Shown here piece by piece: positions 1 to 64,000 of a stretch of 64,000 nt of DNA. The position numbers were made by a program, and so were the translations under genes. Under the pieces are notes generated by a model. The model was not told the origin of the DNA. It worked only from the letters and a program-made list of their open reading frames with translations, and ran no database searches. How positions within the stretch are numbered: position 1 is the first letter of the stretch; the number at the start of each line of letters is the position of its first letter. Source of the stretch: Cytophagaceae bacterium (GTDB taxonomy: Bacteria; Bacteroidota; Bacteroidia; Cytophagales; JAIYAX01); NCBI GenBank assembly GCA_027488815.1, contig JAIYAX010000005.1, positions 1 through 64,000 on the forward strand, given 5' to 3'.

Positions 1-64
1 ATGCTTTTGAAGTTGATGGTTTAGTCGGTTACATATTCCCCCTGCTACAAACTCTGGAAAGTGG

Positions 65-679
65 CTATTTAAAATAGATGTCTTGAGTAAATGCAGTAAA
101 TGTTTTACCTGACTTTAGCTTTGTCACACATTGGATTTGCCTGTTCCCTTTAAACAGGGAAGGTTCGATAAGTTCAAAAGTAATCTTGCTGAAGTTTGGG
201 TAATAGTATGCCTCCGAGTTGAGTCTTAAAAAACGGATGGCGGAGTCAAGGGTAATCAACTCTTGCCCATCGTAGAGAAAGCACATAAATTTTTGGTTTA
301 CAAGAGAAGTGTCAGCTTGAGAGGGATTAATCAGGTACAGATTGATATCATGAACGGGGTCAGGCACCTCGTAAAAAGGCTCGGGGCATTGACATGCATA
401 GGCGGCATTGCCAAAGAAGCCTGATCCTGAATTAGTTCTAAAGGCGATTTGCTCCGCATATTGCCTGAGCTTTGCCTGTATGCCAAATGCAAAATGGAAG
501 GCGGTATCAATAACCGGCTTGATGTCAAAGCCCTGTGTCTGATAAGCGATTAGGTCGAGCCCCTGGGTGTAGACTCTATACGAACCAACCGGACCACACG
601 TGCACTCTGGCTCACAACTGGTCGAAAAAACAGAGACAAGTGACCAGGCAATTGCTAAAAACAGAAACCGACGTAACAT
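65..679 (-). CDS. putative lipoprotein of unknown function
   Basis: 204 residues starting at an ATG. The N-terminus is a short hydrophobic signal segment (residues 5-20) followed by Ser-Thr-Ser-Cys at 19-22, a weak lipobox, so export and lipidation at Cys22 are likely but not certain. Further cysteines follow directly (C26, C28), and a Cys-x-Cys pair lies near residue 96. The rest is a soluble beta-rich domain with no family I recognise. It stands alone: the next gene on the right is on the other strand, more than 400 bases away. The gene could be full length or end a larger unit to the left that is outside the window. Confidence 0.55.
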   Translation of the reverse strand: MLRRFLFLAIAWSLVSVFSTSCEPECTCGPVGSYRVYTQGLDLIAYQTQGFDIKPVIDTAFHFAFGIQAKLRQYAEQIAFRTNSGSGFFGNAAYACQCPEPFYEVPDPVHDINLYLINPSQADTSLVNQKFMCFLYDGQELITLDSAIRFLRLNSEAYYYPNFSKITFELIEPSLFKGNRQIQCVTKLKSGKTFTAFTQDIYFK

Positions 680-770
680 ACCGTAAATATAGCCGAAAGG
701 AGAATAGAATGCTTTTATGGGTAGGTTTTAAGTGATATTTTTACTCTTTGGTTGAGTGCTTTCGCTCATT

Positions 771-788
771 TCGGGTGGGAACACCCGA
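771..788. repeat. REP-like palindrome, partly decayed copy
   Basis: A seven-base-pair stem (TCGGGTG / CACCCGA) closes a GGAA loop. The right arm continues as CACCCGACAGAAC, matching the arms of the two hairpins at 62299-62360, while the outer left arm has diverged. It lies in the roughly 420-base gene-free stretch between 680 and 1101, in which I see nothing else that I can support. Confidence 0.6.
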
Positions 789-1101
789 CAGAACTAGAAG
801 AATTGCAATCAAACTCTGTGAATTTCAAATAAGTTTTGGACCCTTCTATGGGTAAGAGATGGTTTTGAATGTAAAGCCATCTTATTTCTTTGCTCTTAAC
901 CTTTAGCTGCTGTACTTAACTGTCATTTGCAGCTCATATGGATTGTCTTTTATGAAGCTTCTAACCATCATCACATGCTTTATAGTACATTTCCACAGAA
1001 ATTATAAGGCTAATTGCATCATGCAGGTAAGCCTGCCATGTGGTTTACATCTTAAAATGATTGAATGCGTATAATGGCATGGATTACTTAAACTATAAGA
1101 T

Positions 1102-2202
1102 ATGATGAACCAACACGATCATGGAACCACACATATCAACTGGAACCAGATATTTGCTCTTGCAGCATTAGATGCCAGTATTTTAATCAGTTGGTTGGCC
1201 TATCATGAATTCCAACCCAAGCTTCTTCAAAAGTTTCACTTTGACCATTTGCATGGTTTTGTGCTCTATGCGCAAAGCTTTGTGATCCTGTTAGTTCCAT
1301 TGTTAGCAGGGGGTCTTGCTGATTATCTGAGAAAGAAGAATTTCAATACCTTACTGGTTTACGCAGTGGGTATCAGTGTGGCTTCCATGATATTCATGAC
1401 TGTTTCGTATACCATTTCTGATAATGCCTTTCAAGGGCTGACAGGTCTTTTACCTATCATGATTGTTTTATGGTTGATTTCCATGAATGTTTTTCATAGC
1501 CCGGCCAATTCCATTTTAGAAGAGTTCAGCCAAAGTCCACGCATGCCTTTGGTAATGTCGGTTATTTCGATCGCATCTGTGTTGGTTTATATTTCTAAGC
1601 CCCTCATTTTAAAATCCTTAGACATGTTGGGCGGGTCAATTACATTTTTGATCGGAGGCTTGGTGTTAGTGATCACAGGCATTTGGTTTGGTAAAGCAAC
1701 CAGGACTTTGGTAATCGGCAACCACCATGTTGGTGAACAAGAACCAAACAGGTTCCACATTGTAGTGATGGCGGGTTTGATTACCGGCTTAGCCAATAGC
1801 CTTATTCTTCACTTTTTTCCTGCCATACTTGAAACCAAGTTTGGAGCAGTTGAAACAATATTTGATGAGTATATCTATGTCTCGGCAATGTTGTGTGTAA
1901 CAGCAATTGCAACTCTGCCATTAAGTTCATGGGCACAAAAGCGAGGCATTTACCCCTCTTTCGTAATTAGTGTCTTCACTTCATTTATTTCTATGCTGAT
2001 CATACTTCTTTCGCCTTGGTTTTGGCTAAGTATGGTTGGATCTTTATTCCTTGCTCTTTCCTATGGAGTTTTATTGATCACCTCATTTCCACATGCACTT
2101 CGAAACATTAATCCCGCAAGTGCTACCTTTGGTACAGGGATCTTTTTTGCTTGCTTTGAATTTTTTGAAGTTTTATTCACGTTAATTTCTCCTCATCACT
2201 AA
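1102..2202 (+). CDS. MFS-type membrane transporter
   Basis: 366 residues with about ten to twelve hydrophobic helices and a short N-terminal cytoplasmic tail containing three His residues. The Ala-Asp-Tyr-Leu-Arg-Lys-Lys sequence near residue 75, between helices 2 and 3, resembles the MFS loop motif G-x-L-[AS]-D-x-x-[GR]-[RK]. The protein is shorter than typical 12-TM MFS members (about 400 residues), but no truncation is evident. Start: two adjacent ATGs. The stop lies seven bases before the SPOR-domain gene, so the two are probably co-transcribed. The substrate is unknown. I am confident of the fold class, not of the function. Confidence 0.65.
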   Translation: MMNQHDHGTTHINWNQIFALAALDASILISWLAYHEFQPKLLQKFHFDHLHGFVLYAQSFVILLVPLLAGGLADYLRKKNFNTLLVYAVGISVASMIFMTVSYTISDNAFQGLTGLLPIMIVLWLISMNVFHSPANSILEEFSQSPRMPLVMSVISIASVLVYISKPLILKSLDMLGGSITFLIGGLVLVITGIWFGKATRTLVIGNHHVGEQEPNRFHIVVMAGLITGLANSLILHFFPAILETKFGAVETIFDEYIYVSAMLCVTAIATLPLSSWAQKRGIYPSFVISVFTSFISMLIILLSPWFWLSMVGSLFLALSYGVLLITSFPHALRNINPASATFGTGIFFACFEFFEVLFTLISPHH

Positions 2203-2209
2203 GTCAACG

Positions 2210-2764
2210 ATGACTGAAGATCATTTGGACAATCCTTTCAACAGATTTTGGAACCTTTTATTAGGGTTTTCGATGCTTTTGGGGGTCGGTGTCACTGTTT
2301 TGATTTTCAACCGTGAACAGTGGCTTGGAGGGATGTACGCCAACCATCACAAACACGAACATCATGGCGAGGCTCACTCCAACGAATCTGCTCATGAAGC
2401 ACATACTGATGAATCCGGACATCAGCAAAAGATAGCTGAGGCTCCACATCAAGAGACTGAAGCAGAAGTTGCAGAAGAGCCCAAAGACAAATTACAAACT
2501 ACCGAAGAAACAGATAAGGAGACCGGATATTCTGGAGATTGGCTTTTGGTGACGGGTTCGTTCAGGCAAGAAAAAAATGCTTTGTACCAATTGGAAAAAT
2601 TAGAAAAGGTGGGATACAAACCTGTTTTGCAAAAGGTAGAATTGACGGGTGAGACTTATTTAAGGGTAATTGCCTTCAAATCGGCCACTTACAAAGAGGC
2701 TTTATATGCTCAGGAGAAAATTTCTGAAATAGGAATACCTGACTCCTGGATATTGAAGAGGTAG
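2210..2764 (+). CDS. membrane-anchored SPOR-domain protein with His-rich linker
   Basis: 184 residues. One transmembrane helix (about residues 15-33) is followed by a linker (about 42-105) rich in His, Glu and Ala, with His clusters such as HHKHEHH that could bind metal or simply be flexible. The C-terminal 75 residues look like a SPOR domain: they open with a Trp-Leu-Leu-Val-Thr-Gly-Ser-Phe strand, have two beta-alpha-beta halves, and end in a Trp-Ile-Leu-Lys strand. SPOR domains bind denuded peptidoglycan at division sites, so the domain should be periplasmic. It follows the MFS gene by seven bases. The pairing with a transporter is unexplained. Confidence 0.7.
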   Translation: MTEDHLDNPFNRFWNLLLGFSMLLGVGVTVLIFNREQWLGGMYANHHKHEHHGEAHSNESAHEAHTDESGHQQKIAEAPHQETEAEVAEEPKDKLQTTEETDKETGYSGDWLLVTGSFRQEKNALYQLEKLEKVGYKPVLQKVELTGETYLRVIAFKSATYKEALYAQEKISEIGIPDSWILKR

Positions 2765-2984
2765 TGCCTTTAGTCCCTATAGGATAGCATTCCTTACTGC
2801 TGTAGTCAAGCCTTAAGTATTGCTTTACTGTATTTTAAAGTATATCATATATCATTCATTAGGATAGGATTACGATACCTGGAATATGAAATATCGCTCG
2901 AGACCCCTAATTTTCTGAATGGTATTTATTGAAGGGTTATGTCCTATGAAAAACATATTTTGGGATTGTCTAACATTGTATTGA

Positions 2985-3617
2985 ATGGGAAAAATAGTTC
3001 TTGTTACATTTCTTTTTCTATATGGTTATTCTACCAGTGCTTGCAATTGCAAAGAGTTCACTCAAGATCAGGAGTGGAGAAACTCTGAGATGGTATTTTT
3101 AGGAAAGATAACCGAGAAAAATATAGATAACTTTGAGGTTCAGGTAATTGAAATATTTAAGAACAGCACATTTACAGAACAAGTTGTTTTTAGAGTTGAA
3201 GAAAGCACTTGTTCAATTATTCCATCAAAAGGAGAACTGTGGCTGATTTATGGTCATTTGAGAAAAGGAATTCTTAGTGTAAGTAGTTGTGGCTATTCTA
3301 ATAGCTTAAGCTTTAACAGTAAAAAAGGCAGCTCAAAAATTTTGCCCCCACGACCATTAAATTACACTAAAGAAGAACACGAAATTGTGATGAGTTTGTA
3401 TGATTCAAGAATTGCTGATCAATTATTTTTTACTGTTAATGGTTTAAGAATTCAAAAATTAGAGGAATTAATTAGAATACAAAATTTAGAAGCCAAGATA
3501 AAATATGATTCTTTGAGATACGATAGGGTCATCATTTATGTATTGGTATTGCTTGTACTTATCTCGTTGGCAATGAATTTCTTTGTTTTGAGAAGGTTAA
3601 GTAAAATTTCAAGGTAA
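2985..3617 (+). CDS. secreted TIMP/NTR-like protein with C-terminal membrane helix
   Basis: 210 residues. A signal peptide (1-18) ends just before Cys-Asn-Cys at 20-22. The mature protein therefore starts with Cys-x-Cys, as in tissue inhibitors of metalloproteinases and other NTR domains, followed by the typical pattern 'S-E-M-V-F-L-G-K-I' and beta strands. Additional Cys residues near 77 and 103 could pair with the N-terminal ones. A coiled region precedes a C-terminal transmembrane helix (about 182-200) with Arg-rich cytoplasmic tail. NTR-like assignment is by pattern only. The gene is AT-rich compared with its neighbours and stands alone. The 220 bases upstream show no convincing promoter. 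Confidence 0.6.
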   Translation: MGKIVLVTFLFLYGYSTSACNCKEFTQDQEWRNSEMVFLGKITEKNIDNFEVQVIEIFKNSTFTEQVVFRVEESTCSIIPSKGELWLIYGHLRKGILSVSSCGYSNSLSFNSKKGSSKILPPRPLNYTKEEHEIVMSLYDSRIADQLFFTVNGLRIQKLEELIRIQNLEAKIKYDSLRYDRVIIYVLVLLVLISLAMNFFVLRRLSKISR

Positions 3618-3630
3618 CAATTCTTTCCCA

Positions 3631-3656
3631 TTGGTTGGTGTTCCGCCACCAACCAA
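3631..3656. repeat. REP-like palindrome variant
   Basis: A perfect 10-bp stem, TTGGTTGGTG / CACCAACCAA, closes the loop TTCCGC. The inner GGTG-TTCC...CACC core equals the reverse complement of the GGAA-loop hairpins at 771 and 62299, while the outer stem bases differ in a paired way. No T-tract follows, so it is not an obvious terminator even though it lies between two convergent genes. Confidence 0.5.
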
Positions 3657-3704
3657 ACGATGTTCCCAACCTACAGAAATTCAGTTGCTAAGCTAAAAAA
3701 GGCT

Positions 3705-4307
3705 TTATTCCATCACCAACTCCACCGATTCCACCACCCGCCTACAAAGCTCAGGCCCGGCAAGGTGAGCTGAAGGATAGGTAAGCGTCAGCATCCATAG
3801 TTGATCACCTCTCACCAGCAGATGGTTTTCAAACTGTTTTAATCCTCCTGAGTCTTTAAACTGCCCTTTCTGCAACAGCCCCTGTTGTTTCCCCAAGGCT
3901 CCTTCGCTTCGGCTGAATTCCAGATCGGAAACGCCTAAATGCTGTAACTCGTTTAAAAATCCATCAGCAGCAGCATCTCTCTCCGGATCCAGACCCTCCA
4001 CATAACTGACCACTGAGGCTTGTATACTAAAACCCTCTTCATGAACATAACCAGCGGTCACCATATTCCGAATGAGGCCATTGAGACTTGCTCCGGCGGG
4101 GTCGGTAGCAATCTCCAGAGGCTCAGGACTTTCCAGCACCAATGCAGGTTTTCCGATCACATTTTTTACCCATTCCTGCCTTAGCAAGCCATACAAGCTG
4201 GGTCGCTGCACCTCTTTCCAAATGAAATAACCTGCCACAAGGCCCAATACAAGACCTATCAAGCCACCCCAGATCAACTCACGCCTGCTAAAAGAAAAGA
4301 AACCCAT
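3705..4307 (-). CDS. membrane-anchored protein with PsbP/DcrB-like domain
   Basis: 200 residues. A Gly-rich transmembrane helix (about 11-30) anchors a periplasmic or extracytoplasmic domain. The C-terminal part (about 140-198), with 'ENHLLVRGDQLWMLTLTYPS' followed by a terminal helix, resembles the PsbP/DcrB fold, seen here only as a strand-strand-helix pattern. The gene sits just downstream of the ahcY terminator on the same strand. A TAGGTTTG box (complement at 4322-4329) lies directly before its start, so it may have its own promoter. Function unknown. Confidence 0.55.
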   Translation of the reverse strand: MGFFSFSRRELIWGGLIGLVLGLVAGYFIWKEVQRPSLYGLLRQEWVKNVIGKPALVLESPEPLEIATDPAGASLNGLIRNMVTAGYVHEEGFSIQASVVSYVEGLDPERDAAADGFLNELQHLGVSDLEFSRSEGALGKQQGLLQKGQFKDSGGLKQFENHLLVRGDQLWMLTLTYPSAHLAGPELCRRVVESVELVME

Positions 4308-4332
4308 ATCGCTTAATCAACCAAACCTAAAC

Positions 4333-4360
4333 AAAAAATCCCGGCCTTCTTGAGCCGGGA
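4333..4360 (-). terminator. factor-independent terminator of ahcY
   Basis: On the minus strand a 7-bp GC-rich stem (TCCCGGC / GCCGGGA at 4339-4360, loop of 8) is followed by six U residues (4333-4338). It lies 26 bases after the ahcY stop. Confidence 0.85.
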
Positions 4361-4386
4361 CTTTAGGGTATGGATAGAAATACCGA

Positions 4387-5691
4387 TTAATAACGGTAAT
4401 GCTCGGATTTGTAGGGTCCACTTTTGGGCACACCGATGTAGACGGCCTGATCGTCTTCCAGACTTTCCAGCTGCACACCAATATGACCCAGGTGCAGGTA
4501 GGCTACCTTCTCATCCAAATGCTTTGGCAATACATAAACTTTGTTTTCGTAGTTTTTATGATTGTTCCACAGCTCGAGCTGCGCCAGAGTTTGGTTGGAG
4601 AAGGAGTTGGACATTACAAAGGAGGGGTGGCCCATGGCACAGCCAAGGTTCACAAGACGACCCTCAGCCAATACAATGATGTCTTTGCCATCCAGAGTAT
4701 AAAGATCAACCTGTGGCTTGATCACCGATTTGGTATGACCATAGTTTTTGTTCAGCCAGGCCATGTCAATCTCATTGTCGAAGTGACCGATGTTGCACAC
4801 GATGGACTTGTCCTTCATGGCTTTGAAGTGTCTGTCACGGATGATGTTGATGTTTCCTGTAGCGGTCACGAAAATATTGGCATGCTTCACAGCCTCATCC
4901 ATTTTCATCACTGAGAAACCGTCCATGGCAGCTTGCAAGGCGCAAATCGGATCAATTTCAGTCACGATCACACGGGCACCTGCCCCACGCAGTGACTCTG
5001 CCGATCCTTTACCAACATCACCATAGCCGGCTACAACAGCCACTTTACCTGCCATCATGATGTCTGTTGCACGACGGATGGCATCTACTAATGATTCTTT
5101 GCAGCCGTACTTGTTGTCAAACTTTGATTTGGTCACAGAGTCATTCACATTGATGGCTGGCATAGGAAGGGTACCATTGCGCATACGCTCATAAAGACGA
5201 TGTACGCCCGTAGTTGTCTCTTCGCTCAGTCCACGGATGTTTTGAACCAACTCAGGGTAGCGATCCAAAACCATGTTGGTTAAGTCTCCTCCATCGTCAA
5301 GGATCATATTGAGAGGCTGTCCGTCAGGGAAAGCATACAAGGTTTGCTCGATGCACCAGTCAAATTCCTGCTCATTCATGCCCTTCCATGCGTACACTGG
5401 GATGCCCGCAGCAGCGATAGCGGCAGCGGCATGGTCTTGAGTAGAAAAGATGTTGCATGATGACCAGCTTACTTCAGCACCCAGCTCTTTAAGTGTCTCG
5501 ATCAACACAGCGGTCTGAATGGTCATGTGAAGGCACCCGGCAATGCGAGCATTTTTGAGTGGCTTAGATGGTCCATACTCTTTGCGAATGGCCATCAGTC
5601 CGGGCATTTCTGCTTCGGCAAGACGAATTTCTTTGCGGCCCCAATCGGCCAATGCGATATCCTTTACTTTGTAGGGGAGGGTCTCAGTCAT
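4387..5691 (-). CDS. ahcY: adenosylhomocysteinase
   Basis: S-adenosylhomocysteine hydrolase, which splits SAH to adenosine and homocysteine in the cytoplasm and so keeps methylation going. The reading frame is open for 451 codons, but the family N-terminus starts at the ATG at 5691 (434 residues); the upstream part overlaps the promoter. Visible motifs are HMTIQTAVL near the N-terminus, the [11 protein letters not shown] segment, [13 protein letters not shown] with the catalytic lysine, the NAD-binding GYGDVGKG loop near residue 220, and the C-terminal [13 protein letters not shown] strong consensus promoter lies directly upstream and a terminator downstream, so it is a single-gene unit. Confidence 0.97.
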
Positions 5692-5711
5692 GTAGGTAAA
5701 ATTTCGGACTG

Positions 5712-5743
5712 CAAAGGTAGGTTTTTGCCCCCGCAATGCCAAA
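5712..5743 (-). promoter_or_regulatory. Bacteroidota-type promoter of ahcY
   Basis: On the minus strand TTTG (5740-5743), a 20-base spacer, then TACCTTTG (5712-5719), a full match to the Bacteroidota -33/-7 consensus TTTG / TAnnTTTG. The predicted start of transcription lies about 15 bases before the ahcY ATG. Confidence 0.7.
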
Positions 5744-5750
5744 CTTTCAG

Positions 5751-6584
5751 CTACTTAGCCACTTCAGCAACGATTTCTGATTTTTGATCTTCGTCTTCAA
5801 AAAGATAATTCGTTATCTCTTTTTTGACTTCGGTAGGGGTGAGGTTGTGTTTGATTTGACCATTCACCACCACAGAAAGTTGACCAGTCTCTTCAGAAAC
5901 TACCAGAATGATACTGTCTGTTGCATCGCTCATCCCTAAAGCAGCCCTGTGCCTTAAGCCATAGTTAGCCGGCAAGTCAAGGTTTTCCGTGACAGGCAGG
6001 ATGCAGCGAGCAGCTTTTATGCGACCACCGGCAATGATCACAGCACCGTCATGCAATGGGCTGCTTTTATTGAAAATGGAAAGAAGCAATCTTTTGGAAA
6101 GCACGGCATCCAGTGGATCGCCTGATTCAGCATAAAACCTTAGTTCTGAAGTTTTGGCCATCACGATTAACGCACCTGTATGGCTGTTGCCCAAGGCCCT
6201 CGCAGCATCGATGATCGGACTTAAATCGAACTCTCCGGGAGTGACTTTGCGCCAAGGAAGGTTGTCAAACAGTTTGTTGTCATTGAGCGAGGTGCTCTTC
6301 CCGATGAGGAGTAAGAACTTGCGTATTTCCTGTTGAAAAAGGACTATGGCAGCAAGCACACCTACCCCGGCAAACTGACCCAGTATCGTAGAGAGCAATT
6401 GCATGTTTGCTGCACGAACGATCAGGTACAATAGGTACAAAGAAAGAAGTCCAAGAAATATCCGTAAAGCTATACTGCCTTTCAGAAGTTGGTACAATTG
6501 AAAAAGCAGGATGCTGACCAGAAGTACATCGATCAGATCGATCCAGTTAAATTCCAAAAATCCTATTTTGAAGAGCAGGATCAT
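5751..6584 (-). CDS. cdaA: diadenylate cyclase CdaA
   Basis: Makes cyclic di-AMP from two ATP. 277 residues: three N-terminal transmembrane helices (about 15-85), then the DisA_N catalytic domain. The Asp-Gly-Ala motif (HDGAVI, near 177) and Arg-His-Arg motif (RHRAA, near 210), which bind ATP and metal, are intact. This is the usual length of membrane-type CdaA. Its ATG overlaps the folP stop by four bases (ATGA), so the two are translationally coupled; a folP-cdaA pair is common in Bacteroidota. The acidic C-terminal tail is not conserved. Confidence 0.95.
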
Positions 6585-7441
6585 GCTTTACTTGTTCTGT
6601 TTACCAGTTGTATTGCCTCCATCGCCGGTCGTACATCGTGCACCCTTAGCACCTGAATTCCTTTGCTCAAAGCGAGGGTATTCAGAACGGTACTGCCATT
6701 TAAGGCCTCATCTGCCGTGCTCTCCAGGGTTTTCCAGATCATCGATTTACGGGAAAGTCCCACTAAGATAGGCAAATTAAAAAGCTGGAAGGTGTGCAGG
6801 TGGTTCAGTAGCCTGAAGTTTTGGTCCACTGTTTTTGCAAATCCAAACCCCGGGTCGATCATGATTTGCTCAATTCCTGCTGATTTGGCTGCCGTAATTT
6901 TCACTTGTAGCTCATCAATCACCTCGGTCAGAAGATCCTGGTAAATAGCTTTTGCATTCATGTTTTCAGGCTTCCCTCGCATGTGCATCAGCACATATGG
7001 GACCTTGAGCTGTGAAACCACCTGATACATTTCCTGATCTAAATCGCCTCCGCTGACATCATTCACCATATCTGCCCCCGCTTGAACTGCCTCCTGTGCA
7101 ACTGAAGCATAAAAGGTATCGATACTAAGCCAGAGTTCATGCCCGAATTCTTTTCTGAGGAGCTCTATAGCCGGGATGACACGATCCCTCTCTTCATTTG
7201 CTTCCAGCATAGTCGAGCCGGGTCGGGTAGACTGCCCACCGATATCCAGAATGGAAGCACCTTCGCTGATCATCTGACCGGCTTTGGGGAGTAGTCCATC
7301 CGTATGGCTTAGCCTCGATCCGGCATAAAATGAGTCAGGCGTGATATTCAAAATTCCCATCACCACCGGGCTCGACAGATCAAGTATTTTTCCCTTTATT
7401 TGAAAGGTAAAGGCGGATATCGAATGTCTTTCGCTGATCAT
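6581..7441 (-). CDS. folP: dihydropteroate synthase
   Basis: Condenses p-aminobenzoate with dihydropterin pyrophosphate in folate synthesis. From the ATG at 7441 it has 286 residues; an upstream TTG in frame (7480) is less likely because it would run deep into the divergent gene. Motifs: MGILNITPDSF at 28-38, DIGGQSTRPG near 70, and DPGFGFAKT, which form the pterin and pABA sites. The C-terminus carries the phosphate-binding RVHDV. It overlaps cdaA by four bases. The divergent DUF1599 gene starts close by, so the two 5' regions share a very short space. Confidence 0.96.
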   Translation of the reverse strand: MISERHSISAFTFQIKGKILDLSSPVVMGILNITPDSFYAGSRLSHTDGLLPKAGQMISEGASILDIGGQSTRPGSTMLEANEERDRVIPAIELLRKEFGHELWLSIDTFYASVAQEAVQAGADMVNDVSGGDLDQEMYQVVSQLKVPYVLMHMRGKPENMNAKAIYQDLLTEVIDELQVKITAAKSAGIEQIMIDPGFGFAKTVDQNFRLLNHLHTFQLFNLPILVGLSRKSMIWKTLESTADEALNGSTVLNTLALSKGIQVLRVHDVRPAMEAIQLVNRTSKA

Positions 7442-7468
7442 GCTTTTGCCAAGATTATCGTAAAAAAA

Positions 7469-8014
7469 GTGAACCACCAAACCCAGACACAGTACCAGGC
7501 CGTCATTGACGAATGTAAAAGCTTGTTTTTGAAGAAAGCAAGGGATTACGGCACTTCATGGCGCATCATGCGTTTGCCATCCATTACCGATCAGATCATG
7601 ATCAAAGCACAACGGATACGCTCCATTCAGGAAAAAGGCAAGCAGGAGGTCCCGGATGATATACGTTCAGAGTTTGTTGGGATACTCAACTATTGCATCA
7701 TTGCTTTGATACAAATGTCAATGCCTTCGGATGCCTCCATAGAGCTATCAGCAGAGCAGTTAAGTAAAATTTATCAGGAGGAGGCTGATAAAACGTTTGA
7801 CCTACTCTTGAAGAAAAACCATGATTATGACGAAGCATGGAGGGAGATGAGGGTCAGCTCGATGACAGATATTATTCTGATGAAACTATACCGCACCAAG
7901 CAGATAGAAGATCATCAGGGGAAAATGCTTGTCTCAGAGGGAGTAGAGGCAAATTATCGTGATATGATCAATTATGCCGTATTTTGCCTTATCAAATGGG
8001 CTGAAGAAAGTTGA
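7469..8014 (+). CDS. DUF1599 protein with internal duplication
   Basis: 181 residues from the GTG at 7469, which places residue 1 at the usual N-terminus of DUF1599 proteins. An ATG at 7424 would add 15 residues but overlap the divergent folP start; a TTTATTTG box at 7395-7402 would allow either start. The protein has two tandem copies of one unit: FLKKARDYGTSWRIMR followed by a helix containing DQIMIKAQR (first half), and LLKKNHDYDEAWREMR with DIILMKLYR (second half). The all-alpha, acidic/Asp-Tyr pattern resembles MazG-like or nucleotide-handling helical folds, but no activity is established. It is followed closely by the DoxX-like gene. Confidence 0.8.
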   Translation: MNHQTQTQYQAVIDECKSLFLKKARDYGTSWRIMRLPSITDQIMIKAQRIRSIQEKGKQEVPDDIRSEFVGILNYCIIALIQMSMPSDASIELSAEQLSKIYQEEADKTFDLLLKKNHDYDEAWREMRVSSMTDIILMKLYRTKQIEDHQGKMLVSEGVEANYRDMINYAVFCLIKWAEES

Positions 8015-8019
8015 GAAGT

Positions 8020-9102
8020 ATGATGAACATGATTTATCAAGTGGTGCGTTGGCTGGTAGGAGGACTGTTTATTTTTTCGGGACTTATCAAAGTGAATGAC
8101 CCGGTGGGGATGGCCATCAAGCTCGAGGAATATTTTGAAGTTTTCGGGACTCATTTTATGGTACCCTTTGCTTTGTACCTCAGTGTGTTTGTGGTGGTGC
8201 TGGAAGTGGCCTTGGGTGTGGCACTTATCTTAGGGTATCGATTAAAGCTTACCCTTTGGGCATTGCTAGGGCTCATTGTCTTTTTTACAGGCCTCACCTT
8301 TTACTCTGCCTGGTTCAACAAGGTGACTGATTGTGGATGCTTTGGAGATGCGATCAAGCTCACTCCCTGGCAGTCTTTCTCAAAAGATGTTGTGCTGCTT
8401 GTGCTTATTTTGATCCTGATGTCTGGTCAAAAGAGCCTCAAACCTCTGGCAGAAGATAATGTCGTTGCTTATGGGACAATAGCGGCTACTCTTTTTTCGC
8501 TTGTTCTGGCATTGTATTGCATCAATTACCTTCCCATCATCGATTTCAGGGCATATAAAACAGGGAACGATATCGGAGCATTGATGCAACCTTCTGAGCC
8601 TTATAAGTACCGATATTTAATGAAAAGAGGTTCAGAAGATAAGTACTTCGATCAGTATCCAACGGATACCACCTGGCAATATGTCAATATGGAGTTGATG
8701 AACCCTGAGGCCAAACCTAAAATCACGGATTATAACCTCTGGAACGAAGAGGGGGAAGGCACTCAGGCCTCTTTTGAAGGGGTAAAACTTTTGATCATCC
8801 TTCAGAATATCGAAAAGGCACCTGAAAAGGCTGTAAAAGGTTTTGCTGATCTGGCTCGTTCACTGGAAGGCACGAAGGGGTTAGAGGCATGGGTTGTGAC
8901 CTCAGCTGGGCTTGAGAGTTTTAAATCCTATCGCCACGAATTGCAATTGGCTTTTCCTTACTATTTTGCTGATGCAACTGTTTTGAAAACCATGATTAGG
9001 TCAAATCCCGGACTTATTCTGCTTCAGAATGGAACCGTAAAAGGCCAATGGCATTACAACAGCACACCAGATAAAGAAGAAATTTTAAAACTGATCCAAT
9101 AA
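8020..9102 (+). CDS. DoxX/MauE-like membrane protein, BT_3928 family
   Basis: 360 residues from ATG 8020; a TTG at 8011 that overlaps the previous stop is possible but less likely. Four transmembrane helices occupy the first 145 residues, with GGLFIFSGLIKVNDPVG in helix 1 and the DCGCFGDA motif between helices 3 and 4, both typical of DoxX/MauE-type proteins. Another helix (about 152-172) leads into a C-terminal domain of about 190 residues without a CxxC motif that may be thioredoxin-like. The role is unknown; MauE relatives assist disulfide formation. It starts a few bases after DUF1599 and ends one base before the ABC permease, so it is part of a four-gene operon. Confidence 0.85.
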   Translation: MMNMIYQVVRWLVGGLFIFSGLIKVNDPVGMAIKLEEYFEVFGTHFMVPFALYLSVFVVVLEVALGVALILGYRLKLTLWALLGLIVFFTGLTFYSAWFNKVTDCGCFGDAIKLTPWQSFSKDVVLLVLILILMSGQKSLKPLAEDNVVAYGTIAATLFSLVLALYCINYLPIIDFRAYKTGNDIGALMQPSEPYKYRYLMKRGSEDKYFDQYPTDTTWQYVNMELMNPEAKPKITDYNLWNEEGEGTQASFEGVKLLIILQNIEKAPEKAVKGFADLARSLEGTKGLEAWVVTSAGLESFKSYRHELQLAFPYYFADATVLKTMIRSNPGLILLQNGTVKGQWHYNSTPDKEEILKLIQ

Positions 9103-9103
9103 C

Positions 9104-10159
9104 ATGATTACATATATCCTCAAGAGACTAGCCTATGGGCTGTTGGTAATGCTGGGAGTGGTAGTCACCGTTTTCTTTTTGTTTTTTGCTCTTCCGGGTG
9201 ACCCTGTTTCTATGTTAAGTGGGCAGCGAACAGATGTTTCCACCCGTGAGGCGATGACACATGAGCTTGGTCTGGACCAACCCCTTCATATTCAATTGGG
9301 GATGTACCTGAATGATCTGTCACCTGTTTCGCTCCATGAGAATACCCCACAGAACAAACAGAAATACAACTACAGTGTGTTATGGCAGGGCGAAAAGAAT
9401 GTTTTGGTTACCAAAACCCCGTATCTGCGCCGCTCATTCCATTCCAATAAGCGGGTAGACGAAATCATTTTTGATCATCTTGAAGGTACGTTGTATCTGG
9501 CATTGGCTGCTATGTTGTTTGCCAGTATCGTAGGCGTGTTGTTTGGAGTGATTGCTGCCTTAAAGCAAAATTCATTCTGGGACCATGCCATGATCTCCTT
9601 TTCGGTCATCGGGATATCAGCTCCTTCTTTTGTTGCAGGTATTTTGATCTCTATGATCTTTGGCTACTACCTGGCAGACTACACAGGACTGAACCTGACC
9701 GGGTCCCTTTGGGTCTCTGACCCCATCAAAGGCAGGTATCTGGAACTTAAGAACATCATACTGCCGGCATTTACCTTGGGGCTCAGGCCTTTGGCAATTA
9801 TTGTACAAATGACTAGAGGCTCTATGATTGAAGTGCTTTCACAGGATTTTATCAGAACGGCAAGGGCAAAAGGCCTAAGTCGGAATGTGATTATCATCAA
9901 ACATGCTTTGAAGAACGCACTCAATCCGGTTATTACGGCCATTTCGGGATGGCTGGCCTCTTTACTGGCAGGAGCCTTCTTTATCGAGTATATTTTTAGC
10001 TGGAAAGGGATTGGATTAGTTACGATCAAGGCAGTGGATAATTTAGATTTTCCCGTGGTGATGGGGACCACCATTTTTATCGGGTTTGTATTCATTATTA
10101 TCAGCCTTACGGTTGATATTCTCTACTCGCTTATTGACCCAAGAGTAAGGCTGAAATAA
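9104..10159 (+). CDS. ABC transporter permease, peptide/nickel (DppB/OppB) type
   Basis: 351 residues. N-terminal helix (MITYILKRLAYGLLVML) with the 'LPGDPVSML' sequence of DppB-like permeases, an extracytoplasmic region (about 45-135), then five helices. The cytoplasmic EAA loop is visible around 245-262 (QDFIRTARAKGLSRN), which docks to the ATPase. The C-terminus ends in LIDPRVRLK, typical of DppB. No ATPase or binding protein lies nearby, so the rest of the transporter must be elsewhere. One base separates it from the DoxX-like gene and two bases from aroK. Confidence 0.92.
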   Translation: MITYILKRLAYGLLVMLGVVVTVFFLFFALPGDPVSMLSGQRTDVSTREAMTHELGLDQPLHIQLGMYLNDLSPVSLHENTPQNKQKYNYSVLWQGEKNVLVTKTPYLRRSFHSNKRVDEIIFDHLEGTLYLALAAMLFASIVGVLFGVIAALKQNSFWDHAMISFSVIGISAPSFVAGILISMIFGYYLADYTGLNLTGSLWVSDPIKGRYLELKNIILPAFTLGLRPLAIIVQMTRGSMIEVLSQDFIRTARAKGLSRNVIIIKHALKNALNPVITAISGWLASLLAGAFFIEYIFSWKGIGLVTIKAVDNLDFPVVMGTTIFIGFVFIIISLTVDILYSLIDPRVRLK

Positions 10160-10161
10160 GC

Positions 10162-10692
10162 TTGAAAACCAGCAGCATTGCTTTGATTGGACTACCTTGT
10201 TCAGGTAAGTCAACTTTGGGGCAGTTGCTTGCAAGACAATTTTCCCTACCATTTGTTGATACAGATAGTGTTATCGAACAACAAACCGGTAAGAAGATTT
10301 CAGAGCTGTTTCTGGAAATGGGTGAGCCTTATTTCAGGGAACTTGAAGCCAAGCTTCTTGGAGAATTGATGCTAGCTACCGAAGCCAAAGTGATTGCAAC
10401 TGGCGGAGGGCTGCCTATCTACAAAAACAACATGGGCACACTCCTTCAGTTCAGCAGGGTCATTTACCTTGACATCGCCAGAGAGCCTTGGCTTTTCCGA
10501 ATGAAGAAACAAAGTCAGAAGAAAGACAGGCCCTTACTAAGCTCCTCATCAACTACAAGTCCGGAGGATTTTTATGACAAAATAGGGAAGGAAAGAGAGG
10601 CGATTTACCTCAGAGCACAAATCCGACTCCCCATACTTTCAGAAGAAACAGAGGAAGAAAGCCTTATGCGAATAATGGATTTACTTGCTTAG
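10162..10692 (+). CDS. aroK: shikimate kinase
   Basis: Phosphorylates shikimate on the path to chorismate. 176 residues with the Walker A loop GLPCSGKST at 10-18, the Asp-Thr-Asp shikimate/Mg site at 33-35, the Gly-Gly-Gly motif near 80 and a lid Arg (KDRPLL). The only start that keeps the Walker A loop is a TTG two bases after the permease stop; there is no in-frame ATG until the middle of the domain. The stop overlaps the convergent FadL-type gene by three bases. Confidence 0.93.
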   Translation: MKTSSIALIGLPCSGKSTLGQLLARQFSLPFVDTDSVIEQQTGKKISELFLEMGEPYFRELEAKLLGELMLATEAKVIATGGGLPIYKNNMGTLLQFSRVIYLDIAREPWLFRMKKQSQKKDRPLLSSSSTTSPEDFYDKIGKEREAIYLRAQIRLPILSEETEEESLMRIMDLLA

Positions 10693-12284
10693 AAAAAAAC
10701 CCCGTAAGTAAACGTTACCTGCGTATTGTTGAATTTTGAGATTGCTACCGGTTGTGTCCCATCAGCAAGCCTGTATGGACTGTAAAGATTTTCAAATCGC
10801 TGATTAACAACGGCTACATCAACATAATAAAAATCAGATCTGTAGCCTACCCCACCTGTTATGGCCACCATGTCCCTGTTTACCTTTTGTCTTTCCTGAC
10901 TGGTCACAACACCGGAAGGCATTATAGCATAGCCCCCTCGAAACCTGAACTTATCCATCCTAAACTCTACACCCAGGCGGATGTTCATCACAGGCTGGTA
11001 TAGTTTCGCAATGGTCCGATTGTCTGCACTGAAATTGGTGTTATCACGGGCTCTGAGCTCGGCAAGGTTATAAGAAACGAATTCTACATCTCCTGAAAGA
11101 AATCCATGCTTTCCAATAAACACGGCAGCCCCAACATTGATTCGGTGTGGACTTACCAAATTAAAGCTAAAGCTGCCGGGTACCGTTGATGCACTGATAT
11201 CATTCAATAAGATAAAAGTGTCTAATGAAGGAGAATAAAAGTTCCAGTTATTGTATCGAACATCAAGAGTTGAGTTAAACGTAGTATTCAATCCCATATA
11301 AGTCGGACTTCGATAGGTAACTCCAAGTCGGACCGCATCAATAGGTCTCAGGATCATCCCCAGAGTCAAATTCACGCCAGCCCCCGAAAGATTATACTCA
11401 TCTCGTAGAGTAAGAGAGCTTAGAGGGCTGCTGAATGCATCATTGATCTGAATGGAAGTTTCTTTGTAGGTTTTTGTTTCGGCATATCTTATTGATTGAA
11501 TGCCAAATGAAGCCCCCAGGTAGATTTTATCATCGTAGTTTGCACCATAAGCTATGTCGATCTGATTGATGGATCCTCGTGTTCTTACAGTTTCTTCTTG
11601 TAGCATAGGGACATCCTGAGGTAGAGGTATTTCAGAGTCATAACGTGGGATAGAGTCCCCCGGGTCAAAAAACCAGGGTCCATAATCCACCAGATAGGTA
11701 GCATAACCTAAGACATCTGAACTGAGGATTGCATTATTGTTGATTTCATCATTCAATTGATTGGGATCGTATTGCCTGGCACTTTCAAGATAAAAGTCGA
11801 TGAGGCTATTTCGGTTGTTTAGACCCTGATAGGTGAATTCCTGCTGAAAATTGGCCATCCGATTAATGCTGATCCCGAAACTTCCCCCACGCCACTTTCC
11901 GGGCACGATGTCATCTTTTGAATAGTTCATGACCAGACCCAAATTCGGGAAGTTAAAATTTCCTATTCCTTCTCTGGACTCGCTGTTAAGAAAGTCTGTA
12001 TTGGCATTATTAAACCCTAAGCCTGCCGAACCAGCAAACTCAGATTTAGTGAAGAAGCCTAAGCCAGCAGGATTCGATGAAATGGTTCCGACATCTCCTC
12101 CCAAAGCTGTACGGGCACCACCAATTCCCATAAATCTAGCTGAGGAAAACATGTTTTGTCTCGACAAAAGGTAAGCCTCATGATAATATCCAAATGAAGC
12201 CGGATCGATTAATGATTGTGCTATGCTGAGGTTAGAACTTAGCAGGACAAAGCCTGCTAAGATTCCTTTTAGCTTTAAGTCCAT
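10689..12284 (-). CDS. FadL/OmpP1/TodX-family outer membrane protein
   Basis: 531 residues from the ATG at 12284; the open frame extends further but reads the neighbour's Gly codons as Arg/Trp, so those codons are not coding here. Signal peptide 1-22 (ends ...SIAQ), then the FadL-type N-terminal plug (ARFMGIGGARTALGGDVGTISSNPAGL, given here in part) and a long beta-barrel ending in Phe-Phe, the outer-membrane insertion signal. FadL proteins pass hydrophobic compounds across the outer membrane; substrate here unknown. It begins 23 bases after the Gly-rich gene on the same strand, probably one operon. Confidence 0.9.
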   Translation of the reverse strand: MDLKLKGILAGFVLLSSNLSIAQSLIDPASFGYYHEAYLLSRQNMFSSARFMGIGGARTALGGDVGTISSNPAGLGFFTKSEFAGSAGLGFNNANTDFLNSESREGIGNFNFPNLGLVMNYSKDDIVPGKWRGGSFGISINRMANFQQEFTYQGLNNRNSLIDFYLESARQYDPNQLNDEINNNAILSSDVLGYATYLVDYGPWFFDPGDSIPRYDSEIPLPQDVPMLQEETVRTRGSINQIDIAYGANYDDKIYLGASFGIQSIRYAETKTYKETSIQINDAFSSPLSSLTLRDEYNLSGAGVNLTLGMILRPIDAVRLGVTYRSPTYMGLNTTFNSTLDVRYNNWNFYSPSLDTFILLNDISASTVPGSFSFNLVSPHRINVGAAVFIGKHGFLSGDVEFVSYNLAELRARDNTNFSADNRTIAKLYQPVMNIRLGVEFRMDKFRFRGGYAIMPSGVVTSQERQKVNRDMVAITGGVGYRSDFYYVDVAVVNQRFENLYSPYRLADGTQPVAISKFNNTQVTFTYGVFF

Positions 12285-12307
12285 GTGTGTAAAGGTTACG
12301 TTGGTCC

Positions 12308-13873
12308 TTAACGGCCGCCTCTTCGGGGAGCACTTCCACCGCCTCCACCGCCTCCACCACCGCCTCCACCACCGCCTCCACCATAAGAACCTCTTGATGG
12401 GGATGAACTGCCACCACCCCATGATCCACCTCTGGAAGGTGCATTCCAACTGTCAGACTGACGTGGAGAAGACCAGGAAGGGTTGCTGCGTGGTGCAGAG
12501 TAGTTTTGATTTGACCTAGGAGCAGGTGCGTTTGACCAACTGTTGTTATTGTTTCTTCCACCACCATTGTAGTTTTGATTTCTGCCAGGGCTACCTGCAT
12601 CTCTGGTTCTATACTCAGGTTGTGCATTGTATCCGCTGTTTGCATCATAGCGGTAATAGTTTGGTGTTTGATTACGTCCTGAGCTTCTGATTGGCTCTGA
12701 ACTTCCCATATTCACATTGTTTTCATTGCCTCGGGTATAACCTCCACGTGTTGTGCTGCTGCTATTGCCACCGGCACTGTACGAGGCAGGTGTACTTCCT
12801 GTGCTATATCTTTCATAGCTTCTGCCGGAGGATCCTCTTCCTTGACTGCTTCTTCCATTGGAATAGTCAGGTCGTGTATAGGATCTAGGGTTTGTATTAG
12901 CACTACCTGGGTCTGCTGACCTTAACGCTCTTCCATTTGAAGGACTGCCACTTGATCTGATCGCTCCGCCTGCAGGGCTGCCATAAGCAGTGCTTCTGTT
13001 GCCAATTCTAGGCCCTACATATCGGGTAACTCCACCTCCGCCGGCATAGTATCCATTGTGAAAGCCATGGTTATATCCATTCCAGTAGCCTCCACCCCAG
13101 CCACCGCCCCAGGCACACCATGGGTCATAACCCCAACCAAATCCACCTCCCCATCCCCAACGGTTCCAGCCTCCTCCCCAGCCACCGCCCCAACCAAAGC
13201 CAGGTCCCCAGAAAGGATCATAAAAAGGAGAGTTCCATGCATAAGGATGTCCAAATCCACCTCCCCAACCCCAATTATTCCAACCGCCACCCCATCCTCC
13301 ACCAAAGCCGACTCCAAGGCTTATGTTAAGACCTGGGCTGTTGTATATGGGCACACCGGCAAAAATAGCAGGCCTGAAGAAACCTACACCCCAGGGGTTG
13401 AAAAAGGGATCATGGAATGCAAAGGCATTGGTTTGTGTATTAAACCTCTGCCCGTTGTTATAGTCTTGATTCCAATTATTGACTTCGGCATCTTGTCTGA
13501 AGCGGCGGTCACTGTAGTACTCCACATTACTGTTGTCAATTGTGGCATCCTGTGACTCCTGAGCTGATGGTTCAGGTATAGGATTAACTGAACTTCTTTT
13601 GTATTTGCTGTAGTCAGGATTATTTGTTCTGGGGCTATAGCTCTCAACCGGCTCAGCGGTCGTGCTTCCGCTTCGGTATGAAGGGGAATTCCCAGAACTA
13701 CGGCTGAAAGCAGGACTGTTGTATTTCTCAGCCGAAGCATACTGAACCTTTTTACGGTCTTTTGCTGAAAAATATAAATCATCCGTTTCTGTTTGAGCAA
13801 AAACATTTTCAGGCATCAGCAGGGCTGCTGTAGCCAGGACCGGGAGCATTTTGTAAAGCCTATTCATGGTCAT
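12308..13873 (-). CDS. secreted Gly/Trp/Ser-rich low-complexity protein
   Basis: 521 residues. Signal peptide about 1-26 (ends NVFAQ), a Ser/Tyr/Arg-rich region (30-150), then a block (about 180-290) of Gly-Trp repeats such as GWGGGWNNWGWGGG mixed with Asn, Tyr and Pro, a Ser/Gly/Arg/Asn region (290-480), and a run of about fourteen Gly before the terminal SAPRRGGR. No enzyme motif is present. The composition suggests a disordered cell-surface or matrix protein, possibly RNA- or metal-binding, but nothing proves this. Upstream of the FadL-type gene and divergent from proS. In-frame ATGs at 13873 and 13867 are both possible starts. The Gly tract DNA is prone to slippage. Confidence 0.75.
   Translation of the reverse strand: MTMNRLYKMLPVLATAALLMPENVFAQTETDDLYFSAKDRKKVQYASAEKYNSPAFSRSSGNSPSYRSGSTTAEPVESYSPRTNNPDYSKYKRSSVNPIPEPSAQESQDATIDNSNVEYYSDRRFRQDAEVNNWNQDYNNGQRFNTQTNAFAFHDPFFNPWGVGFFRPAIFAGVPIYNSPGLNISLGVGFGGGWGGGWNNWGWGGGFGHPYAWNSPFYDPFWGPGFGWGGGWGGGWNRWGWGGGFGWGYDPWCAWGGGWGGGYWNGYNHGFHNGYYAGGGGVTRYVGPRIGNRSTAYGSPAGGAIRSSGSPSNGRALRSADPGSANTNPRSYTRPDYSNGRSSQGRGSSGRSYERYSTGSTPASYSAGGNSSSTTRGGYTRGNENNVNMGSSEPIRSSGRNQTPNYYRYDANSGYNAQPEYRTRDAGSPGRNQNYNGGGRNNNNSWSNAPAPRSNQNYSAPRSNPSWSSPRQSDSWNAPSRGGSWGGGSSSPSRGSYGGGGGGGGGGGGGGGGSAPRRGGR
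12336..12382. repeat. (CCGCCTCCA)-like microsatellite encoding poly-Gly
   Basis: About five imperfect copies of CCGCCTCCA/CCACCGCCT encode the C-terminal poly-Gly run of the minus-strand gene. Copies are in frame with the gene, in units of three and nine bases, so length changes of whole units would not break the protein. Confidence 0.75.
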
Positions 13874-13903
13874 AAAGTTTTAATTGATGCAAGGTACAAA
13901 TAC

Positions 13904-13934
13904 CTTGAACAGGGTGACCCATGTTCTATATTTG
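13904..13934 (+). promoter_or_regulatory. Bacteroidota-type promoter of proS
   Basis: TTG (13905-13907), 19-base spacer, TATATTTG (13927-13934), a full match to TAnnTTTG. Transcription would start about 45 bases before the proS ATG. This also argues against the longer open frame starting at 13884. Confidence 0.7.
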
Positions 13935-13985
13935 TGGCCTTGTCAATTTACATGGCAATTCTTATACCACAATCAAAATAATTAC

Positions 13986-15461
13986 ATGAGCAATAAATTA
14001 CCCACCCGTAAGGAAGACTATTCTGCATGGTACAACGAGCTGATTAAAAGGGCTGATCTGGCTGAAAATTCGGCGGTAAGAGGCTGTATGGTGATCAAGC
14101 CTTATGGGTATGCGATATGGGAGAAAATGCAGGCTGCACTTGATGGAATGTTCAAAGAAACCGGGCATAGCAACGCTTATTTCCCATTGTTCATCCCTAA
14201 AAGTTTTTTAAGCAAAGAGGCTTCGCACGTGGAAGGCTTTGCCAAAGAATGTGCAGTAGTAACTCATTACCGTCTTAAAAATGCAGCGGATGGCAGTGGC
14301 GTGATTGTAGATCCTGATGCTAAACTTGAAGAAGAGCTTATAGTCAGGCCAACTTCTGAGACCGTCATCTGGAGCTCTTACAAAAACTGGATTCAATCGT
14401 ATAGAGATTTGCCCTTGCTTATCAACCAATGGGCAAATGTGGTTCGCTGGGAAATGCGTACCCGCCTTTTTCTGCGCACAGCAGAATTCCTCTGGCAAGA
14501 AGGACATACGGCTCACGCCACGAGACAAGAGGCTGAAGCAGAGACCCGCCAAATGTTGGATGTGTACGAGCGATTTGCTACTGAATACATGGCATTGCCT
14601 GTGATCAAAGGTGTTAAAACAGCCAATGAGCGTTTTGCAGGAGCAGAAGATACCTATTGCATAGAAGCATTGATGCAGGATGGCAAGGCCTTACAAGCCG
14701 GGACTTCTCATTTCCTGGGACAGAATTTTGCGAAAGCTTTTGATGTGCAATTTACCAGCAAAGAAGGTAAGCTGGAGTTGGTTTGGGGCACTTCCTGGGG
14801 AGTAAGCACCCGCCTGATCGGTGGGCTTATCATGGCTCACAGTGATGATGATGGTTTGGTTTTACCTCCGAAGTTAGCGCCTATTCAGGTGGTTATTGTA
14901 CCGATCTATTTTAATGAGGAGCAACTCGCTAAACTGGATGAAATGCTGTATCCATTAAGAGACAGGCTTAAGAAATTGGGCATCAGCACCCAGTACGACA
15001 ACCGAGATACTCAAAAACCGGGATGGAAGTTTGCAGAGTATGAACTTAAAGGGGTGCCTTTGCGCCTTGCTATGGGAGCCAGAGACCTTGAACAGGGCAC
15101 CATTGAGTTGGCTCGTCGTGATACCAAGACGAAGCAATTCATTCCTTTTTCATCGGTGGAAGAAGTAGTTCAGCAATTGCTGGAAGAGATCCAGCAAAAC
15201 CTGTATAATCGGGCACTTTCATTCAGATTGGATAACACCACTTTAGTGGATGATTATGAGCAGTTTAAAAAGCTTCTCGATGAAAAAGGAGGCTTTTTTG
15301 CGGCTCATTGGGACGGAACCAAGGAGACAGAGGAGAAGATAAAAGAAGAAACAAAGGCTACCATCCGGTGTATTCCACTTGATGCTAAGGAGGAAGCTGG
15401 CAAATGCATTCGTACCGGAATGCCTTCAACAAAAAGAGTGTTGTTTGCCCGTGCTTATTAA
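13986..15461 (+). CDS. proS: prolyl-tRNA synthetase, archaeal/eukaryote-like type (ProS type 3)
   Basis: Charges tRNA-Pro. 491 residues from ATG 13986, the usual length of the type 3 form; it lacks the insertion (editing) domain of the long bacterial form. Class II motifs are visible: motif 1 around [15 protein letters not shown] (near residue 31), '[15 protein letters not shown]' near 121, motif 2 '[24 protein letters not shown]' (in part, near 155), and motif 3 '[20 protein letters not shown]' near 285. The anticodon-binding domain follows, then the C-terminal zinc-ribbon-like region ([17 protein letters not shown]), ending in Tyr. Followed closely by the nfeD-floA pair. Confidence 0.97.
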
Positions 15462-15476
15462 GTTACATTTGATCGG

Positions 15477-15938
15477 ATGGAATTTTTAGCCATATCTCTT
15501 CTTCTTCTTACGGGCATCGCTTTAATTGTAGTCGAAGTGATTTTTATTCCCGGAACTACATTCGTTGGAATCATTGGTTTTGTATGCTGCTCGGTTGCCG
15601 TAGGAGTTAGCTTTTATTATTTCGGTAATCAGGCGGGTTTCGTTACCCTGGGCATCAGTGTACTTACTACCGGCCTTGCTTTTTGGTATGGCTTGCGATC
15701 TAACGCCTGGAACTATTTTGCCTTGAAAAACACCATGAGCTCAACCGTAGGCGACGATCAGCTTTTGCCTGAAATTGGCCAGAAAGGCCTCACTGTTTCT
15801 GTTTTGAGGCCTGTTGGCATAGCAGAAATTAAAGGCAATCGAATGGAGGTTTGCAGCCGAATGGGAGTGATTGAAAAGAATTCGGAGGTAGAGGTTGTGG
15901 AGATCAAAAACCATAAGATATTTGTACAATTAGTATAA
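15477..15938 (+). CDS. NfeD family membrane protein
   Basis: 153 residues. Three transmembrane helices (about 4-72) precede a C-terminal OB-fold (about 95-153) of the NfeD type: '[20 protein letters not shown]...' with the short beta strands '[18 protein letters not shown]'. It lacks the ClpP-like protease domain of long NfeD proteins. NfeD proteins act with the neighbouring flotillin in membrane microdomain organisation. It starts 15 bases after proS and ends 16 bases before floA. Confidence 0.9.
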
Positions 15939-15954
15939 CGAAAACCCCTTTTTT

Positions 15955-16944
15955 ATGCCCGGAGCTCTGTTGATGGTGTTTTACCTGATCTTAGGTATTG
16001 TCATCTTTTTTGTAGTCATCTATTTTATTCCTTTCAACCTTTGGATTACTGCGAAGTTTTCCTCAGTAAAGGTGGGCTTGTTGGAGCTCGTATTCATGAG
16101 AATTAGGAAAGTACCCCCCGGAGTGATCGTCAATGAGTTGATCACTGCAACCAAGGCTGGCCTTGATCTCACTTCCCAGGATTTGGAAACCCACTACTTA
16201 GCAGGTGGCAATGTGCCAAATGTCATCAAAGCATTGATTTCTGCCGATAAGGCCAATATTAACCTCACCTTCAAACAAGCTACCGCCATTGACCTTGCTG
16301 GTAGGGATGTGTTTGAGGCCGTTCAAATTTCAGTTAACCCTCAGGTGATCAATACCCCTTCAGTAGCCGCTGTGGCCGCTGATGGTATACAGTTGATTGC
16401 AAAAGCAAGGGTTACCGTTCGTGCCAATATTCAACAGTTGGTCGGTGGAGCTGGTGAGGAAACCATTCTTGCAAGGGTAGGAGAAGGCATTGTCACTTCC
16501 ATAGGCTCTGCAAAAACACATAAGGAAGTTTTGGCAAATCCTGATAACATTTCTAAACTGGTATTGGCAAGAGGACTGGATGCGGGTACAGCGTTTGAAA
16601 TCCTTTCGATTGACATTGCTGATGTAGATGTGGGAGCAAATATTGGAGCCAAACTTCAAATCGATCAGGCAAGTGCTGACCTAAAGGTGGCTGAAGCAAA
16701 GGCAGAAGAGCGTCGTGCCATGGCCGTTGCGTTGGAGCAAGAGATGAAAGCGAAAGCTGTGGAAGCCCGCTCAAGGGTAATCGAAGCGGAGGCTGAAATC
16801 CCCAAAGCTATGGCCGAAGCTTTTAGAAATGGTAATATGGGTATCATGGATTACTACAAAATGAAAAACATTCAGGCAGATACTGAAATGCGTGACTCCA
16901 TTGCAGGAACTGATAAAGAGCAACGCAAAGCAGACAAGTCATAA
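15955..16944 (+). CDS. floA: flotillin-like protein FloA
   Basis: 329 residues, full length for the UPF0365/FloA family. A hydrophobic N-terminal hairpin (about 6-27) enters the membrane; the SPFH domain follows with '[20 protein letters not shown]' near 55-75 and a long run starting '[20 protein letters not shown]'. The C-terminal Ala/Glu-rich coiled coil (about 235-305, [20 protein letters not shown] in part) mediates oligomerisation. It scaffolds membrane microdomains together with NfeD. A strong terminator lies 21 bases downstream and closes the proS-nfeD-floA unit. Confidence 0.96.
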
Positions 16945-16965
16945 AATACCAATTGGATAAAAAAT

Positions 16966-16995
16966 AAAAAAGGCAGCTGTTTGGCTGCCTTTTTT
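16966..16995. terminator. bidirectional terminator between floA and porV
   Basis: GGCAGC / GCTGCC stem with a 6-base loop, flanked by a run of A on the left and of T on the right. It can end floA on the plus strand and porV on the minus strand. Confidence 0.85.
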
Positions 16996-17031
16996 ATTCC
17001 ATGGTTATATCATCCATGGTTTAACATTTCA

Positions 17032-18204
17032 TTATTCTGTCACTGATGTATTTTCTTTTGGCTTCTCGAAATCAAACAGCAATGTAAAGCGAGCAGTTTG
17101 TTCTAATGGATTGTTTTGCTTTTGAGGGACAAGATAGGCTATATCAATTCCTAGCCTGTTGTATCGTAGGCCAACTCCAAATGTAAAGTACTTACGATCT
17201 CCTTTTTGCTGGTCTTCATACATGTATCCGGCTCTTGCAGAAAACAAATTTTCGTACCAATATTCCATACCAAAGGAATACATCACCTCACGCATTTCTT
17301 CATTGATCCCTCCCGGAGCATCTCCAAACGAAGTAAAAACCCCATTTAAAGTGGATCGGTTAGGATCTCTGCCTCTTAGTATATTTTGACTGCCATCTCT
17401 TTCCGGTGGAGAAGGTACAAGTAGTTTGTTGGCATCAAGTGCAAAAGTTAGCCTGTTGTAATCATCCAAAGGTGCAGTAAGGGCAGTTCCTAAACGAAGG
17501 TTGGTGGGTATGAAATCACTTTGTTGGTTATTGGAATAAGAGATCTTTGCTCCCAGGTTACTCAAGTTGGCTCCAAAATTTAATTCAGCCTGACGACCTC
17601 CAATCAGGATTGAATTGGTATGAAATATACCCAGATCTACAGCAGCGGTGTTGCCCGGCTTGGCGGTAGAATTGTTAGGGTCAGAAGAAATATTGCCGGT
17701 CAGATCAGATCGTATGAACTTGGCTCCAGCGGATACACCTAGCTTGTCACTCAACTTTCTTGAGTAATTTAAGGTAAAAGCAAATTCCCTGGGCCGATAG
17801 TCAGTGATCGGGTTGTTTTGCGCATCAACAAACTTGATATCACCCAGGTTGAAATAAAAGAGAGAGGCTGAGATCACATCTTCTTTTCGAAGCCTGTAGT
17901 AACCACTGAGGTACTGAAGGGACATGTCGTTGACAAGTCTTCTCAACCATGGAGTGTAGCTGATCGCAAAGCCGTAATCCTTATCGTAGAAAGGCATTTT
18001 TGCTGCATTCCAGTGGATGGAGTTCGCATCAGGCGAGGTAGCAGCACCGGCATCACCCATACCTGCTGCTCGTGCATCAGGGGCAATGTTAAGAAAAGGA
18101 GCAGCTGTTGTGATGATGCGATTAGATTGTGCTTGAGCCGTTTGTATAAATAAGGCGACACTTGTAAGTCCGATGCAAAAACCGGTGTAGGTTAATCTAT
18201 TCAT
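17032..18204 (-). CDS. porV: type IX secretion system outer membrane protein PorV
   Basis: 390 residues. Signal peptide 1-25 (ending ...QTAQAQS), then a FadL-fold barrel: 'FLNIAPDARAAGMGDAGAATSPDANSIHWNAAKM' (in part) is the PorV N-terminal signature. PorV (LptO) shuttles T9SS cargo proteins from the translocon to the attachment complex and binds their C-terminal domains. It lies 36 bases after porU on the same strand; the porU-porV pair is a common T9SS arrangement. In this window it serves the M43 protease and the giant adhesin. Confidence 0.95.
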   Translation of the reverse strand: MNRLTYTGFCIGLTSVALFIQTAQAQSNRIITTAAPFLNIAPDARAAGMGDAGAATSPDANSIHWNAAKMPFYDKDYGFAISYTPWLRRLVNDMSLQYLSGYYRLRKEDVISASLFYFNLGDIKFVDAQNNPITDYRPREFAFTLNYSRKLSDKLGVSAGAKFIRSDLTGNISSDPNNSTAKPGNTAAVDLGIFHTNSILIGGRQAELNFGANLSNLGAKISYSNNQQSDFIPTNLRLGTALTAPLDDYNRLTFALDANKLLVPSPPERDGSQNILRGRDPNRSTLNGVFTSFGDAPGGINEEMREVMYSFGMEYWYENLFSARAGYMYEDQQKGDRKYFTFGVGLRYNRLGIDIAYLVPQKQNNPLEQTARFTLLFDFEKPKENTSVTE

Positions 18205-18240
18205 TTGCTTGCAGATGGGCGTGCTAAGTTAGTGTATTTG

Positions 18241-21200
18241 TCAGTTGAGTATGACTAATTTTTGGAACTCTTCTTTTTTCTCTTGGCTGGTGCGTACACT
18301 AAGTTTGTAGATGTACACGCCTTTGGCGAGTTTATCGCCAAATTCGTCTCTGGCGTTCCAGTTAATTTCACTTACTCTGGTCTTACTGGCAGGGAAGTAG
18401 CCAATAAGTGTTTTGATCAGCCTGCCTGATACGGTGAACACTTCGACTTTGACATCGAGATCTTTGCCGGCCTGGTTATGATCAAACTGAAAGGAGGTAA
18501 AATCTGAGAAGGGGTTCGGATAATTGAAGATGTTGTTCAATACCAGTTTTTCGTCGTTGGCAACCACAAATTCAATGGTTGCTTCTCCCGGGTTATTATG
18601 AGTGTCTCTTGCCCTGATCTTAAGGCTATAATTTCCAGGGCTTAAGTTTTGGTAGGGGTACTCCACTTTACCCTCTCTGAAATTATTTTCCTTAGAGATG
18701 TAATACTCATTTAACACCTGCGGTTCCTTGCGGTTCATGGTGGCTTCTATTTGTTGGCCGGGCGCCGAGGAAACTGAAATACCCTGATCGTCAGTTAAAA
18801 CGGCTATCATTTTAGGATTTTGGCTGGTGGTACTTCCGGATGTAAAACTCTCATCATCCATATAAAGCCTAATTTGTGGAGGATTGTTATCCAGAACAAT
18901 TCCGGTATCTGATCCACTGATGATAATATTGCTTCTGAAGCCGTTGGCATCAGTGGTGGAATTTGTCTGTCTTCCATACAAATTAATTCTGCCTGCCAGA
19001 TTAGAATAACTAATTTGTAATGGCACAATAAATTGAACAGAAAACTCCCCATTGACAATACTTGCCTGCCCGTTAAAGACAAAGTTTTTCCATTGGTTAA
19101 ACCTTCGTTGAATAACGGTTGTAGAATTTGGAATAAACACTCCAATGCCTTGAGTGGTCACTTGTGAAGGAGCATCATAGATCACTATATTGGCTGTACC
19201 ATTGAAACTGCTCATCAACTGCCTATTTTGTCTGTTCAGCACTTTTCCTTTTATCTCCATGACAGCCAAGGCCTTAAGGGTATCGGTAGCCACCATTGTC
19301 GGTAGCCTGCGGATATTGGTAATCTCCATGCTTTCGACAGGGTAGGCAAGTTTCATACTTGGGTCACCGAGCAGGATCACATTTCGGCCACCAACACCTG
19401 TTGCATTTAAACTGCTGTTTTTGCTGAATGCGGTGATCTCACCCAAGGTGTAAATCTTAGTAGAGAAGTCATAAGCACGCTCAATGAAACGCTCTACCAG
19501 AATAGAGTTTACATTCGTTGTCACCGGACGGTTGGTTGTTAAAAGCCCTATAGCACCTCCATTCGATTTGAGAAACATCACTTCCCCGCCACTTGTAATA
19601 CTGGGATCATCCATTCTGCCAAAATCACAGGTGGCTGTCACCCAAAATGAAAGCCTGTTGATATTGGTCCAGGTGTTGACCATATCTTTGGTAATCATTT
19701 GCGCAGCTGAAAGCTGAGCGATATTTCCGTGGCCGTAGTATTGGGAAACTAGCGCACCCTGATGCACATAGTTGTTGATATCAGTCACTGCATTGGGAGC
19801 ATTTACCCCGTTGGCAGTAGAGATTCTGTCATATTGATCCAAGTAGACTTTTAATGGAACGGCGGCACTATCTTTTTTCTCAAGAATATTGACAAATCGC
19901 TCATTTTCATCAAGATGGAAGTGTCCGTCAGTAGCTTTGTGATCTGCCAGGAATAAATATCTGTTCCTCCAGTTGCCAAGAGAGGCCATGCTTTCATAAA
20001 CTTGAGCCTTATTGAGGAAATTTGCGGCTTCTTCATTGCTTCTTACCGAAATCCTCCCAACTGCAAGATCCATGGTATGGGGGACCAGAAACCCAAACTC
20101 ATTCCAATTGCCTTCGTTTTGATCCATGAACGCATAAAAGTCATCTGAGCAATAGGTTGACAGATTGTTGTTTGTTTCAAAGGATTGGTAGATAGGTACA
20201 AAATTCGTATTGCCGGAAATCCTGTTTTTATAATCGTAAGATGCGTCCCCAAACAGGAGCACATATTTCAATTTTGAGTTAGGCTGGTCGTACAAATACT
20301 TTATAAAATCCCGAATACCAACCAGATCCTGACCTCCTGAAGAAAACTCCTGATAGATGTCATGGGTTGTAACGACCTCTGCGGTAATGTTAGACTTTAA
20401 AGTTCGGTGACTGGCATAGCTTTGCGCCTGAGTTTTAAACCCCGGGAATGTGACTACCAGCAGGTCAGGTGCGGTCATTCCGTGTAAATTCTGGTTAGCT
20501 ACTTTGTTGATATAGCTGGGGTTAGGGAAGCTACTGCCCTTCAACACTAGATATTCTCTAAGAGTATCCGTTTCAACACTAAACTCACCAATGCCTCCAC
20601 CATTTAGATTGTAGACAATATTAACCACCCGTGTTGGATCAGATACATCCCAGATCATGCAAAGTGAATCGAAGTTGCTTAGTCGATAAGTCACGGTATT
20701 AAAAATAGTGCTTTCAGGCACCCTAAAGCTGGTCCAGTTGCCATACAAGGCTAGATTGCGTTTCACATTGAGGAGCAAATGGTCAAGGTAGCCTTCAGCA
20801 TTGAATGAGGGGCCTTTGTTGAAGGTATAGGTAAATACCAGATTGCTATTGCCATTCAACAAACTACTATTGACCGGATAAGTATTGGATTGAACCCTGA
20901 ACTTAATTCCATAATCGATATCCCCTATAGCAGGCAATGACTGTACACCCAGCGGGGTACTGCCAAGTTGAAGATTAAAGGTACTGAAGGTTCCAAAAGC
21001 TGCAGGAGAGCGGCCGGCCACAGTGCTCGTAATCCTGATTGTGGAGTTGTTCGCAATACCGGGAATATTGAAAGAATAGCTTCTTGATGGTGTAAAATTG
21101 AAACTCTCACCAACCCAGTTTCTTCCAGATACCATCGGGTTAAACAAATCCTGCTCATGAATGTAGCGATCATCAAATTGAGTGTAGATGGTTGCCTGAG

Positions 21201-22104
21201 TAGGGAAGGAAGTAAAATTGCTCAATCGCTTGCCTTGGTTCCCACCTATTTTGATCATCAGGTAAGAGGTATCGGTGTAAATATTTCTGTTTGATTTGAA
21301 CTGGCCTATTGAATTGTCATAACTAAAATAGTGAGGACCTCTTGAATAGAACAAGAAATAGTCCTGAGCATTCATAACTCCATCGCTTTCTCCAAAAGCA
21401 TAAAGAGCCTGCTCTGGTAAATCATCATATCGGAAGGCAGCATTTTCCTGAGGTAGCATACCTCCGGGGTTGCCATAAAGTTTAACTGTGCGGGGATCTA
21501 ATGAAGATACATTGACGCCCATGGCAGAAAGAAAAGCCGCATCAATCTTGTAAACTCCTTCTCTTGTGACTCCAATTCTGTAGATGTCACCTGAGGCCAA
21601 TATAGAGGTGGTAGTGCTCGATCTTCTTTGCGCTCTGACCTGCTCTACTGCTTTTGGTGAGCTGGGCTTCCAGGTGAAAGAGCTTAGTTTTTTCCAGGCT
21701 CCTCCACTTTGACTAAGTGCAGGCAATTGAAAAAAGGTGACAGGTTGCTTTTTTTCCCACCCATGCTGAACTGTTTTTTTGAGTCTGGCCGAGCTGAACT
21801 TGGTTTGAACCGCTTCAAGCTCTGAAGTTGAAAGAGCGGTGTAATTCGTTTCGACCAATTCAAGATCTTCATAATGCCCATTGCATCGCAAAACGATATA
21901 AGGTAATCGATTATCCTGAGGTAGCGGCAGACTTAGATTACTGTGCATGACTTTTAGCTGACCACCTAGGGTATCAGGTATATTGATCAAGCCCAGCCAT
22001 TGGATTTCAACTTTTTCCTGAAAAGCGGAAGGCTGTGCAGAAGCGATGCCTGAACTCAGGAGAAGAATACAAATAAGTGGATAGACAATTTTTTTAACCC
22101 GCAT
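18241..22104 (-). CDS. porU: type IX secretion system sortase PorU (C25 gingipain-like peptidase)
   Basis: 1287 residues. Signal peptide 1-23, an N-terminal beta domain, and a caspase-like C25 peptidase domain in the middle with the catalytic His in YYGHGN (H792) and Cys in TATCDFGRMD (C826). Ig-like beta domains follow, then a C-terminal domain with 'IFNYPNPFSDFTSFQF' and terminal 'KGVYIYKLSVRT', a T9SS-type CTD-like fold that is retained in PorU. PorU removes the C-terminal sorting domain of T9SS cargo and links the cargo to lipopolysaccharide at the cell surface. Length and catalytic pair match the family. Neighbour porV supports the call. Confidence 0.96.
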   Translation of the reverse strand: MRVKKIVYPLICILLLSSGIASAQPSAFQEKVEIQWLGLINIPDTLGGQLKVMHSNLSLPLPQDNRLPYIVLRCNGHYEDLELVETNYTALSTSELEAVQTKFSSARLKKTVQHGWEKKQPVTFFQLPALSQSGGAWKKLSSFTWKPSSPKAVEQVRAQRRSSTTTSILASGDIYRIGVTREGVYKIDAAFLSAMGVNVSSLDPRTVKLYGNPGGMLPQENAAFRYDDLPEQALYAFGESDGVMNAQDYFLFYSRGPHYFSYDNSIGQFKSNRNIYTDTSYLMIKIGGNQGKRLSNFTSFPTQATIYTQFDDRYIHEQDLFNPMVSGRNWVGESFNFTPSRSYSFNIPGIANNSTIRITSTVAGRSPAAFGTFSTFNLQLGSTPLGVQSLPAIGDIDYGIKFRVQSNTYPVNSSLLNGNSNLVFTYTFNKGPSFNAEGYLDHLLLNVKRNLALYGNWTSFRVPESTIFNTVTYRLSNFDSLCMIWDVSDPTRVVNIVYNLNGGGIGEFSVETDTLREYLVLKGSSFPNPSYINKVANQNLHGMTAPDLLVVTFPGFKTQAQSYASHRTLKSNITAEVVTTHDIYQEFSSGGQDLVGIRDFIKYLYDQPNSKLKYVLLFGDASYDYKNRISGNTNFVPIYQSFETNNNLSTYCSDDFYAFMDQNEGNWNEFGFLVPHTMDLAVGRISVRSNEEAANFLNKAQVYESMASLGNWRNRYLFLADHKATDGHFHLDENERFVNILEKKDSAAVPLKVYLDQYDRISTANGVNAPNAVTDINNYVHQGALVSQYYGHGNIAQLSAAQMITKDMVNTWTNINRLSFWVTATCDFGRMDDPSITSGGEVMFLKSNGGAIGLLTTNRPVTTNVNSILVERFIERAYDFSTKIYTLGEITAFSKNSSLNATGVGGRNVILLGDPSMKLAYPVESMEITNIRRLPTMVATDTLKALAVMEIKGKVLNRQNRQLMSSFNGTANIVIYDAPSQVTTQGIGVFIPNSTTVIQRRFNQWKNFVFNGQASIVNGEFSVQFIVPLQISYSNLAGRINLYGRQTNSTTDANGFRSNIIISGSDTGIVLDNNPPQIRLYMDDESFTSGSTTSQNPKMIAVLTDDQGISVSSAPGQQIEATMNRKEPQVLNEYYISKENNFREGKVEYPYQNLSPGNYSLKIRARDTHNNPGEATIEFVVANDEKLVLNNIFNYPNPFSDFTSFQFDHNQAGKDLDVKVEVFTVSGRLIKTLIGYFPASKTRVSEINWNARDEFGDKLAKGVYIYKLSVRTSQEKKEEFQKLVILN

Positions 22105-22179
22105 AAGCAGAAGTTATTACAGTAGTTTTATTCTTGACTCTTACTATAACACAGCTTTAGGTTAAAAATTGTGTATCCC

Positions 22180-22431
22180 TTAGATTTTTTCGATTTCAAA
22201 CTGAAACTGCTCCATGATACGATTGTGCAGCAGCTTTTCGCAGGCTTCTTTGGCAGCTTGACGAGCTTCATCTTCATTAGCTGCTTCAATATCCATTGTA
22301 ATAAACTTGCCCACCCGTACATCCTGAACTGATTTGATACCCAAATTAGCAAGCCCTAGCAATACGGCCTTTCCTTGAGGATCTAGCAACTCCTTATGTG
22401 GAAGGATTTGAATTTTGGCTTTATAATTCAT
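22180..22431 (-). CDS. purS: phosphoribosylformylglycinamidine synthase subunit PurS
   Basis: 83 residues, full length. Small alpha/beta subunit that bridges PurQ (glutaminase) and small PurL (synthetase) in the fourth step of purine synthesis. The pattern 'GKAVLLGLANLGIKSVQDVRVGKF' (in part) and 'AKEACEKLLHNRIMEQFQFEIE' is typical. It is downstream of pssA by 18 bases. The purQ partner is 7 kb away at 29.3 kb, and purL is not in the window. Confidence 0.93.
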   Translation of the reverse strand: MNYKAKIQILPHKELLDPQGKAVLLGLANLGIKSVQDVRVGKFITMDIEAANEDEARQAAKEACEKLLHNRIMEQFQFEIEKI

Positions 22432-22449
22432 GACTCTAATTTATGAAAT

Positions 22450-23166
22450 CTATTGGTTCTTGTTAGGATTGAAAAGGACAGAGGCTAGCAGATAACCGAC
22501 AAATGCTATTGGAACCCCTTCTGCCTGCCAAATCACAAAACACAAAATAAACATGCTCAAGATCAACCAGGTTAGCCATGGCCATTTATTCTTTTTTTTG
22601 TCTTGTTTTAAGGATAGCATAGGCAGGGTTGAAACCATGAGTAAGCTAAAAATGATTGCCAGTATAGCAAGAAATTCGGGCTTGAGATGGAAATAGATCA
22701 ATTGTGTGCCTTTCGCAACAGAGTAAGTCAGAAATGCCCAAAATAGCCCATTGGCAGGTGTGGGTAGGCCCCGAAAGAAGTGTTTTTGACCCGGGTCATG
22801 ATTGAAAACTGCCAAGCGATAGGCCGCTGCAATTGGCAATAGAAATGCAACAAATGGCAGCCAACGATTTTGTGATAGCTGTTCGAAGGGCATTTGTAAT
22901 CCACCGGATAGCAAATGGTAAAGTCCTAATGCTGGTGCAAGTCCAAAACTGACAACATCTGCGAGGGAGTCAAGGTCTTTCCCAATCATTGACTCACTTT
23001 TCGTGAGCCTTGCGGCAAATCCATCAAAAAAATCAAAGACAGCCGCAGTACAAAGCAAATAGATTACCATCAGATGCTCGCCTTGCAGGGCGTAAACTAC
23101 TGCCAGGCTCCCGCAAAGTAAATTGCTTAGCGTGAGTAAGTTGGGTAGAAAGCGAAGGTATTTCAT
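22450..23166 (-). CDS. pssA: CDP-alcohol phosphatidyltransferase, probable phosphatidylserine synthase
   Basis: 238 residues with six to eight membrane helices. The CDP-alcohol phosphotransferase motif D-G-x2-A-R-x8-G-x3-D-x3-D is complete: D48, G49, A52, R53, G62, D66, D70. The 'FLPNLLTLSNLLCGSLAVVY' N-terminus (in part) resembles Bacteroidota PssA, which makes phosphatidylserine from CDP-diacylglycerol and serine at the inner membrane. A different alcohol substrate cannot be excluded by sequence. Its ATG overlaps the MBL hydrolase stop by four bases. Confidence 0.9.
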   Translation of the reverse strand: MKYLRFLPNLLTLSNLLCGSLAVVYALQGEHLMVIYLLCTAAVFDFFDGFAARLTKSESMIGKDLDSLADVVSFGLAPALGLYHLLSGGLQMPFEQLSQNRWLPFVAFLLPIAAAYRLAVFNHDPGQKHFFRGLPTPANGLFWAFLTYSVAKGTQLIYFHLKPEFLAILAIIFSLLMVSTLPMLSLKQDKKKNKWPWLTWLILSMFILCFVIWQAEGVPIAFVGYLLASVLFNPNKNQ

Positions 23167-23828
23167 GATTCAAAACCAGCATTTCGGCCACAGAAGGGGT
23201 TGTATTCTTTTTCGAAGCCGACTGTAGTTGGTTCACCATGGCCAGGGTAAAGACGGGTATGATCGGGTAAACTAAAAAGTTGGGTTTTTATGCTTTTGAT
23301 CAACGTGTCAAAATCTCCTCCTGGTAAATCAGTCCTTCCTATTGATCCCTTGAAAATGACATCACCTACCAGGCATTGATCACCAGCAGCATCATAAAAA
23401 AGAACATGGCCAGGTGCATGCCCGGGGGCGAATAGTATTTGGAGTTGATGCTTACCGATACTTATAGAGCTGCCTTCTTTTATAAAAGAATTAGGCTCAG
23501 CTGGCTGATAGCCATGAAAACCATAGTTGCCCGCATAGCTTTTCACTGCCTCCAGATATGGAAGTTCAACTGCATGTATTTGAAGACCTACTTTCCAGCG
23601 GCGCTTGACAAATTCATTTCCTAAAACATGATCAATATGGCAATGGGTGTTGTACAATGCCTGAACCTTCAATCCGTGTTGCTCAATGAACATCTCAAGT
23701 GCTTTCTCCTCCTCTTTTTCATAGCAGCCGGGATCAAAAATGGCTGTATTACCTTCTTCGTCATACACTACATAGGTGTTTTCCATGAAGGCATTGAAAA
23801 CGAAGGACTTGATAAACAGGTCTAACAT
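23163..23828 (-). CDS. MBL-fold metallo-hydrolase, glyoxalase II-like
   Basis: 221 residues. The metallo-beta-lactamase metal site is present: T-H-C-H-I-D-H at 61-67, H at 'PGHAPGHVLFY' near 135, Asp in 'VGDVIFKGSIGRTDLPGGD' near 155, and a final His in 'LYPGHGEPTTVGFE'. This resembles the YcbL/glyoxalase II group that hydrolyses thioesters of the hydroxyacylglutathione type; with bacillithiol made here (bshC), a bacillithiol thioester is a reasonable guess but only inference. First gene of the MBL-pssA-purS unit, preceded by a near-consensus promoter. Confidence 0.88.
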   Translation of the reverse strand: MLDLFIKSFVFNAFMENTYVVYDEEGNTAIFDPGCYEKEEEKALEMFIEQHGLKVQALYNTHCHIDHVLGNEFVKRRWKVGLQIHAVELPYLEAVKSYAGNYGFHGYQPAEPNSFIKEGSSISIGKHQLQILFAPGHAPGHVLFYDAAGDQCLVGDVIFKGSIGRTDLPGGDFDTLIKSIKTQLFSLPDHTRLYPGHGEPTTVGFEKEYNPFCGRNAGFES

Positions 23829-23838
23829 AAAGCGGCTG

Positions 23839-23869
23839 CAAAAATCTGTTATTTGCAGGCCAATTCAAA
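23839..23869 (-). promoter_or_regulatory. promoter of the MBL-pssA-purS unit
   Basis: On the minus strand TTTG (23866-23869), 19-base spacer, GATTTTTG (23839-23846), seven of eight bases of TAnnTTTG if only the defined positions and a single mismatch are counted at the first base. It lies just before the MBL hydrolase start. Confidence 0.45.
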
Positions 23870-23906
23870 ACCCAAAGCCTTTACCGTTTGTTTTGCAGCC
23901 ACAGTG

Positions 23907-24986
23907 ATGAAAGAAAGACATCGGAGCCTGATTATAGGTCAAGGCCTTGCAGGATCAATTTTGGCTTTGACATTTTTTGAGCTGGGGCATGATTTTGTCA
24001 TCATCGATAATGGGGATGAAAAAGGGAGCTCATGGGTAGCTGCCGGCATCGCCAATCCAATTACGGGCCGTAGGCTTTCCATCACCTGGCTTGCAGAACA
24101 TCTTTTCCCTTTCTTAAATCAGGCCTATCCACGCTGGGAGCAACTGCTGGGAGCAACTTTCTTTCATCCGATCCCGGTTTTCAGGCCTGCCATGTCAATT
24201 GCTGAGCAGAATGATTTTGAAGGTCTTTGTGCCAGCGAAGGATACAGAGAGTTTCTGAAACCCGGTAAGATTAAAGGCAATTTCCCTCAGCTAAGGCTAT
24301 CTGATGGTGTTTTTACCCTTCAGTCAGGTTGGCTCGACGTCCCCCCCTTTCTGAAAGCAGTGAGGGAATTTTTCACCAACAAAGGGCAGTATCATGTTCA
24401 GAACATCAGTTATGATCAGTTCGATATTTCGATTCATGGCCTTATCTTTGGCGGAGAGCATTTTGATCGGGTCATTTTTTCCGAAGGGATTTCGATGCTT
24501 CAAAATCCCTGGTTCAACTACCTGCCATTGAAACCGGCGAAGGGAGAGATTTTAGAATTGCTAACTGAACAGAGCTACCCGAATTATATTTTAAACCGTG
24601 GTTGTTTTTTGTTACCTCTAACTCCAGGTCGGCTAAAAATTGGAGCAACGTATAGCTGGGCAGAACTAGACGATAAACCCAGTAAATCTGCTGAAGCAGA
24701 ACTTTTAAAGAAAGCAGAGGTCTTTGGATTAGCATCGTATCAGATTTTTGAGCACAAAGCAGGCATAAGACCTGCTACCATTGACAGAAGACCATTTTTG
24801 GGTGCACATCCTTCCGGCAATGCCTTATATATTTTTAATGGATTCGGCTCGAAAGGTGTATCTTTGATTCCTTACTTTGCTAAGGAGTTAGCTGAGCACC
24901 TGCTTTCCGGCAAGGAATTGATGAAGGAAATCAATATTTCCAGATTTCTATCGTTTTACCAAGATCATGAGATTTTTAATTCTTAA
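23907..24986 (+). CDS. FAD-dependent oxidoreductase (DAO family)
   Basis: 359 residues from ATG 23907; the upstream TTG frame is rejected because it adds non-conserved residues before the FAD motif. The dinucleotide-binding G-x-G-x-x-G is at G11, G13, G16, followed by 'GSSWVAAGIANPITGRRLS', typical of D-amino-acid oxidase/MnmC-like FAD proteins. The C-terminal 'AGIRPATIDRRPFLG' and 'FNGFGSKGVSLIPYFA' complete the FAD site. The substrate is probably a secondary or D-amino acid. The gene overlaps the next by 20 bases. Confidence 0.9.
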   Translation: MKERHRSLIIGQGLAGSILALTFFELGHDFVIIDNGDEKGSSWVAAGIANPITGRRLSITWLAEHLFPFLNQAYPRWEQLLGATFFHPIPVFRPAMSIAEQNDFEGLCASEGYREFLKPGKIKGNFPQLRLSDGVFTLQSGWLDVPPFLKAVREFFTNKGQYHVQNISYDQFDISIHGLIFGGEHFDRVIFSEGISMLQNPWFNYLPLKPAKGEILELLTEQSYPNYILNRGCFLLPLTPGRLKIGATYSWAELDDKPSKSAEAELLKKAEVFGLASYQIFEHKAGIRPATIDRRPFLGAHPSGNALYIFNGFGSKGVSLIPYFAKELAEHLLSGKELMKEINISRFLSFYQDHEIFNS

Positions 24987-27900
24987 GAATAAGCCACTTT
25001 ACCTGCTGATTGTTGGGTTAAGTCTTGTTTTTAATCAGGCCTTAGCTCAAAACGCTCAACAATTTTTTGGTAAAAACAGGGTCCAATCCCGCAAATTCAA
25101 CTGGAGCCTTTTCACCACCAAGAATTTTGACATTTACTATTACGACAAAGGAGAAGAATTAGCCAGAAATACTGCCCAATACGCTGAGCAGTCTTTTGCT
25201 CAGGTTACGGACATGATTGGCTATCTGCCTTACACCAAAACAAGGGTTTTTGTTTATCAATCTGATGCTGACAGACTGCAAAGCAATGTTGGGCTAGCTG
25301 ATGTCGATTATATTGTAGGCGGGAAAACCACCTTTGTCAAATCACAAATCGAGGTGGCCTTCAATGGAAGTCAGGTCGAGTTCAGAAAGGATGTGACCTA
25401 TCAGATGGCCCGATTGTTTATCAACGATATGATGTACGGCGGCTCGCTTCGTGATATGATTCAAAGCACTTATTTGCTCAATTTACCGGAGTGGTTCACT
25501 GAAGGTGCTGCCAGATATGTTGCTTATGGCTGGGACATGGAGTTGGATAATTATATGCGTGACCTGGTGGTCAATCGTAAATTGAAGAAACCAAGCAATG
25601 TCCAGAGCAAAGAGGCTGCCCTCTATGGACAATCCGTCTGGAACTATATCTCTGAACGATATGGCAAAAGCAATGTTTCCAACATCTTAAACCTTACCCG
25701 AATCATCCGAAACGAAGAAGTAAGTGTATCCTCCACATTAGCGGTGAGTTACGAGTTCTTCCTAAAAGAATGGCAGTATTTTTATCAGTCAATGGCTGAC
25801 CCGGGACTGGAGGAAATCCCATTGGAGCAAGCCATCAGCAGTGCTAAAGATAACCACCAGATCTACAACATCAGACTCAGCCCTGATGGCAGGCATGTAC
25901 TCTACATCATCAACCGTGAAGGGAGGTACAAGGTAATGACCTATCATGTGATCAGGAGAAAGAGAAAGGTGCTCTACAATGGTGGAACAAAACTTATCAA
26001 TCAGTCACCCGATTTTACTTCCCCTGTGGCAGCATGGAAGTCATCAAACGAAGTCGTGATTATCGATCATAAAGGCAGCAACTTGGTGATGCTGGAGAAA
26101 ACACTAGGTAGTTGGGGCTTTCAGAAAAGAGTATTCCCCGGGCTGACACAAGTAAGCTCATTGCATTATAGTGACGACGGATCTGCAGCTGTTATGAGCG
26201 CTGAACGAAATGGGCAAAGCGATATCTTTATTTATAATGATCGCAGAGGAACTACTTTCCAGCTAACAAATGATGTGTATGATGATTTAAACCCCAGATT
26301 TGTTCCAGAGACAAGAAATGCCTTCACTTTTGTTTCAAACCGACCCGCCGACTCTGCCCTCAATATTCCCGGTCAGGTAACAAGTCAAAAAGATGAGTTT
26401 GATGTTTTTCTATACCATCCTGACAGCTCTAGAAACAGATTTTACAAACTCACCCATGCCCCGGGTGTAGAGCGTGGGGCTAAAGTAGGCTCTGATCTGA
26501 GGGTTTATTATTTATCTGACGAAAACGGAATACGAAGTTTGGCGGATTACAACCCGGAGGCAGATGTATTAGAGGCTCGTACCAATTATTTGTTCAATAT
26601 GGACGAGTTTGATTATATCGATGAGCTCAATCTGATCGCTTTTACTACACTCAACAGGGGCAAAAAGAAGTTAATCGTTGAAAAAGAGTTTAGGCCTTCA
26701 ACCGATATACTTGACCTCAAAACCCGCAGGCAAGAAATCAAAGACAGTAGTGTAGGGATTAGCACGAAAAAGCGAAACCTCATATCACCACTCAAGCTTA
26801 ATTCGGACATTCCTGTCCAAAATCCAAACAAGAGGAACGTACAAAAAGATCCGCTCGATATTGATATCTACAATTATGTATTTGAAATCGAGAAAATAGA
26901 AAAACCAGTTACTCAAAGAGCGAAAGATCCTTCCACAACAGCAGCTGAGAGCTCAGGGTTACAAGGAAGGCGTTTCTCCAGAACAGGCCCTGATCAGCTC
27001 AAATTAGCCGGACCTTTTGCTGCCTGGGCCAAAGTAGGGGCTGATAACCTGACCACAACTGCACAGATTGACCCCTTAATGGGATTTGGAATTTTCCTTG
27101 ACCTGGGCATGTCAGACATGCTTGGAAATCATCGTTTTCAGGGGGGTCTCTTTGGTGCAACCGACTTCAGAAGCTCCAATATGTTCCTTCAATATGAACT
27201 GCTACCGTACAGGTTTGACCTAAGAGCCCGATATGAAAAGAAGTCACTTTTTGTAAACAACAATCTTGACATCATACAACGCTACAATCTCAACCGGTGG
27301 GAAGTGTCAGCAACTTATCCCTTCTCCGCTTCATCCAGGCTGAGCTTTGCTCCGTTTTTCACCATGACCAGATTCACAAACGTTTTTGTTACCGGACTGG
27401 GGAATAGGGATGCCATCAGGCATTATTCAGGTTATAAACTGGAGTACATTTATGATAAAACGGTCGTAAATGGTCTAAACATGTTCGAGGGCTCAAGAGC
27501 CAAGATCAAGTTGGAGCAGTTTTATGGGTTCAGGACTGATTTAATTGATTTTGGAAACCTCAATGTCGATGTTCGAAAATACCAAAAAGTACACCAGGAA
27601 ATCATTTTTGCAGGTAGGGCGGCCTACGGTCAGTTTTTCGGTGAAGCCAGAAAGAATTACCTTTTTGGAGGAGTAGATAACTGGTTTTTTAATCGCTTTG
27701 AAGAGGGTGGTATTGTTACTCCCAGTAACCGGTTGAGCAGCATACAAGACCGAAGCGACTTACTCTTTACCCAGTTTGCAACCAATATGCGTGGTTTTAA
27801 CTATAACAAGCTTAGGGGAAATCAATTCCTACTTTTCAATCTGGAGCTTAGGGTCCCGTTAGTTCGATATCTTTACAAAGGGCCGATCACTTCCGGCTTT

Positions 27901-28179
27901 TTCAAAAACCTTCAGCTTGTGGCATTTACCGATATTGGTACCGCCTGGACTGGTATAAGTCCCTTTGACCGAAGAAACAGCTTTAACAACCGTACAGTAC
28001 AACAAGGAGCTTTTACTGCTGATGTTCTTAATTATCGCAATCCCTTTTTGCAAGGACAGGGATTTGGAGTAAGAACGCTTGTTTTCGGCTATTACCTAAA
28101 GTTTGATCTCGCCTGGGGTGTAGAGGATTTTCAGGTCAATCGGCCAGCCGCCTATCTTTCTCTGGGTTATGACTTTTGA
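24967..28179 (+). CDS. peptidase-MA-like / TolB-propeller / outer-membrane barrel fusion
   Basis: 1070 residues. Signal peptide 1-27 (ends ALAQN). Domain order: a peptidase-MA-like (gluzincin-type) domain (about 45-270), a TolB/PD40-like propeller (about 290-560) with motifs such as LSPDGRHVLYI and 'QSPDFTSP', a linker, and a C-terminal beta-barrel (about 690-1070) of the BamA/Omp85-like type ending in ...SLGYDF. In the peptidase domain the helix that should carry HExxH reads VTYQMARLF (143-151), so the zinc ligands appear lost, while the LPEWFTEGAARY helix (173-184) is kept. I suggest a non-catalytic envelope assembly or transport protein. It starts inside the previous gene's end. Confidence 0.8.
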   Translation: MRFLILKNKPLYLLIVGLSLVFNQALAQNAQQFFGKNRVQSRKFNWSLFTTKNFDIYYYDKGEELARNTAQYAEQSFAQVTDMIGYLPYTKTRVFVYQSDADRLQSNVGLADVDYIVGGKTTFVKSQIEVAFNGSQVEFRKDVTYQMARLFINDMMYGGSLRDMIQSTYLLNLPEWFTEGAARYVAYGWDMELDNYMRDLVVNRKLKKPSNVQSKEAALYGQSVWNYISERYGKSNVSNILNLTRIIRNEEVSVSSTLAVSYEFFLKEWQYFYQSMADPGLEEIPLEQAISSAKDNHQIYNIRLSPDGRHVLYIINREGRYKVMTYHVIRRKRKVLYNGGTKLINQSPDFTSPVAAWKSSNEVVIIDHKGSNLVMLEKTLGSWGFQKRVFPGLTQVSSLHYSDDGSAAVMSAERNGQSDIFIYNDRRGTTFQLTNDVYDDLNPRFVPETRNAFTFVSNRPADSALNIPGQVTSQKDEFDVFLYHPDSSRNRFYKLTHAPGVERGAKVGSDLRVYYLSDENGIRSLADYNPEADVLEARTNYLFNMDEFDYIDELNLIAFTTLNRGKKKLIVEKEFRPSTDILDLKTRRQEIKDSSVGISTKKRNLISPLKLNSDIPVQNPNKRNVQKDPLDIDIYNYVFEIEKIEKPVTQRAKDPSTTAAESSGLQGRRFSRTGPDQLKLAGPFAAWAKVGADNLTTTAQIDPLMGFGIFLDLGMSDMLGNHRFQGGLFGATDFRSSNMFLQYELLPYRFDLRARYEKKSLFVNNNLDIIQRYNLNRWEVSATYPFSASSRLSFAPFFTMTRFTNVFVTGLGNRDAIRHYSGYKLEYIYDKTVVNGLNMFEGSRAKIKLEQFYGFRTDLIDFGNLNVDVRKYQKVHQEIIFAGRAAYGQFFGEARKNYLFGGVDNWFFNRFEEGGIVTPSNRLSSIQDRSDLLFTQFATNMRGFNYNKLRGNQFLLFNLELRVPLVRYLYKGPITSGFFKNLQLVAFTDIGTAWTGISPFDRRNSFNNRTVQQGAFTADVLNYRNPFLQGQGFGVRTLVFGYYLKFDLAWGVEDFQVNRPAAYLSLGYDF

Positions 28180-28185
28180 CAGATT

Positions 28186-29331
28186 ATGATGAAGAAAATT
28201 CTACTCTTTTTGCTGGGATTAGTGACTTTAGTCCATGTCATTCTTTGGATTAATGGCAAGACATTTATCTACAAAGCATTGATTTACAACTATGTCAATA
28301 TCGATGATCTGGAACTTTTTGAAAAACGTGAGGTAGCCGCTTCAGTTCCACAGCCTTGGCCGATCAGTAGTACTTACAACAAGGCTGAAACTTCCTCTTA
28401 TGCTGACTCCATACATCAAGAGCTTCGCTCCGTTGCTTTTTTGGTTTTCAAAGCGGATAGTTTGACTTATGAAAAATATTGGGAAGGGTACTCAGACTCT
28501 TCCTACTCCAACTCCTTTAGTATGGCCAAGAGCATCGTCAGTATGCTGATCGGTGCGGCAATAACGGATGGCTTTATTAAAAGCACTCAGGAGCCTGTAA
28601 GCAACTATTTACCGGAGTTTAAGGAAGGAGAAAAGTCAAAAATCAGGATTATCGATTTGTTAAGGATGAGCTCAGGCCTCAGCTGGGATGAAAGCTATTC
28701 CAGCCCATTCAGCATGACCACGGAAGCCTATTATGGAAGCGATTTAAACCGCTTGGTGAAGAGCCAAACGGTGACTTCAGAACCTGGCCAACGCTACAAT
28801 TATTTGAGCGGCGATACTCAGCTTTTGGCATTTATTGTGGAGAAAGCTACCGGAAAAAGGGTTTCTGAATACCTTTCAGAACGTGTATGGAAGCCAATTG
28901 GAGCTACCTATCCGGCCTTTTGGAGTCTTGATCAAAAGGACGGTATGGAAAAGGCCTACTGTTGTGTGTATTCCAATGCAAGGGACTTTGCCCGCATCGG
29001 CAAACTCTACATGGACAATGGCTACTGGAATGGAAAAATACTCATCGACAGTACCTACATTTCAGAGTCACTAAGCGCATCGATGTACCCAGATGAAGAG
29101 AATAAACCCACTGATTACTATGGATTTCAGTGGTGGATTTTACCGGAGTATAAAGGGAGGAGGATATTCTATGCCCGGGGTATTTTGGGTCAATACCTGT
29201 TTGTTTCTCCTCAGGATCGACTGATTATTGTTCGTTTGGGACATATCCGCACCAAGGAAAAAAGAGACAATCAACCAGCGGATATCTGGTGGTATCTTGA
29301 CGAAGGATTTAGGCTGGCAGGGGTAGATTGA
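28186..29331 (+). CDS. serine hydrolase, class C beta-lactamase-related
   Basis: 381 residues. An N-terminal membrane helix or uncleaved signal (5-22) anchors an extracytoplasmic penicillin-binding-type domain. The catalytic Ser-x-x-Lys is S112-M-A-K115 in SFSMAKSIVS; a Tyr-x-Ser motif appears in 'YNYLSGDTQLL', with Ser in place of the usual Asn; the third motif near the C-terminus is not clear. Such proteins are D-alanyl-D-amino peptidases or esterases; the substrate here is unknown. It starts six bases after the previous stop and abuts the convergent purQ stop directly. Confidence 0.87.
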   Translation: MMKKILLFLLGLVTLVHVILWINGKTFIYKALIYNYVNIDDLELFEKREVAASVPQPWPISSTYNKAETSSYADSIHQELRSVAFLVFKADSLTYEKYWEGYSDSSYSNSFSMAKSIVSMLIGAAITDGFIKSTQEPVSNYLPEFKEGEKSKIRIIDLLRMSSGLSWDESYSSPFSMTTEAYYGSDLNRLVKSQTVTSEPGQRYNYLSGDTQLLAFIVEKATGKRVSEYLSERVWKPIGATYPAFWSLDQKDGMEKAYCCVYSNARDFARIGKLYMDNGYWNGKILIDSTYISESLSASMYPDEENKPTDYYGFQWWILPEYKGRRIFYARGILGQYLFVSPQDRLIIVRLGHIRTKEKRDNQPADIWWYLDEGFRLAGVD

Positions 29332-30030
29332 TCAGGTAGTTATGAGCAAATGCTCCAGGATGGATTGAAAAATCAATTTTCCATCTTCATTTCCTAGAAA
29401 TGGCATCGCAGCACGCTCAGGATGAGGCATCATACCAAATACATTTCTGTTGCTGTTACACACCCCGGCAATGTTATTTAGACTGCCATTCGGGTTAAAT
29501 TCTGCTTTGGAATTCCCTTCAGCGTCAGTATATCTGAAAACCACCTGACCCTCCGCTTCAATGGACTGAAGAACCTGATCAGGAGCATAAAAGCGTCCCT
29601 CACCATGAGCCATCGGAATAGATAAAGCTTTTCCGGGTTCAAGGCTTTGAGTTAAAGTCGTTTGCATATTCACCGGAGTGATGTATACATTTTTACAGAT
29701 GTATTTCTGCGAGAGGTTGTGGAGCAAAGCCCCTGGCAAAAGTCCGGCTTCAGTCAAAATCTGAAAGCCATTGCAGATACCAAATACAAATCCACCTTTT
29801 TTAGCAAAGGAAGACACTTCATTCATTATTGGAGAAAACCTTGCAATGGCACCTGATCTTAAATAGTCACCATAGGAAAAACCACCCGGAACCAAAACGC
29901 CGTCACAGCCTTGCAGATCATGATCTTTATGCCACAATTTGATAGCTTGTTGACCCATGACTTCACTGAGCACATACACCAGATCGTCATCGCAATTGGA
30001 GCCTGGAAATACAATTACACCAAATTTCAT
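29332..30030 (-). CDS. purQ: phosphoribosylformylglycinamidine synthase subunit PurQ
   Basis: 232 residues. Class I glutamine amidotransferase that supplies ammonia to small PurL in a complex with PurS. The nucleophile is Cys86 in GICNGFQ; the His/Glu pair is in 'MMPHPERA' near 204; the N-terminus 'GVIVFPGSNCDDD' is typical. Complete length. Transcribed alone from a box directly upstream and divergent from yicC. Its stop codon directly follows that of the convergent serine hydrolase. Confidence 0.96.
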   Translation of the reverse strand: MKFGVIVFPGSNCDDDLVYVLSEVMGQQAIKLWHKDHDLQGCDGVLVPGGFSYGDYLRSGAIARFSPIMNEVSSFAKKGGFVFGICNGFQILTEAGLLPGALLHNLSQKYICKNVYITPVNMQTTLTQSLEPGKALSIPMAHGEGRFYAPDQVLQSIEAEGQVVFRYTDAEGNSKAEFNPNGSLNNIAGVCNSNRNVFGMMPHPERAAMPFLGNEDGKLIFQSILEHLLITT

Positions 30031-30058
30031 GTTCCTTTAGGTTTAATTGGGATCTTTG

Positions 30059-30066
30059 CAAAGGTA
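30059..30066 (-). promoter_or_regulatory. -7 box of purQ
   Basis: Minus-strand TACCTTTG, full match to TAnnTTTG, about 30 bases before the purQ ATG. I see no clear TTG at the -33 distance. The same short stretch (CTTTGCAAAG palindrome) holds GATCTTTG on the plus strand, which could serve divergent yicC. Confidence 0.4.
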
Positions 30067-30110
30067 CGTTTTATTCGCCTAAATTGCCCGCACTACCTAA
30101 TTCCAAACGC

Positions 30111-30992
30111 ATGATTAAGTCAATGACCGGTTACGGGCTGGGCCTTTTTGAAAACCAAATGCTCACCGTTCGCTGCGAAGTAAAATCCCTCAACTCGAAG
30201 TTTCTGGATCTTAATTTAAAGCTACCAAGATCTCTGGGAGATAAGGAATTTGAAGCCAGAGAAATAATCAACAAAGTACTTGAGCGAGGCAAAGTAAGTG
30301 TTGGTTTTGAACTTGAATACAAGCAGGAGACCAAGAAAAGACTTAAAGTCAATAAAGAATTGGCCAAAGCGTATTACAGAGAATTGTATGATACTGCTGT
30401 GTTTTTGGGTGCTCCTGACACCGATTTATTTCGAATGGTGATGCAGCTTCCGGAGGTGGTCTCCTCTGATACCGAAAATGAGCATATCGAGGACGAGTGG
30501 AATGCCTGCCAGCAAGCGTTGTCTGAAGCACTCAAATCATGCGATGCTTTCCGGCTTCAGGAAGGACTGGCTTTGTTAAAATCCTTTGAAGAGGGGATAA
30601 GCCTGATCAGTGAACAACTACAACAAATCGCACAAATTGATCCCCAGCGTGCAGTAAAGGTAAAAGAGCGAATCATTGCCCATTTAGAGCGTAGCGACAT
30701 ACCACCTGATCAAATAGATCGAAACCGTCTTGAGCAGGAAATCATTTTTTACCTTGAGAAATTAGACATTTCAGAGGAGAAAGTAAGGTTGACTCAGCAT
30801 CTTGAGTTTTTCACTGAAACACTACACTTACCGGCATCCAATGGTAAAAAACTCAACTTCATAGCTCAAGAGATGGGCAGAGAGATCAACACCATAGGCT
30901 CGAAAGCAAATGATGCCTCCATGCAACGAATGGTAGTGACAATGAAGGAGGAACTAGAGAAAATTAAAGAGCAGGTCATGAACATTTTGTAA
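30111..30992 (+). CDS. yicC: YicC family endoribonuclease
   Basis: 293 residues from ATG 30111, where the family N-terminus MIKSMTGYG begins. 'CEVKSLNSKFLDLNLKLPR' follows (about 24-42), and the C-terminal half contains 'KKLNFIAQEMGREINTIGSKA' (in part), a helix typical of the family (DUF1732). YicC proteins form ring-like ribonucleases. Divergent from purQ and ends 35 bases before the metalloprotease gene. Confidence 0.93.
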   Translation: MIKSMTGYGLGLFENQMLTVRCEVKSLNSKFLDLNLKLPRSLGDKEFEAREIINKVLERGKVSVGFELEYKQETKKRLKVNKELAKAYYRELYDTAVFLGAPDTDLFRMVMQLPEVVSSDTENEHIEDEWNACQQALSEALKSCDAFRLQEGLALLKSFEEGISLISEQLQQIAQIDPQRAVKVKERIIAHLERSDIPPDQIDRNRLEQEIIFYLEKLDISEEKVRLTQHLEFFTETLHLPASNGKKLNFIAQEMGREINTIGSKANDASMQRMVVTMKEELEKIKEQVMNIL

Positions 30993-31027
30993 ATTCGTGT
31001 CCTCATTCATAACCTTCTGTATTCTGC

Positions 31028-33313
31028 ATGAACAAATACGCTGCTTTTGCCTCCTTCCTACTGGCTTTGTGTCTGTCAACGAGTCATGTCACTGCCCAGT
31101 CCTCACACAAGTGTGCCACCCATAAGGATCACTTGTTTTTTGAGCAACAAGATCCTGCTTATAAGCAAAGAATGGAGTTGCTTAATTCCATCGCTAGAAA
31201 TTTAGAAGGGTTTCAACGAGTGGCTGGTGTACAAAACACTTTAGTAATTATACCTGTGGTTGTCCATGTTGTCCATAATCCATCTGTTCCGGCAGAGAAC
31301 ATTTCTGACGCACAAATTAATTCTCAGATCACATCAATTAACAGGGACTTTCGTCGTTTGAATGCTGACACGGCAAACAATATTTCCGCAGCACTCAGGG
31401 CTTTAGGAGGAGATGTAAACATAGAGTTCAGAATTGCACGAATTGACCCTCAGGGTTTCCCTACCAATGGAATCATTCGCAGAGCAACCTTCCAAACAGA
31501 CTTTGGGGGTGTTAATACTCCGGTGGACAGATTGTCCGGATCAATCAGCCCACCTTTAGTTAGAAACGATGTAAAAAGGACAGCAAATGGAGGCTCTGAT
31601 GCATGGCCAACTGACAAATACCTTAACATGTGGGTTTGTAATTTTGTGGGGCAAGGCGGAGGTCAATTATTGGGTTATGCCCAATTTCCGGGTGGTAACC
31701 CATCAACCGATGGAGTTGTCATGTGGTACAGAGCTTTTGGTTCAAACAATTTTGGCACTTTCCCTGTCCTCTCAAGCAGTAATGACAGAGGTCGTACTAC
31801 AACGCACGAAATTGGTCACTGGCTTGGATTGATACATATTTGGGGGGATTTGGCAGGTTGTACCACTGACGATCAGGTTTCAGATACACCATTACAAGAT
31901 GAAGAAAGCGGAGGATGTCCGGTAAGCCCTAGAGGAGACAATTGCTCTCCATTGGCCAGCACCAATGGTATTTTGTTCCAGAACTATATGGACTATTCCA
32001 ATGATGCCTGCATGAACATTTTTACCCAGGGGCAGGTGAGCCGTATGAGGATTGCCCTTGATCAATTTAGGTCTGAGCTTAAAACTACTGAGTCGCTGGG
32101 AGGACCTGCATTGCCCTTACAGACGTTCGATGCTGCACCGGTTAACCTCCTTTCTCCAACTTCTTTCTCAGGATTTTGTAAGACAGATATCAGACCTCAG
32201 ATATTCCTGAGAAACTTTGGATTGGGTAACTTATCTTCCGTTAGAATTGGAATGAAAGTAAACAATGGACCCATCATCGATACGCTATGGACCGGCAACC
32301 TAGCGACTTATTTCTGGCAGTCGGTCACTTTGCCGGTGGTCAACTTCCCGGGTGCAGGTACACATGTGCTCAAAATTTTTACTTATAGCCCTAACAATTC
32401 AACAGACCAAAGGCCAGCAAACGATACACTTACTTTTACCTTTAGCATCAGCCCTCCAAACTCCAGTTTCTTACCATTAGCAGAAGGTTTTGAGACTGGA
32501 ACTGCATTTCCTCCAGCCAATTGGAGATTGGCAGCCAGCAGGAACACTAACAATGTTGACACAGCTACGTGGAAAAGAGTAACAGGACCAGCAAGTGGAG
32601 GTTCAACACGATCAGTGGCCAGATTTATGTTCTCAGATCAGCAAGCTGATTATGCCAAAAGAGATACCTTATTTACTCCATTGATTTTCATGGGCAATGC
32701 CATTGACTCACTCTATATTTCCTGGAGCTATGCCTATGGCCGCAGAACCACCTTGCCGGCAAGCTTTACAGATACACTCAGAGTTTTTGTTTCAGTAGAC
32801 TGTGATGGAAGCTGGGCGTTGCTGAGAGAACGTTTTGGTTCAACCCTTCAAACCACTACCTCGAACACAGCATTCGTCCCTACTGCTTCCCAATGGCTTC
32901 GTGACTCGGTTGATATCTCCAGTTTTATAGGAAGTACAACTCGACTACGCTTTGCATTTGTTTCCATTTCCGGCCGAAACAATAACCTCTACATTGATGA
33001 TTTCCGCTTCAATAGTCCTAATCTGGGCCCTGTAGGAATACCATTTGATGGACTAGTGGATAGCAATCAGCTTTTTGAAATCTTCCCAAATCCTGCATCT
33101 GAAGTACTTCATATAAGACTTTTTGAAGAGAAGTCTGATCAATCAGCAGAGATCCAGGTGATGGACCTTACCGGAAAGCAGGTTGACCAGAGAGAGGTTT
33201 CTTTTGATCAGTTGAATGCCACTATGCCGGTGAGGCATTTGGCACCCGGTGTGTACTTCATCAGAGTGACGGTTGGAGATAAGAGCGGCTATCGCAGGTT
33301 TATCAAAGACTAA
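31028..33313 (+). CDS. secreted M43 (cytophagalysin-type) zinc metalloprotease, T9SS cargo
   Basis: 761 residues. Signal peptide 1-23, propeptide-like region with 'VVHVVHNPS' (about 77-85), then the M43 catalytic domain with H260-E-x-x-H264-x-x-G-x-x-H270 and the Met-turn 'NYMDYSNDACMN'. The region 350-670 is beta-rich and jelly-roll/MAM-like ('EGFETGTAFPPANWRL'). The last 80 residues are a T9SS type A sorting domain: 'LFEIFPNPASEVLHI' and terminal 'LAPGVYFIRVTVGDKSGYRRF'. The protease would be exported by T9SS and processed by PorU. It stands alone between yicC and the convergent folate gene. Confidence 0.93.
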   Translation: MNKYAAFASFLLALCLSTSHVTAQSSHKCATHKDHLFFEQQDPAYKQRMELLNSIARNLEGFQRVAGVQNTLVIIPVVVHVVHNPSVPAENISDAQINSQITSINRDFRRLNADTANNISAALRALGGDVNIEFRIARIDPQGFPTNGIIRRATFQTDFGGVNTPVDRLSGSISPPLVRNDVKRTANGGSDAWPTDKYLNMWVCNFVGQGGGQLLGYAQFPGGNPSTDGVVMWYRAFGSNNFGTFPVLSSSNDRGRTTTHEIGHWLGLIHIWGDLAGCTTDDQVSDTPLQDEESGGCPVSPRGDNCSPLASTNGILFQNYMDYSNDACMNIFTQGQVSRMRIALDQFRSELKTTESLGGPALPLQTFDAAPVNLLSPTSFSGFCKTDIRPQIFLRNFGLGNLSSVRIGMKVNNGPIIDTLWTGNLATYFWQSVTLPVVNFPGAGTHVLKIFTYSPNNSTDQRPANDTLTFTFSISPPNSSFLPLAEGFETGTAFPPANWRLAASRNTNNVDTATWKRVTGPASGGSTRSVARFMFSDQQADYAKRDTLFTPLIFMGNAIDSLYISWSYAYGRRTTLPASFTDTLRVFVSVDCDGSWALLRERFGSTLQTTTSNTAFVPTASQWLRDSVDISSFIGSTTRLRFAFVSISGRNNNLYIDDFRFNSPNLGPVGIPFDGLVDSNQLFEIFPNPASEVLHIRLFEEKSDQSAEIQVMDLTGKQVDQREVSFDQLNATMPVRHLAPGVYFIRVTVGDKSGYRRFIKD

Positions 33314-33331
33314 ACAGAATTTTCAATCCAT

Positions 33332-33934
33332 TTAATCTATCAGATGCCTGAATTCCGGATCAAAAGCCAGGGACTTTTCAGGACAAACGAGAATATGTAG
33401 TTTCTGATCCATGGGATTTATATCTGAAATCTCATGGATCGGAGGAAACATACATACACCTACCCTAAGAGCATTGGTGGCTTCTGAGCTCATAAAGCGA
33501 TCGTAAAATCCCTTGCCATAGCCAACACGGTTGCCATTTTGATCAGCGATAATTAAAGGGACGATGATCAAACTTATTGCCGATCCGTTTAATTTTCTCT
33601 CAGGAATGGATTGTGGTTCCAAGACACCAAATTTTGCTTCTAAAAGTGGCTCGTCTTTTATCCAGCGATAGGCGCTAAGTCCCTGATTTTCATTCATCAC
33701 GGGCAGACTCCAACTCCAGCTTTTGCCATTTTCATAAAGCATGTCGGGTAATTTTCGCAAGTCCACTTCTCTCTTTTTCTCAATAGGAAAGAACAATAAT
33801 CCCTCCCCCGGACTAAGTTTGAGGCACAATCTTACCAGTTTGTCCAGCATTTGATCGTTTTTAAGCTGCCATTCTTCCCTGCTTAAATTTCTCCTTAGCG
33901 CTAAAAAGTGTTCCCTGCATTCAGACTTGTTCAT
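33332..33934 (-). CDS. 5-formyltetrahydrofolate cyclo-ligase
   Basis: 200 residues from ATG 33934; a TTG two codons earlier is possible. Converts 5-formyl-THF to 5,10-methenyl-THF with ATP. The signature 'GYGKGFYDRFM' binds substrate and nucleotide; the N-terminal 'LRRNLSREEW' basic helix and 'LLFFPIEKKREVD' are typical. Overlaps the end of bshC by 14 bases, so it is the last gene of the ftsY-rimO-bshC run. Confidence 0.92.
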   Translation of the reverse strand: MNKSECREHFLALRRNLSREEWQLKNDQMLDKLVRLCLKLSPGEGLLFFPIEKKREVDLRKLPDMLYENGKSWSWSLPVMNENQGLSAYRWIKDEPLLEAKFGVLEPQSIPERKLNGSAISLIIVPLIIADQNGNRVGYGKGFYDRFMSSEATNALRVGVCMFPPIHEISDINPMDQKLHILVCPEKSLAFDPEFRHLID

Positions 33935-35486
33935 GGTCAAGGTAAATCAGATGCATGTCAAAGCAAAGAGGATCTAAGGCCATGTAGAGTAGGTTGATTA
34001 TTTCCGGCCTGTTGATCAGGTAGTTGAGTATGTTTTCTTTTCGCTCCTGTAGAGAGCCTTCGGGAAACAGCTTTTCAATCAGTTTTTCCAGTTGTTGAAG
34101 CTGTTGCTGCTCTCTTTGCTCAAGGGACTTACCCAGCCTCTTTTCAATACTTTCTATCTGTTTCTCGGTTTTACTACGTTCAGCTTCCACCCATCCTACA
34201 AGTGATTTGTCAAGGCCCTCTACTTTCGCTTTGTAGCCGTCGAATACCTTTTTCAGCAGTTCATTTTCTTCTCTAAAATCAAGTGTGTTTTCCGATTGCT
34301 CACTCAGCCATTTTTTCTTGAGTGGCTGCACCGGCGTAAATAACTGGTCAACTGATAACTTAAGTTTAGCTGCTTTTTGCTCCACTGCCGCAGGGATCAA
34401 GCTTACAAAACTTCGAGGCCACAAGATCGGAAATGGAGTTTCCACTTCTTCAAAGACGCCTTTTAGCTGAAGCCAATAGGAAACCTCTGCCGGTCCACCC
34501 ACATAGGCAATGTTGGGCAGAATGCATTCCTGATAAACAGGTCTCAGAACCACATTTGGACTAAATCGTTCAGGACTTTCTGCCAACAGTTTATCCATCT
34601 CCTCTTTTCGGAACGCCTGACCATGTTCAGCGGTACTAAATCCTTCTCCATTCCGAAGGATGCGTTCTCGTTTACCTTTACTGATCAGAAAAAGATTGAT
34701 TTCTCTCCCATTGATCTGTGGCTCATAGCCCATTTCTTCAAGCTCCGCCGTTTTTTCAAGCAAGGCCGTTTGGGCAAAGGAGTACAGCAATTCTTTCTTA
34801 ACCACTGGTCTAAACAATGCCTTAAGTTCCTTGTCATCAGGCTCCAAAATGAGCAAGCCAAAGCTTCCAAACAGAGTGCTTACCAAACGAGCATGGGCTT
34901 CAGAGAGGCTGGAAGAATTTAAATAGCATTCTTTAAGCCACTGGGGGCAATCAGGAATTTGAGACCAAAAATCTTCATCAGGAGGTTTCATTTGGCCAAC
35001 GGCTCCTTTTTCTTTACCAGCCCAGGTATACGTTTTACCAAAAAGGTAAAAAGAGCTGATTTCTTCAAGATCATGGTCTTCGCTTGCCATCCAATACACA
35101 GGAACGGCCTTTTGATCAGACACTGTTGAATTAAACTGCTCTGCAAGGCGAAGGGCGCTGATGATTTTGTAGATAAAGTACAGTGGTCCTGTGGCAAGGT
35201 TAAGCTGATGCCCTGTTGTGATGGTGACTGTATTTTCCTTTGCCAGCAGGTGTAGATTTTCCTCCTGGGCAGGATGTGTGTGGTAGGATGCAGAACTTAA
35301 CCTTCTGACCAATATCTCTCTTGAATTTGGGTCAAACAATCGTTTCTGTGCCGCTGATTTAAGCCCTTCCATTGAAGGAGGCCCTGAGGTTAAGGATCCT
35401 GAATGAGCTAGTGACCCTTGGAGATAATCGAGAAGTAATTTGGGATAGCCCTGAACGTCAGCAAGGCGTATGAGTTCTTTTTTCAT
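33921..35486 (-). CDS. bshC: putative cysteine ligase BshC (bacillithiol biosynthesis)
   Basis: 521 residues. Thought to add cysteine to GlcN-malate in the last step of bacillithiol synthesis. Signature sequences: 'TTGHQLNLATGPLYFIYKI' near 91-110, 'VYWMASEDHDLEEI' near 127-140, 'RPVYQECILPNIAYVGGPAEVSYW' (in part) near 315, then a coiled coil (about 380-480) typical of the family. Bacteroidota of this group are known to make bacillithiol. It overlaps rimO by four bases (ATGA) and the cyclo-ligase by 14. Confidence 0.93.
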   Translation of the reverse strand: MKKELIRLADVQGYPKLLLDYLQGSLAHSGSLTSGPPSMEGLKSAAQKRLFDPNSREILVRRLSSASYHTHPAQEENLHLLAKENTVTITTGHQLNLATGPLYFIYKIISALRLAEQFNSTVSDQKAVPVYWMASEDHDLEEISSFYLFGKTYTWAGKEKGAVGQMKPPDEDFWSQIPDCPQWLKECYLNSSSLSEAHARLVSTLFGSFGLLILEPDDKELKALFRPVVKKELLYSFAQTALLEKTAELEEMGYEPQINGREINLFLISKGKRERILRNGEGFSTAEHGQAFRKEEMDKLLAESPERFSPNVVLRPVYQECILPNIAYVGGPAEVSYWLQLKGVFEEVETPFPILWPRSFVSLIPAAVEQKAAKLKLSVDQLFTPVQPLKKKWLSEQSENTLDFREENELLKKVFDGYKAKVEGLDKSLVGWVEAERSKTEKQIESIEKRLGKSLEQREQQQLQQLEKLIEKLFPEGSLQERKENILNYLINRPEIINLLYMALDPLCFDMHLIYLDHEQV

Positions 35487-36799
35487 GGCTGTAGAGGCTC
35501 ACCAAATAGATCAAATTCGGTGGCATCTACAATTCTCGTTTTGACAAATCCGCCGGTGGGAAGGTAAATGTTGTGGGCAGGGATTAAAACTTCATTGTCA
35601 ACTTCAGGTGAGTCATATTCTGTACGGCCTATGAAGAAGTCACCTTCTTTACGATCAATCAACACGTTGAAGTCTTTGCCGATTTTCTTTTGGTTCAAAT
35701 CCCATGAAATTCCTTCCTGAATGGCCATGATCGCATCTGCTCTTTCCTGCTTCACTTCTTCAGGCACATTGTCTTCCAAAGAAAAAGAGTGGGTTTTTTC
35801 TTCATGCGAGTAGGTGAATATGCCCAGGCGATCAAAACGCTGCTCACTTACAAAATCAGCCAATTCCTTGAAATCTTGCTCTGTCTCTCCTGGGTGGCCG
35901 GCAATCAGGGTGGTTCGTAGTGCTAGTTCGGGGATGGATTTGCGTATGGTTTCTACCAGTTCGATGGTTCGCCTTTTGGTTATTCCTCTGCGCATACTTT
36001 TCAGCATGGGATCAGAAATATGCTGGAGAGGCATATCCAGATATTTGCAAATGTTCGCATGGTCTTTTATCACCTCCAACACTTCTAAGGGAAATTGACT
36101 GGGATATGCATATTGAAGACGAATCCATTCGATACCGTTGACACCGGCTAGCTGCTTCAATAGATCAGCAAGGTCTCTTGTTTTGTACAAATCCAGGCCA
36201 TAGTAGGTGAGGTCTTGGGCGATAAGCACCAGCTCTTTAACCCCTCTGGAGGCAAGATGAGCCGCCTCTTTTACAAGTTGTTCTTTTGGTTTGCTCACGT
36301 GCATTCCTCGCATCAGCGGTATGGCACAAAAAGAGCAAGGCCGATCACAGCCTTCTGAAATCTTAAAAAAAGCATAATGGCCGGGCGTCGTCAACTGCCT
36401 TTCACCTAGTAGCTCATGCTTATAGTCTGCTTTAAATTTCTTAAGCAGTTGAGGCAATTCCCTTGTTCCAAACCAGGCGTCCACCTCTTTAATCTCTTTT
36501 TGCAGATCATCACGATAGCGCTCGGATAAGCAACCGGTGACATAAAGCTTATCTATCCTACCGGATTGCCGGGCTTCGGCATATCGCAGAATGGTGTCGA
36601 TGGATTCCTGCTTAGCACGCTCGATAAAGCCGCAGGTGTTGATCACAACCACTTGTGCCTCGTCACTTTCTTGTTCATGAGACACATTAATCCCATTGGC
36701 AGACAGTTGGCCCATCAACACTTCTGAGTCCACTGTGTTTTTTGAACAACCCAGCGTAACGATGTTGACTTTGTACGATTGATTACCTTTTGTTTTCAA
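35483..36799 (-). CDS. rimO: ribosomal protein uS12 methylthiotransferase RimO
   Basis: 438 residues. Radical-SAM enzyme that adds a methylthio group to an Asp of ribosomal protein S12. N-terminal UPF0004 domain with the Cys ligands (TLGCSKNTVDSE, 'NTCGFIERAKQES'), radical-SAM triad C151-x3-C155-x2-C158 in CDRPCSFC, and C-terminal TRAM domain. The only start that keeps the essential first Cys motif is TTG at 36799, directly adjacent to the ftsY stop; no ATG occurs before residue 29. Coupled to ftsY and bshC. Confidence 0.95.
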   Translation of the reverse strand: MKTKGNQSYKVNIVTLGCSKNTVDSEVLMGQLSANGINVSHEQESDEAQVVVINTCGFIERAKQESIDTILRYAEARQSGRIDKLYVTGCLSERYRDDLQKEIKEVDAWFGTRELPQLLKKFKADYKHELLGERQLTTPGHYAFFKISEGCDRPCSFCAIPLMRGMHVSKPKEQLVKEAAHLASRGVKELVLIAQDLTYYGLDLYKTRDLADLLKQLAGVNGIEWIRLQYAYPSQFPLEVLEVIKDHANICKYLDMPLQHISDPMLKSMRRGITKRRTIELVETIRKSIPELALRTTLIAGHPGETEQDFKELADFVSEQRFDRLGIFTYSHEEKTHSFSLEDNVPEEVKQERADAIMAIQEGISWDLNQKKIGKDFNVLIDRKEGDFFIGRTEYDSPEVDNEVLIPAHNIYLPTGGFVKTRIVDATEFDLFGEPLQP

Positions 36800-37747
36800 T
36801 TAGTTTTTTGAGAATAAACTTTCAACAAACTGAATGCTGTTAAACTCCTGAAGATCTTCGGGTTTTTCTCCCACACCGATGTATTTTACCGGTATCTGAA
36901 ACTCATCGCTGATCCCAATCACCACTCCGCCTTTGGCTGTTCCATCCAGCTTGGTAATGGCCAGAGAAGTAACATCCGTTGCTTTGGTAAACTCTCTTGC
37001 CTGGATCAAGGCATTTTGACCAGTGCTGCCATCGAGAACCAGCAATACCTCATGAGGCGCTCCCGGTATCACTTTCTCGATTACTCTTTTGATTTTGCTT
37101 AGCTCCTGCATCAAGTTAATCTTAGTGTGGAGCCTGCCTGCCGTGTCGATGATGACCAGGTCTGCCTGACTTTCAACTGCCTCTTTTACTGCGTCGAAGG
37201 CCACCGAAGAAGGATCCGTATTCATTCCTTTGGACACTACCGCTACTCCCACTCTTTTGCCCCACATCTGCAATTGCTCAACGGCAGCAGCTCTGAAAGT
37301 ATCAGCAGCACCTAAAACAACTTTAAAACCTGCTTGCTTGAAGTTCCATGCCAGCTTGCCAATGGTAGTGGTTTTGCCGACACCATTGACTCCCACGACC
37401 AAGATCACATAGGGTTTATGGGCAGAAATATCTGAATGAGATGAAGGTTTTTGGTCAAGTAGTGCCGCAATTTCTTCTTTGAGCAATTGGCTAAGTTCTT
37501 CCGCATTTCGGTACTTTTCCTGAGCTACCCTTTTCTCCAGCCTTTCAATTATTTTCAAAGTCGTTTTTACACCAATATCAGCTGATATCAGAACCTCCTC
37601 TAGCTCATCCAGGATTTCCGAGTCGACTACACTTTTGCCTGTAAGTAATTTGCCTATTCGCCCCATCAGCCCCGACTTGGTCTTTTGCAGACCCTGGTTC
37701 AAAGTGCTTTGTTGCTTGTCTTTACCTAAGAAGCTGAAGAGTGCCAT
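36800..37747 (-). CDS. ftsY: signal recognition particle receptor FtsY
   Basis: 315 residues. SRP-type GTPase that docks ribosome-nascent-chain complexes to the membrane. N-domain (about 20-95), G1 'GVNGVGKTTTIGKLA' near 118, 'DTFRAAAVEQL' near 148, G3 'DTAGRLHT', G4 'TKLDGTAKGG', and C-terminal 'IGVGEKPEDLQEF'. The acidic A domain found in some bacteria is absent. First gene of the ftsY-rimO-bshC-cyclo-ligase run; a terminator of the ribosomal-protein unit lies just upstream. Confidence 0.97.
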   Translation of the reverse strand: MALFSFLGKDKQQSTLNQGLQKTKSGLMGRIGKLLTGKSVVDSEILDELEEVLISADIGVKTTLKIIERLEKRVAQEKYRNAEELSQLLKEEIAALLDQKPSSHSDISAHKPYVILVVGVNGVGKTTTIGKLAWNFKQAGFKVVLGAADTFRAAAVEQLQMWGKRVGVAVVSKGMNTDPSSVAFDAVKEAVESQADLVIIDTAGRLHTKINLMQELSKIKRVIEKVIPGAPHEVLLVLDGSTGQNALIQAREFTKATDVTSLAITKLDGTAKGGVVIGISDEFQIPVKYIGVGEKPEDLQEFNSIQFVESLFSKN

Positions 37748-37768
37748 GCTAATGTGTGGGGTTTAAAC

Positions 37769-37791
37769 AAAAAAAGTCCCCATCGGGACTT
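37769..37791 (-). terminator. terminator of the rpmB-rpmG-DUF4295 unit
   Basis: Minus-strand hairpin AGTCCC / GGGACT with a 4-base loop followed by seven U (complement of 37769-37775). It lies 23 bases after the DUF4295 stop and before ftsY. Confidence 0.8.
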
Positions 37792-37813
37792 CTTTGTCAT
37801 ACAAAAGATGGGA

Positions 37814-37966
37814 TTATCGTTTGATGGCTTCCTGAACCTGATCTACAGGCACAATTTCTTCACGGAAAGTGTAAGAGCCGGATTCGCTTTTGATCGCTTT
37901 GATCACTTTTGCGTATCCTTTGGTCGCATCTTTAGTCTTCAGGGTCGCAACTACTTTCTTTGCCAT
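37814..37966 (-). CDS. DUF4295 protein, small ribosomal-operon protein
   Basis: 50 residues, beginning MAKKVVATLKTKDATKGYAK and ending VPVDQVQEAIKR, read on the minus strand from ATG 37966. DUF4295 is a small, very basic Bacteroidota protein always found next to rpmG/rpmB. It starts three bases after the rpmG stop. A ribosome-bound role is suggested by context and charge. Confidence 0.93.
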   Translation of the reverse strand: MAKKVVATLKTKDATKGYAKVIKAIKSESGSYTFREEIVPVDQVQEAIKR

Positions 37967-37969
37967 GGC

Positions 37970-38152
37970 TTATTTGATTTCTTTGTGTACCGTTACTTTC
38001 TTGAGAACTGGGTTGTATTTTTTCAACTCAATACGCTCTGTCGTATTTTTTCTGTTTTTGGTCGTGATGTACCTTGACATACCACCCATACCTGAGTTTT
38101 TATGCTCAGTGCATTCAAGTATTACCTGTATTCTGTTACCTTTCTTTGCCAT
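37970..38152 (-). CDS. rpmG: 50S ribosomal protein L33
   Basis: 60 residues, complete. [18 protein letters not shown], then [20 protein letters not shown] (in part). Only one Cys remains (ECTEH), so this is the zinc-free or C-minus type. Lies between rpmB and DUF4295 in the usual Bacteroidota order. Confidence 0.97.
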
Positions 38153-38164
38153 TGTAATGAGGTA

Positions 38165-38404
38165 TTAAAGGGATAATTTTCCTTTGAGGGCAGCCTTACG
38201 TAAAGCGGCATCAAGACCAAGCTTATTGATCGTTCTGAGACCTTTAGCCGAAACTTTCAGGTTGATCCACATACCTTCCTCCTCCAGATAAAACTTCTTC
38301 TTCAACAGATTTGGATTAAACCTGCGCTTTGTTTTGTTATTGGCATGGGAAACATTGTTTCCGACCATCGGTCTTTTGCCTGTTATTTGACAAACTTTAG
38401 CCAT
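38165..38404 (-). CDS. rpmB: 50S ribosomal protein L28
   Basis: 79 residues, complete: '[21 protein letters not shown]' (in part), the basic '[16 protein letters not shown]' and '[15 protein letters not shown]'. First gene of the L28-L33-DUF4295 unit. A near-consensus promoter lies about 30-60 bases upstream. Confidence 0.97.
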
Positions 38405-38433
38405 GTGCTGTTTACGTTATGCTAAATGGGCTG

Positions 38434-38464
38434 CAAATATCAGAAAACAAGAATTGATATACAA
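38434..38464 (-). promoter_or_regulatory. promoter of rpmB unit
   Basis: Minus-strand TTG (38462-38464), 20-base spacer, GATATTTG (38434-38441), one mismatch to TAnnTTTG. About 30 bases before the L28 ATG. Confidence 0.45.
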
Positions 38465-38632
38465 CTAGAACGCATTCTTTTTTTTGAAACCATAGGGGCA
38501 GTTTCTGCAACCGTTTTTGCAGCAGTAGCCTCTCTTCAATAGGTATTGGCGGGTAAAGACCAATAATCCATTGCCATCGATCTCATAATCTATGCCTTCT
38601 TTAAGATCCATTCCTTTGGAGCTGAGTTCCAT
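38465..38632 (-). CDS. DUF5522 small Cys-rich protein
   Basis: 55 residues from ATG 38632; an in-frame ATG at 38680 would give 71 residues but would reach into the rocD promoter. It ends with the family core: '[20 protein letters not shown]' (in part), then [19 protein letters not shown]. The four cysteines C-C-x3-C-x2-C suggest a zinc or iron-sulfur site. Short proteins of this type are widespread in Bacteroidota with no known role. Divergent from rocD. Confidence 0.8.
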
Positions 38633-38665
38633 CGGGCATAAAACTATTCTTCTTTCCAATTGTTT

Positions 38666-38673
38666 TACCTTTG
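38666..38673 (+). promoter_or_regulatory. -7 box of rocD
   Basis: TACCTTTG, a full TAnnTTTG match, 21 bases before the rocD ATG. No clear -33 TTG is seen at the standard distance. Confidence 0.4.
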
Positions 38674-38694
38674 CGCACATTAAACGACATCATC

Positions 38695-39930
38695 ATGCTA
38701 TCCACAACTTTGTCTGCCACAGAATACGCCATTGAGCTTGAGCATCGCTATGGTGCTCACAATTACCATCCTATTCCTGTGGTACTTGAGCGTGGAAAAG
38801 GAGTAGAGGTATGGGATGTTGAGGGTAAAAAGTATATTGATTTTTTATCTGCCTACAGTGCCGTCAACCAGGGCCATTGTCACCCCAGGATCATAGCAGC
38901 ATTACAACATCAGGCAGAGAAGCTTACCCTTACCTCAAGGGCTTTTCATAACAACGTTCTAGGCGAATACGAAGCCTACGTCACTCATTATTTTGGCTAT
39001 GACAAAGTGCTTCCGATGAACACCGGAGTTGAAGGGGGTGAAACAGCTATAAAGCTTTGCAGAAGATGGGGTTATAGAGTGAAAGGAATTCCGGAGAACA
39101 AAGCCATTGTCCTTTTTGTAACCGGCAATTTTTGGGGAAGGACCCTCGGGGCAATTTCCTCTTCAACAGACCCCAGCAGTACAAAAGATTTTGGGCCATT
39201 TATGCCCGGCTATGAGATCGTTCCTTACAACGATCTGGATGCGCTTTCAAGTGCTTTGGAGAACCCATACGTAGCCGGTTTCATGCTGGAACCCATACAG
39301 GGTGAGGCTGGGGTGGTTATTCCGGATCCCGGATACCTCGCTTCCGCAAAAGCCCTTTGCCAGAAACATCAGGTGTTGTTTATCGCTGATGAGATACAAA
39401 CCGGATTGGCACGCACCGGGAAAATGCTTGCCTGCGATCATGAAGAGGTACGCCCTGATATTCTGATTTTAGGAAAGGCCCTGTCAGGTGGCACTATGCC
39501 GGTCTCGGCTATCCTGGCAGACGATGAGGTGATGCTGACCATTGGCCCGGGTGAGCATGGCTCTACCTATGGAGGAAACCCTCTGGCCTGTAGAGTGGCG
39601 ATGGAGGCTCTTCAGATTTTGAAAGATGAACAACTGGCTGAAAATGCAGAGCTCCAAGGAGAATATTTCAGGAAAAGCATGACGGCATTGCAACAAAAGG
39701 TTGACTTTATTGACGCTGTCAGAGGTAAGGGATTGCTCAATGCGGTGTCGCTCAAACCTATGGAAAAGGGACGTACTGCTTTGGACCTTTGTATGAAACT
39801 GGCCTCAAACGGTCTTCTGGCAAAGCCCACGCATGGCCACATCATTCGCTTTGCTCCGCCATTGGTGATTACTTCAGAGCAAATGGAAGAAAGCTGCCAG
39901 TTGATTGAACAAACAGCTCTTCATTTTTAG
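38695..39930 (+). CDS. rocD: ornithine aminotransferase
   Basis: 411 residues from ATG 38695. Transfers the delta-amino group of ornithine to 2-oxoglutarate, linking arginine and proline metabolism. PLP enzyme: '[14 protein letters not shown]', the '[13 protein letters not shown]' loop, '[13 protein letters not shown]', Asp in '[14 protein letters not shown]', and the PLP lysine K261 in [14 protein letters not shown]. The C-terminus '[12 protein letters not shown]' is typical. Upstream of it the divergent DUF5522 gene. Its stop overlaps the convergent GroES-like gene by a few bases. Confidence 0.96.
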
Positions 39931-40307
39931 TTAAGAAACTCTTCCTCCCGTTCGATCATCAGGATGCCTGAATGTGGCACGATGAAATGCTTTTGGTCGT
40001 TGATCATTACCTCAATGGCACTTTTTTGAAGAAACAATACCAAATCACCTTCCTGTACCTGTAATGGAAGGTAGCTCACCTTTTCCTGAATTTCTTTCCA
40101 TGGTTCTTCTTCCGCTTTGGTCGAAGGTATTGGAAATCCCGGCCCGGCTTTAATCACATAGCCACAATAAACCAATTCCTTTTCTTCAACCCCGGGAGGG
40201 AGATAAAGCCCTGAGGTTGTCTTCTCTTGTGGGGTTTTCGGCCTGATCAGCACCTTATCACCGATCATAATCATTTGTGAGATGGCTGTTTTTTTAACCA
40301 ATTTCAT
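39927..40307 (-). CDS. GroES-like co-chaperonin family protein
   Basis: 126 residues, longer than GroES (about 95). The GroES barrel is recognisable: '[22 protein letters not shown]' (in part), '[11 protein letters not shown]', and the C-terminal '[21 protein letters not shown]'. There is an insertion '[22 protein letters not shown]' (in part) where GroES has a short turn, and the mobile loop '[10 protein letters not shown]' is shorter. No GroEL gene is next to it, so this is a second copy (paralog), not the main GroES. Overlaps the upstream glycosyltransferase-like gene by 14 bases. Confidence 0.8.
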
Positions 40308-41721
40308 ATTGCTGTTTCGGTTTCACTTTATTTCTGAAAAGCCAGGCAATCATAATGGCAATCCCTGGTATTGCCAGAAGTCTAAATCTCATGTTTTCAC
40401 CTAACTCAAGCAGATTGCCTGCAAGAATGAGGTAAAGGGTAATGGTGGCAGTTATTGAAATCAGTATGCTGATTTGATTTTTGTTTTTTAATACAGTCAG
40501 TAGATAGCTCAGGCAGGCCACGAAAAACATAAAAGTAAAGCCCAATGGAACCAGAGCTACTTTTGCCCATTTTGGAGACTGATCTGATGGGCCAAATAAA
40601 AGTTCCAGCCATGCCTTAGGCTGAACCAATGCCAAGGCATGATACCCATTTTGATAGGGGCTCATGAGGCGCTCATTTCGCTCTGAATACCCTGACAATT
40701 CGTCAACCGGGTAGTGAAATTTTCCGAAAGCTATGGCAACGGACTTCAAATAGTTTTGAGGCTTATCCTTAATGATTTGGGTGCTGGCATTTAGATATTC
40801 CTTAGAGAGCCCCACGTAAGCAACATGGTGGAGATTTTTCACCCTGTTTCGTTTGTAAAAGCGGTCGGAAACTTCATGACCAGAGGGCTTTATGGTCGAT
40901 TGAAAATATCCGGCATACACTGCCGAGTCTTCAAATAAGGGCTGGCTAATGACTTCATTCAGTTGATGCGTTTTTGCGAACGACCTCAAGTCATCAGAGG
41001 AGTATCCATTCAATGCAATTTTTGCCAGATTCATCCCAAACCAAGACGAAGTCCCCCAACTAGAATACAGAATCCCATTCTTTAACGGAATGATTATCAG
41101 CAATATAGACCAGAAAAGCAGGGTGATCAACCCCTTGCGGCTGTAGGTTGTTGAGAAAAAAAGTAAAATCATTAAACAGACGATAAGCGCCGGATGGAAA
41201 AGACTTCTGATAAGTGCCAAAGAGGAAAGACCAGCACATGCCCCAAAAAATAGAATCGTCCGAGGTTGTTTTTCGAACTTATAGATCAGGACAAAAGTCC
41301 CCAAAAGCAGGAACAAACTGGGTAAGTCGTAAAACAATACCTGCTCAATGGCTATCATGGCAGGGGAAATCGCCCAAAGTGCTGAAGGCCAAAAGGCGTG
41401 TCTTCCTATATACACTTTGAGCAAAAGGTAGGAGAACAGGACAACCAGAAATCCCAAACTGAGGTAGACCAAAGCGAATAATATGGCGTATCCACTGCCA
41501 CCAAGCTGTATAGTCAACCCGAGCAATAAGTTAAACAAAGGGGGTTGAGCTACATCGAACCAAAGTGAACGGTACAGATCGTTTTTCAACAATACCGGAT
41601 CAATGATCTGCCATGCCCAGGCGAGTGGCCCCAGATCAAAACTAAGCCCTGAAGAATAAGCAATTAACCTGCTGAGAAGAAACAGTAATGCAAGTCCGGC
41701 ATAAGCAAATCTGTCTTGCAT
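40294..41721 (-). CDS. polytopic membrane protein, PMT/GT39-like glycosyltransferase fold
   Basis: 475 residues from ATG 41721, which overlaps the upstream stop by one base (TGATG). About ten to twelve transmembrane helices. The first extracytoplasmic loop contains 'LSFDLGPLAWAWQIIDPVLL' (in part) and then 'QPPLFNLLLGL', the Q-P-P-L motif of dolichol/polyprenyl-phosphate-mannose-type transferases. A large loop at about 250-350 is the presumed acceptor domain. It may transfer a sugar from a lipid carrier; acceptor unknown. Coupled to the next upstream membrane gene and overlapping the GroES-like gene. Confidence 0.65.
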   Translation of the reverse strand: MQDRFAYAGLALLFLLSRLIAYSSGLSFDLGPLAWAWQIIDPVLLKNDLYRSLWFDVAQPPLFNLLLGLTIQLGGSGYAILFALVYLSLGFLVVLFSYLLLKVYIGRHAFWPSALWAISPAMIAIEQVLFYDLPSLFLLLGTFVLIYKFEKQPRTILFFGACAGLSSLALIRSLFHPALIVCLMILLFFSTTYSRKGLITLLFWSILLIIIPLKNGILYSSWGTSSWFGMNLAKIALNGYSSDDLRSFAKTHQLNEVISQPLFEDSAVYAGYFQSTIKPSGHEVSDRFYKRNRVKNLHHVAYVGLSKEYLNASTQIIKDKPQNYLKSVAIAFGKFHYPVDELSGYSERNERLMSPYQNGYHALALVQPKAWLELLFGPSDQSPKWAKVALVPLGFTFMFFVACLSYLLTVLKNKNQISILISITATITLYLILAGNLLELGENMRFRLLAIPGIAIMIAWLFRNKVKPKQQYEIG

Positions 41722-42737
41722 CAGCTTTTGAGCGGCACTTGTTTGGACATTATTTCCGATACAAGCCACATCAATGCCGGAGCAGCAAAGAACATCATTC
41801 GGCTAAAATCTCCGGACAACACAACATGAATGAATATGATGGCTATCCATATGATCAATAGTGCACTGTTTTGAGATAGCCTGTTTTTAAATTCTTGATT
41901 CTGAAAATACTTTTTCCTTTGCACAAAGGGGAGCAAAAACAGCAGGCTAAACAGTCCGAAAGTTCCTAAAAGTTGTGCGATGCCATTTGGGCTAAGCAAA
42001 CTGCTGAGATTTTCAGGCAAAAGCTGCAAATGGACCATCAGATTTTCGGTGCTGGACTCAATCGGAGGGCCAAATGCAAGGTCGATACCGTATCTCAACC
42101 CTATCCAAATACCAAGTGAGCTACCAAGAAGCAGTAGTTTTTTAGTCCATGAAATAAAGGAAGCATGAGGGAGCAGCACGACCACAAAAAAGAGAGGATA
42201 GGTTTCTTTTGCCACCGGACCCAACAAAAAAGAAATCAACACCATCGGAAAGGACTGATGAATGAGACCAATCCACAACAGGGATAAACTGAGTAAGTAA
42301 AAGCTATCGGTGAGAGGTATGCCCACCATGTAAATCGTCCATCGGCTGCTGACCAATGCCAAAAGCACCACAACTGAAGCCATCAAGTGCTGATGTAATT
42401 GAAAGCTGCTCCATACCATTAAACTAAGTGCAAGGCTGTAAAAAAGAGCATTTACCAGGACGAAGGCATAGCGAAGAATTCGCTCATGATCCAATTCCTT
42501 TTGAGGCCAAAGTATCTTGGCGGGTTGCTGGATCAGGTTGGCAAGCAAGCCTGAAAGGAGCGGAACTACCGGCCGGTAACGATGGGTGCTGGTCACTTCA
42601 AAGTCACCCATAGCCATCTTTAGATAACTTTGACTGTCAATCGACCAATCCTGATCAGCGTGTTTGGCAATGGTATACGACATTCCTATGACGGAAGCGA
42701 AAACCAATGCAAACAATAAGAGGAATTTTGAATTCAA
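41721..42737 (-). CDS. polytopic membrane protein, GT-C-like
   Basis: 338 residues, about nine membrane helices. The first loop has 'KHADQDWSIDSQSYLKMA' with paired acidic residues and 'HRYRPVVPLLSGLLA' before the second helix, as in GT-C glycosyltransferases. The first codon is TTG (42737); the first ATG would cut the N-terminal membrane helix, so TTG seems needed. Translationally coupled to the downstream GT39-like gene; the two likely act in the same envelope or glycan pathway. Confidence 0.6.
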   Translation of the reverse strand: MNSKFLLLFALVFASVIGMSYTIAKHADQDWSIDSQSYLKMAMGDFEVTSTHRYRPVVPLLSGLLANLIQQPAKILWPQKELDHERILRYAFVLVNALFYSLALSLMVWSSFQLHQHLMASVVVLLALVSSRWTIYMVGIPLTDSFYLLSLSLLWIGLIHQSFPMVLISFLLGPVAKETYPLFFVVVLLPHASFISWTKKLLLLGSSLGIWIGLRYGIDLAFGPPIESSTENLMVHLQLLPENLSSLLSPNGIAQLLGTFGLFSLLFLLPFVQRKKYFQNQEFKNRLSQNSALLIIWIAIIFIHVVLSGDFSRMMFFAAPALMWLVSEIMSKQVPLKS

Positions 42738-42777
42738 CTTTTGAAAAATAAATGCCTAATCTAGGCATCCTTAACCA

Positions 42778-43851
42778 TTATTGAAAAAGTCGAAAGAACT
42801 CTTCTCTGATTTTGGGATTGACGGCTACAGCTAATAAAATAGAGATGATCAATCCTATGAGTGTATAAGTGATATCCTTGACAATGAGGCCAATGGTTTT
42901 CTTAAGCTCTCTTTTTTCAGGCATATCATAAGCGTAATGGGTAGCAAGCTCTCTACCAGCCAAGAGACCTATAAATACCCAAGTGGTGCTCATAGGAATG
43001 GTGCTGATGTATTGAAATACAAACAGTATGATGGCATACACGAAGTCAATAAGAGTTGCCGGTCTTACATCTTTAACATTTGATTTTTCAGTGATCACTT
43101 CTTGAATTTTATCCCCTTTCCGGTAAAAGATAAAGCCTAGCCCGAAGAAAATCACGATGGTAAATGCAAGAAACTCCATTAGGTTGAGCTGACGAGGCAA
43201 GAACACAGCAATATTGGCGGCATCCTGCATGATCCAAACAGCCCAAAGCAAGCCGCTCGTGATCCACTGGGCGACTGTCCATGCAAAATGAGCCTCTCCT
43301 TTTTGAATTCTCTTGATGAACTTAGCGAAGACCAGCCACAAGGCAATTGACATAAAGAAGGCAATAAAATAGCCGGAAAGGCTTTTTGAGATCACCTTAA
43401 AAATGGCCTCCGACTCTGTGGTAAACGAGCTTAGCAATAAAAAGGTCGTAGACACCGGCATTCTCCATCGAGTGAGGATCAACAACACAATAGGAGCCAC
43501 TAGTTGCAAATAGGCAAACTGTTCAGGAGATTTTTCAAAACCCTTGCTGGATAGCCTCTGATAGCTTACATCACCATCATATACCACCCAACTGATGGTT
43601 ACCGTGATGACAAAAATGACACCGATATACAACCATAGAGCCCACCATTTTTTGTCCCCATTTGAAGAGATAAAAGTGCCTATGGTTTGGATGCTATCGT
43701 TTGATACAGCACTGAAAGCTGCAAGGGCAAACCCAAACCACATGGCCACCGGAGCATAACCATAAACAATTCCTGCGAGTGCAAAAAGCAAGAGAGTGAT
43801 TAGTATAAACCAGCGCTCACGCTCCAAATAGAGAGATATCTTTCCTTTCAT
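42778..43851 (-). CDS. PiT-like (inorganic phosphate transporter-related) membrane protein
   Basis: 357 residues from ATG 43851, about ten membrane helices. The sequence has an inverted-repeat pattern: 'AVSNDSIQTIGTFISSN' (near 46) with 'MPVSTTFLLLSSF' (near 133) in the first half, and 'MQDAANIAVFLPR' (near 219) with 'IPMSTTWVFIGLLAGRE' (near 290) in the second half. These parallel the duplicated G-x-N-D-x-A-N and P-V-S-T-T-H signatures of PiT family phosphate/sodium transporters, although the Asn-Asp-Val-Ala-Asn core is altered (SNDSIQ, QDAAN). A phosphate substrate is probable, but drift leaves doubt. Confidence 0.7.
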   Translation of the reverse strand: MKGKISLYLERERWFILITLLLFALAGIVYGYAPVAMWFGFALAAFSAVSNDSIQTIGTFISSNGDKKWWALWLYIGVIFVITVTISWVVYDGDVSYQRLSSKGFEKSPEQFAYLQLVAPIVLLILTRWRMPVSTTFLLLSSFTTESEAIFKVISKSLSGYFIAFFMSIALWLVFAKFIKRIQKGEAHFAWTVAQWITSGLLWAVWIMQDAANIAVFLPRQLNLMEFLAFTIVIFFGLGFIFYRKGDKIQEVITEKSNVKDVRPATLIDFVYAIILFVFQYISTIPMSTTWVFIGLLAGRELATHYAYDMPEKRELKKTIGLIVKDITYTLIGLIISILLAVAVNPKIREEFFRLFQ

Positions 43852-43888
43852 GATTGGCAAAACCCTGTGGGAGCCCTTTTTTTGAGGG

Positions 43889-43896
43889 CAAACATA
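43889..43896 (-). promoter_or_regulatory. -7 box of PiT-like gene
   Basis: Minus-strand TATGTTTG, full TAnnTTTG match, 37 bases before the ATG; no -33 TTG found. The 346 bases between 43852 and 44197 hold this box and the divergent promoter of the next gene. I see nothing else there. Confidence 0.4.
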
Positions 43897-44141
43897 AAGT
43901 AAATTGCCTCGTGTTGAGGCTATGAACTAGTTATTGTTGACTAATTATTTCATCTAGGATGATGCTTCTTTGCAAGTTTTTGTAGTATTCCAATAGCAGA
44001 TAAAATGTTATTCCTCATTTAGTTCAGATGGTCCAAGTGAGCAAATTTGGCTTTCGAAAAACCTTAACAAAAATTTAATATAACAGTCTGCCAACGATAT
44101 AAAGTCTAGCCCATAGACTTTTAGATTTTTGAAGAAAATAC

Positions 44142-44169
44142 TTGGTTTAAAAAAAATCACCTAACTTTA
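44142..44169 (+). promoter_or_regulatory. promoter of the NTT-HEAT gene
   Basis: TTG (44142-44144), 17-base spacer, TAACTTTA (44162-44169), one mismatch to TAnnTTTG. Starts transcription about 22-30 bases before the TTG start codon at 44198. The same TAACTTTAG octamer variant recurs before the TIR gene. Confidence 0.5.
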
Positions 44170-44197
44170 GGACAAATCAACTAAACGAACAATCCAC

Positions 44198-47100
44198 TTG
44201 AGAACTACTCTTCGAGGAGTTTTGGACATTAGTGAAGCCGAAGAAAGACCGGTTTATCTCCTGCTATTAAATTCTTTCTTTCTAGGATTATTTCTTGCCA
44301 CTTTTGATGTAACCGCCAGTACCCTCTTCATTGATACTTTTAGCGAAAAAAGGCTTCCTGAAGGTTTCATAACATCAGGTGTCCTTGGGGTTATTTTCAC
44401 CTCTGCATTTGGTTTCCTGCAAACCCGTATTGCATTCTCCAGACTGGCTATTTACAATCAGATCTTCATTTTTCTGGTCACTGTGCTGCTGGCAGTATCC
44501 CTGGAACTGAATCAGAAAAACGAAAACTTAATATTCCTTGCCTTTGGTCTTATGCTGCCACTCAACACGCTTGCGTTGTTGGGTTTTTACGGCACAGTGA
44601 GCAGGTCCTTCAATTTGAAAGACGAGAAACGCATAACAGGTACGGTTGATCAGGGTCAAATGATCGCCTTAACCATCGCCTTCTTCCTTATTCCCTTTAT
44701 TCAAAACATTATCACAGATTTAGCCGCCTACCTCTTCATTTCCGGTGCCAGCGTTTTGATTGTGTTGCTTTTTCAGGCTATGTTTTATGGCTCTGTATCC
44801 GGAGCTGATCGTCTGTTTAAATCAGGAAGCTCAAAAAGTACCCGCCCTCAGGTCATCACCTATGGGCAACTTTTTGGTGAACGATACATGCGCTTGTTAG
44901 TGGCTTTTGCGTTGCTTTCTGCAGCAACAGTATTGGTGGTGGAGTATAACTTTCTATCTGTTGCTGCCCAGCAATACCCTGATACCAACTCATTGGCAAA
45001 TTTCCTGGCTTACTATGGAGGTATTCTTACCATCTTTAGTTTAGTTCTTCAAACCTTTGTTGCTGACCGGGTAATTGCAAGCTATGGGATGAAGATATCT
45101 CTTCTGATTTTGCCACTGGTAGTGGGCATAATAGCCTTGATTTCATCGGTGATCGGCCTTTTCTTTGGAGCCTCTTCAAGTTTTGAAGGATTTATCTTCT
45201 TTTTCCTATTCGTAGCGATGACCAAACTGCTTCACAATGCTACATTTGATGCATTTGAAGACCCCATCTCAAAAACGCTTTTCATTCCCCTTGATGCTGA
45301 TATCAAGTTGGATGCACAATCCAAGATCAATGGATTTTTTAGAGAAATGGCCAAGATTGTGGTGGGAGCTATACTCATTGGATTGGGACTATTGCAATTT
45401 GCTAGTCAGGCCTTGTTTACATTTATATTGGCTGCTGCCATGCTTTATTACGGTTTTCTGTTGATTATAATCTACAACGAATACCGAAAAACCCTGACCA
45501 ATACCCTTTCAAAGCACAAAAAAGAAGACGACACTGATTTGAACATGGAGTATGACCTAACCGGCTTACTTAAAAAGAACATCAGAACCTCCGATCTTAA
45601 AAAGTTGGGTAGCGGACTACGCCTGTTAAAAAAACTAAACCCCCTGGAGTATCAGTTTTCGTTGGGCTTATTGCTTTCAAACAAGACAGACTCTATCAGG
45701 TCATTGGCTACAAACAGCATTACACCCTTTGATTTTATGATTGATCAGGACCTGGTTAAAAACAGGCTCAACGCTGAGAATTCGACCAAAATCAAGAAAG
45801 AAATAGAAGAAAAGCTCCATGAGTTGGAAAGTACGAAGTTCTCAGTTGGTTCACTTAATGAGTTGAGCCAAAGTCTGAAATCGAGGAACTACTCAGACAG
45901 ACTGAAGGCAATCGCTTTGGTGCCGCAGTTTAAAGGAGAGGAACTAAGACCTTTTTTCAATCCACTGCTTCGTGATCCCAATTCAGCAGTGCGGCAAGCT
46001 GCCCTGCTCATGGCCACCCGACTGGATGATCCATACTATTATCCCTTGATTACGGAAAATCTGGCCAACCCCGAATTCAGCGCAGCGGCAGCCTCTGCTC
46101 TTGTTCTGGCCGGAGATGAGGCAATTCCCTTGCTCGAAGGTGCTTTTTACAGGTCGGGGCAAAGCACTGGAACCATGACCCTAATCCTACAGATCTATGG
46201 TCGGATAGCTACTGATAAAGCCATACATGCCATTTGGAATAAGATTGATTATCCTGATGCTCAGATCGTTTCACAAGTTTTATACAGCCTCAGCACCTGT
46301 GGTTTTATGACCACCACAGAAAACGTAGCCCGCATTAGGCAAACATTAGAGATTGAAATTGGTAAAGTTGCCTGGAACATTGCTGCCATGGAAGAGTTTG
46401 GCGACAACAATACCGAAATGCTGAAAGAAGCTATGGAGGAGGAGATTGCAGCCGATTATCAGAAAATATACATGCTGCTTTCACTGATGTACGACCCACA
46501 AAGTGTACAGATGGTTAGGAGTTCGGTTGATAGCGGCACTGTTGAAGGTCTCGTTTATGCCATTGAGCTATTGGATGTGTTCCTTTCTGATGAAATCAAG
46601 CCTTTGTTGTTTCCTTTGCTTGAGGACATCCCCCAATCCGAGCGTAACGAAAAACTGCAAACTCACTACCCCAGGGAAGACCTTACAGAAGATGAAGTAT
46701 TGGTCTACATCATCAACAGGGACTACAACTACCTGAACAAGTACACCAAAGCCTGTGCCTTGTATGTGATGGCCAGCAGGCAAAGGCCTATTCCTGCTCA
46801 GGATGTCATGGCAAATCTCTTTAACCCGGATCCGTTTTTAAGGGAATTGGCCGCTTACCTCTTGCTTAGAGGCCATCGGGAAGAATTGGTGGATTGCCTA
46901 CAGCGATTGCCCGATGAACTGCAAAGTGAGCTTGAAGCTAAGCTGGACTACCTTGACAGGACAGACATTTCTTTGGAGCAACAAGAACTGCTGATCAACA
47001 AAATCTACCGTTTCAAGAAACTGGAATTGTTCAAAGAGTTGCCAGGAGATTTGATCATGGAACTATTTAAATCCATGCAACTCTTCTCCTCGGAAAGATC

Positions 47101-47413
47101 CTTGCTGGATGAAGCCCCGGATTACTCGTTCCTGACAAAGGGTTGGGTTTTACTGGTTGAAAAGGGTGAACTTAAAGTCATCACAAAATCAGGAAACAAA
47201 GAAATCATGCAGGCAAATGACACCAGAAGCTTCTCTTTTTTAACGGATAACGAAGACCCTGTCGTAGAGATCCTCCCACAAGACCAAACCTTTTTTTATG
47301 GGCTTTCCGAAGATAAGTTTTTGGAGGTAATTGCATCCCATACCGACATGGCCAAAGTGCTGATTGCCTTTATTGACAAAGCTCAAATTCAACTGGAACC
47401 TAAACAGGCATAG
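44198..47413 (+). CDS. nucleotide-translocase-like (Npt1/Npt2) protein fused to HEAT repeats and cNMP-binding-like domain
   Basis: 1071 residues. The N-terminal 430 residues have about twelve membrane helices in the arrangement of ATP/ADP translocase (NTT, Npt1/Npt2) and MFS proteins ('LLLLNSFFLGLFLATFDVTA' in part, near 20; 'GFLQTRIAFSRL' near 70). Next a helical-repeat region (about 460-900) with HEAT-like units ('PFFNPLLRDPNSAVRQAAL' near 592). The last 130 residues (about 945-1060) start 'FKELPGDLIMELFKSM' and look like a degenerate cNMP-binding barrel. Start: TTG, because no ATG is found before the fourth helix. It precedes the TIR-STAND operon by 86 bases with its own promoter. Confidence 0.75.
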   Translation: MRTTLRGVLDISEAEERPVYLLLLNSFFLGLFLATFDVTASTLFIDTFSEKRLPEGFITSGVLGVIFTSAFGFLQTRIAFSRLAIYNQIFIFLVTVLLAVSLELNQKNENLIFLAFGLMLPLNTLALLGFYGTVSRSFNLKDEKRITGTVDQGQMIALTIAFFLIPFIQNIITDLAAYLFISGASVLIVLLFQAMFYGSVSGADRLFKSGSSKSTRPQVITYGQLFGERYMRLLVAFALLSAATVLVVEYNFLSVAAQQYPDTNSLANFLAYYGGILTIFSLVLQTFVADRVIASYGMKISLLILPLVVGIIALISSVIGLFFGASSSFEGFIFFFLFVAMTKLLHNATFDAFEDPISKTLFIPLDADIKLDAQSKINGFFREMAKIVVGAILIGLGLLQFASQALFTFILAAAMLYYGFLLIIIYNEYRKTLTNTLSKHKKEDDTDLNMEYDLTGLLKKNIRTSDLKKLGSGLRLLKKLNPLEYQFSLGLLLSNKTDSIRSLATNSITPFDFMIDQDLVKNRLNAENSTKIKKEIEEKLHELESTKFSVGSLNELSQSLKSRNYSDRLKAIALVPQFKGEELRPFFNPLLRDPNSAVRQAALLMATRLDDPYYYPLITENLANPEFSAAAASALVLAGDEAIPLLEGAFYRSGQSTGTMTLILQIYGRIATDKAIHAIWNKIDYPDAQIVSQVLYSLSTCGFMTTTENVARIRQTLEIEIGKVAWNIAAMEEFGDNNTEMLKEAMEEEIAADYQKIYMLLSLMYDPQSVQMVRSSVDSGTVEGLVYAIELLDVFLSDEIKPLLFPLLEDIPQSERNEKLQTHYPREDLTEDEVLVYIINRDYNYLNKYTKACALYVMASRQRPIPAQDVMANLFNPDPFLRELAAYLLLRGHREELVDCLQRLPDELQSELEAKLDYLDRTDISLEQQELLINKIYRFKKLELFKELPGDLIMELFKSMQLFSSERSLLDEAPDYSFLTKGWVLLVEKGELKVITKSGNKEIMQANDTRSFSFLTDNEDPVVEILPQDQTFFYGLSEDKFLEVIASHTDMAKVLIAFIDKAQIQLEPKQA

Positions 47414-47433
47414 CATATGAACTTGTCTAAACA

Positions 47434-47464
47434 TTTGATAATGTGAATGATGTCAATAACTTTA
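47434..47464 (+). promoter_or_regulatory. promoter of the TIR-STAND-adhesin operon
   Basis: TTTG (47434-47437), 19-base spacer, TAACTTTA (47457-47464), one mismatch to TAnnTTTG. About 36 bases before the ATG at 47500. Same -7 variant as before the NTT-HEAT gene, so both may be read together. Confidence 0.55.
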
Positions 47465-47499
47465 GTTCATTTCTGTACTTTCATTTAAAACCTTAAGTC

Positions 47500-48987
47500 A
47501 TGTTTGACTTTGATTATTACATCAGCTACAGTCCATCAGACAACCAGGCCTCCGATGGTGGCAAAGGGTGGGTGACCAATTTTCAAAAGTTTATTGAAAT
47601 ATTGATCACACAGCTTCTAGGCGAAAAACCAAGGGTACTTTTTTTACCCAATGGCGAAAAGCCACAGCAAAGCCAATTAGCTGCCTGTGGGGTTATGGTC
47701 AGCATTTATTCACCGGATTATGTGAGTTCTACCTCTTGTCTTGAAGACTTAGATGCTTATGCCCAGCTTAGTACACAGTCAGGTCTGGAGCTTAAAAGCA
47801 GGTTTTTTAAAGTAGTTAAGTACCCTCTGATTACTGTTGATGAACCCAGTCGTACCCGAGGCCTTATCAACTATGATTTGTTTGCTATTGATCCTGCCTC
47901 CGGACAGTTTGAGGAAATTAAGGATTTCCTGAGCAGAAGCGCCGACAAAGACTATTGGATGAGGCTGGCAGATTTAGCCTTCGACATTTTTGCAGCCATT
48001 AGAAACAACCGTCCCGGAGGTGGAAAAAAAGCTTTTTGGGAGAAGGATGTCAGGTACATTTATTTAGCAGAAGTAGGTCCTGAATTGGCAGTTTCCAGAT
48101 CTGTGATCAAAAGGGATTTGATCCGTCATGGCTTTACCATATTACCAGATGAAACTTTGCCAAATCAAGCTGCTGAGCTGGAAGTGGTGATCAAAAGAGA
48201 TATCAGCAGAGCAGAACTCAGCCTGCACATGATGGCAGATACTCCCGGCCGCATCATCAAAGATACTCAGGAAGGAATCGTGCAGTTTCAAAACCGAATA
48301 GCCTCTGAGTTTTTTCTGGCTGAGCATGATCCTCAAAATGCATCTCAGCTGAGCCGGGTGATCTGGGTAGACCATAACTCAAAGCAATCAACTCTGGCAT
48401 TCAAGAAGTACATTGAAGGTATCCGAAAAGACCCTGAGCTTAGTGTAGGCGCTGAAGTACTGGAAATGCCTCTGGAAGACTTTAAAGCTGTTCTTCGTGA
48501 ACGCCTTGACACCAATCAAAAGAATGCTGAGATCCAGAAAGTAGCAAAAACCCAAAGTGGTAAAACGATGAAATCAGGTAAAACAAGTATTTACCTCATC
48601 TATGATCTCATGGATGAACAGCCTGCCAAAATGTTAACTCAGAAGCTAGAAGAAATGCAGTTTGATGTGGTCATTCCTGATTTTACACATGGGTTCATGG
48701 AGATGAGAAATAGCCATCTCGAGAACCTTAAGAATTGCGATGCTTTTTTGATTTACAAAGATCAGGTCAACGACCGCTGGATACAGATGAAAGCACTGGA
48801 CACTTTAAAAGCACCGGGTTTGGGAAGAACCAAGCCCTTGGCGCCTAAATGTGTTTTCCACGCAAAAGGCAAGCCCATCACCAGTGCGGATCTTTCCGCC
48901 TATGCTATTTTGGTACTGGAAGAGGAGCAAAAAGGAACCGTCCAGACATTAGAGCCATTCCTTAACCAACTAAGTAAGAAATCATGA
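47500..48987 (+). CDS. TIR-like protein with three Rossmann-type modules
   Basis: 495 residues, no signal peptide, cytoplasmic. Module 1 (1-180): TIR-like, begins FDYYISYSPSDN as in TIR box 1 ('YDxFISYS'), with box-2-like IYSPDYVSSTSCLEDL at 69-84. The usual catalytic Glu (W/S-C-x-x-E-L) falls on Asp83; Glu82 is one residue earlier. Module 2 (about 183-345): 'VRYIYLAEVGPELAVSRSVIKRDL' (in part), a DUF4062/TIR-like fold found next to STAND NTPases. Module 3 (about 362-490): TIR-like, 'SIYLIYDLMDEQPAK' and 'NCDAFLIYKDQVNDRWIQMK'. Overlaps the STAND gene by four bases (ATGA), so its product is likely that protein's partner or effector. Confidence 0.8.
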   Translation: MFDFDYYISYSPSDNQASDGGKGWVTNFQKFIEILITQLLGEKPRVLFLPNGEKPQQSQLAACGVMVSIYSPDYVSSTSCLEDLDAYAQLSTQSGLELKSRFFKVVKYPLITVDEPSRTRGLINYDLFAIDPASGQFEEIKDFLSRSADKDYWMRLADLAFDIFAAIRNNRPGGGKKAFWEKDVRYIYLAEVGPELAVSRSVIKRDLIRHGFTILPDETLPNQAAELEVVIKRDISRAELSLHMMADTPGRIIKDTQEGIVQFQNRIASEFFLAEHDPQNASQLSRVIWVDHNSKQSTLAFKKYIEGIRKDPELSVGAEVLEMPLEDFKAVLRERLDTNQKNAEIQKVAKTQSGKTMKSGKTSIYLIYDLMDEQPAKMLTQKLEEMQFDVVIPDFTHGFMEMRNSHLENLKNCDAFLIYKDQVNDRWIQMKALDTLKAPGLGRTKPLAPKCVFHAKGKPITSADLSAYAILVLEEEQKGTVQTLEPFLNQLSKKS

Positions 48988-51900
48988 GTTCTGTAGAAGT
49001 ATCTGACTCTAAGGTTGAGCACATCAAAATCACCACAAATCCCTTTCCGGGATTAAGGCCTTTTAGTATTGATGAAAGTCACTTGTTTTTTGGACGTGAA
49101 GGCCAAAGTGACGAGGTCTTGCTCAAGCTTTCAGAAAACAAGTTCGTTTCCATTATAGGTGCTTCCGGAAGTGGTAAGTCCTCATTTATGTATTGTGGGG
49201 TTATTCCAATCCTATATGGTGGCTTCCTGACCGAGGCAGGCTCAAACTGGGATGTGCTGGCCTTCAGGCCCGGAGGCAGCCCGATTGACAACCTGGCTGA
49301 AGTGCTTCTCACCAAAGATGAAGCCTACCTTGAAGCGGATGATGAAGAAAGGCAAATTAGGAAGAAGATCATCTCCACTTTGCTTCGAACCAGCACCAAC
49401 GGTCTGGTGGAAGCCGTAGGCCAAACGTTGGTCACCCAAAACCGCAACATCTTATTGCTGGTCGATCAGTTTGAAGAACTTTTCCGTTTCAAAAAAACGG
49501 ATGAAGAGGCCGGAAATGAATCGCTTGCTTTTGTAAACCTGCTGCTGGAGGCCATCTCTACACCGGATACGCATATCTATGTGGCACTTACCATGCGTTC
49601 AGACTTTATCGGTGAGTGTGCACAGTTTCCTGAGCTGACCAAAAAAATAAACGACAGCCACTACCTCATCCCTCAAATGACGAGGGAGCAAAAGCGTATG
49701 GCCATCATTGGGCCGGTAGCTGTGGGTGGCGGTACCATCACGGCCAGATTGGAGCAGCAGTTGCTGAATGACCTTGGTGACAATCCAGATCAGTTACCCA
49801 TTCTGCAGCACTCCCTCATGCGTACCTGGGATTTCTGGCGTACCCACCGTGAAGGCAATGAAGCCATGGACCTCTCGCACTACGATGCGATCGGGCGTAT
49901 GGCAGAAGCACTCTCTCAACATGCCAATGAAGCCTATGACGAACTCAGCCCTGATGATAAGGAAATCTGTGAGCGGATGTTCAAAACCATCACCGAGAAA
50001 GGCGGTGACGTTCAGGGGATCAGAAGACCTACAAAACTTAAATCCATCGCCTCCATCTGTCAGGTTGAAGAGAGCAGGCTGATCCAAATCATCGATAAAT
50101 TCAGGGAGCCGGGTCGTTCGCTTCTAATGCCGCCTGCCGGAGTAGCCCTACACTCCGAAACCATCATCGATATTTCCCACGAAAGCTTGATGCGTATCTG
50201 GGTAAGGCTAAAAAACTGGGTGGATCAGGAAGGTGCTTCCGTACAGATGTACCTGAGGCTTTCCGAGGCCGCAGCCCTTTATCAGCTCGGTAAATCAGGC
50301 CTTTGGAGACCACCCGATTTGCAGTTGGCCCTCAACTGGCAGGACGAGCATAAGCCAACACTCGAGTGGGCCCGCCGCTACAACCCTGCTTTTGAAAGGG
50401 CAATCGTTTTCCTCGAGACAAGTAAAAACGCCTTTGAGACAGAGCAACGGATCAAAGAAATGCTGCAGCGCAAGAAACTGCGCCAGTCTAGACTGATAGC
50501 TGTGATCTTTGGTACGGCTACGGTGATTTCGTTATTCCTCTTGGTCTTTGCGGTGATCCAAAAGCAAAAGGCCGATGAGCAAACTGCCTTGGCAATCAAG
50601 GAAAAAGCCAGAGCAGAGAAAAATGAGCAGGTGGCCAATGAGCAAAAACTGATCGCCCTTGAAAGTGAGAAGAAAGCGATTGCCTCAGCCGAAGAAGCCA
50701 ACCGTCAGAAGAACATCGCAGAAGAGCAGAAGCAGTTGGCCGAAGCCAGTGCCGCAGAAGCCCTGCGTCAGAAAAACATCGCTCTGCTAAACGAGAAAGA
50801 AGCCCTTCGTCAGAAGAACATCGCTGTACAGGAAAAGGCCAGAGCTGAGGAAAACGAAAAGATAGCCAAAGAGCAGACCCTCAAAGCCGAGCAAAATGAA
50901 AAGAAAGCCTACCGACTCCGTTTGCTTTCCATTTCACAGTCCATGGCGGTAAAGTCCGTACAAATCCCCGATACGGTGCGAAAAAGCGTGGTTGCCATGC
51001 AGTCCTATGTGTTCAACAAGGAGAATGAAGGGCCTCAGCACAACCACGATGTGTTTGATGCCTTGTACTATGCCCTCAAGTCGCTGAAAGGCGATGATTT
51101 TAACCGACTGACCGGCCACCGTGATGCTGTAAGGTCCATCGCTCATAGCACCAATGGAAAGGTGTTGTACACAGGTGGCTCTGACGGACAAGTGCTCAGG
51201 TGGAAAGTGGAAGGTGCCAATTACACCAAAGAAAATTTTGTAAGTACCGGTAACTTGATCAGGAGCATCGCTGTGAGTGACAATGGGAAGTACCTGGCAG
51301 TAGCGATGGAGCAGCCGGGCATTTTGGTATACGATACCGATCAGCCCACTGCTACGCCCATCCGCCTGACAGGCCATGCCGGCATGGTCACTTCGGTTGA
51401 ATTTGTGCCCGGCACTACTCTTTTGGCCAGTGTGGGCACCGATAGCAGCGCCAGACTTTGGACCCTGCCTCAAGCGCAAGGCAGCCTGATCGGCACCGCA
51501 AACAGCAAGCTTAACACTGTAGCCACGAGCTACGACGGAAACCTGATTGCAGCCGTAAGCGACCTGGGTCAGGTGATGATCTGGAACCGGGCCAAAGACA
51601 ATCAATTGCTCACCTTAATCGAGACCGGAGGCCGTAAAATCTATGCCCTAGCCTTTGCCCATGAAAAACCATATCTGGCAGTAGGCGTAGGGACAGGTAC
51701 CATCAAAATCTGGAACTACCGTGAAAAGAAAGTGATCAAAACCCTTGTGGGCCATAGAGCCAGAGTAAACCAGGCAGCTTTCAGCTATGATGATAAAATG
51801 CTGGCTACCGGAAGCTTCGACAACACCATCAAACTATGGAATCTGGAGAATTTCAACGATCAGCCCATTGACCTGAAAGACCATAACTCCTGGGTTTGGT

Positions 51901-52127
51901 CATTATCTTTCAGCAGGGACAATAAGACCATAGTAGCAGGGTGCGTCGACAATCTGATACGGGTATGGCCAACGGATATAGACCAGATGGCTTCTCAAGT
52001 TTGTAGTCTGCTGCCCCGTAACATGACCCAGAAAGAATGGGAGCAGTATGTGGCAACCGACATACCCTATGAAAGTACCTGCAAAGGCTTACTAAAAGGA
52101 ACTGAAGACAGCAGCAACGAAGAGTAA
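48984..52127 (+). CDS. nSTAND1 NTPase with transmembrane helix, coiled coil and WD40 propeller
   Basis: 1047 residues. nSTAND1 NTPase (about 19-490): NPFPGLRPF at 19-27, FFGRE, Walker A GASGSGKSS at 59-67, Walker B LLLVDQFEE at 157-165, and 'LTMRSDFIGECAQFPEL'. Then one hydrophobic helix (about 504-526) after a cluster of basic residues (KKLRQSR), a charged coiled coil (about 527-640) and seven WD40 blades (709 to about 995, e.g. LTGHRDAV, LTGHAGMV, LVGHRARV, LKDHNSWV). By the positive-inside rule the NTPase is cytoplasmic and the propeller periplasmic. STAND proteins are switch ATPases that assemble after ligand binding. Coupled to the TIR gene. Confidence 0.9.
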   Translation: MSSVEVSDSKVEHIKITTNPFPGLRPFSIDESHLFFGREGQSDEVLLKLSENKFVSIIGASGSGKSSFMYCGVIPILYGGFLTEAGSNWDVLAFRPGGSPIDNLAEVLLTKDEAYLEADDEERQIRKKIISTLLRTSTNGLVEAVGQTLVTQNRNILLLVDQFEELFRFKKTDEEAGNESLAFVNLLLEAISTPDTHIYVALTMRSDFIGECAQFPELTKKINDSHYLIPQMTREQKRMAIIGPVAVGGGTITARLEQQLLNDLGDNPDQLPILQHSLMRTWDFWRTHREGNEAMDLSHYDAIGRMAEALSQHANEAYDELSPDDKEICERMFKTITEKGGDVQGIRRPTKLKSIASICQVEESRLIQIIDKFREPGRSLLMPPAGVALHSETIIDISHESLMRIWVRLKNWVDQEGASVQMYLRLSEAAALYQLGKSGLWRPPDLQLALNWQDEHKPTLEWARRYNPAFERAIVFLETSKNAFETEQRIKEMLQRKKLRQSRLIAVIFGTATVISLFLLVFAVIQKQKADEQTALAIKEKARAEKNEQVANEQKLIALESEKKAIASAEEANRQKNIAEEQKQLAEASAAEALRQKNIALLNEKEALRQKNIAVQEKARAEENEKIAKEQTLKAEQNEKKAYRLRLLSISQSMAVKSVQIPDTVRKSVVAMQSYVFNKENEGPQHNHDVFDALYYALKSLKGDDFNRLTGHRDAVRSIAHSTNGKVLYTGGSDGQVLRWKVEGANYTKENFVSTGNLIRSIAVSDNGKYLAVAMEQPGILVYDTDQPTATPIRLTGHAGMVTSVEFVPGTTLLASVGTDSSARLWTLPQAQGSLIGTANSKLNTVATSYDGNLIAAVSDLGQVMIWNRAKDNQLLTLIETGGRKIYALAFAHEKPYLAVGVGTGTIKIWNYREKKVIKTLVGHRARVNQAAFSYDDKMLATGSFDNTIKLWNLENFNDQPIDLKDHNSWVWSLSFSRDNKTIVAGCVDNLIRVWPTDIDQMASQVCSLLPRNMTQKEWEQYVATDIPYESTCKGLLKGTEDSSNEE
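50703..50824 (+). repeat. heptad-phased coding repeat in the STAND coiled coil
   Basis: The 17-mer CGTCAGAAGAACATCGC (encoding RQKNIA) occurs at 50703, 50766 (one mismatch) and 50808. Spacings of 63 and 42 bases are 3 and 2 heptads (21 bases), so the repeat keeps coiled-coil register. Confidence 0.8.
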
Positions 52128-52129
52128 CC

Positions 52130-53170
52130 ATGAACAAAATCCGATCACTTATTCTGCTTATCGCCCTGCTAGGTTTGACAGGAAGCCTGTCTGCTCAGAA
52201 CATTTGCAGTCAGAACCTGCTTGCTGCTCAACGTAAGTACGATCAGGGACAATTGATGGAAGTAAATAAGCTACTTGAGAAATGTCTTGAGACGGGCTTT
52301 ACCAAGGCTGAAAAGCTCCAGGCCTACCGGCTTTCTATCCTTTCCCTTCTCTTTCAAGATGAGCAGGAGCAGGCAGGGGAGTTGATGGTAAAGCTGCTTA
52401 AACAGGAGCCGAGTTATTTGCCTAATAGAGCCGTAGACCCTTCTGAATACATCATTCTCTACGATAGCTACCGAGCTGTGCCGAGGTTTGCAATCGGTAT
52501 CAGAGGAGGATTTAACAACACTCGAAACAGGATTCTGAATACCTATAGTCTCAGCAATACAACAGGTAACGAAGTAAAATATGACAATTTAACCTCTCTT
52601 AGCCTGGGAATTACTACCAGTACTGCATTGTACAAGAATCTCCACTTGAATTTAGATATTCTTTATGCTGGCAGGGGTTACTCAATTAATGATCCCTTTC
52701 TTGATTTTGTTGTCAGCTACGAGGAGAGGCAGAACTATCTGGAATTACCTTTGGGCCTAACTTATCTTTTTGGTAAAAGAAAAACGAGACCCTATCTTCA
52801 GGCTGGTGTCGCTACAGCTTTTCTGCTTGAAGCAAATGCACTTGTCCAAAGAAATCAACTGGATGGAACAAGAGAAGCCGTGGGCCCGGAGTTTTCTGTT
52901 TTAAACCTTCGAAACTCGATACAAACCTCTGCTTTCGGATCAATAGGAGTACGAAGGAAATTCGGAAAAGCAGAAGTATTTGCAGAAGCCCGTTACTACT
53001 ATGGATTGATGGTGAACAATAATCCTGATAAAAGGCTAAGCGACAAAGACCTCGTCTTCAGGTATGGCCATCTGGACAGTGACTACTCCCTAAACAATCT
53101 GATGATTTCAGTAGGGTTCCTACAAAACTTTTACTCCATACGCCGAAATAAGAAATTCAATGACCGCTAG
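52130..53170 (+). CDS. outer-membrane beta-barrel protein with TPR-like N-terminus
   Basis: 346 residues. Signal peptide 1-22 (ends SLSAQN). Residues about 25-110 form a helical TPR-like region ('AQRKYDQGQLMEVNKLLEKC' in part). From about residue 122 a beta-barrel of the PorT/OmpW-like type runs to the C-terminus ('FAIGIRGGFNN', 'LELPLGLTYLFGKRKTRPYLQAG' in part). Two bases separate it from the STAND gene, and its stop overlaps the next gene by 11 bases, so it is in the operon. It may be an outer-membrane anchor or channel for the lipoprotein and adhesin encoded downstream. Confidence 0.8.
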   Translation: MNKIRSLILLIALLGLTGSLSAQNICSQNLLAAQRKYDQGQLMEVNKLLEKCLETGFTKAEKLQAYRLSILSLLFQDEQEQAGELMVKLLKQEPSYLPNRAVDPSEYIILYDSYRAVPRFAIGIRGGFNNTRNRILNTYSLSNTTGNEVKYDNLTSLSLGITTSTALYKNLHLNLDILYAGRGYSINDPFLDFVVSYEERQNYLELPLGLTYLFGKRKTRPYLQAGVATAFLLEANALVQRNQLDGTREAVGPEFSVLNLRNSIQTSAFGSIGVRRKFGKAEVFAEARYYYGLMVNNNPDKRLSDKDLVFRYGHLDSDYSLNNLMISVGFLQNFYSIRRNKKFNDR

Positions 53171-54419
53171 ATCACTGTTGGCAATACTCAGTATTGTCGG
53201 ATTATTTTTACAAAGCTGTCAGCCTGAGGCTGTAAAAAACCCGGAATTCACGAAGAGGTTTTTGAAAATATACGGTGGAGCAGACGGGCAGAGTGCTTCC
53301 GAATGCATACAACTAAAGGACGGTGGCTATGCTGTAATTGGAACCATAACCGCTACAGATCAGCAGCAGGCTTATCTTGTTGCCACTGAAGCCGACGGTA
53401 ATATCAGATGGACAAGAACCATTGGCTCCGGACTTTTCACCAAAGGAATGAGCATGGAACTTGAGCCCAATGGAGATATTTTGATTGCTTGCCAACAGAC
53501 GGGTTCGAATGGGGTCACTTCTTCCTTGTTATTAACGTACTCACCCGAAGGCTCACTAAAGTCTTCTGTTGATGTTCGGAGATCTGGTTCAGGAAACCTG
53601 GACTATGCTGTTCAAAGGGTAAGGAGGGCAGCTGATGGTGGACTTTGCTTTGCAGGAACGACTAATGACACGGTCGGTACCGGCTTTACAGGAGCATTAG
53701 ATACTACTCAATTCCTCATTTTCAAAACGAATGCAGCGGGGTTGGTTACACATACCTTCGCAAGAGGATTTACGGGGGTGGATATTGGAATGACAGCCAC
53801 TCAGGCAACAGATGGATCGGTTTTTATGATTGGCAGCAGCCGGCTTAAACCCATTGCGGGTCAATTCCAGGATGATATGGTTTTTATCAAGGCTGCCCTT
53901 CAAGGTGATGGGACTATAGGTTCAAATAATGCCCCCACTAAATCTGACAACCAGGTTAACCCCACTAATCCCAAAGTTGAGCTTTCTGATGCACGAGATA
54001 TGGTAGTAGTGAGCCCAAATGAAGTAGTGATTGCAGGAAATACTGGTGATAACGAAATTTACATCAGTCGAATTAACCCTTTGGCAACTTCCAACAATAA
54101 TCTTGGGTTTATTCAACTGCCAATTCCTGGTGAATGTGAAGTAAACTCAATCATGCCCACTCCAGATGGTGGCTACATTCTGGCAGCTACAGGCAGAGGC
54201 AACGGACAAGGGAACGCAGGAGAAAACATGCTATTGATCAAAACCAACAGGCAGGGTGTTCTTTCCTGGTTCAGAGCTTTTGGAGGAGACCGAGATGACA
54301 AGGGGAAAATGGCTATTGCCACATCCGATGGCGGCTATTTGCTTACCGGCACACTAGGCTTTGAAGGTATACCTATGATTTGCCTCATCAAAACAGACCA
54401 AAACGGATTTATTGAATAA
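53160..54419 (+). CDS. lipoprotein with beta-propeller-like repeats
   Basis: 419 residues. Signal peptide with lipobox LFLQSC (Cys20), so a lipoprotein. The mature part consists of about six repeats with the pattern 'DGGY-x-x-x-G-T...-hydrophobic-K-T-x-x-x-G' (DGGYAVIGTI, DGGLCFAGTT, DGSVFMIGSS, VVIAGNTG, DGGYILAATG, DGGYLLTGTL) as in outer-surface propellers. No catalytic motif. In the operon it lies between the beta-barrel and the giant adhesin; its place suggests an outer-membrane lipoprotein partner of either. Confidence 0.82.
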   Translation: MTARSLLAILSIVGLFLQSCQPEAVKNPEFTKRFLKIYGGADGQSASECIQLKDGGYAVIGTITATDQQQAYLVATEADGNIRWTRTIGSGLFTKGMSMELEPNGDILIACQQTGSNGVTSSLLLTYSPEGSLKSSVDVRRSGSGNLDYAVQRVRRAADGGLCFAGTTNDTVGTGFTGALDTTQFLIFKTNAAGLVTHTFARGFTGVDIGMTATQATDGSVFMIGSSRLKPIAGQFQDDMVFIKAALQGDGTIGSNNAPTKSDNQVNPTNPKVELSDARDMVVVSPNEVVIAGNTGDNEIYISRINPLATSNNNLGFIQLPIPGECEVNSIMPTPDGGYILAATGRGNGQGNAGENMLLIKTNRQGVLSWFRAFGGDRDDKGKMAIATSDGGYLLTGTLGFEGIPMICLIKTDQNGFIE

Positions 54420-54434
54420 ATTTCAAAAGAAACG

Positions 54435-57400
54435 ATGCGACTTTTACAAATTATTTTCTCTTTTTCTATTTTCCTGTTGACTTTAGGTCAGCTTAAGGCA
54501 CAGGATTCTCTTCGGATCATCGCACCTTCAGCCTATCCCTGTATTGGAAACACCTCCTTCATTCCATTAGGTGATATTGTGATAGAAGAACTTTCTGCTG
54601 TTAATACTGCTATTCCCAATACTTCCGGCTCTACCGACTCCATCATTTTTAGGATTACCAATAGTAATCGATTTGAATTTGAAGTGCCTGATAACGCCAC
54701 CACCGTTCATTCCGGTTCATTAACTCTTGCAGATACCAGAACGTATACCTGGGGTGCATTAGGAGACACTCTGGTGTTTCGTTACAGACTTACAGGCTCG
54801 ACCAATGGAGGTGTAGACCGTTTTACCATTCAAGGGGTTCGGGTACGAGCCAAAGGAACTGTTCCGGGAGTTGCAGAAATCGTTAGAGTTGGAGGAAATA
54901 GTGCGTGGCCTGATATTCAAGTGGCCAATAACATCACTTTTGCGACACTTATCAGTGTGACAAGTGCTAATCAGAGCATCAATGCAGGCCTTGATCAAAC
55001 CAAGTGTTTTCCTGAGAGTTTTTCCCTGAGTGGAAGTCTTAACCTTACCTATCCTTATGCAGATACTGTATTGTGGTTTACTACCAATGGTGCAGGTTCA
55101 TTTTCTAGCACAAGTTCAAGAAACACAGTATACACACCAGCGCCGGCTGACACTAGTTTGGCGGGGCCGATTCAAATCAGATTTAGGCTTGACAACAATA
55201 ATTGCTTTACCACCCTTCAGGACACTTTGTTCTTGACCTTGAGCAAACGAATTCAGGTTGAGGCTGGTCCCGCTGATACCGTTTGTGCAAACGGTCCATT
55301 TCAATTAAACGGGAGCATTGTTCAGGGAGTAGCCACAGCTAGTGGTGTTTGGTCAGGTGGAGCAGGTACTTTTTTACCTAATAATTCCACTCTGAATGCA
55401 ACTTACACCCCGTCGGCAGCTGAAATCAGCGGTTCAGGCTTTTTCCTGACATTATCTTCTACAGTTGCAGCTTGCCAGTCTGTAAGGGATTCGGTTCGAT
55501 TGGTTTCAAACCCAAAGAACCGACCCTCCATCAATGCAGGAACCGATTTTTCGGTTTGTAGGGGATCAACTGTCTCATTGAGTGCTATTGTTTCAAACTT
55601 AGGATCCGCCACCTTATCTTGGAGTAAAGTACCCGGAGCGCCAGCTGGGTCATTTTCAGCAACCACTATCGTCAATCCGGTTTATACCCCTAGTAACGCT
55701 GATTATGACAGTGGTTCTGTACGATTGGTATTAAGCTCTGTAGGAGGAACCTGTGGAATTGTTACGGACACCATTCAAATTAATTTTCAAGCCTTGCCTA
55801 TTGCCTCATTAGTATGTTTAGATGCTGATACTACGATCTGTGCCGGTCAGCCCATTTCTTTTCAGGCTTTTGGTGGGGCAAGCTATCGTTTCCTGGTGAA
55901 CAATACACTTCAGGGTGCCTCTGCAACGGCTACCAATTCTTTTACTTCCACTTCGTTAGCCAATGGTGATACAATTAGAGCTAGGGTATTTAGCGGAGCT
56001 AGTGGAGCAGGTTGTGTGAATGCTACTAACTTCTTTAGAGTCAGGGTGAATCCCATACCTGCAACACCAACATGGACAGCAACTACACAAAACTTCGCCA
56101 ATAATGCGCCTCCGATTGAACTTGATAGTATTGGAACTCGTACCCTGGCAGGAGGTACATATAGCGGAACAGGAGTTATAGGAAATTTTCTATTTCCTTC
56201 GCAAGTAGCACCTGCCACTTCAACTTCAATTACATATAGTGTAATCGTCAATGGTTGCCCATCTAATCCTTCAGCACCGGTTACCTTTAATTTCTTTGAT
56301 CCTAATCAACCTATCGCAGGATTAGCTGCAGCCTATTGCTTTAATGAACCCCAAGACACCATTTTTGCTGATATTCCTCCTGGTAGAATATTCTTTGATT
56401 TCGGTTTTTTTAATGGTGCTGTTTTTGTTCCTTTTCCACCAGCAGATATACTTGTTACAGCCTCTAATGTTCGTGCAATTATTTTGCCTTCAACTCTGGG
56501 TAGTGTTGCGAATGGGGGCATTGGAACAAAAAGAGTTGTGTTAAGGACATACAGTTTTTCACCAGTATTTAATATCCAAGAATCAGCAGTTCAGAACACT
56601 AGAATCAATGCAAACCCAGTAATTACCATCACCAACGCTTTAACCGGAATTATTTGCGAAGGAACCAGACAAGACAGTATTCAAGTAAGTGTAACACCAA
56701 ACAATCCCGGATCATTTTCATTCTCTAATGCAGTAACACCCATTGCGGGCGGAGGAGCGAGATATAATACTCAAGACAACGGGGTTCTTCCTCTCTGGCC
56801 TTCAACGAGAACCGCCTCAATAGTTTTTACAGAGAGTGGAACGGGTTGCTCAGGTGCTACTAGCAATTCATTTTCTGTTACTAGACAACCAAACCAGCCT
56901 ATTCTCCCTGCAGATGATACCTTGTTATGTGCGGGAGTGCCATTGCCAACCTTTAATGCTATAATTGATACCACGGGAATATCATCGTTCATAACACGAA
57001 TTTTTTGGTTTAATGAGTCCAATTCCACCACCAATGGCATCATTGCATCAAATACCTCGATCTATCCACCAAGTGGAAGCGGAACTCAAACCTTTCAGGT
57101 AACTGATACATTGTATGTTCGTCAAAGGATTTTGTCAGATTGTTTTAGCGATCCTGCATCAATCATAGTAAGAATAAGCAACCCACCTATTCCAAATGCA
57201 GGAATTGCTGATACCGTTTGCGAAGGACAACCTATACCCATTGACGGTATCGTGAGCAATGCACCCGTTGGACTTACAACCTCATGGAGCACGGCTACCC
57301 CCAACCCGGGAAGTTTTACTAATACCACCTTGCTTACGGGGGTCACGTATACCCCTAGCCTGGCAGATCGCAACAGAGGCTTTGTGCGAGTACAACTCAC

Positions 57401-60400
57401 AACATCTGATCCTGATGGGCCCGGAGGTTGCCCGGAACAAGAAGCTGAAGTAAGACACATCATCAATAAGGTGGCCTCGCTTTTTGCAGGGAATGATACG
57501 GTAATTTGTGCAGGCTCTCCTATGACTCTTCGGCCGGCCATTACTCCTACTACACTGGGTGGGCGATGGTTTCCTCAGGACACTCTAGGCATCTTTACAT
57601 CAGGGGCTACAGTGCCGACACAGCAAAATTTCACACCCAGCAATGGTTTTTTGAGCCCAACTGATTCTACAAGGGTTCGGATGATCTTTCGCACAGATGA
57701 TCCGGATAATGCAGGACCTTGTACCGCAATAGAAGACACCATGTTTATCAGGGTAAACCCTAGAAATATACTCAATGCTGGAAGGGACTCTGTCTATTGT
57801 GAAAGTGCTGATACGATCACAAACATTGATATTAGAAGCACAATTGGAGTAACTTTTTCTGGTAATCCCCTAACGCCTTTGATCTGGTCAGCCAATGGGA
57901 ACCACAATGGCTTTGTCAATGCCTCTAACCTGCCTGATTCATTGTATCGATTGGACAATTCAAGAGCACGTACCTATCGTGCAAGTGCTGCTGATGTGCA
58001 AAGAGGATTTGTTTGGCTGGTGCTTACCGCACTGGACCCTGACGGTGGAGAACCCTGTACTCCTGTTTCTGACTCCATCAGAATTCAGATCAACCGAAGG
58101 CCCAGAGTAAATGCAGGGGTGGATCAAACCATTTGCTCCAATGGTGCGGTTCCGTTGAATGCAATACTATCGAGTAATGTAGCCGGAGCCTGGACATTGG
58201 GTGCCGGAACATTTAGCAGGCAAGGCCCTCTAGTAAACAAAAGATTGTATACAGATGCTCTTTATACCCCGGCCTTATCAGAAATTTCTGCAACAGCAAT
58301 TACAACTGTTTTATTAAGATGGCAGACCAACGATACCGACTCCACCGGACCTTGTCCGATAATTGAAGATGATATCTTGATTACGATTAATCCAAAAGCC
58401 ACGATACAGGTTGGGAATACAAGTGATACCATTTGCGCCGGACAGACCTTTACTTTTGCAGCAGCTATTGGAGGTGGGGCATCCTCTTCTACCTGGATAG
58501 GGGGGCAAGGCACATTTAACCCCTCCAGATCATCACCAACTGCAACTTATACACCTGACTCAACCGAGATACCACTTGTTACTAATTTCCGAAACATCAC
58601 ATTCAGTTTGGCTACCAACGATCCTGATAGTGCAGGCCCATGTCAGGCTGAAACTTTGAATAAACGTTTGGTGCTGAATAGAATACCTACGGTACGTGCA
58701 GACTCCGCAAGCAGAGACACCATTATTATTTGTAGCAATGAAACAGCCAGTTTGAAGAGTGTTTTAGGAGGCTCTGCCAGCGTCGCAACCTGGATAGGTG
58801 GAACGGGTACCTTTTCGAATAGAAACATTACAGCAGTTCTGAATTCCGTAACTTATGCTCCAAACCTTAATGATCCAAATGAGTACACACCGAATCAACC
58901 TCGGTTTATTACACTTATTCTGGAGTCAAACAGTTTTGACCAATGTGCTCCAGTAAAAGATACGGTCATTATTCGGGTCAATCCTATTCCCATTGTGAAT
59001 GCCGGCCCTGATCTGGTGATTTGCGCTGGTGACAGTACACAGTTAGGCGGATCATTCTCCGGTAGTACCACAGCGGTAGTATGGAAGGGAGGGCTTGGCA
59101 CCTTTGTGCCGAATAGAAACGCTGCCAATGCATGGTACATCCCCCATCCTTCAGAAATACCGCTTGCAACTCCAAATTTTACCATTACACTCAGGTTGTT
59201 TTCTGATGACCCTGATGGCTTTGATCCCGTGGCCGGGCCATGCGATAGTGTGTTTGATGTTAAAACATTGACGATAAACCGGATAAGAACGGTTGTTGCA
59301 GATACAAGCGGAAGAGATACGATTGTTTATTGCAGAGGAGCAGAATATCGTCTAGCAGCTGGTTTTTCGGTGCCGGGAACTACGGTGACATGGTCAGGAG
59401 GTACCGGTACTTTTAGCCCTACAGCAAACAGGTTCACTACATATCTGCCCGGGCCTGGAGAACTTGACTCTACTTCGACAGTATTTGTACGTTTACGAGT
59501 AACTACTGATGACCCTGACTCAATAAATCAAACCTTAAATGGCCCTTGTGGTAGGGTGTTTGATGAAGTGATTCTTCGTATTGATCCTGCAGTCGTAATT
59601 AATGCAGGTCCAGACCTTACCTATTGTGCCTCTCAAACTGTTCAGCTCTTTGGCGCTATAGGCGGCTCCGCAACTTCAGCAATATGGTCTGGCGGAACAA
59701 ATAATTTTAACAATCTTAATGCATTAAATGCAGTTTATTTTCCTGACAGTGCTCAGTTATTTCAGGATACTGTATTTAATCTGATTTTATTCTCAGCAAC
59801 TCAAGCGGGTAGCTCATGTCCTTCTAAGGCAGATACTGTACAGATAAGCTTATATGCAAACCCGGTCCTGAATATCTCATTGCCAGATACTCAGTTTTGT
59901 AATCTCCCAATACCGATTACTGGTCAGCTAAATGCAAGCATCATTGGAAAGCCATCTCTGCCTTCAAGCATTGCATCAGTCTCAGGGCCTGGAATTACCA
60001 ATTTCACCAGCGTAAACTTTACATTTAATCCAACGGTCGCAGGCGACTCACTTAAAATTATAACATATGCTTTCACCCGATTGGCAACAGAAGGTGATTG
60101 CTTCTCTGATACAACCCTTAACATTGTAGTTCACCCCCAACCGAGAGCTGCTTTAAAATGGAGTGGAACCTGCCAGGGAGACACTCTGCTGTTCTCTGAC
60201 TCGTCCAGACTTGACATTTCCAGACAGTTTTCACCCAATAGCATTGTGACATGGGCATGGGATTTTGATCTCGGCAGCATTGCCCAAGACAGTATTGGAG
60301 GTATACCTAGTGACTCTTCTTACTTACAAAACCCCTCTTACTTCTACCGCACTCCTGGTCTGAAACGACCCTCTTTAACGGTGACCACTAACAACAATTG

Positions 60401-62294
60401 CACCAGCAGAGCAGATTCGATCTTTGCGATAGGGGCACGTACTAAACCTGATTTTTTCTGGCGTTTTGTTTGCCCGGCTGACTCTACGTTCTATAGTGAC
60501 TCACTTTCAGTCACAGCAGGAGCCGGTAATGTTACATTCCGTCGATGGGTTTTTGGTACCGGGACTGTCATACAAGGCAGTAGTTCTAGTTTAAATACCA
60601 TTAGGCATCAGTACCCCGGACCTGGTGCTTATACGACCCGTTTGGTACTTGGAACCCAATTCGGGTGTTTGGACTCCATATCAAGAACGGTCAACATCCT
60701 GGCCAGCACCAGCCCAACTCCTTTGGCCCCTTACGTACAGGATTTCGACTCCAACAATGGTTTCTGGGTTTCTGGTGGAGTGAATAACGATTGGGGTTAC
60801 GGACAGACCACAAATCCAAACAAAGATTTTGTGCCTAAGTATCCTACGGATAGGTACTGGATGACATCACTAAATGATACGATCTACAATAACAATCAGG
60901 CTTCATTTGTTAACGGACCTTGCGTGAATTTTGAAAATCTCGAGAAGCCTATGTTGGTGTTTGATTATAAAAATGAAACCACTATTGGTCAAGATGGGGC
61001 AGTGATCCAGTATTCTATTGATGGGGGAATCAATTGGTTGTTGCTGGGTAGCCTGAATTCTGGTATAAACTGGTACAACAGACGAGATCTTTCAGGTAAC
61101 CCTGGCGGGCAATTGATCGGTAACTTTGGCTGGAATGACACCACACCAGATTTATGGAAAACCGCAAGACATTCACTAGATGTAATTAAAGAACTTTCAG
61201 ATCCTGATTTGCAGAAAAAAGTTCGCTTCCGTATTTTCTTCGGGTCTGATGCAGCAAGCCTTCCTACAAAAGCAGAAGGATTTGCCATTGACAATTTCCG
61301 CATCGAAGACCGAACTCGTCTGGTGCTTTTGGAATATTTCAACAACGTGAATGTCGCATTCTCAGCAACAAACAACTCGGTTTATGCCTCCATTATTCAG
61401 GAGATGGAAAAAGATGCAGTGGGTACTGCCTACTACCTCAGCGGCAACAATGATCCCATTAACCAGCGAAATCCGGCTGATCCATCAGCCAGAGCGTTGT
61501 TCTATGGTATAAGTTCTCCAAACGAAGTAGTGTTTAACGGTAAAGGGGTGTTCCCTTTGGCCCTTCGTGACAGTGTAGGCCCTAAGAGAATTGAATTGCA
61601 ATCACTTTTACCTCCCAAATTGAAACTTGATGTAGTTGGGTTTAGTGCAAACCAGGTGACATCCACCGTAGGAATTAAGTTAGAGGCAAAAGACAGTATT
61701 CCTCCAAACGCCAGATTACATGTGGGCTTGGTAGAGAGTGTGGTTTATGTGCCGGCTTTTGATAACCCAAGCCAATTGAGAGCGTATTCTTGGGTGCTCC
61801 GAAAAATGCTACCAAATGCAGCAGGGACATTACTTAACCCCTCATTCAATAGTATTGGTGACACACTTTATTACAGCTTTACAGACACTCTCGAGGATGG
61901 GCTGGTAAATGATTTGAGTAGGCTGGGTGTAGTTGCATTTGTACAAAACTCCCAAACTAAAGAAGTTGAACAGGCCGCCATTTTCAGATCAGCCAACTGG
62001 AACATCGTTGGCCTTCCTGATGGCCTCATCGATGCCACGGAGCTGGGTATTTTCCCTAACCCTGCCAATGAGAAGCTGACGCTTCGATTTAGCGAGCCTA
62101 TCCAAAAGCCTATGCACTACACCCTCGTCGATCTGATGGGTAAAACCATGCTCGAAGGCGTGCTGCAAGCGGATACGCAGGAGACTGAGCTCAGGACAGA
62201 GGAGCTCAAATCGGGTATGTACATCTTCCGACTGTACTCACCTGATAGCCCTGAGCAGGAGCTAATCACAAAGAAGATTATTATTCAGCATTAA
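54435..62294 (+). CDS. giant T9SS-secreted repeat adhesin
   Basis: 2619 residues. Signal peptide 1-22 (ends LKAQD). Residues about 180-1810 hold about a dozen modules of roughly 95-125 residues, each with a 'N-A-G-x-D-x-x-x-C' start (INAGLDQTKC, VNAGPDLVIC, INAGPDLTYC) and a 'W-x-G-G-x-G-x-F' turn (VWSGGAGTF, TWIGGQGTF, VWKGGLGTF), as in PKD-like modules of Bacteroidota adhesins. Then two PKD domains (about 1900-2085), a jelly-roll region (about 2100-2290), an Omp28/thioredoxin-like module (about 2293-2500) and a T9SS type A sorting domain (about 2536-2619, GIFPNPANEKL). It is exported by PorV/PorU. Last gene of the operon. Confidence 0.9.
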   Translation: MRLLQIIFSFSIFLLTLGQLKAQDSLRIIAPSAYPCIGNTSFIPLGDIVIEELSAVNTAIPNTSGSTDSIIFRITNSNRFEFEVPDNATTVHSGSLTLADTRTYTWGALGDTLVFRYRLTGSTNGGVDRFTIQGVRVRAKGTVPGVAEIVRVGGNSAWPDIQVANNITFATLISVTSANQSINAGLDQTKCFPESFSLSGSLNLTYPYADTVLWFTTNGAGSFSSTSSRNTVYTPAPADTSLAGPIQIRFRLDNNNCFTTLQDTLFLTLSKRIQVEAGPADTVCANGPFQLNGSIVQGVATASGVWSGGAGTFLPNNSTLNATYTPSAAEISGSGFFLTLSSTVAACQSVRDSVRLVSNPKNRPSINAGTDFSVCRGSTVSLSAIVSNLGSATLSWSKVPGAPAGSFSATTIVNPVYTPSNADYDSGSVRLVLSSVGGTCGIVTDTIQINFQALPIASLVCLDADTTICAGQPISFQAFGGASYRFLVNNTLQGASATATNSFTSTSLANGDTIRARVFSGASGAGCVNATNFFRVRVNPIPATPTWTATTQNFANNAPPIELDSIGTRTLAGGTYSGTGVIGNFLFPSQVAPATSTSITYSVIVNGCPSNPSAPVTFNFFDPNQPIAGLAAAYCFNEPQDTIFADIPPGRIFFDFGFFNGAVFVPFPPADILVTASNVRAIILPSTLGSVANGGIGTKRVVLRTYSFSPVFNIQESAVQNTRINANPVITITNALTGIICEGTRQDSIQVSVTPNNPGSFSFSNAVTPIAGGGARYNTQDNGVLPLWPSTRTASIVFTESGTGCSGATSNSFSVTRQPNQPILPADDTLLCAGVPLPTFNAIIDTTGISSFITRIFWFNESNSTTNGIIASNTSIYPPSGSGTQTFQVTDTLYVRQRILSDCFSDPASIIVRISNPPIPNAGIADTVCEGQPIPIDGIVSNAPVGLTTSWSTATPNPGSFTNTTLLTGVTYTPSLADRNRGFVRVQLTTSDPDGPGGCPEQEAEVRHIINKVASLFAGNDTVICAGSPMTLRPAITPTTLGGRWFPQDTLGIFTSGATVPTQQNFTPSNGFLSPTDSTRVRMIFRTDDPDNAGPCTAIEDTMFIRVNPRNILNAGRDSVYCESADTITNIDIRSTIGVTFSGNPLTPLIWSANGNHNGFVNASNLPDSLYRLDNSRARTYRASAADVQRGFVWLVLTALDPDGGEPCTPVSDSIRIQINRRPRVNAGVDQTICSNGAVPLNAILSSNVAGAWTLGAGTFSRQGPLVNKRLYTDALYTPALSEISATAITTVLLRWQTNDTDSTGPCPIIEDDILITINPKATIQVGNTSDTICAGQTFTFAAAIGGGASSSTWIGGQGTFNPSRSSPTATYTPDSTEIPLVTNFRNITFSLATNDPDSAGPCQAETLNKRLVLNRIPTVRADSASRDTIIICSNETASLKSVLGGSASVATWIGGTGTFSNRNITAVLNSVTYAPNLNDPNEYTPNQPRFITLILESNSFDQCAPVKDTVIIRVNPIPIVNAGPDLVICAGDSTQLGGSFSGSTTAVVWKGGLGTFVPNRNAANAWYIPHPSEIPLATPNFTITLRLFSDDPDGFDPVAGPCDSVFDVKTLTINRIRTVVADTSGRDTIVYCRGAEYRLAAGFSVPGTTVTWSGGTGTFSPTANRFTTYLPGPGELDSTSTVFVRLRVTTDDPDSINQTLNGPCGRVFDEVILRIDPAVVINAGPDLTYCASQTVQLFGAIGGSATSAIWSGGTNNFNNLNALNAVYFPDSAQLFQDTVFNLILFSATQAGSSCPSKADTVQISLYANPVLNISLPDTQFCNLPIPITGQLNASIIGKPSLPSSIASVSGPGITNFTSVNFTFNPTVAGDSLKIITYAFTRLATEGDCFSDTTLNIVVHPQPRAALKWSGTCQGDTLLFSDSSRLDISRQFSPNSIVTWAWDFDLGSIAQDSIGGIPSDSSYLQNPSYFYRTPGLKRPSLTVTTNNNCTSRADSIFAIGARTKPDFFWRFVCPADSTFYSDSLSVTAGAGNVTFRRWVFGTGTVIQGSSSSLNTIRHQYPGPGAYTTRLVLGTQFGCLDSISRTVNILASTSPTPLAPYVQDFDSNNGFWVSGGVNNDWGYGQTTNPNKDFVPKYPTDRYWMTSLNDTIYNNNQASFVNGPCVNFENLEKPMLVFDYKNETTIGQDGAVIQYSIDGGINWLLLGSLNSGINWYNRRDLSGNPGGQLIGNFGWNDTTPDLWKTARHSLDVIKELSDPDLQKKVRFRIFFGSDAASLPTKAEGFAIDNFRIEDRTRLVLLEYFNNVNVAFSATNNSVYASIIQEMEKDAVGTAYYLSGNNDPINQRNPADPSARALFYGISSPNEVVFNGKGVFPLALRDSVGPKRIELQSLLPPKLKLDVVGFSANQVTSTVGIKLEAKDSIPPNARLHVGLVESVVYVPAFDNPSQLRAYSWVLRKMLPNAAGTLLNPSFNSIGDTLYYSFTDTLEDGLVNDLSRLGVVAFVQNSQTKEVEQAAIFRSANWNIVGLPDGLIDATELGIFPNPANEKLTLRFSEPIQKPMHYTLVDLMGKTMLEGVLQADTQETELRTEELKSGMYIFRLYSPDSPEQELITKKIIIQH

Positions 62295-62298
62295 AGTG

Positions 62299-62322
62299 CT
62301 GTCGGGTGGGAACACCCGACAG
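62299..62322. repeat. REP-like palindrome, copy A
   Basis: Perfect 10-bp stem CTGTCGGGTG / CACCCGACAG with GGAA loop, five bases after the adhesin stop. It is in tandem with the next copy. Confidence 0.8.
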
Positions 62323-62328
62323 ACTTCA

Positions 62329-62360
62329 GGTTCTGTCAGGTGGGAACACCTGACAGAACC
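62329..62360. repeat. REP-like palindrome, copy B
   Basis: Perfect 14-bp stem GGTTCTGTCAGGTG / CACCTGACAGAACC with GGAA loop. One G-C pair of copy A is replaced by A-T on both arms, so structure is kept. Confidence 0.8.
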
Positions 62361-62367
62361 AAAGCAT

Positions 62368-62396
62368 AAAAAAACCCCGATTTCCCGGGGTTTTTT
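62368..62396. terminator. bidirectional terminator after adhesin and hmgA
   Basis: CCCCG / CGGGG stem with loop ATTTCC, flanked by A7 on the left and T6 on the right. Serves the adhesin operon on the plus strand and hmgA on the minus strand. Confidence 0.85.
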
Positions 62397-62482
62397 CGTT
62401 TGCTTTTATGGGCCACAGCTGGTGATATGATCCGGCCATTGATACGCTTCAGCTACCTAAAGGTTACCCAACTGACTAAAAT

Positions 62483-63643
62483 TTATTTTAACCAGCTTTT
62501 TGGATAGCTCTCGTCCACAAACTCAAGAGCTTGCGATGTCAGATAGAGAGGCTTGAAGGTGTCAATCATCACAGCCAGCTCATTGGTCTCCTTTGCACCG
62601 ATGCTGGCCTCTACCGTGCCGGGGTGCGGGCCATGAGGCAGGCCACCGGGGTGTAGCGTAAAGGAAGCCCTGTCGATGCCTCTCCTGCTCATAAAGTTGC
62701 CTTCCACATAGTAGAGCACCTCATCCGAGTCGATGTTGCTGTGGTTGTAAGGAGCAGGGATAGCAAGCGGATGGTAGTCAAACAGCCGGGGCACAAAAGA
62801 ACAGATCACAAAATTGTGCGCCTGGAACGTCTGATGCACAGGTGGCGGAAGGTGTATCCTGCCGGTAACCGGCTCAAAATCATGGATCGAGAAACAGTAG
62901 GGATACAAAAAGCCATCCCAGCCGATCACATCAAGAGGATGGTGACCATAGTAGTAATGGTGCATATAGCCTCCCTTTTTGATCTTCAGCAGAAACCTGC
63001 CTTTCTCATCACGGGTGATGAGCTCTGAGGGCGGCCTGATGTCACGTTCACAATAGGGGGCATGCTCCAGCAATTGTCCCAACTGGTTGCGGTAATGCTT
63101 CACCGTCTCCACCGGGCTGAAGGACTCGATGATGAGCAGTCGGGTATCAGCCTGGTCAAAGTGAAGCTGATAGATGGTGGTGCGTGGGATCAACACATAG
63201 TCTCCCTGCCTGAAATGCAATCTCCCAAACTGGGAGTCCAGATACCCGCTCCCATCATGCACAAAGAGCACCTCATCTGCTTCACCATTTTTATAGAAGT
63301 AATCCATGTCAGTAGAAGACGGATTACAGATGCTAAGCGTCACATCCTGATTGGCGAGCAGCGTTTTTCTTGATTCCAGAAAGTCAACACCGGTACGCTT
63401 TGCCTTGGAGGTCTGTAGGTGGGTTTGCAGCAAAGCCCGATCTTTCAACAGCTCAAATCCATAGGGAAGCGGCTCACCTACCTCTGTGACTTGTGTCGGC
63501 GGCACGATATGGTACAGGTTTGAGTAGATACCTGAAAAGCCATGGGAACTTACCAACTCTTCTGCATAGAGGCTTCCATCGGGTTGCCTGAATTGGATGT
63601 GTCTTTTGGGAGGGATTTGCCCCAACCGGTGGTAGTATGACAT
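62483..63643 (-). CDS. hmgA: homogentisate 1,2-dioxygenase
   Basis: 386 residues. Opens the ring of homogentisate in tyrosine/phenylalanine breakdown, using Fe(II). N-terminus 'YYHRLGQIPPKRHIQFR' and 'SSHGFSGIYSNLYHIVPPT' are family features. The C-terminal cupin holds the iron site: 'PPPVHQTFQAHNFVICSFVPR', and 'NHSNIDSDEVLYYVEGNFMSR' with His and Glu, then 'LHPGGLPHGPHPGTVEAS' with final His. Three bases after the preceding open frame. No other tyrosine-degradation gene is within the window. Confidence 0.95.
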   Translation of the reverse strand: MSYYHRLGQIPPKRHIQFRQPDGSLYAEELVSSHGFSGIYSNLYHIVPPTQVTEVGEPLPYGFELLKDRALLQTHLQTSKAKRTGVDFLESRKTLLANQDVTLSICNPSSTDMDYFYKNGEADEVLFVHDGSGYLDSQFGRLHFRQGDYVLIPRTTIYQLHFDQADTRLLIIESFSPVETVKHYRNQLGQLLEHAPYCERDIRPPSELITRDEKGRFLLKIKKGGYMHHYYYGHHPLDVIGWDGFLYPYCFSIHDFEPVTGRIHLPPPVHQTFQAHNFVICSFVPRLFDYHPLAIPAPYNHSNIDSDEVLYYVEGNFMSRRGIDRASFTLHPGGLPHGPHPGTVEASIGAKETNELAVMIDTFKPLYLTSQALEFVDESYPKSWLK

Positions 63644-63646
63644 CGT

Positions 63647-64000
63647 TTAGTTGTTTGTCTGATTAGCGATATTCTCTGCTTTGTCAAAAAGCCTCATGGC
63701 CTGAATAAACTCATCATCAGCCTGATGTAAAACCGGGAAGAACCCTTCGTTTTTAAAAGCTGACCTTCCGATGAATGCTTTGGCCACATTGCGGATCAGT
63801 TTGTCAGACTTGGCCAATTGACTATCGTCCACTTTCACCCCGTTTGTTTTTGCCAGGGCCATGATTTCTGTCATCATTGGCTTTGTGATTTCGAAAGATT
63901 TTATGAACTCTTCCACCTTCATTTTTGCAAAACGCTTTTTCTCGGCGTTGTAGTAATTCAGCGCATATTCTCTGAACACATTGCTCACGATCATCTCTCC
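63647..64000 (-). CDS. C-terminal part of a probable S41 (Ctp) peptidase, cut by the window edge
   Basis: 118 codons to the window end; an internal ATG exists, but the frame stays open beyond it (codons Gly-Glu before Met), so the gene most likely begins outside. The visible part ('FIKSFEITKPMMTEIMALAKTNGVK' in part, then 'LIRNVAKAFIGRSAF...') is a helical tail with the pattern seen at the C-terminus of Bacteroidota carboxyl-terminal processing proteases. The catalytic Ser-Lys region is not in view, so the family call is tentative. Adjacent to hmgA, same strand. Confidence 0.45.
   Translation of the reverse strand, partial: GEMIVSNVFREYALNYYNAEKKRFAKMKVEEFIKSFEITKPMMTEIMALAKTNGVKVDDSQLAKSDKLIRNVAKAFIGRSAFKNEGFFPVLHQADDEFIQAMRLFDKAENIANQTNN

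Follow-up and report, generated by a model that had tools for sequence, protein, structure and literature searches.

A conserved Cytophagales gene module of an NTT-fold carrier, an nSTAND1-WD40 protein and an outer-membrane barrel: a candidate trans-envelope trigger

A carrier of the nucleotide translocase (NTT) fold, an nSTAND1 ATPase with one transmembrane (TM) helix and a WD40 propeller, and an outer-membrane beta-barrel protein are encoded together as a conserved module in Cytophagales. This core is often accompanied by a triple TIR-fold scaffold, and the carrier joins its NTT fold to HEAT repeats and usually to a degenerate cNMP barrel. The window, that is, the whole stretch of DNA analysed, comprises 64,000 nt of a Cytophagaceae bacterium (GCA_027488815.1, contig JAIYAX010000005.1, positions 1-64,000, forward strand) and contains the following features:

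44162..44170, + strand: candidate promoter box for the carrier gene, TAACTTTAG, common to the TIR-like gene
44198..47413, + strand: NTT-HEAT-cNMP-like carrier protein, 1071 aa, TTG start (ORF, homolog alignment, profile, structural model)
47457..47465, + strand: second copy of TAACTTTAG, 5' of the TIR-like gene
47500..48987, + strand: TIR-like protein, 495 aa, with three TIR/NDT-fold domains (TIR, DUF4062-like, TIR-like)
48984..52127, + strand: nSTAND1 ATPase, 1047 aa, with one TM helix (507-525), a helical linker and a WD40 propeller (the switch)
52130..53170, + strand: outer-membrane beta-barrel protein (OMP_b-brl_2), 346 aa, signal-peptide-like start
53160..54419, + strand: putative lipoprotein, 419 aa, weakly similar to delta-60 repeats (E 0.0064, short of the cut-off)
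54435..62294, + strand: large PKD protein, 2619 aa, T9SS type A sorting domain

The TIR-like gene begins 86 bp downstream of the carrier gene, directly after it as the first-pass annotation had noted, and overlaps the switch gene by 4 bp. Median spacings across loci are 4 bp for TIR-STAND, 2 bp for STAND-barrel and -4 bp for barrel-lipoprotein.

The carrier and the switch were almost always found together. Of 291 genomes surveyed in the order, both genes occur in 78, the carrier only in two, the switch only in one and neither in 210 (Fisher p 1.6e-67, uncorrected for kinship), at presence cut-offs chosen by eye (NTT 1e-40, set beforehand; STAND 1e-120, set after a first look at 1e-90). None of the 52 genomes with an NTT E-value between 1e-40 and 1e-10 has a STAND match at 1e-120. 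Joint presence and joint absence both occur inside at least six families. The switch lies within 5 kb of the carrier on the same strand in 67/98 carrier loci, representing 14/16 families; it is either downstream or, in families f10 and f12 and in genome G587, upstream, and the genes stay together. In a set of 49 loci, drawn mainly from one TIR-less clade, the switch lies downstream of the carrier in 43/43 loci with 2 kb of DNA, and the outer-membrane barrel in 40/40 loci with 5 kb. Exceptions are nine genomes of one genus within family f18, where the best-scoring carrier does not adjoin the switch.

We compared tree distances over 73 loci, each having a single carrier hit and, at most four genes away, a full-length switch. 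NTT and STAND distances correlated with r 0.90 (best of 1000 permutations 0.27), and NTT and TIR distances with r 0.90 over 29 loci (best permutation 0.53); the NTT-barrel correlation in TIR-type loci was weak (0.418; best permutation 0.404). Shared species descent partly accounts for such correlations. The constant partner of the carrier is the nSTAND1-WD40 gene, and then the outer-membrane barrel, not the TIR-like gene. The gene-neighbourhood counts called for in the first-pass annotation strongly favour a TIR/STAND operon in this order, with the emphasis moved from TIR to STAND, and the interpretation given there is partly supported. Lone NTT-HEAT genes without STAND do occur in related genomes, a case that the first-pass annotation had foreseen as counter-evidence, but these are more distant members.

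The carrier protein comprises a carrier domain (about residues 1-440), a helical HEAT region (about 465-920) and a barrel (about 930-1060), and its ORF start agrees with those of most of 27 aligned homologs. These homologs, hand-picked for length and spread from the 49 loci, form with the window copy a family set of 28. As a single sequence, the carrier domain matched Chlamydia pneumoniae NTT1 (9j3n, E 2.4e-6); a profile of 17 carrier domains matched 9j3n (E 1.1e-15) and AtNTT1 (9j3j, E 1.7e-15), the sole structures at E up to 0.1. The nearest structures to the carrier model (pLDDT 72.4) were three NTT entries (Z 35.3, 31.6 and 28.1), ahead of the best other MFS structure (27.4). The window carrier is a relative of the plastid and chlamydial ATP/ADP carriers, with AtNTT1 as the best match: in the comparison with the ATP/ADP translocases AtNTT1 and C. 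pneumoniae NTT1 (9j3m, 9j3l, 9j3n), residues 1-434 share the fold (Z 35.3, rmsd 3.0 over 423 residues) at 14% identity, and the window carrier adds a long C-terminal arm. These results confirm that the window carrier has the NTT fold, to which HEAT repeats and a cNMP-like barrel are joined, bearing out the first-pass reading of its architecture. The Pfam TLC model matches 1/28 family members and gave no match to the window carrier at E up to 10.

HEAT_2 matches 28/28 members and cNMP_binding 27/28. The exception is the window's own copy, which is therefore the most degenerate of the 28 and whose barrel is seen by alignment only. The cassette Glu is kept in 28/28, and the phosphate-binding Arg, placed from a PKG alignment, in 1/28; the Glu-Arg pair expected in the phosphate-binding cassette of a cyclic-nucleotide sensor is not kept. 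Major, Embley and Williams (2017; PMC5381601) already described NTT-HEAT and NTT-HEAT-cNBD fusions of unknown function; they count 43 NTT sequences in Bacteroidetes, whatever the architecture, and report the fusions as monophyletic. These fusions have the architecture of the window carrier. The operon context given in the accessible part of that paper is a cNBD gene only, with no STAND, TIR, barrel, T9SS or injection-system neighbour described. The fusion itself is thus known, and its gene neighbourhood is what is new; a literature search found no description of the carrier-switch-barrel module.

The nSTAND1 domain of the window switch is full length (PF20703, E 4.3e-94), the same full domain as in the nSTAND1 ATPases reported from conflict systems (eLife 2021, PMC8195603). 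The module switch differs from the ATPases of that report, as far as they are described there, in its predicted membrane anchor, its predicted periplasmic propeller and its tie to a carrier and an outer-membrane barrel. A strict P-loop motif is present in 73/78 switches and one predicted TM helix in 74/78; in 73 of the 74 single-TM switches the ATPase side is the richer in K/R. The predicted topology places the ATPase in the cytoplasm and the WD40 propeller in the periplasm.

The TIR-like gene is a less constant member. It is absent from 42/73 carrier-STAND loci (38 with STAND downstream and four with STAND upstream), and 36/67 linked loci of the broad genome sample have TIR-type spacing. From the 49-locus set it had been taken for an accidental neighbour; since that set came mainly from a TIR-less clade, this conclusion was given up when the broad sample overturned it. 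The gene is probably ancestral to the module and was lost at least twice. By structure comparison of its model, the first domain resembles the SPARTA TIR (Z 14.6), the second DNPH1 (Z 12.2) and the third TIR-STING (Z 12.3); Foldseek scores for the whole model were weak (best E 1.1e-4), and a PDB profile search with the family reached no better than E 0.1. For the alignment, 31/39 hits were kept; the eight left out as duplicate, truncated or very divergent were those of L001, L021 (twice), L055, L063 and L078 and short upstream copies in L031 and L035. DUF4062 matches 22/31 of these proteins at E up to 0.01 and lies above the cut-off in three operon copies. Catalytic positions were assigned from motifs, with SNC1 and two L091 proteins (one DUF4062, one TIR) as guides; the presumed catalytic residue is E in 8/31 in the first domain, Q in 28/31 and E in 3/31 in the second, and K in 31/31 in the third. 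DUF4062 also characterizes the TIR-like NADases named Swarozyc in a preprint (PMC13174449), as far as that account goes; in contrast to these, 28/31 of the module proteins have Gln for the presumed catalytic Glu. As none of the three domains conserves this Glu, a TIR NADase effector that uses the carrier appears unlikely from sequence, and the reading of the TIR-like protein as an NADase effector was rejected.

That annotation had also pointed to a promoter-box variant shared by the two genes. Both copies of TAACTTTAG in the window do lie exactly 5' of the carrier or the TIR-like gene, but 13/100 shuffled windows contain at least two copies, so the 9-mer is weak evidence by itself and was dropped as a strong promoter argument; its placement is somewhat better evidence than the motif. 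The usual TAnnTTTG box showed no enrichment across the window.

Downstream of the switch and outer-membrane barrel genes, the next genes often encode a putative lipoprotein and then a large protein, which in the window bears a T9SS tag. A strict lipobox is present in 37/67 putative lipoproteins. Homology of the large protein extends to 59 loci by single-linkage BLAST, a number that repeats may inflate. Three of eight complete genes downstream of the lipoprotein have a T9SS tail, which rules out a large T9SS protein as an invariable successor; of the other five, three had no match at 0.01, and the remaining two encode CTP synthase and a histidine kinase.

Other neighbours differ between lineages. 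A sheath gene lies within 30 kb of the carrier or switch in 16/25 genomes with carrier and contractile sheath, a count over 42 of the sheath matches (those in genomes with a carrier or switch, plus higher-scoring others). On a Persicobacter plasmid, only 11 bp separate switch and carrier, which lie within a cluster annotated as contractile injection genes. Around some copies we found sheath, tube-like, gpV, PAAR, gp25, DUF4255 and tape-measure genes, as in extracellular contractile injection systems (PMC8213781); the terms WD40, TIR and transporter do not occur in the available main text of that survey. The window's own genome gave no sheath match, which excludes injection systems as the output in general. 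SpoIIE-type phosphatase genes occur in 11 loci altogether, between carrier and TIR-like gene in five and near the carrier in five STAND-upstream loci; STAS and RsbW-like genes, with a histidine kinase, were present in the five STAND-upstream loci fetched.

Joint presence, linkage, spacing and predicted topology lead us to prefer, with about even confidence, a trans-envelope receptor or trigger module that plugs into surface or injection machines. The module products would form one complex. At the outer membrane, its barrel and putative lipoprotein would be the part that senses or holds something; the propeller in the periplasm would relay this state across the inner membrane, and the STAND ATPase would switch or oligomerise. 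Partners of this ATPase at the inner membrane would be the TIR-fold scaffold and the carrier, whose HEAT/barrel arm would lie in the cytoplasm, the carrier acting as a nucleotide-responsive transceptor or as a carrier of a changed substrate. The output may vary by lineage: a T9SS-delivered surface protein (window), a contractile injection system or SpoIIE/RsbW/STAS partner switching.

An ordinary carrier, moving ATP, ADP, NAD+ or another nucleotide while the STAND and TIR genes only regulate it or use it to supply the periplasm with nucleotides, is an unlikely reading, although the confirmed NTT fold speaks for it, as do the conserved PLD motif (P364 in 85/85 carriers) and the AtNTT1 E385 position, acidic (E or D) in 27/32 TIR-linked carriers; the window has E249 there and K386 at the K527 position. 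Positions were transferred through the 17-domain profile alignment. AtNTT1 is reported to require four charged residues for exchange, K155, E245, E385 and K527, and the carriers do not conserve this set. K155 has no alignable position, E245 is changed across the family (mostly non-polar in TIR-linked carriers and non-polar in the window), and K527 and E385 often are too: the former is basic in only 7/32 TIR-linked carriers (R or K in 44/53 others), and the latter is Q in 40/53 others. The near-absence of TLC matches also argues against this reading. That these are unrelated genes, linked only passively because their chromosome stretch is stable, is very improbable; one clade does have long conserved synteny (in 34 loci an OmpH-like gene lies immediately upstream), but rearranged loci, plasmid copies and injection clusters keep the carrier-switch pair, and its joint presence and joint absence both occur within families.

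The same synteny weighs against anti-phage abortive infection, in which STAND would sense phage and fire a TIR NADase while the carrier moves NAD+ or the TIR product. TIR, DUF4062 and nSTAND1 each belong to the usual repertoire of conflict systems, and in one genome (G018, L096) a TIR-DUF4062 gene adjoins an nSTAND1-like gene where the carrier is absent. Yet the catalytic Glu is not conserved, the TIR-like gene is often missing, PADLOC gave no informative match to catalogued defence proteins (weak or partial, E 0.00032 at best), and phages gave no match. With plasmid matches also limited to three records, a mobile defence gene was dropped, and we regard the anti-phage reading as quite improbable. 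About equally improbable is a SpoIIE/RsbW/STAS partner-switching regulator, with the carrier as nucleotide transceptor, the switch as hub and the surface and injection genes as mere neighbours: the loci with such genes fit it, but most carrier-STAND loci lack them nearby, and the outer-membrane barrel, a more constant partner, is unexpected in a purely cytoplasmic pathway.

The trans-envelope module can also be cast in a stronger form, which we offer as a rather doubtful speculation: the NTT fold would be the inner-membrane part of a STAND-driven device of outer-membrane barrel, periplasmic propeller, membrane ATPase and NTT/HEAT arm. In some lineages this device would dock and fire contractile injection machines, while other lineages would use it to drive a surface protein, nucleotide binding by the carrier being the signal and transport not the purpose.

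NTT-HEAT-cNBD fusions of unknown function gain a concrete genetic partner, the nSTAND1-TM-WD40 protein with its outer-membrane barrel, which makes the question of their function testable. How contractile injection systems are anchored to cells or triggered is often unknown; here, a STAND switch with a propeller predicted to face the periplasm is tied to such systems and to T9SS surface proteins. A TIR gene adjoining a STAND gene, the module cautions, need not encode an NADase effector. The carrier module suggests a hitherto undescribed device spanning the cell envelope.

In the window, the carrier is followed by genes on the same strand:

44198-47413 (+), the carrier, 1071 residues, with a TTG start agreeing with the aligned homologs
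86 bp after the carrier (+), the TIR-like gene
4 bp overlap with the TIR-like gene (+), the nSTAND1-WD40 gene
2 bp after the nSTAND1-WD40 gene (+), an outer-membrane barrel gene
11 bp overlap with the barrel gene (+), a putative lipoprotein gene
15 bp after the putative lipoprotein gene (+), a PKD protein of 2619 residues with a T9SS type A tail

The divergent gene ahead of the carrier (42778-43860, minus strand) is a sub-threshold relative of PHO4 phosphate transporters, and the other one-per-species loci examined showed no homolog of it next to the carrier.

A Pfam scan of the window carrier detected HEAT repeats as the sole domain. With phmmer, the protein matched 9j3n (E 2.4e-6), and in a structure-sequence profile search the only matches of the family profile were two NTT structures (E about 1e-15). 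The structural model, built with 28 sequences as input (mean pLDDT 72.4), matched AtNTT1 best (Z 35.3, 423 residues); its top three matches were NTTs, followed by other MFS proteins (Z 27.4). These comparisons of sequence and model indicate that the carrier part is an NTT, despite the HEAT-only Pfam result. Among the alignment members of the family, HEAT_2 was matched in 28/28 and cNMP_binding in 27/28, the single miss being the window copy, and the cNMP cassette has Glu in 28/28 and Arg in 1/28. Together, these results bear out the anatomy proposed in the first-pass annotation, namely an NTT carrier with HEAT repeats and a degenerate cNMP barrel.

Profile alignment, for which 84 was added to the chain position to obtain AtNTT1 numbering (giving Glu at 385 and Lys at 527), placed AtNTT1 E385 at window E249 and K527 at window K386, while a gap-free six-residue extension of the alignment placed E245 approximately at M119. 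E245, E385 and K527 are described as important for AtNTT1 in PMC3306366 and PMC4256464. At the position of window E249, 27/32 TIR-linked carriers have E or D and 40/53 others have Q; at that of K386, a basic residue occurs in 7/32 and 44/53, respectively; and position 119 is mainly non-polar in TIR-linked carriers and a mixture of I, T and N in the others. Compared with AtNTT1, the family keeps the fold but varies at these key positions, so its exchange chemistry has probably been either lost or altered.

The first scan, using one genome per species, yielded 49 carrier loci. An nSTAND1 gene lay downstream of the carrier in all 43 loci with 2 kb or more of sequence beyond it, a barrel in 40/40 with 5 kb, and a lipoprotein homolog in 31/38 with 6.5 kb. 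Because these 49 loci came mainly from a single clade without the TIR-like gene, we sampled the whole order (291 genomes). The carrier was matched in 132 genomes at 1e-10 and 80 at 1e-40, and the nSTAND1 gene in 79 at 1e-120; at 1e-90, it was present in 78 of the 80 genomes with the carrier at 1e-40. Carrier and switch (the nSTAND1-TM-WD40 ATPase) occurred together in 78 genomes and were both absent from 210, with the carrier alone in two (G016, G071) and the switch alone in one (G169, 79% complete; Fisher p 1.6e-67, kinship ignored). The families that contain both-present as well as both-absent genomes number at least six (f5, f10, f12, f15, f19, f22).

The module thus exists as a set of linked genes: in the 80 genomes, the switch lay within 5 kb of the carrier on the same strand at 67/98 carrier loci, covering 14/16 families, with a gap of 1.4-2.1 kb in 36, at most 200 bp in 11, and longer in 20. 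The remaining 31 loci comprised 10 with the switch farther away on the same contig and 21 with no switch on the contig, which contig ends partly account for. In nine genomes of family f18, the best carrier and switch were both present and not adjacent. STAND genes split or interrupted by in-frame stops (locus L076; genomes G004 C1:1115238-1118324, G017 C9:19873-22992 and G055 C1:1790034-1793099) are pseudogenes or sequencing errors. The carrier is rare outside the order (12 genomes at 1e-25 in a class sample of 395, members of the order included); the switch was found in three of these 12, near the carrier each time, and was not seen in the other nine.

Carrier and switch tree distances correlated with r 0.90 over 73 loci (best of 1000 permutations 0.27), as did those of carrier and TIR-like protein over 29 loci (r 0.90; best permutation 0.53), and the carrier-barrel correlation was weak among TIR-type loci (0.418 vs best permutation 0.404); species history common to the genes adds to these values. 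In the carrier tree (FastTree, midpoint-rooted, topology read without support values), the TIR-less loci form a single clade inside the TIR-type loci, plus L053, suggesting that the TIR-like gene was lost at least twice. In 34 loci of the TIR-less clade (L002-L050), an OmpH-like periplasmic chaperone gene lies directly upstream of the carrier, and long synteny with groEL-type, secG-like and sigma-54 regulator-like genes extends farther upstream.

Among 40 stretches drawn from carrier genomes, the usual order was carrier-TIR-STAND-barrel-lipoprotein-large gene, with the TIR-like gene present in 29. Five stretches from f10 and f12 differ in that the switch and a longer protein containing a barrel precede the carrier; STAS and RsbW-like genes come ahead of this set, and genes for a histidine kinase and a SpoIIE phosphatase follow it. 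The Runella rosea plasmid NZ_CP030852.1 (L117, public annotation) has the same STAND-upstream form, flanked by STAS, RsbW-like, GlgX, GNAT, histidine kinase and SpoIIE genes. A SpoIIE phosphatase gene separates the carrier from the TIR-like gene in f9 and f11, and also in two genomes from beyond the order.

The TIR-like protein model (pLDDT 84.4) showed three Rossmann-like domains: domain 1 is a TIR (Z 14.6 to SPARTA), a further one resembles DNPH1 (Z 12.2), and another resembles TIR-STING and MilB (Z about 12). Pfam matched DUF4062 in 22/31 members and TIR_2 in 20/31, and neither in the window protein at 0.01; in G005, G024 and G018, the copy in the operon exceeded the DUF4062 cut-off. The catalytic Glu position, located by motif, is E in 8/31 in the first domain, Q in 28/31 and E in 3/31 in the second, and K in 31/31 in the third. 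From these residues, a scaffold role is more probable than an NADase one. In L021, L028, L031 and L035, an extra TIR-like homolog upstream places the carrier between two TIR-like genes. In L096 (883-2490 and 3-827, both minus strand), a TIR-DUF4062 protein gene adjoins an nSTAND1-like gene without a carrier, with a second TIR-like gene close by; this pair is possibly a conflict-system relative and potential origin of the TIR-STAND pair.

Plain hydropathy and pattern counting gave a single predicted TM helix near residue 511 in 74/78 switches, with a K/R excess on the ATPase side in 73/74, which predicts the ATPase inside and the propeller outside. The P-loop motif occurs in 73/78 switches. Signal-peptide-like starts were found in 67/71 barrels and 63/67 lipoprotein homologs, with a strict lipobox in 37/67 of the latter.

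On Persicobacter psychrovividus plasmid pPP2 (L118/L125), a carrier homolog lies 11 bp from an nSTAND1-WD40 gene (nSTAND1 domain E 3.8e-87). The pair sits in a cluster for a contractile injection system that includes sheath, tail, gpV, PAAR, gp25, DUF4255 and tape-measure genes. Carrier and nSTAND1 also occur in such clusters at L065, L077, L080 and L119-L124; in three f18 clusters, a barrel gene is present as well. Recurrent companions in injection clusters of different families are a GH18 gene and a conserved gene of small size (185 aa in L118). When the 291 genomes were searched for sheath genes, 25 had carrier and sheath together; in 16 of these, from five families, no more than 30 kb separated the sheath from the carrier or the switch. 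At 1e-20, the window's genome gave no sheath match. L052, L063, L065 and L077 cluster in the carrier tree, and sheath genes lie close to all of them except L063, in whose genome the sheath is on a separate contig.

The NTT-HEAT-cNBD architecture was already published in 2017 (PMC5381601), and a literature search, mostly of open-access papers, found no paper tying it to STAND proteins, the barrel or injection systems. The core common to these contexts is the carrier, the STAND switch and the barrel. We infer that their products are joined in a single complex, a module that would span the envelope, work as a receptor or trigger and feed into exchangeable outputs.

Follow-up and report, generated by a model that had tools for sequence, protein, structure and literature searches.

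A six-gene set of Cytophagales joining a STAND NTPase to outer-membrane and T9SS surface proteins, a candidate trans-envelope signalling module

STAND NTPases are usually regarded as cytoplasmic immune switches, and 8-stranded barrels of the OmpA/OmpW type serve as anchors in the membrane or as receptors, not as wide pores. The locus described here shares nSTAND1 NTPase, WD40 and TIR_2/DUF4062-like domains with TIR/NACHT/STAND conflict systems and with Swarozyc, in which DUF4062 proteins are NADases with a conserved catalytic Glu, E97 of KpSwz (PMC13174449). Its first gene resembles in its three-part architecture the NTT-HEAT-cNBD fusions already described, the function of which is unknown (Major et al. 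2017, PMC5381601). Two further systems are comparable in their arrangement: FecA-FecR, in which an outer-membrane protein likewise contacts an inner-membrane signalling protein through an N-terminal periplasmic domain, as is inferred for the present module, and LapD-LapG-LapA, in which an inner-membrane nucleotide-responsive protein is tied to a giant adhesin.

The window, the whole stretch of 64,000 nucleotides that was analysed, carries a gene set without a counterpart among the named systems and domain families of the resources searched. No description of this set or of the docking domain of its outer-membrane protein was found in the open-access literature, to which the claim of novelty is limited.

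Gene content, order and distribution

The five ORFs of the original prediction were confirmed in the window, with their coordinates and their spacing of -4, +2, -11 and +15 bases, all on the forward strand (+). They encode a TIR-like soluble protein of 495 aa (47500-48987), an nSTAND1 NTPase followed by one transmembrane segment, a coiled coil and WD40 repeats, of 1047 aa (48984-52127), an outer-membrane barrel protein of 346 aa (52130-53170), a lipoprotein of 419 aa (53160-54419) and a giant surface protein of 2619 aa (54435-62294). The product types proposed for nSTAND1-WD40, barrel and T9SS tail are backed by Pfam and structure, and that of the TIR-like protein by its relatives and fold. 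The five genes are real, but the unit comprises six, as an NTT-like inner-membrane protein encoded at 44198-47413 (+) had been missed. The 86-base gap between the NTT-like and TIR-like genes may contain a putative internal promoter; the promoter scan used a sigma-70 model, which is uninformative for this phylum. A terminator-like hairpin with a T tract is located 3' of the last gene (62369-62396, +). Convergent with the operon lies a gene for a homogentisate 1,2-dioxygenase-like protein (62483-63643, -), with a score well under the curated cut-off.

Synteny was determined in 80 loci of named Cytophagales genomes (Chryseolinea, Fulvivirga, and MAGs of Cyclobacteriaceae and Flammeovirgaceae), gathered by an alignment-based TIR scan of genome contigs; a single-sequence TIR query gave no matches. 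The order NTT-like, TIR-like, nSTAND1-WD40, outer-membrane barrel, lipoprotein and giant T9SS protein was kept in nearly all of them. The NTT-like gene was located 5' of the TIR gene in all 69 loci with sequence there (median gap 13 bases, against 86 in the window), the STAND gene directly followed TIR in 79 of 79, the barrel gene was next to STAND in 70 of 72, and the lipoprotein gene adjoined the barrel in 66 of 67. The giant protein gene followed the lipoprotein in 49 of 65 loci, and nearly all of the other 16 showed an ORF in the same place and on the same strand, cut by the edge of the contig or locus. This conserved order is far beyond chance. The test set by the original prediction, co-occurrence of the envelope genes with the TIR-STAND pair, therefore does not refute it, as they adjoin almost always, and the single cytoplasm-to-surface gene set that it described holds across these loci.

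In other families of the order, 20 more neighbourhoods showed mostly the same arrangement. Variants included a HAMP-SpoIIE phosphatase gene between NTT and TIR (L031, L034, L037 and L041), copies without TIR (L046, L047, L137 and L138) and split loci (L036 and L043). A distant stand-alone pair of TIR-like and nSTAND genes, without barrel, lipoprotein or adhesin, was also observed (L048, 10706-15060).

In a sample of 396 genomes of the phylum, the full-length barrel family was confined to Cytophagales, where it was present in 22 of 59 genomes at E <=1e-8, a few matches being weak and partial. The gene queA, named by eye from its sequence, was located just upstream in 53 of 67 named loci, which indicates a stable chromosomal address, although the upstream gene of the window is not queA. 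The window genome harbours a single copy of the module. The module is probably inherited vertically within Cytophagales, as part of the explanation favoured below.

Cytoplasmic and inner-membrane components

The NTT-like protein showed about 12 hydrophobic segments or peaks by hydropathy, HEAT repeats (HEAT_2 in the window copy) and a C-terminal cyclic-nucleotide-binding-like domain. Members of its family match TLC ATP/ADP transporter, HEAT and cNMP_binding; the transporter family itself (PF03219) was matched by two of 16 members and not by the window copy.

Three domains of TIR-like/Rossmann-like type make up the TIR-like protein, which has no hydrophobic segment; the central domain resembles DUF4062. 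The window gene alone gave a weak match only (FxsC TIR-like, E 2e-5), while TIR_2 was found in 13 and DUF4062 in 15 of 20 family members. Its AF2 model (pLDDT 81.6) retrieved with Foldseek the plant and animal TIR domains of SNC1, RUN1 and MyD88 (TMt ~0.6), and on the model together with TIR_2 in relatives the TIR fold was assigned. The position of the TIR catalytic Glu, after the SP..C motif and aligned to CLNEL of SNC1, is occupied by Asp83 in the window, and Glu was present in two of 80 relatives. At the column which we take to be the catalytic one of DUF4062, assigned by motif from general knowledge of this domain and not by superposition, the window has Gln262, and 75 of 80 relatives have Asp and four Glu. 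In the wider family set 11 of 20 members keep Glu at this position, so NADase activity may survive in some lineages, although by the same criterion not in the window. The reading of the window copy as a NADase was dropped, both candidate catalytic Glu being replaced, and the protein is probably not an enzyme. Since both sites have lost Glu and some copies lack the gene altogether, TIR is unlikely to be the killer, and the role of answering effector that the original prediction gave to it is not sustained.

These data also bear on an anti-phage or abortive infection function, in which the envelope parts would sense phage adsorption and the TIR/DUF4062 protein would cleave NAD. In its favour, TIR together with STAND recalls immune modules, the DUF4062 proteins of Swarozyc act as NADases (PMC13174449), and barrel and lipoprotein are the fastest-diverging parts (mean identity 0.31 and 0.29, respectively), as expected of phage-exposed components. 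Against this stand the replacement of both catalytic Glu, in the window as in most relatives, and the TIR-less copies; a PADLOC search for catalogued defence systems gave weak partial matches only, and the fixed queA address and the co-inheritance of the cytoplasmic genes are unlike mobile defence islands. We consider this function very improbable, and the phage response originally proposed is not supported.

The STAND protein matched nSTAND1 of Pfam (E 4.3e-94) and WD40. Its Walker A and B motifs are intact in the window and essentially invariant in 71 sequences. Hydropathy revealed one transmembrane segment (aa 504-527; 50493-50564, +), rich in K/R on its N side, between the NTPase half and the coiled coil and WD40 propeller (51081-52103, +). 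This single hydrophobic segment and its charge bias suggest a cytoplasmic NTPase half and a periplasmic WD40 half.

Envelope components and the docking domain

The AF2 model of the barrel protein (OMP_b-brl_2; pLDDT 91.4) showed an N-terminal helical domain followed by an 8-stranded barrel, with OmpA/OmpW as the nearest structures by Foldseek. A pore is unlikely with only eight strands in the model, and this candidate function was rejected. The helical domain, designated here as docking domain, is TPR-like and comprises about 100 aa (aa ~22-120; 52193-52489, +), with two nearly invariant cysteines, Cys26 conserved in 64 and Cys52 in 60 of 71 relatives. It belongs to no Pfam family: the window copy gave no Pfam match and other copies gave weak TPR matches only.

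The lipoprotein contains delta-60-like, propeller-like repeats, with a weak match to delta_60_rpt. Its lipobox Cys20 is kept in 67 of 68 relatives; as only 24 of 67 have at least two acidic residues after this Cys, its surface exposure is uncertain. The giant protein presents PKD (PKD_4) and Por_Secre_tail (E 2.5e-9) domains and a signal peptide judged by eye; its N-terminal repeats (54435-60011) are variable among relatives and its last ~750 residues (60012-62294) are conserved. The genes porV (494 bits, NF033710) and porU, the sortase (1164 bits, NF033707), are located side by side at 17035-22104 (-) of the window, some 25 kb away from the operon, the last product of which depends on T9SS, and SprA was found in the same genome. 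The giant protein thus combines a sorting domain with a T9SS in the genome, as a T9SS type A substrate does. A T9SS type A sorting domain is also present in an M43 metallopeptidase encoded at 31028-33313 of the window.

Co-evolution was assessed by mirror-tree distances on 60 complete loci, and partial correlations were calculated on 49 non-redundant loci with the NTT and TIR distances removed. NTT, TIR and the NTPase half of STAND were correlated with each other at 0.94-0.98, and the two fast-evolving envelope proteins, barrel and lipoprotein, at r 0.91. The WD40 half was intermediate between the cytoplasmic and outer-membrane blocks and reached r 0.87 with the docking domain, which in turn was correlated with its own barrel at 0.63, a lower value; its preference for WD40 is modest, since NTT, TIR and the NTPase half also reached 0.80-0.82 with it. 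Partial correlations were 0.46 between WD40 and docking domain and 0.42 between WD40 and barrel (permutation p 5e-4 each), and -0.12 between the NTPase half and the barrel. The co-variation of WD40 and docking domain is as expected of a trans-periplasmic contact and suggests it without proving it, as correlations are not contacts and the pairs are not independent.

Across Bacteroidota, the docking domain is found on several protein types, as a mobile domain. Three weak matches of the full-length barrel search in the 396 genomes covered this domain alone, and a search with the domain only gave matches in 28 of them. Outside the module it forms the N-terminal part of TonB-dependent receptors, of T9SS proteins and of barrels of other kinds. 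In G315 it precedes the plug and barrel of a TonB receptor, with an nSTAND1-WD40 gene beside it and NTT-HEAT one gene further, and in G271 and G392 it is N-terminal to a T9SS tail protein or to another type of barrel, with a transmembrane PEGA-domain Ser/Thr kinase and PP2C as neighbours. Among the locus neighbourhoods it preceded a TonB receptor only in L134, L158, L160, L161 and L165; in L134, L158, L160 and L165 these receptors adjoined nSTAND1-WD40 genes. All four TonB-receptor versions with a full-length STAND had it directly upstream, and these STANDs formed one group (support 100/99). Of 37 docking-domain genes outside the Cytophagales-type module, 30 were within two genes of a kinase-like gene (25) or a STAND gene (5), against three kinases in 354 more distant ORFs of the same neighbourhoods (p ~4e-38 under that background). 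Adjacency in the kinase loci could reflect co-regulation rather than contact. Recurrent operons of PP2C, PEGA Ser/Thr kinase and docking-domain genes (L155, 10437-13016; L157, 5508-10216; L148, 6654-10870; and similar ones) were observed in other Bacteroidota, frequently with a gene for a T9SS-tailed protein, and to our knowledge they have not been described. Two tandem docking domains were found within one ORF of 437 aa (L164, 9437-10750).

Several module copies are located in or beside contractile injection clusters (L042, L050, L040, L045, L035 and L051), with sheath, gp19 tube, baseplate, Pvc16 and M23-LysM peptidase genes. The second module copies of G004, G046 and G055 adjoin genes for sheath, tube, baseplate and Pvc16, and the STANDs of these copies formed one clade (100/100) with the M23-linked STAND of G030. 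Pvc16 was absent from the window genome and from most module genomes, so coupling to contractile injection is not the rule, and a general coupling was rejected in favour of a single paralogous clade. The original prediction had overlooked both the docking domain and the variants, which are coupled to kinases, to TonB receptors or to genes of contractile injection.

The distribution of the docking domain also weighs on a purely structural or adhesion operon, in which the adhesin and its outer-membrane anchors would be accompanied by a cytoplasmic quality-control ATPase and no signalling would occur. This reading is consistent with the tight, fast-evolving block of lipoprotein and barrel followed by the T9SS adhesin gene, but it leaves the kinase and TonB-receptor partners of the domain unexplained, as well as the SpoIIE and contractile injection variants, and we regard it as improbable.

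Proposed function and comparison with known systems

The best explanation of these data, with a probability of about 0.6, is a trans-envelope signalling module. The STAND protein would reside in the inner membrane, its NTPase half facing the cytoplasm and its coiled coil and propeller the periplasm, where WD40 would dock on the N-terminal helical domain, with its two cysteines, of the OmpA-like outer-membrane protein. The latter would act in concert with lipoprotein and giant T9SS protein. An event at the surface would most likely be passed inward, from barrel and docking domain to WD40, which would control nucleotide-driven assembly of STAND. The output would proceed through the NTT/HEAT/cNBD protein and, where present, the TIR-like protein as a non-enzymatic adaptor, and in some lineages through the SpoIIE-type phosphatase or contractile injection genes. 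From the relay proposed originally, a link between the surface and a cytoplasmic switch remains plausible; the answer by TIR and the sensing of phage are not supported.

The main rival reverses the direction: STAND would sense the internal nucleotide or energy state via NTT/cNBD and act outward by WD40 and barrel, so that the giant T9SS protein is assembled, held or released by the logic of LapD-LapG-LapA. The giant protein being the last gene and its C-terminal part the conserved one agree with this, and HEAT and cNBD in the NTT protein suggest nucleotide sensing, such fusions being known (PMC5381601). On the other hand, inward flow is favoured because the docking domain occupies the place of a signalling domain on TonB receptors and occurs beside kinases with PP2C phosphatases, and copies linked to contractile injection, such as L045, have no adjacent adhesin. 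Outward control is possible but clearly the less probable direction.

A wider proposal, which we put forward tentatively and at somewhat less than even odds, is a phylum-wide signalling class, in which the docking domain on outer-membrane or secreted proteins would engage inner-membrane switches at their periplasmic part, which is WD40 in STAND NTPases and PEGA in Ser/Thr kinases. Control of a giant T9SS surface protein and of contractile injection machines would be among the outputs. A STAND with a periplasmic sensor half and an outer-membrane partner would constitute a new signal route across both membranes. Through the docking domain, contractile injection loci, T9SS proteins, TonB receptors and orphan Ser/Thr kinases of Bacteroidota become connected, and this domain of 100 aa with its neighbour gene offers a simple handle on what the kinases and STANDs sense.

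Compared with TIR/STAND conflict systems and Swarozyc, the window copy lacks the catalytic Glu and its STAND is predicted to cross the inner membrane; the module has fixed outer-membrane partners and no defence-island features were seen in it. Unlike the NTT-HEAT-cNBD fusions already described, its first gene is locked into one set with STAND and envelope genes, and few of its family match TLC. With respect to eCIS (AlgoCIS, PVC, T6SSiv), one STAND-barrel clade adjoins their sheath, tube, baseplate and Pvc16 genes, whereas standard copies carry the giant adhesin instead; no STAND-barrel partner is mentioned in those passages of the AlgoCIS papers and the eCIS survey that were searched. The adhesin of the module uses T9SS, in contrast to LapD-LapG-LapA, with which we know of no homologous part. 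As to FecA-FecR, the docking domain precedes the TonB receptor in four loci in the way that the STN domain does in FecA. It differs in being helical and TPR-like, with two Cys and no STN match found; it has STAND NTPases or Ser/Thr kinases as partners in place of a FecR-type anti-sigma factor, and the outer-membrane part of the window is an 8-strand OmpA-like barrel rather than a TonB plug with a 22-strand barrel. The module is thus best read, by analogy, as similar to FecA-FecR in logic and unrelated in its parts.
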